Shown here: in pieces, positions 1 to 32,752 of the stretch
How the letters are laid out: each line of letters begins with the position of its first letter
Position numbering within the stretch: the first letter of the stretch is position 1
Virus record (IMG/VR): IMGVR_UViG_3300005613_000251
Span: 1-32,752 of that record
Strand: one strand, 5' to 3'
DNA from: a virus
Length of the DNA stretch: 32,752 nucleotides
The notes under the pieces: model-generated
Databases searched by the model: none
Told to the model about the DNA's origin: nothing
What the model saw: the letters and a program-made list of their open reading frames with translations, nothing else
Position numbers and translations under genes: made by a program

Positions 1-34
1 GAGCGCAGACGCGCGGCTTTCGTGCAATTTTAAT

Positions 35-68
35 GTTATACCAAGGGGTAATTATACAAAGGTATAAC
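35..68. promoter_or_regulatory. Inverted repeat, operator-like or hairpin
   Basis: A perfect 8-bp inverted repeat (GTTATACC at 35-42, GGTATAAC at 61-68) flanks an AT-rich 18-base spacer. It lies about 75 bases upstream of a likely promoter, so a repressor or activator operator is plausible. A hairpin in a transcript entering from the left is the alternative. No regulator gene is visible in the window. Confidence 0.4.
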
Positions 69-140
69 ACTGCTCTAATGGCCTCTAGGTGCCCATTTGA
101 CGCGGATTTAGCACTTTTTGGGATTTTGTGTCGATTTTTG

Positions 141-169
141 TTGACAGGTAGGAAGGAGAGGAGTAAGAT
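141..169 (+). promoter_or_regulatory. Sigma70-type promoter for the small early-type genes
   Basis: A perfect -35 hexamer TTGACA (141-146) is followed after exactly 17 bases by TAAGAT (164-169), a 4 of 6 match to the -10 consensus. It points rightward toward the three small genes starting at 234, 811 and 1031. No equally good match was seen elsewhere in the first 230 bases. The call is by eye only. Confidence 0.5.
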
Positions 170-200
170 GGTTTTATTATACACTTATACATATATATAA
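168..200 (+). CDS. Possible 10-codon leader peptide, Tyr/Thr-rich
   Basis: An ATG at 168 sits 8-12 bases after a purine-rich Shine-Dalgarno-like stretch (AAGGAGAGG, 153-161). It opens a 10-codon frame reading MVLLYTYTYI before TAA. The next real gene begins 34 bases downstream. Tiny ORFs of biased composition in this position can act as attenuator leaders, but no terminator/antiterminator pair was found here. The ATG also overlaps the proposed -10 element, so if that promoter is used the leader could not be translated from it. Low confidence. Confidence 0.15.
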   Translation: MVLLYTYTYI

Positions 201-233
201 ATACACACACCTAATAAGGGAGGTTAATGTACT

Positions 234-788
234 GTGTCAGTTAAAGTAATAACAACAAAACAACTAACAAAATGGGGGGCATGTCAGGAAGGTATAAAAG
301 CATTTAAGTCCCAAAAAGAAACTGACAGTGAAACTATTATACACAATTTAATTAAATCTGGCAGGGTTGACTGGGCTAATTGGTTATTAGTAAGGGTTTT
401 AGATGATAAAACCAAGCAAGTTAAATATGCTGTGTTTGCAGCTCGGTTGGTTTTGGGTTTGTATGAAACCACTTACCCTAAGCGGACTGCGCCGAGAGAA
501 GCCATAGAAGCTGCAGAGGCTTGGTTAAAAAACCCCACTGCTGATGCTGTCGGTGCTACTGTTTATGATGCTGATGCTGTCGGTGCTACTGCTTTTGCTG
601 CTGATGCTGCCGGTGCTACTGCTTTTGCTGCTTATGTTGCTGATGCTGATGATGTTGCTTATGCTGCTACTTATGCTGCTTATGCTGCTGCTTATGCTGA
701 TGATGTTGCTTATGCTGCTGGTGCTTATACCGAGGTTGGTTACACACTACTGGGCAAGTTACTAACATATGGGATGACTTTGATGTAG
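234..788 (+). CDS. Ala-rich repeat protein with Imm5-like N-terminal region
   Basis: 184 residues from a GTG start, chosen because AAGGGAGG (216-223) lies about 10 bases upstream. Residues 1 to about 105 look folded, with a WGACQEG segment and a DWANWLL segment. This pattern recalls a widespread phage/bacterial family often annotated as Imm5-like or putative immunity protein; the recognition is from memory. Residues from about 103 are an Ala/Asp/Tyr-rich repeat: three 10-residue ADAVGAT-type units, then two ADDVAYAA units. Ala is almost always GCT, so the repeat looks like recent DNA slippage. The family commonly has such variable Ala-rich tails. It is followed at 811 by another small gene with its own strong ribosome site. 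Function unknown; an immunity or accessory role is only a family-based guess. Confidence 0.75.
   Translation: MSVKVITTKQLTKWGACQEGIKAFKSQKETDSETIIHNLIKSGRVDWANWLLVRVLDDKTKQVKYAVFAARLVLGLYETTYPKRTAPREAIEAAEAWLKNPTADAVGATVYDADAVGATAFAADAAGATAFAAYVADADDVAYAATYAAYAAAYADDVAYAAGAYTEVGYTLLGKLLTYGMTLM
540..629 (+). repeat. Three tandem 30-bp units inside an Ala-rich gene
   Basis: Units starting at 540, 570 and 600 share GCTGATGCTG[T/C]CGGTGCTACT. The 30-bp period keeps the frame (10 residues). Units two and three differ by a single base over about 30 bases, indicating recent duplication. A second, shorter repeat (GATGATGTTGCTTATGCTGC, twice) follows within 640-720. Confidence 0.9.
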
Positions 789-810
789 TAAAAAAGGAGG
801 TATAGTAAGG

Positions 811-1008
811 ATGCAACTTAAGTTATACGTATGGGAAGAATTCGAGCCTGATTACTCTTCAGGTTTAGCAGTCGCCGTTGCTACCGATGTACGGGCGGCT
901 AAACAACAAGTTGAGTACATAAGGGGGTACCCAGTAAGTCACTGGGGCTCTGTTAAAGTGTACTCTCTAAATAAACCAAGAGCTTTTTACCGAGTCGGCT
1001 CTGGTTAA
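811..1008 (+). CDS. Small hypothetical protein, 65 aa
   Basis: Starts at ATG 811 behind a strong AAAAAGGAGG site. The 65-residue product has no transmembrane stretch or Cys motif. It has an acidic aromatic N terminus (VWEEFEPDY) and a mixed alpha/beta-looking body. The leader sequence AAAGGAGGTRTAGTAA is almost the same as that of the next gene at 1031, so the two are probably expressed together at similar levels. Not recognised; typical of small phage accessory genes. Confidence 0.7.
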   Translation: MQLKLYVWEEFEPDYSSGLAVAVATDVRAAKQQVEYIRGYPVSHWGSVKVYSLNKPRAFYRVGSG

Positions 1009-1030
1009 TATGATAAAGGAGGTGTAGTAA

Positions 1031-1258
1031 ATGGTATACATCATATTAAACCACACAGAGGATTCCCCCTCTACAGTGATCGATGTGTTTAAAACAAGAC
1101 TTCTTGCTGAGGAGCACGCACAAAGGCTACGTGACGGATACCGTCCAGTACGGTATAACTCTGAAGAGGATTCCTCCGGGGACGCCCTTAATGAGATCCT
1201 AAACTTTGATACTTGCCTTGAAATAGTACCTAAATACGTGAGAAATACAAAAGGATAA
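1031..1258 (+). CDS. Small hypothetical protein, 75 aa
   Basis: Starts at ATG 1031, preceded by AAAGGAGGTGTAGTAA. The 75-residue product reads VYIILNH...VIDVFKTRLLAEEHAQRL and then an acidic stretch. This resembles the short phage proteins with a strand, an 'F-x-T-x-x-x-A' helix and a second strand that are common in early regions. No catalytic motif. It is the last rightward gene before the convergent minus-strand gene ending at 1415. Function unknown. Confidence 0.7.
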   Translation: MVYIILNHTEDSPSTVIDVFKTRLLAEEHAQRLRDGYRPVRYNSEEDSSGDALNEILNFDTCLEIVPKYVRNTKG

Positions 1259-1297
1259 GGTATAACTAATTGAAATTACTGAATGTTCGGGCTAACG

Positions 1298-1319
1298 GGG
1301 GAGTGATATACCACCCCCC
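1298..1319. other. Stem-loop between convergent genes
   Basis: GGGGAGTG (1298-1305) can pair with CACCCCCC (1312-1319) with one A-C mismatch and a six-base loop. It lies in the 156-base gap between the rightward gene ending at 1258 and the leftward gene ending at 1415. No T-run follows on either side, so a classic intrinsic terminator is not supported. A bidirectional transcription barrier or chance pairing are the options. Confidence 0.25.
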
Positions 1320-1391
1320 AGGCCCCATAGGGTGTCATTACACAATAGCAGACAGGTGGTGCAAAGTCAAGTGACATTTAGTAATTTCACT

Positions 1392-1424
1392 TTCATTTTA
1401 CCTTCATTTTACCTTCATTTTATC
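1392..1424. repeat. Three tandem 11-bp units at the 3' end of the minus-strand gene
   Basis: TTCATTTTACC, TTCATTTTACC and TTCATTTTATC follow each other without gaps. The stop codon of the minus-strand gene (TGA at 1415-1417 on the complement) lies in the last unit. The 11-base period does not keep the reading frame, so the array is mostly 3' untranslated. Each extra unit also carries a TGA on the complement, giving near-tandem stops. Confidence 0.8.
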
Positions 1425-2515
1425 TTATCATCTCCTAATACCTCATCAAATAAGGCGTCAAGAGCATTAGGCTGACTTCCCGGCTCCACTTTTTTTACTA
1501 CCTTTCCTTTCTTCTTTCTCTTCCTTTTCTTAGTTGTCTTTTGACTCTCCAGATACGTCTCTTTTCGTTGTCTATATCGTACTCTATCTTTAACCTCTTG
1601 TACTATCTGCTGGGGAGTTTGCGGGTTTGTTGCCCCCTTATCTAGTGCTTCTGCTGCTTTCTGTAAACATAACTGGTCTATGTACTCATCCAACACTCTA
1701 GGACTTTTCTGTATCCTCGCATATTCATTCTTAAACCATACATCCTTATATACCTTACTTTTTATGTCTTTCTCTAGTGCTTTCCTGATACGTAATCTTA
1801 CTCCCTTATTTAAAGAACACCACTGTCCACAGTCTTTTACACTTCTTTGCCTCAAGCTTAAGTCTGTTCTCCACACGTATTGCCCACACTTACACCGGCA
1901 ATACCACATCAATTTACCATTTCTATATTCCCCTTCTGTACCCACTACCTTTAAATTACCCACCTCTACCCATTTAAGGGACTTACTAGTATCATATAAT
2001 CTTTTCAAATCCCTTTTAGTTTTGATCTTTATCTTACCTGTGCGCAGATCCTCTACTTCCCAGCGAGAAGAGCGTATTTTAGGATTATACGTGGATCTAC
2101 CGTCTTTTCGTTGTAAGTTCTGGGGTACCGCTGGTATTACTGTACCATCTTCTATTGCCTTCCTCTGGAATTGAGTACTTAGTTGTTTCCAAGGGATATT
2201 TAACCTCTCTACTACCTTTTCTTCTTCTCTTGTAACCCGCCTTAACACTAGGAACGGACCAATTATATCACCAGTTAAGTCGCGCTTATCTTTTTTTGCT
2301 TGTAAATAACTTACTTTTGTGATATGATTCGTGGTAAGTTTACCAAATTCTTCCCGTAGTTGGTAGTACTCTTGGTTTAATTTTTGGGTAGACAGAAATA
2401 ATTTATAATCAGGTTTAGCTTTTAGTAGGGCTTGATTCTTACGTATCTGTTCCATAAGGGCTAAAATATCGATGTACAAATCTATTGCTTGGTGTAAATC
2501 ATTATTATTACTCAT
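1415..2515 (-). CDS. Putative nucleic-acid-binding protein with Cys motif and basic tail, 366 aa
   Basis: ATG at 2515 follows GAGGAG on the minus strand. Residues 1 to about 90 are charged and helical. Around residues 205-235 is a WYCRCKCG...LRQRSVKDCGQWC segment. It resembles the CxCG...L...G...SCGC zinc motif found beside DNA-binding or HNH/AP2-type modules in phage proteins, though no HNH catalytic set is visible. The C terminus carries a Lys/Arg block (KKRKRKKKGK). It is the only minus-strand gene and is transcribed divergently from the late operon across a 339-base control region. A regulator or homing-type DNA-binding protein are possibilities. Function not established. Confidence 0.65.
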   Translation of the reverse strand: MSNNNDLHQAIDLYIDILALMEQIRKNQALLKAKPDYKLFLSTQKLNQEYYQLREEFGKLTTNHITKVSYLQAKKDKRDLTGDIIGPFLVLRRVTREEEKVVERLNIPWKQLSTQFQRKAIEDGTVIPAVPQNLQRKDGRSTYNPKIRSSRWEVEDLRTGKIKIKTKRDLKRLYDTSKSLKWVEVGNLKVVGTEGEYRNGKLMWYCRCKCGQYVWRTDLSLRQRSVKDCGQWCSLNKGVRLRIRKALEKDIKSKVYKDVWFKNEYARIQKSPRVLDEYIDQLCLQKAAEALDKGATNPQTPQQIVQEVKDRVRYRQRKETYLESQKTTKKRKRKKKGKVVKKVEPGSQPNALDALFDEVLGDDKIK

Positions 2516-2854
2516 GTTTCTCCTCGCTAGTGATAAAAGATTACTGTTTAATCAAGATTCACATGGGTATATTAGTTTTTTTCATACACTTACACCCATT
2601 TTTAAGAAAAGTGCCTGTGAATCTCGATGGTTGTTTCACCTTTATTTACAGTATATTATCAGTGTAAATATAAACCTGTACCCATCAAAAAATCATAACA
2701 GATTCCGCTTTACACACTTTACCGTTGAAAATAAAGGGAAAATGACATTCGAGATACGCTTTATACCTCTGGGTTATCCTTTTGTATTTAAAGGTGGAAA
2801 TGAGAATGCCGTTTTCTATAAGGTATTTATATAATATAATAGAAGGAGTACAGA
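2516..2854. promoter_or_regulatory. Divergent, gene-free control region
   Basis: This AT-rich stretch of 339 bases separates the leftward gene at 2515 from the rightward packaging/late operon starting at 2855. It contains a long inverted repeat (2555-2624), repeated TTACAC/GTGTAA words and a TATAATATAAT run just before the ribosome site of the small terminase. No complete -35/-10 pair with good spacing could be fixed by eye. It is the natural place for the late promoter and for operators. The 120-residue frame crossing it is not considered a gene. Confidence 0.55.
2555..2624. promoter_or_regulatory. Nested inverted repeat in the control region
   Basis: AGATTCACA (2555-2563) and TGTGAATCT (2616-2624) are perfect 9-bp arms. 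Inside them ATGGGT (2564-2569) and ACCCAT (2594-2599) form a second pair contiguous with the left arm. It may be a paired operator for a dimeric regulator, allowing looping, or a large RNA hairpin in the 5' region of the late transcript. Confidence 0.5.
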
Positions 2855-3397
2855 TTGTCAATAGAGAAAACAGTCTACATTACCAAAGCTGAATATGCTC
2901 GTCATCGTGGGGTGTCTGCAAAAACCATCACCAAACACGCGCAGAACCACACTATAGCCACTAATGAACAAGGCCTGGTTGATCGTGACTTCTCTGACTT
3001 CCTCCTGGATAACTATACGAAAAGCCTTATTGAAAACCCGAAAGCCTCCCAGGAACATAGAAAACGAGGGGAACCTGACCCTCTTATAGCTGCCAAGATC
3101 GCGAACATGGATAACAGTTACCTAAAGGCTCGTGCTGATCTTACTCGCTCAAAGGCTGATCAAGCTGAATTGGAGCTGCAAGTGGCTCGTGGCACTTATG
3201 TATCTAAAACATCTACGGATAAGGCAGGCTTTGAATGTGCCCGGCATACTCGTGATGCCGTTATGAGTGTCCCTGATCGTGTTGGTGCTCTCTTAGCTGC
3301 AGAGGAAAGTATTTTAGAAGTTAAACGTATCCTTACAGAGGAATTAACAAAAGCTTTAGAGGATGTTATCAGCTTTTTAGCCGAAGGGGAGGAATAA
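2855..3397 (+). CDS. terS: Terminase small subunit, Nu1-like
   Basis: 180 residues, close to lambda Nu1 (181). The start is TTG at 2855, six bases after AGAAGGAG. Residues 10-30 (TKAEYARHRGVSAKTITKHA) form a winged-helix DNA-recognition segment like the Nu1 domain that binds cos or pac sites. Residues 90-125 are a charged helix (KARADLTRSKADQAELELQ). Residues 140-180 give the C-terminal part expected to contact the large subunit (VPDRVGALLAAEESILEVKRIL). It would bind the concatemer and recruit the large terminase for packaging. It is the first gene of the rightward operon. Unusually, the large subunit lies 3.8 kb downstream rather than next to it. Family assignment is by motif and length. 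Confidence 0.85.
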   Translation: MSIEKTVYITKAEYARHRGVSAKTITKHAQNHTIATNEQGLVDRDFSDFLLDNYTKSLIENPKASQEHRKRGEPDPLIAAKIANMDNSYLKARADLTRSKADQAELELQVARGTYVSKTSTDKAGFECARHTRDAVMSVPDRVGALLAAEESILEVKRILTEELTKALEDVISFLAEGEE

Positions 3398-4213
3398 ATG
3401 TCAGATAAGAATGCTAATCGTAAGGGAATCGTCAAGTCAAATTATATAAACGTAAACCGAGTAGGTAATAAGCCCATCATACCTATCTTCATATTATCTA
3501 CGGGACGTGCCGGTACAAACTGGCTTGCTTGGGCTGCCTCCCACACTATCACCTCCTCCGTCTGTGTCCATGAAGCTCCTCCCATGATCAAACAACTCGG
3601 CCTGGCTTACTATCATCACCTATTAAACCCTGCCGATGCTGCTACTCAGTGCTCTTTAGCGAGGGAATCCGCTCTGGCCGCTGTTCGCCGCTACTATAAG
3701 AAACGCTATTACATTGAGGTTAACCAGAATATGTTCAGCCTCCACGATCCTCTAAAAGCCGCCTTCCCTGACGCCCTCTTCATTGGTCTTGTCCGGGATG
3801 GCCGTGCTTTTGTAACCTCAATGATAAACAAAGGTGTATACCAGAGGGGTGGGGCCTACATTACTCCAAAAGAAGATACTATTACGGCTCATAAATGGTC
3901 CAAATGGACCTTAGTACAGAAACTCGCCTGGCACTGGCAGGAGAAGATACAATGTCTTCAGGACGCTAAACTTACTATATTCCGCTCAGAAGACCTCTTT
4001 GGTAACCGTGGCTTTGAAACATGGTGTCAATTTTGGGCAACTTGGGGAATCCCACATAAAACCACTCCAGAATATTATAAGCATCTCAGGAGCCAGCGAG
4101 TTAATAAAACTGTCCACAGAAACTTCCCACCCTATAGTAACTGGCCTCAAAAAGATAAGGACGATTTTTGGGCTATTTGTGGGCCTAAGATGAAGGAATT
4201 AAATTATGGCTAG
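3398..4213 (+). CDS. PAPS-dependent sulfotransferase family protein
   Basis: 271 residues, ATG directly after the terS stop and behind GGGGAGG. Residues 32-43 (ILSTGRAGTNWL) match the 5'-phosphosulfate binding loop of sulfotransferases. Residues 130-142 (GLVRDGRAFVTSM) match the 3'-phosphate site, with Arg133 and Ser141 in the expected places. A His-Glu pair (58-59) follows the first loop at the usual spacing. Such enzymes move sulfate from PAPS to hydroxyl groups, often on glycans. Being in the virion operon it may modify virion glycans or a host surface sugar; the substrate is inferred only from context. Its 3' end overlaps the next ORF by 8 bases, suggesting coupled translation. It is an insert relative to lambda order. 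Confidence 0.8.
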   Translation: MSDKNANRKGIVKSNYINVNRVGNKPIIPIFILSTGRAGTNWLAWAASHTITSSVCVHEAPPMIKQLGLAYYHHLLNPADAATQCSLARESALAAVRRYYKKRYYIEVNQNMFSLHDPLKAAFPDALFIGLVRDGRAFVTSMINKGVYQRGGAYITPKEDTITAHKWSKWTLVQKLAWHWQEKIQCLQDAKLTIFRSEDLFGNRGFETWCQFWATWGIPHKTTPEYYKHLRSQRVNKTVHRNFPPYSNWPQKDKDDFWAICGPKMKELNYG

Positions 4214-7073
4214 AGGCGTCATTGTAGAAAATCATGGTAAGGGGTTCTATACGGTTAAATTGGTAGGGGATCTTGCACGTCTTAAGAAGGCCCTGATTCA
4301 AATGGAGAATAAACGTGGAGCTCTGATAAACTTCATCAACTTGTGGTTAAAGCATTTGGAGGAGTTTCGTATACACTATGTAAATATGGAAAAACAATTA
4401 GCTAAAGCCCAAGCTGCGTATGCTAATGGCGTGATAAGCTTAGAACAACTTACACAGGTCCTGGAAGCTTACGCCGCTGCTGCACGTGATTATTGGGCGT
4501 GTCAACGTCAAGTAGATGCCCTTAAGGCCCAACTTGTCAGTCTGAATAGTAAGAGGACTTTATGGGAAAGATTCTTACGTGAACATGCCGGTGATGTGGA
4601 GCCTATAGGTGTGTGGTGTGCGGATTACAAAACAGACTTAGAAGAAGGGGATAATGTGGGTGTTGTACCGTTCACAGGTGAGCTGGCCAGTGGTATGGTC
4701 ATTCATCCTCATCATGCTCAATTAGACTGGACTGATTTACCCGATACCTGGAAACAGATAGAAGGACGAATAGATACCATCTGGAAACAAGATTCCTACT
4801 ATTACCCCTTACGTGACGGGAAGTTTCAAGTAACCATAGGGGCACCTGATGCTCGAAACTTTGTTAATATGGCTCTTCTCCCCGGCTGGCAGCGGTGGAT
4901 GCCTAGACACCGTTCCGGTATTATTGAGAGGATGCATTTGCATTATTCCCCTTCCAGTATCTACTTTGGCACATACTTTCCGGATGTTGCACAAGTTAAG
5001 TTAGATACGGCTGTCAGTAGTGCCCAAGGGCTGGATATAAACCCTAATCAGAAGACAACTCATTGGATAGTTGGAGGGAGGACGGATGGAAAGCCTCTAA
5101 AAAGGAATACTACGCTGGACATGTGTGTTTTTGATTACCATCCTCCTCCGGATTATGCGGCGCGTAGCCCAAAATCCGGGGTGTCTTTTCGTCCAAAGGA
5201 TATTGTGGTTGTTTCTTTTAAAAATAATGATTGGAACCAAGCACGGGTATTTGGGTATGTAACTAACCCCCGTCTTCCTGTGTATAGGGTTAAGATATAT
5301 CGTAAAGGTTTAGTGGGATATGAGGTACCCTTAGCTAGTGATGAAGTAGAAGTTACAAGAGACGCATGTGTGTATAATCATGTTTATGGGTGGACATTAT
5401 ACTTTAAACAAGTTAATGGGGTACACGATTTTGAAGGTAAAGAAATTAAACAGGGGGATCATATAACCGTGACTTCCGGGGGCACTGCGTATGTCACTAA
5501 GGTAAGTGTGTTAGGGGGTACATTTGATGATGGCACTGCTTACGGGGTTTTGCGTTTAGCTGACCGTGTAGGGAATTTTTATGGTAATGGGGTAACACGA
5601 CGACCTATGTTTATTACGACTACTATTAAAGTAGATGATGAGGTGGTGGCTTTTTTTGTAGGCCCTCCGGCTGACCCTTTCTTGATTGTATGGGCTGATC
5701 TCTACGTAAAGGGGATAGAGACGCAGGGACTTCTTGCTACTACATGGCTGCGTACATGGTACCACCAAAATACCTGTTCAGGGTTCTTTAACCACTTTTC
5801 TCAATTTTATGATGAAGACTCAGAGTGTTGGGTAATACTATTACATAGATTTTTAGAGGGAGGATTTTTTCTATTTGCACAGAATATCCCTAGAACGATA
5901 CGAACACAATATCCGGATAAGTATAAAACTGATGATTTCTTTGATAGAGGGAGCGTAGAAAGAAGGGGGGGAGATGATGTAGAACCTCCTTATTGGATGG
6001 CACCAAACTTAGATTGGAAGGGTATGGGTTCTCAGAGTGTGTATATGCAAAATAGGAGAGATTACTATGTAGGAAAATATGCATCTAGTGATTTTGGGGA
6101 TAGGATAACTGATGATTTACGGCATATCTACACTATCCATATGGAGTATTGGGACGTAGGATGTGAGGAATATGTGGAAAAAAAGCTCTCTGCTAGCCCA
6201 TGGTTAGACCCTAGTGGTAATTGTTACGCTGGGGGTTATTTTAATAATACCCTCACCAGATATCAAGTAGTGTACTCATCTGTGCCCTTTGATACCTGTT
6301 TTGCTCATTACATGGGAGATGGGGCTTTGGACTATGTATACCGTGCATGTAAAGTAAAACATAATGCTACCTCTGTATATGAGCCACTAACAGAGATAGG
6401 GGAATACTGTTATTACAATGATGCCGGTGTTTTAGATTGTCAAACTAAGTATCTTGGTAATTGTGCTACTACTCAATATGAGATACAGGCTGAGATACGT
6501 GGAGGGTGGCTAGACGATGGCATAACCGATAATGGTGTACGTTTATCCGGAGGGATAGGTGGTGCTGTTAAGTTCTCTGAGACATTGCCGGTACATTTAT
6601 CTACGTGTCAAAGGTACCCTGAGCCTGGTACGCCGGACTTTATATACCATGGTAATAATGTATCTCCCTGGACTTTTCCTGAGGACTATTATAATCACCA
6701 AGGGGATCTTAAGGGTACTGTAATAAGTATAACACAGAAGAACATAAGTCCGGGTACTATTACATTCCGCTGCCTTGAATGGAGGAGCCGTAGATGGATA
6801 CCGTTTGAAGGCTGGGTTCCTGTTGTACATTACGGTACTTACGCCGCTGATGTGCAGTGGATAAAGGAAGTTCCTTGTGATTTTAAGTGTAGGCCAACAG
6901 GGGTATACAGATATGATGAAGTGTTGGATAGTGAACAAGGTGAAGGATACGTAAGTACCTATGGTTGGAATGATTCGGTATCTCAAGGTCCTATGCCTAG
7001 TGGAAAAACATTATCCTATGAAGCTAACCCCCCTGCTACGGATCATGAGGGGCCTGTAACAGAATTAATGTAA
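4206..7073 (+). CDS. Large conserved phage protein, possible virion component, 955 aa
   Basis: Start ATG 4206 overlaps the sulfotransferase end. Residues 20-140 are helical and coiled-coil-like (MENKRG...EEFRIHYVNMEKQLAKAQ). Residues 150-360 hold a module with LLPGWQRWMPRHRSG and SSAQGLDINPN. It is followed by a segment reading 'VVVSFKNNDWNQARVFGYVTNPR' in two pieces, which looks like the beta-barrel modules of phage virion or tail-associated proteins ('...VVGFxxNPRPC'). The last 450 residues are Tyr-, Gly- and Cys-rich with no recognised fold. No enzyme motif was seen. Similar modules are, from memory, common in uncharacterised prophage proteins. The size and late-operon position suggest a structural or host-interaction role. 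Its place between the two terminase genes is unusual. Confidence 0.6.
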   Translation: MARGVIVENHGKGFYTVKLVGDLARLKKALIQMENKRGALINFINLWLKHLEEFRIHYVNMEKQLAKAQAAYANGVISLEQLTQVLEAYAAAARDYWACQRQVDALKAQLVSLNSKRTLWERFLREHAGDVEPIGVWCADYKTDLEEGDNVGVVPFTGELASGMVIHPHHAQLDWTDLPDTWKQIEGRIDTIWKQDSYYYPLRDGKFQVTIGAPDARNFVNMALLPGWQRWMPRHRSGIIERMHLHYSPSSIYFGTYFPDVAQVKLDTAVSSAQGLDINPNQKTTHWIVGGRTDGKPLKRNTTLDMCVFDYHPPPDYAARSPKSGVSFRPKDIVVVSFKNNDWNQARVFGYVTNPRLPVYRVKIYRKGLVGYEVPLASDEVEVTRDACVYNHVYGWTLYFKQVNGVHDFEGKEIKQGDHITVTSGGTAYVTKVSVLGGTFDDGTAYGVLRLADRVGNFYGNGVTRRPMFITTTIKVDDEVVAFFVGPPADPFLIVWADLYVKGIETQGLLATTWLRTWYHQNTCSGFFNHFSQFYDEDSECWVILLHRFLEGGFFLFAQNIPRTIRTQYPDKYKTDDFFDRGSVERRGGDDVEPPYWMAPNLDWKGMGSQSVYMQNRRDYYVGKYASSDFGDRITDDLRHIYTIHMEYWDVGCEEYVEKKLSASPWLDPSGNCYAGGYFNNTLTRYQVVYSSVPFDTCFAHYMGDGALDYVYRACKVKHNATSVYEPLTEIGEYCYYNDAGVLDCQTKYLGNCATTQYEIQAEIRGGWLDDGITDNGVRLSGGIGGAVKFSETLPVHLSTCQRYPEPGTPDFIYHGNNVSPWTFPEDYYNHQGDLKGTVISITQKNISPGTITFRCLEWRSRRWIPFEGWVPVVHYGTYAADVQWIKEVPCDFKCRPTGVYRYDEVLDSEQGEGYVSTYGWNDSVSQGPMPSGKTLSYEANPPATDHEGPVTELM

Positions 7074-7088
7074 TCATAGGAGTCTTTT

Positions 7089-7283
7089 ATGTTACCTAAT
7101 TGTCCTAACTGTGGTGGCAGTAATGTAGTAGTAAAACGGAAAGTTCCTACAGGTAGGAGACCCTCTTGACATGATCCAAAGTTCCTGATCTGCCGGGATT
7201 GCAGATCGAGTGTAAAGGTTAAGGTGTTTAAAAGAAACTATGTCATCCCAAAAGACGCCCCCATACATACACCCGTACACTGA
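7089..7283 (+). pseudogene. Small zinc-ribbon ORF interrupted by one in-frame TGA
   Basis: ATG 7089 follows AGGAG (7078-7082) at good spacing. The frame reads MLPNCPNCGGSNVVVKRK and continues through a TGA at 7167-7169. The same frame then gives HDPKFLICRDCRSSVKV and ends with TGA at 7281-7283, inside the start of terL. With the TGA read as an amino acid it is a 64-residue protein with CxxC...CxxC spacing typical of a zinc ribbon. With the TGA as stop only the first CxxC is made. Either it is a freshly broken gene (a TGG to TGA change would do it) or the stop is read through. No other gene in the window shows internal TGA, so a genome-wide code change is unlikely. Confidence 0.5.
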
Positions 7284-9201
7284 AGGGTTCATAAGAGGAT
7301 TAACACCAAACCCTCTTTTAACTGTAAGTGAGTGGGCTGATAAGTATCGTATGCTGCCCTCCTCATCTACTGAGCCGGGTAAATACCGTACTTCTCGCTG
7401 TCCCTACCTTAAGGACCCTATGGATTGCCTCTCAGAACATTCCCCTGTTCGTCAAGTCACAGCTATGAAATGCACCCAAATTGGTTGGACGGAACTAGGT
7501 AATAACTGGCTTATGTATATTGCTCATATTGCCCCCGGCCCCTGCCTTATGGTCTTACCTACAGTTGATCTTGCCCGTCGTCATTCCAAAACCAAAATAG
7601 CTCCCTCTTTAGCCCGTATGGAGTTTCTCAAGGATATGGTACGAGACCCATCGGGAAGACGAAGTGCCGATTCCATACTCCATAAAGACTTTCCAGGGGG
7701 CTTTTGGATATTTTCAGGCTCTAACTCCCCCGCCGGTGCCCGCTCTTCCTCAATCAAGTATGAATTTTTTGATGATATTGACGGGTTTGAATCTGATATA
7801 GGAGGTGAAGGTGATCCAATAGTCCTCTTTCGTAAGCGTACTGATTCCTTCGCGGCCACGGCCAAAGAATTATGCGTATCCACTCCCACTGAAGAAGGCT
7901 TATCCCGTATTGAGATGGAATTCGAAAACTCTGATCAATCCGAGTATTATGTCCCTTGCCCTTACTGTCACAAAAAACAGACTCTGGAATGGGGAGGTGA
8001 AAACCTCTCCTATGGTATTAAGTGGACTCGTGGGGACACCTCTACAGCACAGTACTTGTGTAAGTTCTGTGGGCGATTAATCCCGGAAGGTAAAAAGACC
8101 TGGATGCTGGAAAATGGTGAGTGGGTAGCTAAATACCCTGACCGGTCCAACTATCACCGAGGTTTCCACTTAAATTCTCTCTATTCTCCTCTTGGCTGGG
8201 TATCCTGGAAAATGATCATAGATGAGTTCCTAAAGGTGAAGAACAAATCCGAAACCCTCAAATCCTGGGTGAATACACGATTAGGTAAGGTGTTCAAACT
8301 TGCCGGTACACAACCTGACTGGGTAGCAATAAAGACACGTGCTGAACCTTACCATGTACTCACAGTCCCCCAAAAAGCCTTATTCATGACCGCAGGAGTT
8401 GACGTACAAGAAAACCGCATAAGTGTCCTCATATGCGCGTGGGGGCGTGGGGAAGAGTGTTGGGTTATCTGGTGGGGGGAGTTGTACGGTCTTATGGATG
8501 GAGAATCCGAGGCTAAATTTTCCCAGGTATGGCAAGAGTTGGATGAGCTGCTCTTGCGTGGGTACCCACATCAATCCGGGGCTTACCTACACATAAGTTG
8601 TGCTGCTATCGACTCAGGACATAAAACACAGGAAGTCTATAATTATGTCCGACATCGATCTGCGCGTACTATCGCTATAAAGGGTATGTCAACTCCGGGC
8701 CGTCCCCTGATAGGCCGTCCTTCTGACCAGGATATTGACTACTTAGGGGAGGTAATCAAGGGGGGTGTACAGCTTTGGCCTATAGGGACTGACACTGCTA
8801 AGTCCTTAGTGTATTCCCGTCTTGTTCTTACCGAACCTGGAAGTGGGATGATACACACCCCTATTGGTTTTGACGATGATTTCTATCAACAACTCACCGC
8901 AGAAAAGAATATTACACGGTATGATAAACAAACTGGTCAGCCAAAACGTATTTGGGTTTTACCATCAGGTAGACGTAATGAAGTACTGGATTGTATGAAT
9001 TATAACTTTGGTGCCGCTATTCGTGTGGGGCTGAACCACATGGACTGGGCTAAACTGGAAAAGGGCTTAGGTGAGGAGATTAAGAGGGCTCATGATCCAA
9101 CTAAAGAAGAGAAGAGAGTCCCTTTGGCTGCTAAGCCGAAGAAAGTAAAAAGACGTAAGAGCCACAGTAGTTTCATGTCAAACACAACCTACCGTAGTTA
9201 G
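7240..9201 (+). CDS. terL: Terminase large subunit, lambda gpA family
   Basis: 653 residues (lambda gpA is 641). The packaging ATPase has the deviant Walker A typical of gpA, MKCTQIGWTE, with Lys77 (lambda K76). A Walker B-like FFDDIDGF has Asp178-Asp179 where the family normally has Asp-Glu. A central zinc finger is formed by CPYC and CKFC (about residues 232-272). The nuclease part begins with TAGVDVQENR, with Asp388. The protein would cut concatemeric DNA and drive it into the prohead through the portal. The ribosome site is weak (AAGGTG, 13 bases upstream) and the start lies inside the preceding zinc-ribbon frame, so translational coupling is possible. The Asp in place of the catalytic Glu is the one oddity. 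Confidence 0.93.
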   Translation: MSSQKTPPYIHPYTEGFIRGLTPNPLLTVSEWADKYRMLPSSSTEPGKYRTSRCPYLKDPMDCLSEHSPVRQVTAMKCTQIGWTELGNNWLMYIAHIAPGPCLMVLPTVDLARRHSKTKIAPSLARMEFLKDMVRDPSGRRSADSILHKDFPGGFWIFSGSNSPAGARSSSIKYEFFDDIDGFESDIGGEGDPIVLFRKRTDSFAATAKELCVSTPTEEGLSRIEMEFENSDQSEYYVPCPYCHKKQTLEWGGENLSYGIKWTRGDTSTAQYLCKFCGRLIPEGKKTWMLENGEWVAKYPDRSNYHRGFHLNSLYSPLGWVSWKMIIDEFLKVKNKSETLKSWVNTRLGKVFKLAGTQPDWVAIKTRAEPYHVLTVPQKALFMTAGVDVQENRISVLICAWGRGEECWVIWWGELYGLMDGESEAKFSQVWQELDELLLRGYPHQSGAYLHISCAAIDSGHKTQEVYNYVRHRSARTIAIKGMSTPGRPLIGRPSDQDIDYLGEVIKGGVQLWPIGTDTAKSLVYSRLVLTEPGSGMIHTPIGFDDDFYQQLTAEKNITRYDKQTGQPKRIWVLPSGRRNEVLDCMNYNFGAAIRVGLNHMDWAKLEKGLGEEIKRAHDPTKEEKRVPLAAKPKKVKRRKSHSSFMSNTTYRS

Positions 9202-9313
9202 TAGCTTCCACTATATTTACATAAAAGTCACTTAATCTAGGTATACATTATTCATTCTACACGTCGTTATATTAAGTAGAAGGTTGGCCCGGTTCAGAAG
9301 GGTGGTTTGAGGA
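9202..9313. other. Short spacer with inverted repeats before the lysis/modification cluster
   Basis: This 112-base gap is one of the longest in the rightward operon. ACTTAAT (9230-9236) pairs with ATTAAGT (9271-9277), and TTCTAC (9255-9260) with GTAGAA (9276-9281), as mutually exclusive alternatives. There is no T-run. It could mark the insertion border of the following gene cluster or a regulatory RNA structure. No convincing promoter was found. Confidence 0.3.
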
Positions 9314-9748
9314 ATGCCTATATTTTCAGAGTCGTCTCTAAAGAAGCTTATGTCCTGTGACAGAAGGCTACAAGTCATATTCTTGGAGGTTGTCAAGCAT
9401 GTGGATTGTACAGTTATAGAGGGGACCAGAACTGAGGCTAAACAACAGAAACTCTATAAGGATGGGCTGACTACTACACTTAATTCAAAGCATCTCAAAA
9501 GACCCTCACAAGCTGTTGATGTTGTTCCTTATCCCTTGAACTGGAAGCGTGTACGCAAAGATGATCCATATGAGCTTCGTAAGTATGTCTTCTTAGCTGG
9601 CTTTGTTTTTGCTGTAGCGGTCCAACATAATGTAATTATACGTTGGGGCGGTGCATGGAAGCAGCGTTATGTATTGAACGACCCTGGGGATTTTCAAGAC
9701 CTGGCGCATTACGAGTTAGCCAAATCGGGAGGATACTACCAAATATGA
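9314..9748 (+). CDS. Endolysin, M15 (VanY/T5-like) peptidase
   Basis: 144 residues. The motif SKHL...SQAVDVVPYP places His60 and Asp69, and DLAHYEL places His132, which together match the zinc ligands of M15 L-alanyl-D-glutamate peptidases such as T5 endolysin (137 residues). EGTRTEAKQQKLY is the substrate-groove segment also seen in the family. It would cut peptidoglycan cross-linking peptides at lysis. There is no signal peptide, so a holin or similar is needed; the only candidate here is the small protein at 18493. The gene starts behind a weak GAGG site and its stop overlaps the next start (ATGA). Lying between large terminase and gpW is unusual for an endolysin. A virion-associated wall-cutting role is the alternative. 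Confidence 0.82.
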   Translation: MPIFSESSLKKLMSCDRRLQVIFLEVVKHVDCTVIEGTRTEAKQQKLYKDGLTTTLNSKHLKRPSQAVDVVPYPLNWKRVRKDDPYELRKYVFLAGFVFAVAVQHNVIIRWGGAWKQRYVLNDPGDFQDLAHYELAKSGGYYQI

Positions 9749-10272
9749 GACAAATGGAATTCCGCGAACTAATCAAACAACTTGTATTACTCTTTAGACC
9801 CCATACATATGTTGAATTAGGTGTACGTTCCGGTTTTACATTTAACTATATTGCCCCTTTTGTAGAGCGAGCTGCAGCTTGTGATAATGGGAATATGAGC
9901 AAGATCACACCCCCATCCAGTGTAGTTGAGCACTATAACATGACTACCGATAAGATGGCTGAGGTGTGGAAAGGTGATATAGACTTACTGTTTATTGATG
10001 CCTGTCATAAGTATGAACAAGTAATGACTGACTTTGATAATTTCTCTAAATTTGTTAAGCCTGATACGGGACTAATACTACTCCATGACACTTACCCTGT
10101 GAATACTAAGCTTTGCCGACCAGGTTACTGTAATGACGCTTGGATGGCGGCAAGACAAATACGAAAATATTATAACAAGGAATTTGAGATTGTCACTCTT
10201 CCGGGACCCTATGCGGGTATGTCTATAATCCGGAAGGCAACAAAACAACTTGGATGGAGGGAGGATACATGA
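9745..10272 (+). CDS. Class I SAM-dependent methyltransferase
   Basis: The start at ATG 9745, overlapping the endolysin stop, is preferred over an upstream in-frame ATG at 9643 because GGGAGG lies 12 bases before it and the extra 34 residues lie inside the endolysin gene. It has 175 residues. YVELGVRSGFT (about residues 26-36) is the SAM-binding motif I. DLLFIDACHKYEQVMTDF and KPDTGLILLHDTYP match the Methyltransf_24 pattern. That group often acts on sugars or small molecules and is common in glycan gene clusters. The motif I variant is short, so SAM binding should not be taken as proven. Followed by a small overlapping ORF and a second methyltransferase, it is part of a modification cassette with a glycosyltransferase. 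Confidence 0.75.
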   Translation: MRQMEFRELIKQLVLLFRPHTYVELGVRSGFTFNYIAPFVERAAACDNGNMSKITPPSSVVEHYNMTTDKMAEVWKGDIDLLFIDACHKYEQVMTDFDNFSKFVKPDTGLILLHDTYPVNTKLCRPGYCNDAWMAARQIRKYYNKEFEIVTLPGPYAGMSIIRKATKQLGWREDT

Positions 10273-10424
10273 GTACATCCACGTCGGCATCAGTAGTACC
10301 CACTATGGTGGAAGGGGTGAAGAATGCGTTCCGGAAATTACCTCTACATGAGAGGCTGGCTGTAAACAAACAAAGACACCGAGAGTTTGTCCTGTCCGTT
10401 TTAAGGAGGAAACATCGTGCATAA
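10269..10424 (+). CDS. Small basic hypothetical protein, 51 aa
   Basis: ATG 10269 overlaps the previous stop (ATGA) and the stop overlaps the start region of the next gene (GTG 10417). The 51 residues start MSTSTSASVVP and end in a basic helix (ERLAVNKQRHREFVLSVLRRKHRA). Tight overlaps at both ends and the lack of another gene filling this stretch support it as real. There is no recognised domain. It could serve mainly to keep ribosomes moving to the downstream methyltransferase. Confidence 0.5.
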   Translation: MSTSTSASVVPTMVEGVKNAFRKLPLHERLAVNKQRHREFVLSVLRRKHRA

Positions 10425-10926
10425 AACCTCATATAATACTATGAAGCACTTCCTCTCAACTCTGGACTCGGAAGCCTCACTCAATATACTTGATGTGGGT
10501 TCTTTGCGTGTAAGCAAACAATCTGCATACGTGGACTTAATCCCAAAAGACTCTAAATGGTCTTATCAAGGTATCGACCTTTGTGAAGGCCCTAATGTCA
10601 ATGTCGTTGCTCAATACCCCACGTGCTACCCTTTCCCGGCAGATACCTTTGATGTTATCATCTGTGGCCAGACATTAGAGCATACGGCTAACCCCGTGGG
10701 CTTACTACTTGAATTACGGCGTATATTAAAACCAGGTGGCCGGATGTGTATTATAGCCCCAAGTGCAGGTTATGAACATCATAACCCCGATTATTGGAGG
10801 ATCATGCCGGATGGTATGGAATTCCTCATGGAAACTGCCGGACTAATAGATATAAAAGTAACCTTGAATCCTGCCGGTATCTGGCGAGATTGTGTGGGTA
10901 CTGCAAAAAAGAGGAGCATACAATGA
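10417..10926 (+). CDS. SAM-dependent methyltransferase, Methyltransf_11 type
   Basis: GTG start at 10417 behind AAGGAGG (10403-10409). 169 residues. ILDVGS (residues 24-29) is motif I, YQGIDL is the acidic loop binding the ribose, and FDVIICGQTLEH (motif IV region) is followed by ELRRILKPGGRMCIIAP. This set is characteristic of Methyltransf_11 enzymes, which methylate sugars, small molecules and other acceptors. It is short for the family (usually above 200 residues) but all core motifs are present. Its TGA overlaps the glycosyltransferase start (ATGA), so the two are almost certainly translated together. Acceptor unknown; the context points to glycan O-methylation. Confidence 0.82.
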   Translation: MHKTSYNTMKHFLSTLDSEASLNILDVGSLRVSKQSAYVDLIPKDSKWSYQGIDLCEGPNVNVVAQYPTCYPFPADTFDVIICGQTLEHTANPVGLLLELRRILKPGGRMCIIAPSAGYEHHNPDYWRIMPDGMEFLMETAGLIDIKVTLNPAGIWRDCVGTAKKRSIQ

Positions 10927-11765
10927 AAGTAGGGGTTATTATCCCTGTTGTACAAAGGGAGATGTATAATCAGTTAATGGCGTCCATCAGCACAAATACA
11001 CTAAGACCTAACCATATTGTGACTATTGATAACTCAGAGCATGGTATCAGCCAGGTATGTATTCCCGGTATACAACAGACTGTTATCAGAAATAAGCCTC
11101 AAAAGGATGCTGAGGGGAACTTCATGCCGGGTAATGGTACCAATGAAGCATGGAAACAGGGTATGGAGGTATTAGGGCAAACGGTAGATATTATTACTTT
11201 CCTGAATGACGATGTTATCTTAAACCCTCTTTTCTTTGAGAAGACATATCATACCATGGAGGACTGTCCCAAATGTGGTTTCCTGGTGCCTAGCCCTAAT
11301 GGGGATCTGGAGCTGGTAAAGAGATATAACCGGCGCAATGAGCCCGATAAAATACATAAAACAAAAGAACGACATGGATGGGCTATGACACTCAGACGGT
11401 CTCTATTGGATAAATTTCCCCCTATCCCAAATGGTATGACTATATGGTATGGGGATAACTGGTTTGCAGACCTGACGAATATGTTTGGTTATTATCGTCT
11501 TATCCGAAGGGATAATCCTGTATTTCATTATGGGGGTACATCCTCTAAACAGGAAATAGAGAGAGCTTCCCAGCCTGTAATGTCAAGGAAACGACGGAAT
11601 GAGCATGATGTGTTCTTACGTGCTATCCGGGAGTATAAACAGAATAAAGCTGAGGAGGAGCTGCAGAATGAACTCAAAAAGCTTGACGCCCGTCCCAAGA
11701 AACCCATTAGTGAGGGGACCGAACAATCGGATCGGAAGGACGAGAGTGCTGAAGACCAAAAATGA
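10923..11765 (+). CDS. GT2-like glycosyltransferase (GT-A fold)
   Basis: Start ATG 10923 (MKVGVIIPVVQRE) overlaps the methyltransferase stop. The frame is open further upstream to 10794, but that part lies inside the methyltransferase. 280 residues. VGVIIPVV is the first strand of a nucleotide-sugar binding GT-A domain and IDNSEHG its loop. ITFLNDDVIL contains the Asp-Asp metal/sugar-nucleotide motif. A later IWYGDNWFADL region supplies a plausible acceptor-side acidic residue. The last 60 residues are charged and probably disordered (EEELQNELKKLDARPKKP). It likely transfers a sugar from a nucleotide donor. Target inferred, not shown: the Ser/Thr tracts of virion proteins encoded downstream, or host surface sugars. 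Confidence 0.75.
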   Translation: MKVGVIIPVVQREMYNQLMASISTNTLRPNHIVTIDNSEHGISQVCIPGIQQTVIRNKPQKDAEGNFMPGNGTNEAWKQGMEVLGQTVDIITFLNDDVILNPLFFEKTYHTMEDCPKCGFLVPSPNGDLELVKRYNRRNEPDKIHKTKERHGWAMTLRRSLLDKFPPIPNGMTIWYGDNWFADLTNMFGYYRLIRRDNPVFHYGGTSSKQEIERASQPVMSRKRRNEHDVFLRAIREYKQNKAEEELQNELKKLDARPKKPISEGTEQSDRKDESAEDQK

Positions 11766-11850
11766 TACACCAACTGTAGTCAAACAAGTGCTTCATTGCC
11801 GTGAGTGTAAGCTACCTCTTCGGAGTGTGTTTGGTAAAGGGGATAGATAA
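11668..11850 (+). CDS. Small basic protein with a CxxC pair, 60 aa
   Basis: ATG 11668 is preceded by GAGGAGG at 9-15 bases and overlaps the glycosyltransferase 3' end in another frame. It ends in TAATG, sharing bases with the next gene. The product has a basic disordered N-terminal half and the C-terminal segment LHCRECKLPLRSVFGKG, a single CxxC followed by KLPL, as in half of a Com-like zinc knuckle. One CxxC cannot form a full zinc site alone, so dimerisation or degeneration is possible. The in-frame extension to 11599 has a weaker ribosome site. Function unknown. Confidence 0.5.
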   Translation: MNSKSLTPVPRNPLVRGPNNRIGRTRVLKTKNDTPTVVKQVLHCRECKLPLRSVFGKGDR

Positions 11851-12071
11851 TGGCCTACACATCCGCTGACCTAACCGCAGTTGAAACAGCTATTGATGCT
11901 GTTCGTGATGGCGAGCGTGCAATTGCAGTAACAATTGCAGGTAAAACTATCCAGTATCAGGCATGTGATATTTATAAACTCCAAAACCTGCGGGGCCAGA
12001 TAAAAGCTGAATTAGCCGTAGCCTCGGGTACATCTCGTTCCCGACACGTAACTACATCTAAAGGGTATTAA
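11850..12071 (+). CDS. gpW-like head-tail joining protein
   Basis: 73 residues (lambda gpW is 68), starting by TAATG overlap and lying three bases before the portal gene, where W sits in lambda. The pattern YTSADLTAVETAIDAV...GERAIAVTIAGKTIQYQACDIYKLQNLRGQI fits the gpW fold: helix, beta hairpin, helix. It ends in the basic VTTSKGY tail. In lambda this protein joins the packaged head before tail attachment. Confidence 0.8.
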   Translation: MAYTSADLTAVETAIDAVRDGERAIAVTIAGKTIQYQACDIYKLQNLRGQIKAELAVASGTSRSRHVTTSKGY

Positions 12072-12073
12072 TT

Positions 12074-13636
12074 ATGCGGAATCCACTAACTGCGTTAGCT
12101 GCGTGGTATTTAAATAAGAAAGCCAGTGCTTACGAAGGGGGCTCTATTGGTCGTCGTATGCAGTTTTGGGGTACATCTACATATGGCCCAAATACTGCTA
12201 TATCCGATGATATTGAGAAACTTCGCGCGCGTGCCCGCACTCTTATACGCAATAACCCACACGCTGCTAATGGTGTAGAGGCGTGGGTAACTAACATGAT
12301 CGGCCGGGGAATAACCCCTCGGTGGAATACTGATAAGAAAGAACTGAATGATAAGATTCTTACATTGTGGGAACAGTGTGTACCTTATATGGATGCTGAC
12401 CATGTTTACGACTTTTATGGATTACAGTCTTTAGCTGCACAGACAATATACGGGGCAGGTGAGGTGTTCGGATTATTTGTAGTCGATACGTCCATCGAGG
12501 CTCCTGTACCTCTGCAACTAAAGTTGATTGAAGGGGACCAGCTCTATACTGCTGAGGATGGCCCCCTGAGTAATGGTGGTGTCATTGAGATGGGCGTAGA
12601 ATTAGATAAAAATGGACGTAAAGTAGCCTATCATTTCTATGACCGGCATCCTGAGGAAACCTACCATATAACAAATATCACGGCACACAAGCGTATCTTA
12701 GCCTCTGATGTGCTGCATGTATATAAACCATTAAGGCCGGGGCAGGTTCGAGGGATAACCTGGCTTGCCCCCATAATTACTCGCCTGAAACAGATAGATG
12801 AGTATGATGATGCCGAACTTACTCGTAAAAAGATAGCGGCTATGTTTGCCGGTTTTGTGAAAACTCCTGTAGGTGTCCCCGAGGCCCATGGTCTTCCTGG
12901 AGAACAAGTAGAAGACACTGAGGATGAGAGTATCACCTATTCTCAACTAGAGCCGGGTACTATGCAGTCCCTGGCCCCTGGAGAAGAAATTCAATGGGCG
13001 GAGCCTGCTGATGTAGGAGGTAACTACAAAGACTGGATGAAGAAACAATTACATGATGTAGCCGCTGGTATGAATATAACTTATGAGCAATTAACCGGGG
13101 ATCTAACAGATGTGGACTTCTCTTCCATACGTGCGGGTTTAGTTGAATTCCGCAGACGTTTGGAGATGGAGAGGCGGAATATGATCGTTTTTCAGCTCTG
13201 CCGCCCATTTGCTGCCAAGTGGTTGGATATGGCCCTGTTGACTCCGGAAATTACTATTGGGGACTATTATAAACGTCGGTACTACTATATCAACACTCTT
13301 TGGGACCCTGATGCTTTCGAATATGTAAACCCCAAAGAAGATGTGGAAACGCTTCTATTAGAAATACGGGGAGGGTTAAAACCTCGACAACAGGCACTAG
13401 CGGAACGTGGAGGCCATGATATAGAGCGGACGGATAAACAGTATGCTGATGATAATGAACGTGCTGATAAGTTAGGCCTGATCTTTGATACCGACCCGAG
13501 GAAGGTAAATAGGACAGGAGTATCACAGGAAAAGAAAGAGAACCCAATGGATGGGGATGATCCTAAAGAAGAAGGAGGCGGCGAGAATGCCCCAAAGCGA
13601 AAGCCAAAGCCAAAACCAAAGCCAGAACAAGACTAA
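12074..13636 (+). CDS. Portal protein, lambda gpB family
   Basis: 520 residues (lambda gpB is 533). The N-terminal segment RRMQFWGTSTYGPNTAI, the motif RARTLIRNNPHAANGVEAWVTNMIGRGITP and the later MNITYEQLTGDLTDVDFSSIRAGLVEFRR are characteristic of the Phage_portal_2 family. The protein forms the dodecameric ring for DNA entry and the docking site of terminase and neck. The C terminus (from about 485) is Glu/Lys/Pro-rich and ends in a KPKPKPKPE tail. The following protease gene starts inside this gene in another frame, an overlap of 50 bases. The coupled arrangement is like lambda B-C. Confidence 0.95.
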   Translation: MRNPLTALAAWYLNKKASAYEGGSIGRRMQFWGTSTYGPNTAISDDIEKLRARARTLIRNNPHAANGVEAWVTNMIGRGITPRWNTDKKELNDKILTLWEQCVPYMDADHVYDFYGLQSLAAQTIYGAGEVFGLFVVDTSIEAPVPLQLKLIEGDQLYTAEDGPLSNGGVIEMGVELDKNGRKVAYHFYDRHPEETYHITNITAHKRILASDVLHVYKPLRPGQVRGITWLAPIITRLKQIDEYDDAELTRKKIAAMFAGFVKTPVGVPEAHGLPGEQVEDTEDESITYSQLEPGTMQSLAPGEEIQWAEPADVGGNYKDWMKKQLHDVAAGMNITYEQLTGDLTDVDFSSIRAGLVEFRRRLEMERRNMIVFQLCRPFAAKWLDMALLTPEITIGDYYKRRYYYINTLWDPDAFEYVNPKEDVETLLLEIRGGLKPRQQALAERGGHDIERTDKQYADDNERADKLGLIFDTDPRKVNRTGVSQEKKENPMDGDDPKEEGGGENAPKRKPKPKPKPEQD

Positions 13637-14969
13637 GACGACTCACACTTTACCAAACCTGGCTTCTATGATCTTTAATACACCTCTGCTCATCACGTCC
13701 AACAAGCTGGATGAGATCTTGGGTGTACTTGGTGATCGGATCTTCTTAACGGATCATCAGGAGATTGTCAAGTCACTTTCTTCATATACTAGGAGTCCAA
13801 GCTCAAAGGACAGCCCCTTATACCAAAAGATAGGCCGTACTGCTGTAATCTCCCTCACCGGCACGCTTCTATACAAGGGTGGTTGGATGTCAGCACTGTC
13901 CGGGGTGTACAGTTACACTACTCTACGCAAGGTAATGGGCCAGGCCATGGATGATGCTTCCGTAGATTCTATCCTATTAGATATTGACAGCCATGGAGGC
14001 ACCAGTGCCGGACTTTTCGACACTGTAGACTACCTTACATCCCTTCGTTCCCGGAAACCTATAATAGGAGTATCTAATGAGAGTGCTTTCTCTGCTGCTT
14101 ACGCTATACTCTCTTCAGCTCATGAAGTGTTTGTATCCCGAACTGCTTCTGTGGGCTCGATTGGTGCTGTGGCAATATTCCGGGATATATCCAAAGCCCT
14201 GGAAAAATCAGGAGTGAAGATAACAGCGATCTATGCGGGTAAGCATAAGGTGGATTATGCTTCTTTTAAGCCTATATCTGAGGAGGCTTTTAATCAAGTC
14301 CAGGCTGATGTAAATAAAATATATGATATGTTCGTGTCTTTAGTTGCAAAGAATAACAACAGGCCCGAACAAGAAATAAGAGATACGGAGGCAGCTATCT
14401 TTTCCGGCCAGGAAGCGGTGGATCGCAATCTGGCGGATGCTGTCATGCCTTATAACAATGTGGTGGAATATATCGCCCAAAAATTTAACAGGAAAGGAGG
14501 ACTTTTTACTATGCCACGTAACGTAAATTTAGATGGACAGGACGTTGTTACATACACTGAGGAAGAGGTAGCGGCTAAGATTGTTGAGGCTAACCAGGCC
14601 AGTAAAGCTGACTTTGATAAGGAGCTTTCCGAAAAGCTGACGGAAGCAAAGAACGCTTCTGCCTTGGATGCTGAAACGAAACTCCAGGAGCAGGTTAAAT
14701 CTGCTGTGGACTCTGCACTTGAAGGTGACCGATCTCGTGTGGTCACAATCTTAGGTGCATGTAAGAATGCTGGCTTAGATAACCTGGCTCAGGATCATAT
14801 TGAGAAAGGTACTTCTGTAGCGGACGTTAATGCTCTTTTACTTGAGGCCTTAGCAGCCAAGAGTGAAGCGCAGACGGTTGTTACCGCTAATAACCCAAGT
14901 CGCGGTGAGTTGTCTACAAACCCTCTCATCGTTGACGCAAAACAGCGTGCTGCTGATGCTTCAAAATAA
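13587..14969 (+). CDS. Head maturation protease (S49/SppA family) fused to scaffold domain
   Basis: Start ATG 13587 is chosen over 13551 because AAGGAGG lies 8-14 bases upstream of it. 460 residues. The protease part spans about residues 70-290. ESAFSAAYAIL gives nucleophile Ser169 and GKHKVDYASFKP gives the general-base Lys (219 or 221; a spacing of 52 matches B. subtilis SppA). VDSILLDIDSHGG lies in the usual place upstream. The C-terminal 150 residues are helical and acidic (EEVAAKIVEANQASKADFDKELSEKL) and resemble a scaffold. A second strong ribosome site inside the gene would let this part be made alone, as for lambda C/Nu3. Confidence 0.93.
   Translation: MPQSESQSQNQSQNKTKTTHTLPNLASMIFNTPLLITSNKLDEILGVLGDRIFLTDHQEIVKSLSSYTRSPSSKDSPLYQKIGRTAVISLTGTLLYKGGWMSALSGVYSYTTLRKVMGQAMDDASVDSILLDIDSHGGTSAGLFDTVDYLTSLRSRKPIIGVSNESAFSAAYAILSSAHEVFVSRTASVGSIGAVAIFRDISKALEKSGVKITAIYAGKHKVDYASFKPISEEAFNQVQADVNKIYDMFVSLVAKNNNRPEQEIRDTEAAIFSGQEAVDRNLADAVMPYNNVVEYIAQKFNRKGGLFTMPRNVNLDGQDVVTYTEEEVAAKIVEANQASKADFDKELSEKLTEAKNASALDAETKLQEQVKSAVDSALEGDRSRVVTILGACKNAGLDNLAQDHIEKGTSVADVNALLLEALAAKSEAQTVVTANNPSRGELSTNPLIVDAKQRAADASK
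14494..14500 (+). promoter_or_regulatory. Internal ribosome binding site for the nested scaffold
   Basis: AAGGAGG inside the protease gene lies 10 bases before an in-frame ATG (14511). A perfect Shine-Dalgarno at this exact protease/scaffold boundary is best explained as a functional internal start. Confidence 0.8.
14511..14969 (+). CDS. Nested scaffolding protein (Nu3-like)
   Basis: In-frame internal start at ATG 14511 behind AAGGAGG. The 152-residue product starts MPRNVNLDGQDVVTYTEEEV and is helical, acidic and rich in Ala/Glu/Lys, as phage scaffolds are. Lambda makes Nu3 in the same way from inside gene C. It would direct prohead assembly around the portal and be removed by the protease. 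The region 400-460 (protease numbering) has a flexible Asn/Ser/Pro segment before the end, NNPSRGELSTNP, possibly a linker to a coat-binding tip. Confidence 0.8.
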   Translation: MPRNVNLDGQDVVTYTEEEVAAKIVEANQASKADFDKELSEKLTEAKNASALDAETKLQEQVKSAVDSALEGDRSRVVTILGACKNAGLDNLAQDHIEKGTSVADVNALLLEALAAKSEAQTVVTANNPSRGELSTNPLIVDAKQRAADASK

Positions 14970-14991
14970 GTAAGGAAGGAGGAAATACGTT

Positions 14992-15912
14992 ATGCCTACT
15001 ATTACTACTGAAAGTTATACTCTCGGCGATGTACTGAAGCTGGAAGCGGAAGGTCTGCACTCACGTGATCAGATCAATATCCTTGCTGGTCAGACAGTCG
15101 TTGTTGGAGAGGTATTAGGGCAGGTAACTGCTGGTACGTGTCCTACAACTGGTACATTAACTGCTGGTGGTACTGCAAACGGTACAATGACCTCAGTGAC
15201 TGCTGGTGTTGATGTAAAAGTCGGTGATTATGTCATGCGTTGTGTTAAGGAAGTTGGTAACCTTGGTGATTTTGAAGTAAGAGACCCTGACGGTAACTTA
15301 CTCGGTATTGCTACAACCGGTACTGCTTTTGCGCATGATCAGATCAATTTCACAATCAATGACGGTGCTTCTGATTTTGAACTTGAAGATTATTTCACTG
15401 TCACTGTTCCTGCTGGCGGACTTCAGTTCCGAGAAATCAATTTCTCTGGTGTTGATGGTTCAGCTCATGCTGTAGGACTCTCTTATGCTGCATATGATGC
15501 TTCCGCCTCAGGTGAGCGCACCCTGGCTTACACATCAGGTGGGACTTATGAGATTAAGCCCGGTGATACTGTAACCGGTGCTACCTCTGCTGCTACTGCT
15601 ACTGTTGTCCAGGCTCCTGTTTCTACAGGTTCATGGGCTGGTGGTAATGCTGCCGGTACATTCATTTTCCAGGATCAGGTTGGTACTTTCCAGTCTGAGA
15701 ACTTGGATGTGGGTGGGAACAGTAACGTGTGTACAGTCGCTGGCAACTCTGCAGCCACTGCTGCTACTGACTTAGCTGCTGTCGCTGTTGTTCGTGATGC
15801 TGAAATCGTATCTGAGCGGCTTACATGGCCATCCGGTGCAACTGATGCACAGAAGGCCGCTGCTATTGTAGAGCTTGCTGCTCGTGGAATTATTGTACGT
15901 ACTGCTGGATAA
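14992..15912 (+). CDS. Capsid decoration protein (gpD family) with inserted domains
   Basis: 306 residues against 110 in lambda gpD. The N terminus (RDQINILAGQTVVVGEVLGQV) and C terminus (DAEIVSERLTWPSGATDAQ...LAARGIIVR) belong to the head decoration fold that trimerises over capsid three-fold points. Between them is a beta-rich insertion (DFEVRDPDGNLLGIATTGTAF...DYFTVTVPAG) common in longer members. After it comes a second module at 15535-15748 (GDTVTGATSAATA...GNAAGTFIF) that recurs in the tail terminator at 18763. Codons are rich in GCT/GGT. AAGGAGG precedes the start. It stabilises the full head; the extra module would be surface exposed. Confidence 0.9.
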   Translation: MPTITTESYTLGDVLKLEAEGLHSRDQINILAGQTVVVGEVLGQVTAGTCPTTGTLTAGGTANGTMTSVTAGVDVKVGDYVMRCVKEVGNLGDFEVRDPDGNLLGIATTGTAFAHDQINFTINDGASDFELEDYFTVTVPAGGLQFREINFSGVDGSAHAVGLSYAAYDASASGERTLAYTSGGTYEIKPGDTVTGATSAATATVVQAPVSTGSWAGGNAAGTFIFQDQVGTFQSENLDVGGNSNVCTVAGNSAATAATDLAAVAVVRDAEIVSERLTWPSGATDAQKAAAIVELAARGIIVRTAG

Positions 15913-15929
15913 GAAGGAGGTGACAATTA

Positions 15930-16946
15930 ATGGCTACATTAAACCCGTTTGCAACTGATGCTTTTAGTCTCGTATCACTATCCGAGGCGATGAATATTAT
16001 CCCGAATAGCTATGGAAAGGTCCGAAGTTCCGGTCTTTACAAGGCTAAAGGGGTAAGGACCAGGACGATTATGGTTGAACAGAAAAATGGTGTGTTAAAT
16101 CTCTTAACCACTATGCCTGTTGGTGCCCCTGGCCAGAAACTTAATAGAGGTTTAAGGAATGTGAGATCCTTCGTGATTCCTCATATCCCTGCTGAGGATG
16201 TCATCCTTCCACAGGAGTACGATTCTATTCGAGCTTTTGGTAAGGAAGATACTACGGCAGCTCTGGCGTCTATTATGAATGACCATTTGGCCAATGCGAA
16301 GAATAAGTTCGCTATCACTGATGAGTATCACAAAATGTGCGCTCTCAAAGGCCAGGTCCTTGATGCTGATGATACAGTGCTCTTTGATTGGTATAAAGAG
16401 TTCTTAATCCAGCGCAAAGAGGTAGACTTTTTGTTAGGTACCGCTTCAACCAATATTGGGGCCAAATGCCGGGAAATCTTGCGACACATGGAAACAAACC
16501 TTCACGGTGAGACCATGAATGGTGTTACGTGTCTTGTAGATAAAGACTTCTACGAGGCTTTCGTAAACCATGCTATTGTTAAGACTGCCTATGAGAGGTG
16601 GAGAGATGGTGCTGCATTCAGAGATGATATGCGAACCGGCTTCACGTTCTCCGGTATTACCTTTGTCGAGTACGAGGGTACTGTTGATACATTTGCCGGT
16701 GTTGCTAAGAAGTTCTTAGCTTCAAAAGACGGTGTTGCTTATCCTACGGGAACACAGCAGACTTTTAGAACTTTCTATGCGCCTGCTGACTTCCTTGAGA
16801 CTGTCAACACAATGGGTAAGGCTTTCTACGCGAAACAAGAGCCAAGAAAGTTTAACCGAGGTATCGACCTTCATATGCAGACTAACCCAATGAATATGGT
16901 TATGCGCCCTGCTCTTTGTGTACGTGCTTATACATCTACTACCTAA
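15930..16946 (+). CDS. Major capsid protein (gpE family, HK97 fold)
   Basis: 338 residues (lambda gpE is 341), behind AAGAAGGAGGTG. The features match the family: early SLSEAMNIIPNSYGKV, the VRSFVIPHIPAEDVILPQEYDSIRAFG segment, a spine-helix region (HEYHKMCALKG-like DEYHKMCALKGQVLDADD) and the C-terminal DFLETVNTMGKAFYAKQEPRKFNRGIDLHMQTNP. It builds the icosahedral shell and is followed by the small head and neck genes. Confidence 0.95.
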   Translation: MATLNPFATDAFSLVSLSEAMNIIPNSYGKVRSSGLYKAKGVRTRTIMVEQKNGVLNLLTTMPVGAPGQKLNRGLRNVRSFVIPHIPAEDVILPQEYDSIRAFGKEDTTAALASIMNDHLANAKNKFAITDEYHKMCALKGQVLDADDTVLFDWYKEFLIQRKEVDFLLGTASTNIGAKCREILRHMETNLHGETMNGVTCLVDKDFYEAFVNHAIVKTAYERWRDGAAFRDDMRTGFTFSGITFVEYEGTVDTFAGVAKKFLASKDGVAYPTGTQQTFRTFYAPADFLETVNTMGKAFYAKQEPRKFNRGIDLHMQTNPMNMVMRPALCVRAYTSTT

Positions 16947-16961
16947 TGGGAGATTTTAATT

Positions 16962-17288
16962 ATGATGCCTCCAATTAAGGAGAGTAGCTTAGAAGCTAAA
17001 TCACAGGCTGACGGTGCTCAGGCTGTAACATTAGGCGTTTTCGATTGTGCGAAGCTCCACCAACTCCAGGTGGAGCTCTCCGCCGCCCCTGCTGCAGGTA
17101 CCCTAACTATCGGTGTGAAAACCCCCGGTGCTTCAGGTTATGTAGATTTAACCCATACTATAGATTTGGTTAATGGTCCTTACCTTTACCAGATTTATGG
17201 GTTTATTGAAGCCCTCCAGTTTACCCCTACCGGGTTAGATGGGGACAAAACCTATTCAGTATTTATCCTATCCGGAGATACTGAGTAA
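16962..17288 (+). CDS. Small beta-rich head protein, 108 aa
   Basis: ATG 16962 with GGGAG upstream; stop TAATG overlaps the next gene. The 108 residues look like a beta-sandwich (GVFDCAKLHQLQVELSAAPAAGTLTIGVKTPGASG in part, ending YSVFILSGD). It occupies the position of lambda FI, right after the capsid gene, but shows no likeness to FI. A minor capsid or decoration protein is likely from its place; I do not recognise the family. Confidence 0.6.
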   Translation: MMPPIKESSLEAKSQADGAQAVTLGVFDCAKLHQLQVELSAAPAAGTLTIGVKTPGASGYVDLTHTIDLVNGPYLYQIYGFIEALQFTPTGLDGDKTYSVFILSGDTE

Positions 17289-17443
17289 TGGTTGAGACTC
17301 ATCCTCCCCTGCGTGAGGTTTTATTGGAGCGAGTTTACCTGGTACCTGTGTACTTAGAGGATGCTGATAAACGTCGTATCCTTGATGAGACGGGTAACCC
17401 TATCTTAGATGAGATGGGTGCGAGGATTTTCGATGACGGATGA
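17288..17443 (+). CDS. Small acidic hypothetical protein, 51 aa
   Basis: ATG 17288 overlaps the previous stop (TAATG) and the TGA at 17441-17443 lies past the next start (17433). The product reads MVETHPPLREVLLERVYLVPVYLED...ETGNPILDEMGARIFDDG. Its ordered Glu/Asp-rich repeats (ILDETGN, ILDEMGA) and perfect overlaps suggest a real neck-region gene. No family recognised. Confidence 0.55.
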   Translation: MVETHPPLREVLLERVYLVPVYLEDADKRRILDETGNPILDEMGARIFDDG

Positions 17444-17756
17444 TGAACTTTTCTCTGCGGCTGCTGCTAATATGGTAACGAAACGAGGGGTGCCAGCCAC
17501 CTACACATATACAGGTGGTGGTACTCCCTCTTCCCTATACGCTGTATTAGGTACTCAACTGGACCTGCAGCCTATAGGCACTCCGGATACGTTTGTCACG
17601 GCTGACCAACAGCTTGTTGTGTTAGATAAGTCCGATCTGACTCGTGACCCTAAACGTAATGATACAGTAACTATAACAGAAACACTGAAAGTATATACGG
17701 TGCAGGGAACTTTGGCTGACGACGGGTTCCTGGTAACTGTGTCTGTGGTGGAATAA
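17433..17756 (+). CDS. Head-tail joining protein, FII-like by position
   Basis: Start ATG 17433 is preferred over 17409, which lies deep in the previous gene, although the ribosome site is weak (GAGG). 107 residues. MTDDELFSAAAANMVTKRGVPATYT and the DKSDLTRDPKRNDTVTI segment resemble FII-type head-tail attachment proteins (FII has 117 residues). Those form the neck ring that receives the tail. The gene sits between the capsid genes and the Z-like gene, exactly where FII lies in lambda. It ends in TAATG, overlapping the Z-like start. Confidence 0.6.
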   Translation: MTDDELFSAAAANMVTKRGVPATYTYTGGGTPSSLYAVLGTQLDLQPIGTPDTFVTADQQLVVLDKSDLTRDPKRNDTVTITETLKVYTVQGTLADDGFLVTVSVVE

Positions 17757-18475
17757 TGCCAGCTATTAGCGCTATTAACCTGAATGTAGAAGTTAACCAA
17801 CAGGACATGCAGAAGTTCAAAAACCTCATTAAACGTGTAGGGGGAAAAGGACTCAAGGCTATGTCCCGTGCTATTAATAAGACTCTTTCCGGTACAAAAT
17901 CAGGAGGTTCAGGTAAACAGGCTACTGGTGGTCTTATCCATATATCCACTAAATTAATGCAACGAGAAGTTAATTTACAAGCTAAAACATTAAAAAATGG
18001 GCCGTCTACCAAGGGTAGAGTGCCCAAGAAAAACAGGGTATTTGTAGTAGATAAGGCAACTCCCACACGCCCTACAGGTACCTTAAGTGTGCAAGGTAAG
18101 AATATCCCCTTAATCCATTATACAAACCAGAGAGGGGCCAGAGCACACCATGCACAAAAGATATACGTACAAGTTAGGAAGGACAGAGGTAAGGTGCGTC
18201 TCAGGCACGCTTTTGTCCCTATACTTAAGTCAGGACACCGTGGCGTTTTTAACCAGCTTTTAGACGCTAGTGGGTATGCTAGACGTAACCCAACTACAGG
18301 TAATATACGAATACGTGAATTATATGGCCCTAGAGTTCCGGATCTTTTCTCCAACAAACCGGTTTTGGATGATCAGGTACTTCCAAAAGCTGATGACTTG
18401 TTATCTAAGAATTTGAACCATGAGATAGATTGGCTCTTAGAAAAGGAAGAAGGTAGTACTGTCACTAATGATTAA
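17756..18475 (+). CDS. Minor tail protein Z-like (tail completion)
   Basis: 239 residues (lambda gpZ is 192). The features fit the GPZ family: the early AMSRAINKTL helix replaces the usual 'ALNRA' motif; a basic Gly/Ser-rich stretch follows; then AFVPILKSGHRGVFNQLL and IRIRELYGPRVPDLF, close to the family signature 'GHRGVF...IRELYGPS'. Z is needed for correct tail completion and DNA end positioning in lambda. Start by TAATG overlap. Basic overall. Confidence 0.82.
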   Translation: MPAISAINLNVEVNQQDMQKFKNLIKRVGGKGLKAMSRAINKTLSGTKSGGSGKQATGGLIHISTKLMQREVNLQAKTLKNGPSTKGRVPKKNRVFVVDKATPTRPTGTLSVQGKNIPLIHYTNQRGARAHHAQKIYVQVRKDRGKVRLRHAFVPILKSGHRGVFNQLLDASGYARRNPTTGNIRIRELYGPRVPDLFSNKPVLDDQVLPKADDLLSKNLNHEIDWLLEKEEGSTVTND

Positions 18476-18492
18476 CTAAAGGAGGATCAAGT

Positions 18493-18747
18493 ATGTGGTC
18501 AGTTATTTGGAGGGCATTAAAGATCATAAGAGTGTTATTCCCTATTGTTACCTCGGTGTATGGTGCAGTACAGAAAAAACATCCAAACAAAGTCAGTAAT
18601 AAGGTGGCGGCTCACGCTGATACGGTTATTATCGATTTGGCTAAACAAGCCGGGTTAAACATAGGCCATACTGAGGCGGCATTAGTTAGAAGTGCCGTCC
18701 ATTATGTCCGGGCTAAAGGTGAAAGATACGACCAATTAGGTAAATAA
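18493..18747 (+). CDS. Small protein with hydrophobic N terminus, possible holin
   Basis: 84 residues, ATG behind AAAGGAGG. Residues 1-25 (MWSVIWRALKIIRVLFPIVTSVYG) are hydrophobic with two basic residues, enough for one membrane segment or an amphipathic helix. The rest (ADTVIIDLAKQAGLNIGHTEAALVRSAVHYVRAKG) resembles the soluble part of LLH-type phage holins. The M15 endolysin at 9314 lacks a signal peptide and needs a partner, which makes a holin role attractive. However, its place inside the tail genes is unusual and one helix is marginal. Tail assembly factor is the alternative. Confidence 0.4.
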   Translation: MWSVIWRALKIIRVLFPIVTSVYGAVQKKHPNKVSNKVAAHADTVIIDLAKQAGLNIGHTEAALVRSAVHYVRAKGERYDQLGK

Positions 18748-18762
18748 ACGGGAGGTTATTGA

Positions 18763-19740
18763 GTGTCAACAACTTCTTCTACTACCACTACAACCATATC
18801 TACCACCACATCTACGAGTACAACTACCACTACGTATTCTACCACTACCTCTACGTCCACCTCTACCTCTACCTCAACAAGCACATCTACCAGTACCACT
18901 ACAACTTCCTCTACATCCACATCCACCTCTACCTCTACCTCAACCTCTACCACAACTATGTCTTCGTCCTCTACATTATCCACCACATCATCAACATCCA
19001 GTACAGCTTCAACAACCAGTACACTTTCGACAACATCTACCACCGTTTCTACATCATCTACAACCTCAACATCTACATCTACAACCACCTCAACATCAAC
19101 CTCAACATCCACATCTACATCCTCCTCTACAGCCTCTACAACTTCCACACTGTCTACAGCTTCTACAACATCCAGTACCTCCACCACTACAACCACCTCA
19201 ACATCCACCTCAACCTCCACTTGTACATCCACTTGTACAACCACCTGTACAACCACTTCTACGTCCACCACCTCCACGTCTACCACAACATCTACTACAA
19301 GTTCTACTATGTCTTCAACCTCAACTCTTTCTACAACCTCAACATCCACCTCAACCTCCACTTCCACATCCACCTCTACCTCCACATCTACCACCACATC
19401 ATGTTCATCATCTTCTACAACAACCAGTACAAGCATCACTACAACAACCTCAACATCTACAACCACCTCAACATCCACCTCAACCTCTACTACGACATCT
19501 TGTTCAAGTTCATCATCTACCGCTTCAACCACATCCTGTACGTCTTCCACGGCATCAACCACCTCCACGTTATCCACAACGTCATCAACCTCTACCACTA
19601 CCTCAACCTCAACAACCACGTCTACAACCACCTCATGCTCTTCCACAACATCTACAACCTCATGTTCTTCTACAACCTCAACATCCACTTCATCTACAAC
19701 CTCCACAACCTACACGACCACAACCACATCTCCTCCAACA
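18763..19740 (+). repeat. Ser/Thr-coding low-complexity tract 1
   Basis: About 980 bases of TCN/ACN codons with very little G on the + strand. Motifs such as STASTTSTLSTTS and TTTSCSSSSS recur. Third codon positions are mixed (A, C, T and G all used), unlike slippage arrays. A long open frame appears on the complement and in a shifted frame only because of this composition. Confidence 0.95.
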
Positions 19741-20445
19741 TACGCTGAAAAAACAATACGCCAGCGTGTTATTGAGGCTATTCAGGCACGCTTAGGTGAT
19801 ATAACAACAGCCAATGGATATAACCATGATCTAGGGGCCCTTGGTTTAGGTAAGACCTTCTTTGGTCCTGAGGATTCTCCTATTGTAGCTTTACTCCCTG
19901 GTATTGAAGAGGCTGATCGTGTACAGAGTATGCGGTCTAATCGTATGACAATTACCATTAATGGGGTTATTACCTTTGATCCTGATACGGAAAACCCATC
20001 AGAGAAGATAGAGCCTCTCTTAGGGGACATAGTACATTGTATGCTTGGGCCCATTTTTGTTATTCATTTCACAAACGGCTCTACTGCAATAAGCCAGGGG
20101 GATCTCCTTACCGGTGTTACATCGAATGCTACTGCGCGTGTTATGCGTGTGCGTGTAACTTCAGGAGCTTGGGCTCTTGGGAATGCCGCAGGTACAATAA
20201 AAATAAGGGATATGCGGGGTACACTACGTCAGGAGGATCTGAATGTATCAGGCTCCTACGTTGCTAAATGCTCCGTCAGTCCTGTTATTCAAAACCGTTT
20301 CTCAGATTTAGTTGACAATGTGATTTACGCTTCCGGGGGTACCGAAACCTATCCGGAGGCTGGTGCTACTACTGTAGGGTGTACGACGGCCTTTACCATT
20401 GTCTACCCTACTTTAAACGATAACCCTTACTTAAACACATTATAA
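18763..20445 (+). CDS. Tail terminator-like protein with 323-residue Ser/Thr N-terminal tract
   Basis: GTG start at 18763 after GGGAGGT. Residues 1-322 are almost only Ser and Thr with rare Cys, Ala, Leu, Met. SPPTYAEKT starts a folded part at 323. No other start codon with a ribosome site lies between, so it is one protein. Residues 330-430 (RQRVIEAIQARLGDITTANGYNHDLG, then GPEDSPIVALLPGIEEAD) match tail terminator proteins, which cap the tail tube at the head end and are only about 130 residues in lambda (gpU). Residues 435-506 are a beta module shared with the decoration protein. Position after Z and before the tail tube fits gpU. The tract is likely extended and may be O-glycosylated; that is inference. 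Confidence 0.8.
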   Translation: MSTTSSTTTTTISTTTSTSTTTTTYSTTTSTSTSTSTSTSTSTSTTTTSSTSTSTSTSTSTSTTTMSSSSTLSTTSSTSSTASTTSTLSTTSTTVSTSSTTSTSTSTTTSTSTSTSTSTSSSTASTTSTLSTASTTSSTSTTTTTSTSTSTSTCTSTCTTTCTTTSTSTTSTSTTTSTTSSTMSSTSTLSTTSTSTSTSTSTSTSTSTSTTTSCSSSSTTTSTSITTTTSTSTTTSTSTSTSTTTSCSSSSSTASTTSCTSSTASTTSTLSTTSSTSTTTSTSTTTSTTTSCSSTTSTTSCSSTTSTSTSSTTSTTYTTTTTSPPTYAEKTIRQRVIEAIQARLGDITTANGYNHDLGALGLGKTFFGPEDSPIVALLPGIEEADRVQSMRSNRMTITINGVITFDPDTENPSEKIEPLLGDIVHCMLGPIFVIHFTNGSTAISQGDLLTGVTSNATARVMRVRVTSGAWALGNAAGTIKIRDMRGTLRQEDLNVSGSYVAKCSVSPVIQNRFSDLVDNVIYASGGTETYPEAGATTVGCTTAFTIVYPTLNDNPYLNTL

Positions 20446-20489
20446 TTATCCCTATTACCCCTAACCTATAAAGAAAGGAGGAAAAGCTT

Positions 20490-21503
20490 ATGCGTTCAAA
20501 TACTGCTGAAAATGGTATTCTTTATTATGAGGCTGCTCAGGCAACTACAGCTATGACGGCTCTCTCAGATGCAGGTGATCATATCCAGTACACCTCTGCG
20601 GTTACAATGTGGTCTGACAAGAGTGGTTATTCCCCTGTTGTAAGACCTGACGGTATGGTCTCAGGAGGTATTATCACTCCGGATTCTGCTCTTGTGAATG
20701 ACAGTATCGACATCACTGCCGGTACCTGTTATCTAATCGGTGTACTTACATCCCCTGTTGCTGCTGGTCTGGTTATCGCAAGAACAGCCGACGCGGTAAA
20801 CCCGTGTATCATCACTTCTGTATTGGTTACTGCTGGTGGTGCCTATGCTTCATTAGCCGGACTTAAAGGAGCTGCATTATCTGAAGTACGTGGTGCAGCC
20901 GGTGGTCCCCCGCTTGTTACTGTGGGTACTATCGAAGTTGGCCAGGTACGGTATACCTCAGACGTGGCAGCCCTTGTTACTTCTGATGAAATCTTCCAGA
21001 CTGTTGGTACTCACCAGGAAAGATGGGATTACCCCTTGTGGGAAGAGCACTTTGGCCGAAATCAGGATCTCTCACAGCCTGGTGGTAATATCGCCTTCTT
21101 GGCTGCATTACCCCTGTCTCACGTTGGCCCTGTAACCAAAGCCGTGTATGCGTCTTATGCAGAGCCTCAGTTTGCTGAGGTTGCCCCTGTAACTGATTTT
21201 GTCCCACCCGGTAACTCACACTCAGTTTCATCTAAGCAGGTTTATGGTGGTACGATCGGTTCTCGGTCATCTACTTTGAATCAGGGTTCTTTTACTGCGT
21301 ATCTGTCATCGGGTGTTAACGATGCCTTGCTGCGGTTAAAGGATTATATCCTATGGTTTAAGTATTATCCTGATAGATATAAGACCCCTTATATCATCAC
21401 TCAGGGAAAACTTGGTGTTGTTCGTGCATTCCCGGCGGATGACTCTATCACTGCGTCTTGTACAATCTCAGCCTCTGAGGCTGCGGTTGATGTTGATGCC
21501 TAA
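20490..21503 (+). CDS. Major tail tube protein (paralog 1)
   Basis: 337 residues, ATG behind AAAGGAGG. It lies where lambda V lies, between the terminator and the chaperone pair, and is beta-rich with Ala/Gly/Thr/Val codons typical of tube proteins. The central block (ARTADAVNPCIITSVLV, GLKGAALSEVRG.AGGPP, EEIFQ-type VGTHQERWDYP) is repeated in a second gene at 26271. This establishes a family inside the window even without a database match. By position it is the main tube subunit. It is longer than lambda gpV (246), so an extra surface domain is probable. Confidence 0.8.
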   Translation: MRSNTAENGILYYEAAQATTAMTALSDAGDHIQYTSAVTMWSDKSGYSPVVRPDGMVSGGIITPDSALVNDSIDITAGTCYLIGVLTSPVAAGLVIARTADAVNPCIITSVLVTAGGAYASLAGLKGAALSEVRGAAGGPPLVTVGTIEVGQVRYTSDVAALVTSDEIFQTVGTHQERWDYPLWEEHFGRNQDLSQPGGNIAFLAALPLSHVGPVTKAVYASYAEPQFAEVAPVTDFVPPGNSHSVSSKQVYGGTIGSRSSTLNQGSFTAYLSSGVNDALLRLKDYILWFKYYPDRYKTPYIITQGKLGVVRAFPADDSITASCTISASEAAVDVDA

Positions 21504-21512
21504 TATGTAACC

Positions 21513-21532
21513 GGTTTCTCGTAAGAGAAATC
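21513..21532 (+). other. RNA hairpin with GTAA tetraloop after the tail tube gene
   Basis: TTTCTC (21515-21520), loop GTAA, GAGAAA (21525-21530), extendable by a G-U and a G-C pair to 8 bp. The loop is a stable GNRA type. No T-run follows, so termination is unlikely. mRNA stability or processing between the highly expressed tube gene and the lowly needed chaperone gene is a reasonable guess. Confidence 0.5.
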
Positions 21533-21548
21533 TATGGGAGGAAAAGTT

Positions 21549-22016
21549 ATGTCATTTAATGTTAAGCAATTTATGCAAACTCAGTTCACTAAGAGGGAAG
21601 AGGAAGTCAAACTTGGCAAAGAGTTTGCTTCCTTTTTCCCTCCTGGGGAGCCTTGTGTATTGAAGGTTAGGGGCCTTACTGGTGTGGAGTTAGCTCAGGT
21701 ACATGCTGCTGTTGATAAGCACAAAAACCTGGCTGGCTTAGTTGAAGGGTTATTATCCGATGTTGATGCAGTAAAGGTTGAAGCATTAAAGAAGTCGGTA
21801 GGGATTGAGAAAGGAACACCGGCAGAGACAGCCAAGCGGCTTGAGTTATTTACCCGAGGGGTGGTTGAGCCTCCAGGGATGAATGTACAGGTTGCGGCTA
21901 AATTCTGTGAGATGTTTCCTATTGATTTTTATCATATAACGAATGTTATCAGTCGTCTTACCGGGGAAGGTTGTTTGCCGGGAAAACCGAAGCCCTCTGG
22001 CAACAACCCGAAGTAA
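21549..22016 (+). CDS. Tail assembly chaperone, gpG-like (short form)
   Basis: Start ATG 21549 (MSFNVKQF) is preferred to 21534 because GGGAGG lies 8-13 bases before it, inside the longer version. 155 residues (lambda gpG is 140). Helical, charged, with RGLTGVELAQVHAA and SRLTGEG, as in G-like chaperones that hold the tape measure protein during tube assembly. It ends with PKPSGNNPK after the slippery site; this C terminus is lost in the frameshifted form. Confidence 0.85.
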   Translation: MSFNVKQFMQTQFTKREEEVKLGKEFASFFPPGEPCVLKVRGLTGVELAQVHAAVDKHKNLAGLVEGLLSDVDAVKVEALKKSVGIEKGTPAETAKRLELFTRGVVEPPGMNVQVAAKFCEMFPIDFYHITNVISRLTGEGCLPGKPKPSGNNPK

Positions 22017-22186
22017 AAGCAGCATTATCATTATGTGATAAGTGGGGATGCCCACTATTTGTTGTACGTCCTGATTTGTTCCCAGAGGGCCGATTGACAT
22101 TCCTAGAGATAAACTTGTGGGCTAAGTACTACAATGATCAGAAGATGAGGCGTGAGTTAGAACAAGCACAAAGACCGCAAATGTAA
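21549..22186 (+). CDS. Tail assembly chaperone, GT-like fusion by -1 frameshift
   Basis: Ribosomes slipping back one base on GGGAAAA (21980-21986) would join the first 146 codons of the G-like frame to a second frame ending at 22186. This gives a 212-residue fusion. The second frame (GKTEALWQQPEVKAALSLCDKWGCPLFVV...EINLWAKYYND) has no good start of its own: the only ATG, at 22034 or 22140-like positions, has no ribosome site. In lambda the T part binds the tube protein while G binds the tape measure. The frame relation (-1), heptamer and order match lambda G/GT. Confidence 0.88.
21980..21986 (+). promoter_or_regulatory. Programmed -1 frameshift slippery heptamer
   Basis: In the zero frame the codons are CCG GGA AAA, so the site reads G GGA AAA, an exact X XXY YYZ heptamer, close to lambda's GGGAAAG. 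Both tRNAs can re-pair after slipping. It lies 27 bases before the zero-frame stop (22014-22016). Confidence 0.88.
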
Positions 22187-22205
22187 GTAAAAGAAGGGTT
22201 ACTTT

Positions 22206-25200
22206 ATGGCTAATATGGAAAGAGTTGTCAACATCATCTTTAAAGGCGAAGCTGCAGGCCTAAGAGGTGTCGTTACAGATATCAACCAAGGTTTGGAGTT
22301 ATTTGAACGTACCTTGGATGCCGTCCTTGAGCCTTTGGCTGCTGTAGCTGAGGGTATTATGGATGTTGATGAGGCTGTAGCTAAGTTTGCTATAACTCTT
22401 GGAACGAAGGCCCTGAACTCTTTCCGTAACTATGAAGATGCCTGTGTGGATTTAAAACGTCTTATGGGCGATCAGATTGATATGTGGGAGGAAGCAGAGG
22501 ACGCAGTCCGTAGGATGGCACGTACCTATGGGGAGACAATGACGGATGTCATGAAAACCGCTGCTGAGTTTAAGCGTGCCGGTTTTGATATGGAACGTAC
22601 CATGAAGATGACTGAGGGTGCGATTCGTATGCTTATCACTGGTAATACTGATCTTGGTACCGCTACCCGCGCCCTTATTCAGATATTTAAAGGTTATGAG
22701 TTTGAAGCTGAGAAGGTCACCGAGGTTGTTGACTCCCTTATCCACACCTCCCTAAACTACGCCACCAATGTTGAGAAGCTTGGTATAGGTGTGTCTGAGA
22801 TATCCCGTATTATGAAGGATATGGGGTACAGTTTCCAGGAAACTATAGGTCACGTTATCCCTATCATTGAGGTCTTCCAATCAGGGGAAGAGGCAGCCAC
22901 TTCTCTTAAAACTGCTTTTGCCAGGTTATCATCAGGTACTGCTCCAGTCTTACGGGCTTTTGATGAGTTAGGTATAAGCTTCCGTGATGATCTTGGTCAT
23001 CTTAAGTCAGGTAAGCGGCTTATGGAAGAGTTCACAGAATCCCTTAAAGATTTGGATAAGGTACAACAGCAATACTATATCAATATCGCTACAGGTATCC
23101 GCCAAGGGCAGAAACTTGTCTTAGTTATGGGCGATATGGAAAAAGTTACTGAGGTTACTGAGACTGCCCAAGAATCTGCTGGAGCCACTCAGGATCAGAT
23201 AAATCAGAAGATGGATACCGCTGCCCGTGTTGCTAAGCAGTATGCAGAGGCCCTTAATGAGTTAGAGAATACGATTGGGGCCAAGATAGACCCTGTTGTA
23301 CGAGAGTTTACAAAATCCTGGACGAATCTCATCCACGTCTTAGAAGGTGAAGTAAGGGTAGGTACTTTTGATGCTTTAAATGAGGCCCTAAATGATACCG
23401 TACAGCGGCTTGATAAGTTTATACAAGAAGTAGCTAATGCTCTCCCTCGTGCGCTCGCTGAGATAGATTGGTCTGAATTAACTCAAGCCTGGGATGATCT
23501 CATGAATACCTTAGAGGACTTCCTCGGTGCTATTGATGTCTCTAAACCCGAGGAGCTTAAAGATGTCCTCCAGTTAGTGGTAGATACTATGGCATCACTT
23601 ATCAAAGTCACAGAAGGCATGTTAGAGCCTTTAGGTGACTTAGGTAGTGATATCATCGATGTTATAGAGGCATTTAATAACCTGTCTGATGAAGAGAAAA
23701 AGAGTATCGGTAATCTGGTAATGCACGCCAAGATATTCCAGGATTTAGGCTTTAAAGTTCGTTGGGCTATGGATGTAATCTCTGAGATGAGCCAGGATAC
23801 ACATACATCGTATAAACGTATGTCAGACTCTGCGGGACAGTGGAAGGACGCGGTAATCAGCTTCTATAACACTGTCATGTTAAAAACAAAGGAGTATGGC
23901 TTAGATCGTATTGAGCGTATGGCTGATGAGCGAGGATGGACGGATGAACTAAAAGCTGAGTATGATGAGCAACTTAAAGCTGTACAGCACTATGCAGAAG
24001 CTTCAGGAAAATCCTATAATGACCTGACAGGTAAACTGGAGCGTAATTGGACTTACTGGGAAGAGGGTCTGGATGGGGTAAATAAGAAACTTGAATCTCA
24101 AGGTAAGAATGTAGAGATAAGTGAGAAGACCTGGAAGGCTTTTGGTGATGCTGCTAAGTATGTCGCTGGTGAGCTGGATGAGATCCCGGATGTAAAGACT
24201 GTGAAGCTTGAGGACTATGATACGATTCAAGAGCTAAGTAGGGAAGCACATGAAGTAGGTGATTACCTATTTGTAGAGATGCCTGATGAGAAGGGTATCC
24301 TTATTACTCCGGAGCTTAAAAAAGGAGAGCTGGAAATACTGGATGAGAAACTTAAAGAACTTCAGACAGATAAAGAGATAGAGGTTATCCTCATTGCTGA
24401 TGAAGCGGCATTAAAAGATGTAGAGGAAAAACTGAAGGAAGCCGCCCCACCTAAAACACAGGTTGAGATCATCCTTGAGGGTATGGATGTACTCAAAAAA
24501 CAACTCAAAGAAGCTGATACTGGTTTTAAAGATGTAACCGGTCCTGATGGTGTTCGTGACGTAAGACTTACCTGGCAAGAAACACAACGTAAGGATCTCA
24601 TGCAGCAACTTAGTGACTTGGAAACTCAGTTAGTGGGCATTGCTAAGGAAGGTGAAGCCCCTGATGCTTGGGAAGTCAACATTTTAGTAGGGAAGTATGA
24701 AGAGGCTAAGGAGACAGTCTCTAGTTTCTTAGAAACCCTTGAAGAGGATTTCCCCCCGGAAAAGAAGGTAGACTTGAAAGTTGAGGTGAATGAAGAAGCT
24801 CTAAGGTATGCTAAAAAGAGGCTGGAAGATGACATACCTGATGAGATAGTAGTAGATATACGCTTAGCTGGTACTGATCAGTTTGAAGCAGAAACAAAGC
24901 GATTTGAGGCTGAAACAAAGCGTGCATCAGAAGCTATCCAGGCACAAGTAGATATCACAGTCGAAAGTATTAAAGCGGAGGCGGAGATGTTCACCTCTAC
25001 TATGGAAAACCTCTCCTCTTCTATAGACTCAACTGCCAGTGCTGCTGCTGATATGTTTGAAAGTTTTGCAGAGTACCTTACTGAGATAGATAAGGGGGCG
25101 GAAGACGCTGATAAAGGCCTAAGCGAGATGGAGGAGCAGGCTGAAGAACTTGAGGCCGCCTTTGAGGATATGTTTGATGAGTGGGGCGACTTTGTAGACA

Positions 25201-26255
25201 GTATTGATGATGCTCTTGACGGTATCGATGAGATGAGGGAACGTCTGGAAGAAATCCCGGATGTCTTGGAAGATATAGCTGAGCGGTTTGCAGAGATCCC
25301 GGACGAAGTAGAGGATATAAACAAACGGTTAGAGGAATTACAAAAACGCTGGGATGATCTTCATGAAGATGAGAGGGACTATGCGAAGGACAAAGAAGAG
25401 CAATTGGAGAAAGAAAAGGAGATGCTGGATGACATCTTCGGGAAAATAACAGACATCAATGAGCTTAAAGAGAAAGAAAAAGAATTAACAGATGAGGAAA
25501 AAGAGATTCTACAGGAAATAAAGGAGCTGGAAAAAGAAAGAAAGCAATTATTAGAGGAACAAGAGGAGCTGGAAAAAGAATGGCAAAAAGCCCTAGAGGA
25601 GCAGCTTGAGATCCAGGAAGACATCCTTGAGAAATACGAAGAGATGAAACAATCCTTAGAAGATATTGGTCTTCTTACTGAAGACTGGAATGATAAGCTT
25701 ACTGTTGCTATGGGTACTCTGGACGATATGGCTGAGCGGCTTGATGAGCTACGGGAGCGTGGGCTTATTGTTGATGCGCAATACGAGGCAGCTAAAAGTA
25801 AACTAAATGAACTCGCTAACTTAATCAGAACCATGCCGGGAATAGACTTAGGTGATCCTTCAACTTGGACTGAGAGTATGAAAAAAGCTATTCAGGAGTT
25901 GGGGTTTGACTTTCAGGAGCTGGCTAAGCAATTTGGTAATACATACGCAGAAGGTGCAGGGTTTGCACAAAGCTACGCTGATGAACTACAGAATATGGTA
26001 CAACAGCAACTCGACATGCAGCGTCATCTTATTAATGCTCAAGTGGATTTAGCGGAAAAGCAAGGAAAACTTGTAGACGCCCGTATCGAGTCAATTAAAC
26101 GAGGGGACGCTGTGATATCTGTAGATGGTGCGGGACTGCAGCCAGAACTTGAAGCCTTTATGTGGAAAATACTAGAAACAATTCAAATACAAGCAAACGC
26201 TGAATACTCTGAATTCCTCTTAGGTTTATCGGGGATGACTACCGTCCAGAAGTAG
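22206..26255 (+). CDS. Tape measure protein
   Basis: 1349 residues, the longest gene, right after the GT frame as in lambda H. Residues 60-350 (AFAITLG-like start, MARTYGETMTDVMKTAAEFKRAGFD, ETIGHVIPIIEVFQSGEEAATSLKTAFARLSSG) match the TP901-type tape measure core domain. Residues 770-1170 are long Glu/Lys/Asp-rich coiled coils (ELEKERKQLLEEQEELEKEW). It sets tail length and is ejected ahead of DNA. By the rule of about 0.15 nm per residue the tail would be about 200 nm. Ribosome site is weak (AGAAGGG). Confidence 0.93.
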   Translation: MANMERVVNIIFKGEAAGLRGVVTDINQGLELFERTLDAVLEPLAAVAEGIMDVDEAVAKFAITLGTKALNSFRNYEDACVDLKRLMGDQIDMWEEAEDAVRRMARTYGETMTDVMKTAAEFKRAGFDMERTMKMTEGAIRMLITGNTDLGTATRALIQIFKGYEFEAEKVTEVVDSLIHTSLNYATNVEKLGIGVSEISRIMKDMGYSFQETIGHVIPIIEVFQSGEEAATSLKTAFARLSSGTAPVLRAFDELGISFRDDLGHLKSGKRLMEEFTESLKDLDKVQQQYYINIATGIRQGQKLVLVMGDMEKVTEVTETAQESAGATQDQINQKMDTAARVAKQYAEALNELENTIGAKIDPVVREFTKSWTNLIHVLEGEVRVGTFDALNEALNDTVQRLDKFIQEVANALPRALAEIDWSELTQAWDDLMNTLEDFLGAIDVSKPEELKDVLQLVVDTMASLIKVTEGMLEPLGDLGSDIIDVIEAFNNLSDEEKKSIGNLVMHAKIFQDLGFKVRWAMDVISEMSQDTHTSYKRMSDSAGQWKDAVISFYNTVMLKTKEYGLDRIERMADERGWTDELKAEYDEQLKAVQHYAEASGKSYNDLTGKLERNWTYWEEGLDGVNKKLESQGKNVEISEKTWKAFGDAAKYVAGELDEIPDVKTVKLEDYDTIQELSREAHEVGDYLFVEMPDEKGILITPELKKGELEILDEKLKELQTDKEIEVILIADEAALKDVEEKLKEAAPPKTQVEIILEGMDVLKKQLKEADTGFKDVTGPDGVRDVRLTWQETQRKDLMQQLSDLETQLVGIAKEGEAPDAWEVNILVGKYEEAKETVSSFLETLEEDFPPEKKVDLKVEVNEEALRYAKKRLEDDIPDEIVVDIRLAGTDQFEAETKRFEAETKRASEAIQAQVDITVESIKAEAEMFTSTMENLSSSIDSTASAAADMFESFAEYLTEIDKGAEDADKGLSEMEEQAEELEAAFEDMFDEWGDFVDSIDDALDGIDEMRERLEEIPDVLEDIAERFAEIPDEVEDINKRLEELQKRWDDLHEDERDYAKDKEEQLEKEKEMLDDIFGKITDINELKEKEKELTDEEKEILQEIKELEKERKQLLEEQEELEKEWQKALEEQLEIQEDILEKYEEMKQSLEDIGLLTEDWNDKLTVAMGTLDDMAERLDELRERGLIVDAQYEAAKSKLNELANLIRTMPGIDLGDPSTWTESMKKAIQELGFDFQELAKQFGNTYAEGAGFAQSYADELQNMVQQQLDMQRHLINAQVDLAEKQGKLVDARIESIKRGDAVISVDGAGLQPELEAFMWKILETIQIQANAEYSEFLLGLSGMTTVQK

Positions 26256-26270
26256 TAAAGGAGGTTATAT

Positions 26271-27278
26271 ATGTTCAATGCAATGGTAAGTCCTACAGAT
26301 AATGCCGCTTTATACTTAGAGTCAACACAAACACAGGCAGGACCGGTAGAGTTGACTGATTTAGGGGATCACCAAACTTTTACATCCGCCGCTGAATTGT
26401 GGTCTAAGAAGACGGGCTATGCCCCACAGATATACCCAAATGGTGTTTCTACAGGGTGTTATGTGTTTAACAGAACTACAAATGATAAAGTTTATGTGTC
26501 TGCCGGTACTGCTTATCAGGGAGGTTTATTAATTGATGTTGCGGCTTTGGAGGTAACGTGTACCAGAACCGCTGATGCGGTAAACCCATGTATCATCACT
26601 TCTGTTGTCATAGACGCGACTGGGGTAGTGAATGTCAACCAAGGGTTAAAGGGAGCAGCATTATCTACAACACGGGGTAATGCCGGTGGTCCCCCGATAC
26701 TAGCTGCCCAAGAAATAGAATTAGGCCAGGTTAAGTATACCTCCGAAACATCCGCACCTGTTGCTGCTGAGGAGATATTCCAATTAGTGGGTGTGCATCG
26801 GGAGAGGTTTGATTTTCCTGGGTGGGAAACATATACAGTTCCTTCTAGGGATGGCACTATTGCTGGAGGTAGTATGCAGTTTGTAGCTGCTTTGGGGGAT
26901 ACACACATAGCTTCCCCCAAACACATCTACGCACACTATGCAGAGCCTAGTTTTACGCAGTTAAACCCTATCTCCAATTTCTCGCCACCTACACGTACTC
27001 ATTCATTAACCAGTGTCCCAATTTACGGTGGTGCGCTCGGTATATGGTCTACCAGTCTAACGCAAGGATCATTTAGTATATACTTAATTAATGGTGTAAG
27101 TGATTGGGTATTTGGATTACAGGATACTATAGCTACACTTAGGTTTTGTCCTGATATGTATGGGGCGTGTATGACAGTACAAGGCATGTGCAGTGTCAAA
27201 GCAACCTTCCCCGCAGGGCAGCTTGCAGTAGCCACTGTTACCCTAACTTGTGTTGATGGTGCTATATTCCCGAGATAA
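26271..27278 (+). CDS. Second tail tube-like protein (paralog 2)
   Basis: 335 residues, ATG behind AAAGGAGG. It aligns along its length with the protein at 20490: TRTADAVNPCIITSVV, GLKGAALS, GNAGGPP, EIELGQVKYTSE, EEIFQLVG, RERFDFPGWE, YAEPSF, YGGALG, NQGSF-type TQGSFSIYL. Position after the tape measure is where distal tail proteins sit, so it may have become the tube's distal cap or the first ring above the tip. Alternatively it forms a mixed tube. Function inferred from paralogy. Confidence 0.75.
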   Translation: MFNAMVSPTDNAALYLESTQTQAGPVELTDLGDHQTFTSAAELWSKKTGYAPQIYPNGVSTGCYVFNRTTNDKVYVSAGTAYQGGLLIDVAALEVTCTRTADAVNPCIITSVVIDATGVVNVNQGLKGAALSTTRGNAGGPPILAAQEIELGQVKYTSETSAPVAAEEIFQLVGVHRERFDFPGWETYTVPSRDGTIAGGSMQFVAALGDTHIASPKHIYAHYAEPSFTQLNPISNFSPPTRTHSLTSVPIYGGALGIWSTSLTQGSFSIYLINGVSDWVFGLQDTIATLRFCPDMYGACMTVQGMCSVKATFPAGQLAVATVTLTCVDGAIFPR

Positions 27279-27290
27279 TAGGGAGGTTAT

Positions 27291-27728
27291 ATGGATATTA
27301 CTGCTGTACTCAATAGTGATGATGTTTATGGGGGTATACCCCAATTAAGTGTTAATAGAGTAGTTATAGCGGGCATAACGGTATACGCTGACCCTACCAA
27401 GTCAACTCTTATTGATATAACACGTGCCCTCAGTATAAGGCGTACACTGGATGGGGGTATGTACATACAGGATTTGGGAGGGGATGAGGTATCCCGTACA
27501 ATAAATGTAAGCACAGAGGTAAGCCTAAAGGTAGCCACTGCGTTACGCCATGCATTTTCTACTAATGGGACTCTTACAGTAACTACTTTAGAGGGGTCCT
27601 TTACTTGTACAGGGGCTACTTTTAGAGATTCTTTTGGGAGAATTGATATGACTTTTACTGTATTGAGCACTGCTGGGTACAGCCTATACAAACAGATTGG
27701 TGCTGCCTACGCTTCAGGAGCTGCCTAA
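27291..27728 (+). CDS. Tail-tip protein, 145 aa, unrecognised
   Basis: ATG 27291 after GGGAGGT; stop TAATG overlaps the following fibre gene. The 145 residues are mostly beta (INVSTEVSLKVATALRHAF, TLTVTTLEGSFTCTGATFRDSFGRIDMTFTVL split around residue 100). Between the second tube paralog and the adhesin it is probably part of the tail tip. Not matched to a lambda protein (M/L) by eye. Confidence 0.6.
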   Translation: MDITAVLNSDDVYGGIPQLSVNRVVIAGITVYADPTKSTLIDITRALSIRRTLDGGMYIQDLGGDEVSRTINVSTEVSLKVATALRHAFSTNGTLTVTTLEGSFTCTGATFRDSFGRIDMTFTVLSTAGYSLYKQIGAAYASGAA

Positions 27729-30700
27729 TGGGGGGCGGCGGCTGGGGTGCCGGTTGGGCTATTGGTGGACATGTACGACCTCCACTATCAGGCCCTTTAA
27801 GTTACTATGATTTTGCTATTCCTCCTACTACTACCACCACTACATCTACCACTACGTCTACATCTACATCTACATCAACCACTACTGCTATCCTATGTAC
27901 TTACAACGACTACTTTGTGGGGCTCACCGACTGGAAAAACACGTACCTGAAGTACGGTACGGAAACAGCGGTCATCTCAGGGAATAAAGTGCGGCTGACA
28001 GTACCGGATCAGGATAGTGCTATTAGAGAGACTTTTAAATACAAACTGGTTGATGGTGACTTTGACTTACGTATCGCAACTTCCAACTATACCCCTAATG
28101 ATATAAACACCGGCCTGATCTTCGAATTTCGTGTATCTGATACTGCAGCTAATAATTTTATAAGCATATGTGGGTATCAATATTATGATTGGGATTTACA
28201 GCGAGCTGTGTATATGATTTATTGTGAAGCTGCAACAGAAAATGGAGTGGCGTCTACGTTATCTACAGGGGTAGTGGATAGTCTTAACCAGAAACTGCGT
28301 CTTATGCGTGTAGGGGATTCCATTGGGGCTTACTACCTTGACAGTGGCACCTGGGTATACCTAACCCATGTAGCCTTTGCTGATGGGAATTCCTTAAACC
28401 AAATCCATGTGGGGGCTTTAGATAAATCAAACCACGGTGGCCGAGTAGACTTTGATGATCTGATCTTTGTAGAAGGGTGTCCTGTAGGGGAGCTTGCCTG
28501 GTGCAATTACGATGACGCCTTTACTGACTTAAACCTGTGGCGTGTACTTAACCAGGTAAACGGAGGGGAAACCTTTACAATAGATGACGGGGCTGTAGAT
28601 ATAGACCTGCCTAATTATTGTAATAGTGGTATAGATACCCAGTTTAGGTATGAGATTACTAATCCTGGCGATATGGTAGCCTTCACAATCAGTATTGAAG
28701 AGTATGATCCTGATCTTGTCTCCCAAGGATTTTGGGCTTATGTGGAATACCGATCTGATGATTCTAAGGATAGAGTACGGGTAGAGTTCTTTTACCAATC
28801 CGATTATGTATATCAAATAAAAACACTGTTTTACTTAAATAACGTACTTGTGGATACTCAGTGGAAAACACTGGCCCATGGTGAGTATGTGAATACTGAG
28901 CTTACCGGTCTTCAATTCTGGAAGGATACAACAGATCCTGGGGACCTTAAGATGTGGGTAAGGTATTTTTCTAATAATTCGGAGGATACATCTGATCATG
29001 TGGCGTCTACATATACGTATGGTGCCAGGGTAGAGAATTTTGCTATCCTGGAGATGGGTGCCAGGGACCAGATGACTAAAGGCGGGAATGTTAAGATAAG
29101 TGATCTTACCTTTAATTATGGCTGTCCTGGTGGAGTAGCAGTATGGACTTCAACGACAACTACATCAACATCAACGTCTACGCTATCAACTACATCTACA
29201 CTGTCTACCACATCCACATCTACCTCTACACACTCAACTACATCCACACTCTCAACTACATCTACAAGCTCCAGTACGAGTTCCACGACAAGCAGTATAT
29301 CAACTACGTCTTCAACGTCAACACTATCAACAAGCTCTACAACTACATCTTCATCTACAACAACCTCTACATCTACCCTGTCAACGACATCCACTTCCTC
29401 ATCTACAACATCTACATCAACCACAACCTCTACAATATCTACATCATCTACTTCAACATCTACTATGAGCACATCCTCTACAGCTTCCACTACATCTACA
29501 CTGTCCAGTACATCCTCTACAGCATCAACTACCTCTACATTATCTACTACATCCTCTACAGCTTCCACTACCTCTACACTAAGTACAACAAGCACAAACA
29601 CCCATACAACAAGCTCTTCGTCCACAGCGTCAACAACCTCGTGTACCTCTTCTACGGCTTCCACTACATCTACATTATCTACTACATCCTCTACATCTAC
29701 TACCAGTTCAACAAACACCACCACAAGTACCTCAACAACTACAACCACAAGTACATCAACTACATCTTCAACATCATCATCATCATCTACGCTGTCTACA
29801 ACGTCTACACTATCCACTACGTCTACGAGTACCTCCACAACTACTTCCACTTCTACATCCTCCTCAACAGCTTCCACCACTTCTACATCTTCATCAACAG
29901 CTTCCACTACAAGTACACTATCAACTATCTCTTCAACATCATCTTCATCCTCAACAGCTTCCACCACTTCTACATCTTCATCCACACTCTCGACAACTTC
30001 CACCGCCCCTCCATGTCAGTATAATGAGGACTTTGACGCGGGTATTGGTGATTGGCGTCCTTTATACTTTAGCACAACTAAAGACACTGCATCTATCTCC
30101 TCTGTTGCTAATAAATTGAGGTGTTCTTTTACCGGTAATACCGGTTGTGGTGTATTAGGTAAGTATACCATACTCGCCCCGGATGGGGATTTTGATATGC
30201 AGGTAGAGGTGCCTTATTGGGACCTTGTAAGCCAGGGTGGTTTCGGGCACATACATATGTATTTTATGTTAAGTGATCATCAAGTATTTGGACAAAACTA
30301 TGTAGCACTACAGGTTGAGTATAATTCATATAATAATAACGTATGGGCAGATTTCAACAGAAATGTAGATGGTAGTTATGCACAGGTAGTAACCAACCAT
30401 TCTATAGGTAATGATCCAACTGAATATAAATTGAGGATTAAGAGGGCTGGAACTGTATTTTATGTTTATGAAACTACCCCTATCAGTAGTGAATCCTGGG
30501 ATTTAATAGGTAGTTATGATCATGCTAACGCCGCTTCTTTAGACAGGATAACAGTAGGGGTTTTCAGTAATGGTTCCACCGCTTCCGGTTTAGCTGATTT
30601 TGATAATTTACTATTCACTTCTGGCTGCCCCGATGGTGCTGTATGGTCCACTACGACAACCACTACAACCTCAACATCTACCTCAACTACATCATCCACA

Positions 30701-30736
30701 CAGACTACAACTACAACCACAGAGCCTCCTCCATAA
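27728..30736 (+). CDS. Tail fibre/adhesin: three lectin-like domains on Ser/Thr linkers, 1002 aa
   Basis: Start by TAATG overlap. Layout: Gly-rich N terminus; short Thr/Ser linker (about residues 34-53); domain 1 (57-251); domain 2 (259-466); Ser/Thr tract (about 472-760); domain 3 (763-967); Thr tail ending EPPP. Each domain begins Cys-x-Tyr-Asn/Asp (CTYNDYF, CNYDDAF, CQYNEDF) and ends with GCP, so each probably closes with an N-to-C disulfide. They resemble the jelly-roll ConA/LamG-like folds of secreted carbohydrate-binding proteins (DFDLRIATS, GRVDFDDLIF). Likely binds sugars on the host or in its mucus. Disulfides imply folding outside a reducing cytoplasm or formation after release. Confidence 0.75.
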   Translation: MGGGGWGAGWAIGGHVRPPLSGPLSYYDFAIPPTTTTTTSTTTSTSTSTSTTTAILCTYNDYFVGLTDWKNTYLKYGTETAVISGNKVRLTVPDQDSAIRETFKYKLVDGDFDLRIATSNYTPNDINTGLIFEFRVSDTAANNFISICGYQYYDWDLQRAVYMIYCEAATENGVASTLSTGVVDSLNQKLRLMRVGDSIGAYYLDSGTWVYLTHVAFADGNSLNQIHVGALDKSNHGGRVDFDDLIFVEGCPVGELAWCNYDDAFTDLNLWRVLNQVNGGETFTIDDGAVDIDLPNYCNSGIDTQFRYEITNPGDMVAFTISIEEYDPDLVSQGFWAYVEYRSDDSKDRVRVEFFYQSDYVYQIKTLFYLNNVLVDTQWKTLAHGEYVNTELTGLQFWKDTTDPGDLKMWVRYFSNNSEDTSDHVASTYTYGARVENFAILEMGARDQMTKGGNVKISDLTFNYGCPGGVAVWTSTTTTSTSTSTLSTTSTLSTTSTSTSTHSTTSTLSTTSTSSSTSSTTSSISTTSSTSTLSTSSTTTSSSTTTSTSTLSTTSTSSSTTSTSTTTSTISTSSTSTSTMSTSSTASTTSTLSSTSSTASTTSTLSTTSSTASTTSTLSTTSTNTHTTSSSSTASTTSCTSSTASTTSTLSTTSSTSTTSSTNTTTSTSTTTTTSTSTTSSTSSSSSTLSTTSTLSTTSTSTSTTTSTSTSSSTASTTSTSSSTASTTSTLSTISSTSSSSSTASTTSTSSSTLSTTSTAPPCQYNEDFDAGIGDWRPLYFSTTKDTASISSVANKLRCSFTGNTGCGVLGKYTILAPDGDFDMQVEVPYWDLVSQGGFGHIHMYFMLSDHQVFGQNYVALQVEYNSYNNNVWADFNRNVDGSYAQVVTNHSIGNDPTEYKLRIKRAGTVFYVYETTPISSESWDLIGSYDHANAASLDRITVGVFSNGSTASGLADFDNLLFTSGCPDGAVWSTTTTTTTSTSTSTTSSTQTTTTTTEPPP
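29143..30003 (+). repeat. Ser/Thr-coding low-complexity tract 2
   Basis: About 860 bases encoding Ser/Thr with rare Ala, Leu, Cys, Asn, His, Met, Ile. A unit STASTTSTLSTTS is repeated three times in a row around 29475-29590 with closely similar DNA. Elsewhere the peptide motifs match tract 1 but codons differ. Shorter tracts of the same kind flank the first domain (about 27827-27887) and end the gene (30649-30720). Confidence 0.95.
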
Positions 30737-30770
30737 TAAAGAGGTCAGGAACGGGATGGTACGATAACGT

Positions 30771-31745
30771 ATGATACAAACAAGCGGTGTATACTTTAAA
30801 AATAGGTACCATAGTAATGTAGGCCCGATAACAACCTTTCACTATACAGCCAGAATGTCCCCCCAACTTAGGTGGAAGCTTTTTGGGTGGACTGATACTG
30901 ACTTTGCTACCGGAGCACAGTGGGCTACAGTACTTGTTTTCTATTATCTTGTCCCCTACATAACTGAGACACTGCAGGTGACCACCCCAGGGGAAAACCT
31001 CCTTGTCCCTGTGTGGGATGCTGACGCTTTAGATTGGACTTATGGCACAGGTGTAAGCTTAACTGCCTACAAATCAATAACAGGGGTACAAATATTTGGT
31101 AATGGCCAAGGACCAATAACAGGGGCAGGAATTACCCGGTACCCGAGAGCCGCTTGTGTGGTTACTGCCATCCGTACTGATATGAGCTATAACAGTGTAA
31201 CCACTACATGGCAAGCACAAGGAGGCGATGATTGGTATTACCCTGTACCTGAAGGGCCTACAGATCCCGGTAATACAGACCAACTTGGTGACTGGTTTGG
31301 CTTGATTGGTACATACCCTACGTGGCCTACCGGTGGAGCCGACATATCTGACGGATCTTATTTACGTAATGGACCAGCCAGTTGGGCTATTAGGGGAAGT
31401 GGCAGGTCTAATGTCTTCCCTGGTGGTTATTGTGATTTTGGTGCAGTGGCGGGTAGAATAGACTCTATAACGGAAACGGCTAATTCTTCCGATGCCTCGG
31501 TTGAGGTCTCTGGATATCATGATATTCGAAACTACAGTGAAGGTGTAGGTGAGCCCTCTACTTTTTACGGAATGTGTAAGGCTATTGGATATGAACAATA
31601 TAAAGGACCTGATGATGCAGAATGGGGTCCATGGGAGGTCTATTGCTTGTGGGAGGATGGACCGGAGGTAGGTACACCCGCTGTATTTGCAGCGCAAGGT
31701 GAAATGGGGGGTATGTTGAACCTCTATAGTGAAGGAGTAACTTAA
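30771..31745 (+). CDS. Tail-tip or fibre-associated protein, 324 aa, unrecognised
   Basis: ATG 30771, no strong ribosome site. 324 residues, Trp-, Gly- and Tyr-rich, beta-type. Segments such as WKLFGWTDTDF, WYYPVPEGPTDPGN and FYGMCKAIGYEQYKGPDD resemble exposed virion proteins, but no family is recognised. It lies between two Ser/Thr-stalk fibre genes, so a baseplate, fibre or receptor role is likely. No signal peptide or catalytic motif seen. Confidence 0.6.
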   Translation: MIQTSGVYFKNRYHSNVGPITTFHYTARMSPQLRWKLFGWTDTDFATGAQWATVLVFYYLVPYITETLQVTTPGENLLVPVWDADALDWTYGTGVSLTAYKSITGVQIFGNGQGPITGAGITRYPRAACVVTAIRTDMSYNSVTTTWQAQGGDDWYYPVPEGPTDPGNTDQLGDWFGLIGTYPTWPTGGADISDGSYLRNGPASWAIRGSGRSNVFPGGYCDFGAVAGRIDSITETANSSDASVEVSGYHDIRNYSEGVGEPSTFYGMCKAIGYEQYKGPDDAEWGPWEVYCLWEDGPEVGTPAVFAAQGEMGGMLNLYSEGVT

Positions 31746-31776
31746 ATATCCTTTGGGGGAAAGAAGGAGAGAAACT

Positions 31777-32118
31777 ATGGCTTTAAAGGAAATAGTAGGA
31801 GAACCAATGGCATTACAGCCTGCTGAGGAAGCTGCACTATCAAGTGCTATTCAAGAAGCAAAGGCCTGTAATGGCATCCGGAATAACCCGGAACTTATGA
31901 AGCTTTTGAGTGATGCAAACTTAAACTCTAAGGATATCCCCGGTGTAGGTAGAATCACAATCCAGACACGAGTTGGCCAAACTAAGGTTAATACTCAGAC
32001 AATCATTGAGTACCTTATTGAGCATGGCGTATCTCCGGAAATAGCCCATGCTGCAGTTGCTGCTGGCAAGTCTACCTTACCTCCAAGGGATATTCTATAC
32101 TTCGAAAACTTAGAATAA
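31777..32118 (+). CDS. Hypothetical protein, 113 aa
   Basis: Start ATG 31777 (MALKEIVGEPM) is chosen because AAGGAGAG precedes it; a TTG at 31753 would add eight residues coded by the ribosome site itself. The product is helical with acidic and Ala-rich segments (AEEAALSSAIQEAKAC, YLIEHGVSPEIAHAAVAAGKS). Lies between two fibre-type genes; could be a fibre assembly chaperone, but no motif proves this. Confidence 0.6.
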   Translation: MALKEIVGEPMALQPAEEAALSSAIQEAKACNGIRNNPELMKLLSDANLNSKDIPGVGRITIQTRVGQTKVNTQTIIEYLIEHGVSPEIAHAAVAAGKSTLPPRDILYFENLE

Positions 32119-32130
32119 GGGGGTGTTTAG

Positions 32131-32752
32131 ATGCCTAAATTTAGTCAATACCCGTCTGCTACGCCCCACTTTACTGATACGATGCTTATTCATCAGGCAG
32201 GTGAGACAAAGCAGATAACATTAGAACAGTTGTTTGAGATGATAGGGGTTACCACGACAACCACAACGACAACTACAACAACATCCACAACCTCATCGAC
32301 TACAACAACATCTACAAGTACAAGTACAAGTACCTGCAGTAGTACAACCTCTTCTTGTTCATCTTCATCCAGTACGGCTTCTACAATAAGTACAGCCTCT
32401 ACTACTACTTCTACCTCAACCACTACAAGTACTACGACGAGTACGAGTACCACCACCTCCACGACCTCAAGTACATCTACTTCTACATCAACTACCAGCA
32501 GTACAAGTACATCTACAACCACAACATCCACTACCACTTCTACGTCAACTACTACAAGTACAAGTACCTCTACTTCTACAACTTCCACAACCACTTCCAC
32601 GTCAACAACGACGAGCACTACAACATCAACATCCACTACAACCTCCACGACAACGAGTTGTAGTTCATCTTCCTCTACAGCATCCACTACAAGTACATTG
32701 TCAACCACATCGTCAACCTCCACGACAACGAGTTGTAGTTCATCTTCCTCTA
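32131..32752 (+). CDS. Fibre protein with Ser/Thr tract (partial, runs off the window)
   Basis: ATG 32131, 13 bases after GGGGG. The first 39 residues (PKFSQYPSATPHFTDTMLIHQAGETKQITLEQLFEMIG in two parts) match the start of many phage fibre proteins, which read like 'x-ix-lp-a-gtdxlpvxqxgxtkkvtlxql'. From residue 40 the frame is only Thr, Ser and some Cys/Ala/Leu up to the edge, so at least 168 residues of tract. The C terminus and any binding domain lie beyond the window. Confidence 0.75.
   Translation, partial: MPKFSQYPSATPHFTDTMLIHQAGETKQITLEQLFEMIGVTTTTTTTTTTTSTTSSTTTTSTSTSTSTCSSTTSSCSSSSSTASTISTASTTTSTSTTTSTTTSTSTTTSTTSSTSTSTSTTSSTSTSTTTTSTTTSTSTTTSTSTSTSTTSTTTSTSTTTSTTTSTSTTTSTTTSCSSSSSTASTTSTLSTTSSTSTTTSCSSSSS
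32250..32752 (+). repeat. Ser/Thr-coding low-complexity tract 3, with a 75-bp tandem repeat
   Basis: Same kind of tract as in the two upstream genes. The 37 bases at 32641-32677 recur exactly at 32716-32752, a period of 75 bases (25 codons). More copies may follow outside the window. AGT/AGC serines are more frequent here than in tract 1. Confidence 0.9.

Follow-up and report, generated by a model that had tools for sequence, protein, structure and literature searches.

The window analysed here, a 32,752-nt stretch of phage DNA (IMGVR_UViG_3300005613_000251), contains three genes on the plus strand that encode long Ser/Thr tracts. The first, a tail-terminator-like gene recognised from its open reading frame and translation (18763-20445), begins with a tract of 322 residues (tract 1, 18766-19731), including 170 Thr, 127 Ser, 8 Cys, 5 Ala, and 5 Leu, and its C-terminal domain matches PHROG 5078 (PHROGs E-value 4e-6 on 19735-20442); the L182 orthologue of this gene is without the tract. 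The second is a fibre gene (27728-30736) made up of beta-sandwich (lectin/concanavalin-like) modules with Ser/Thr tracts between them, among which is tract 2 (29147-30007, 287 residues). Its modules are homologous to modules of L003, L006, L008, and L182, and the predicted fold of one of them (27881-28480) matches lectin-like and glycan-binding beta-sandwiches. The third gene (32131-32752) is incomplete at the contig end, as is the 167-residue tract that it carries (tract 3, 32251-32751), and the first 40 residues of its product, at the N-terminus, show homology to tract genes in L003, L006, and L158.

Two peptides recur between these tracts, all copies lying on the plus strand. A 31-residue peptide, SSSSTASTTSCTSSTASTTSTLSTTSSTSTT, is encoded both at 19507-19599 in the tail-terminator-like gene (tract 1) and at 29612-29704 in the fibre gene (tract 2), and a 21-residue peptide, SSTASTTSTLSTTSSTSTTTS, is encoded at 19543-19605 (tract 1) and again at 32671-32733 (tract 3). 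The codon counts given for both pairs in an earlier note on this DNA proved exact: 6 of 31 codons are identical in the longer peptide, with 25 nucleotide differences that all fall at codon position 3, and 3 of 21 in the shorter, where two Ser positions differ as TCN and AGY. The DNA-identical repeat reported near 32641 was likewise recovered, as 39 identical nucleotides at 32639 and 32714 (spacing 75 nt). That none of the 31-mer differences is nonsynonymous also holds as a count, but it weighs less as evidence, since it follows in part from having chosen the longest exact peptide match. Directly beyond either end of this peptide, identity between the tracts is no higher than the 41% expected at random (13/30 matches to the left and 18/40 to the right). 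The further claim that the DNA differs as far as it can was not borne out, codon identity in inter-tract peptide matches of at least 8 residues being 0.272, compared with 0.275 ± 0.009 in codon shuffles, which is a difference at chance level only. A diversity-generating retroelement was set aside as a source of the differences because the first-position adenines of ACN codons are unchanged, the variation lying at third positions and among all four bases.

Tracts of this type were found in about 30 metagenomic phages, which have in common the grammar S-T-X-S-T-T, where X is Ala, Leu, Phe, Tyr, or another residue, kept locally across unrelated phages. Around Ala, Leu, and Phe/Tyr (18-24 phages), Ser occupies position -2 in 79-90% of cases and Thr position -1 in 94-95%, followed by Ser at +1 (80-95%) and Thr at +2 (86-93%). 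The pattern TASTTSTLSTT was absent from any Ser/Thr tract in the genomes of 85,000 prokaryote species, where 38 DNA matches included one in-frame peptide, located inside an unrelated 131-residue ORF. The same words turn up repeatedly, in unrelated phages as well, under codons that are almost independent, and this shows that Ser/Thr order is kept by selection. When free interchange of Ser and Thr was simulated at the observed codon divergence, about 9 of 31 residues were expected to differ and none of 300 simulations gave zero differences; free Ser/Thr order is rejected as a model of the tracts. The pN/pS ratio was 0.2-0.5 in anchored 9-residue word windows, compared with 0.5-0.6 in random tract windows, and the peptide constraint is therefore clear but moderate. 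Selection on the peptide, as proposed earlier, thus stands for local order, but not for the long-range Ser/Thr string, which is not conserved in the orthologous tracts of related phages (TerL identity 52%); the interpretation of the codon-scrambled peptides offered in the earlier note is, overall, partly supported.

What is constrained could be a structure rather than a code for glycans, with S-T-X triplets forming a regular extended helix, beta structure, or a trimeric rod that carries X along one face. Across the full phage set, the order of Ser and Thr shows periodicity at lags 3, 4, 6, 7, and 10, X has a fixed triplet position, and distances between non-Ser/Thr residues peak at 6, 7, and 10, all of which would suit such a fold. 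Stretches of period 2 and period 3 are, however, mixed both in the window and in contig 3300014914_000015, and the proposal is without a structural template; we consider it rather unlikely.

Peptides were modelled with Markov chains of order 0-5, trained on the tracts of the window or on those of other phages, and the longest shared peptide had at most 28 residues, below the 31 observed; only an over-fitted model of order 6, built from the tracts of the window itself, reached 31 residues, in 12% of runs. These results bear on the possibility that the tracts are neutral low-complexity linkers, made by slippage or drift, whose matches are due to the restricted alphabet. Such filler would be consistent with the lack of long-range conservation between the window and its relatives, and with the enlargement of tracts by in-frame duplication, which qualifies the earlier argument against slippage. 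The Markov, grammar, and free Ser/Thr results already speak against filler as a full account, the position-specific grammar being found in unrelated phages. Moreover, an excess of homocodon runs, as in slippage-type low-complexity regions, was not seen in the tracts; identical neighbouring codons are instead depleted, at 0.74 of expectation overall and below expectation in 21 of 22 phages. Filler is consequently regarded as very improbable.

The avoidance of same-codon repeats is an additional codon-level constraint on top of peptide selection, and is probably explained most simply by the slippage of pure triplet runs in replication. It is not significant in the other genes of the window, and at lags 2-8 codon identity agrees with expectation (observed/expected near 1). 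The alternative put forward previously, that recombination-prone DNA repeats are selected against, is unsupported in general; only immediate same-codon repetition is avoided. Its rationale is that essential genes would be lost if one tract recombined with another, which would favour scrambled-codon variants, and the window does contain fewer exact words shared between tracts than its codon shuffles (70 versus about 130 12-mers, and 3 versus about 20 15-mers); identical codons next to each other are avoided as well. However, among the other multi-tract phages such words are in excess in six and at expectation in three, within-tract DNA repeats of the window itself are in excess, and the lag 2-8 values show no avoidance. 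As the shuffle null counts internally duplicated words as independent, the deficit in the window is also less significant than it appears. Avoidance of inter-tract DNA words, suggestive in the window, where alone the deficit is clear, failed to hold in the other phages, and the explanation as such is judged improbable. Another reading, that codon alternation serves translation by distributing Ser and Thr among all their codons so that no single tRNA is exhausted, would account for the use of every Ser and Thr codon and for the avoidance of same-codon repetition. Recharging of tRNAs should act over several codons, though, whereas only lag 1 is affected; no tRNA genes were found in the window, and the identical peptides are left unexplained. 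We hold this reading to be quite improbable.

Evidence for the way in which tracts grow was obtained from two phage contigs, aligned over 8.5 kb, whose sole difference is a 39-nt in-frame tandem duplication within a tract, so that DNA duplication does build tracts. In another contig pair, 7 synonymous and 3 nonsynonymous changes were found within the tract. Contig 3300014914_000015 carries a 17-residue peptide in tandem, identical neighbouring units of which share 1-9 of 17 codons; among its equal-length units, where identity was not required, residues are 87-93% identical and codons 35-47%, so that silent sites are near saturation although the peptides remain similar, even among copies that had not been picked for being identical. 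Shared peptides of at least 20 residues show codon identities graded from about 0.1 to above 0.9, which fits copies of all ages. We propose that tracts enlarge through in-frame DNA duplication, after which purifying selection would maintain the words and drift would saturate the silent sites; peptides that match exactly but have unrelated codons would then be old copies of constrained words, and a dedicated codon-scrambling mechanism would be unnecessary. Polyubiquitin genes offer a parallel, in which identical peptide repeats evolve by birth and death under purifying selection with saturated silent sites. The tracts share with them identical peptides and silent divergence to saturation, but differ in being of low complexity and composed of few types of residue, in having repeat units about 6-17 residues long, and in using words common to unrelated phages. 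Persi et al. (PMC5120217) described protein repeats under strongly relaxed purifying selection, which arise by tandem duplication and then rapidly diverge from each other; tract words, also arising by tandem duplication, stay identical while their silent sites saturate.

The peptide constraint probably stems from the tracts serving as acceptors for O-linked sugars, which enzymes encoded on the plus strand of the window would add. These include a glycosyltransferase with an NDD motif (10923-11765; PF00535, E-value 4e-4, below the curated cut-off), the AlphaFold model of which has PDB matches to the GT-A fold, and homologues of which a protein search of 79 contigs detected in 4 further tract phages but in none of the controls. 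Two SAM methyltransferases, of Methyltransf_24 type (9733-10272; two tract phages have homologues, at 47% and 44%) and Methyltransf_11 type (10417-10926; a homologue of 50% in one), are accompanied by a sulfotransferase (Sulfotransfer_3, 3398-4213; PF13469, E-value 4.5e-8, above the curated cut-off), of which there was no counterpart in the 10 other tract contigs searched. GT2 glycosyltransferases were present in 15 of 20 tract phages of at least 30 kb and in 2 of 28 controls (p = 1.4e-6), lineage and habitat being incompletely controlled, and by these counts enzyme and putative acceptor are associated across phages, as in virion glycosylation systems. As sugar-transferring enzymes are usual in tract phages, the tracts are probably sugar-coated spacers. 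Some tract phages are without a detected glycosyltransferase (e.g., G004, G009, and G010), although their contigs may be incomplete; the association could also reflect a common habitat or host, and the GT2 enzymes could act on host surface sugars rather than on the virion.

In mycobacteriophages, it has been proposed that virion structural proteins are glycosylated by transferases which the phage genome itself encodes. This topic is also taken up in PMC11256854. The window likewise encodes a glycosyltransferase of which structural proteins are the putative targets. Extended Ser/Thr stretches that follow a recurring word grammar are not known to us from phage virion glycosylation systems. Mucin-like and antifreeze-glycoprotein-like domains consist of long Ser/Thr-rich repeats of short units that serve as dense O-glycan acceptors, and the tracts (322, 287, and 167 residues, about 89-95% Ser/Thr) are similar in length, richness in Ser/Thr, and shortness of unit. 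They differ in being built on S-T-X-S-T-T rather than on proline-rich mucin repeats or Thr-Ala-Ala, in belonging to phage virion proteins, and in that their modification is putative; proline-rich tandem repeats were not found, Pro making up 0.8% of tract residues over all phages and none in the window. The tracts would likely accept O-linked sugars from the phage-encoded glycosyltransferase, methyltransferases, and sulfotransferase, and may thereby form stiff, hydrated, mucin-like stalks between the lectin-like fibre modules and on the tail. They are thus likely glycosylated, mucin-like spacers of the virion surface, assembled from a limited set of Ser/Thr words. The analysis demonstrates peptide constraint, silent saturation, an in-frame duplication, a common grammar, homocodon avoidance, and the GT2 association; the cause of homocodon avoidance, the glycosylation, and the spacer role are inferences. 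The account as a whole, which joins duplication, purifying selection, silent drift, and homocodon avoidance to likely O-glycosylated spacers, is in our judgement reasonably probable.

A scan of viral contigs with the major capsid protein yielded no relative, and when the tail terminator, lectin-like modules, and glycosyltransferase were compared with isolated phages, matches were weak or absent; a tract was lacking from two phages with a related tail protein, MW202621 (the initial 50 kb of 55.7 kb) and Marinobacter phage PS3. No account of Ser/Thr-rich phage tracts with such codon behaviour was found in the papers searched. Low-complexity Ser/Thr stretches, usually masked as filler, are here under residue-level constraint and follow a grammar common to unrelated phages, and the tracts are natural cases of identical tandem peptides whose codons are nearly independent. 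For uncultured phages, they provide a link to virion glycosylation that can be put to the test. It is possible, if doubtful, that S-T-X-S-T-T is a true sequence code in unrelated phages, read by phage-encoded glycosyltransferases so as to assemble a defined rod, coated with sugar, on virion proteins, the choice between Ser and Thr and the placement of X specifying the modification; if so, the tracts would represent a new class of viral scaffold.

The window, a 32.75-kb virus record, represents a siphovirus with a lambda-type head module, whose head and tail genes encode TerL (gpA), portal, ClpP-like protease, decoration protein, major capsid protein, neck, tail terminator and tape measure, and the closest isolated phages by head proteins are the Wolbachia phages WO (capsid 52%, TerL 43%). 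Long Ser/Thr tracts were found on three genes, at the N-terminus of the tail terminator (18766-19731), within the fibre gene (29147-30007) and in a gene truncated by the contig end (32251-32751). The contig terminates within the last of these, at the second occurrence of a 39-nt DNA repeat with a spacing of 75 nt (32714-32752), and its end at 32752 is probably an assembly break at this repeat. Elsewhere, an Ala-rich repeat protein with units of the ADAVGATAFAADAAGATAFAA type (234-788) had no Pfam family match, and paralogous tail proteins of PHROG 30644 (unknown function) are encoded either side of the tape-measure gene, at 20490-21503 (nearest isolated or named relatives: MW202621, Marinobacter phage PS3) and 26271-27278.

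The recurrence of peptides with scrambled codons was real, far above chance and general among the phages carrying such tracts. As claimed in the earlier note, the 31 residues common to tail terminator (19507-19599) and fibre (29612-29704), and the 21 common to 19543-19605 and 32671-32733, were exactly identical on re-checking; all 25 nucleotide differences in the longer pair fall at codon position 3, and 31 shared residues were not attained by Markov peptide models of order 0-5. The DNA does not, however, differ as far as it can, as had been proposed: codon identity of peptides common to different window tracts was 0.272, against 0.275 expected from codon shuffling, and is therefore at independence. 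The stated lack of nonsynonymous differences was likewise overstated, being partly built in because the pair was chosen as the longest exact peptide match; in its flanks, identity falls immediately to random level. Peptide selection was nevertheless supported by three checks that avoid or bound this ascertainment. With Ser and Thr interchangeable, simulation at matching codon divergence gave a mean of 9.3 residue differences and zero in 0 of 300 runs, while Ser-Thr swaps accepted at 0.1 of the silent rate gave 2.3 (P(0) = 0.13). Equal-length Phe-to-Phe units of contig 3300014914_000015, not selected for identity, were identical at 87-93% of residues and 35-47% of codons, and pN/pS was 0.2-0.5 in Ala- or Leu-anchored windows versus 0.5-0.6 in random tract windows. 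The same contig is the most striking case of identical tandem peptides with differing codons: FSTTSTSSSSTSTSTST is present eight times, often in tandem, identical adjacent units have 1 to 9 of 17 codons in common, and a 55-residue stretch offset by one unit encodes the identical peptide at 20% codon identity.

A back-translated TASTTSTLSTT pattern had 23 matches among 2.9 million viral contigs, at least seven phages carrying genuine in-frame tracts, and a looser pattern search brought the collection to about 30; across 84,980 prokaryote species, the first pattern gave a single in-frame peptide, within an unrelated ORF. The tracts have a common grammar, Ser-Thr preceding and Ser-Thr-Thr-Ser following a residue that may be Ala, Leu, Phe, Tyr or others, and Phe and Tyr have the same context profile as Ala and Leu, though only the latter two were included in the search patterns. 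Three tract phages (G055, G001 and G002) are related to the window phage (TerL 52-56%), whereas its TerL had no homologue in the remaining 19 tract contigs searched, so the grammar reaches past a single lineage. A relative (contig 3300005613_000085, TerL 56%) carries tracts of Ser-Thr-X triplets, such as STCSTCSTLSTASTLSTT, with Cys, Leu, Ala, Gln or Glu often in the X position and an unusually high frequency of Cys. The virion gene that carries a tract varies from phage to phage. Homologues of the N-terminal part of the third tract gene are present in contigs L003, L006 and L158, with a tract following in each case. The tail-terminator orthologue of contig L182 lacks an N-terminal tract. Long-range tract order showed no conservation when the window was compared with L003, L006 or L182 (z 0.4-2.3), and partial conservation among these three (z 2.1-5.3); conservation acts on words, not on whole strings.

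Pairs of near-identical contigs showed directly how tracts change. Over 8.5 kb, L158 and L182 were distinguished solely by the in-frame tandem duplication of 39 nt of a tract. Contigs L166 and L220 differed at ten positions, all within one tract (seven synonymous, two Thr-to-Ser and one Ile-to-Thr), a clustering that suggests recombination with a diverged copy. At 12651-13875 of L166, 16 nt inserted relative to L220 break one tract gene into two frames, owing to a genuine frameshift or to misassembly. Codon identities among shared peptides of at least 20 residues ranged from about 0.1 to more than 0.9, the spread that a mixture of old and recent copies would give. Together, the near-identical pairs and graded identities support a history in which tracts duplicate and then drift silently, peptide selection holding the residues. 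The same codon occurred twice in succession at 0.74 of expectation (below expectation in 21 of 22 phages), repetition at lags 2-8 matched expectation, and the window's other genes showed no significant avoidance of immediate repetition. Repeats made by slippage would show the opposite pattern, and this avoidance is consistent with selection against slippage-prone triplet runs or with a codon-context effect. A deficit of DNA words common to different tracts was clear in the window only, most other multi-tract phages showing an excess. The earlier note was right about peptide selection, but overstated repeat avoidance as it had exactness.

The window also encodes a GT-A glycosyltransferase (10923-11765), two SAM methyltransferases and one sulfotransferase. 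Of 20 tract phages of at least 30 kb, some with Thr-only tracts, 15 had GT2 genes, versus 2 of 28 controls (p 1.4e-6), the controls being TerL relatives and contigs from chance pattern matches, unmatched to the tract phages in habitat and host. Homologues of the window glycosyltransferase occurred in four further tract phages and those of the window's Methyltransf_24 protein in four tract phages, neither being found in any control; those of Methyltransf_11 were strong in one tract phage and weak in two others and one control. A lectin-like beta-sandwich fold was predicted (pLDDT 74.5) for the fibre modules that lie between tracts. There is roughly an even chance that the tracts serve as glycosylated spacers, the sugars on the protein being putative.
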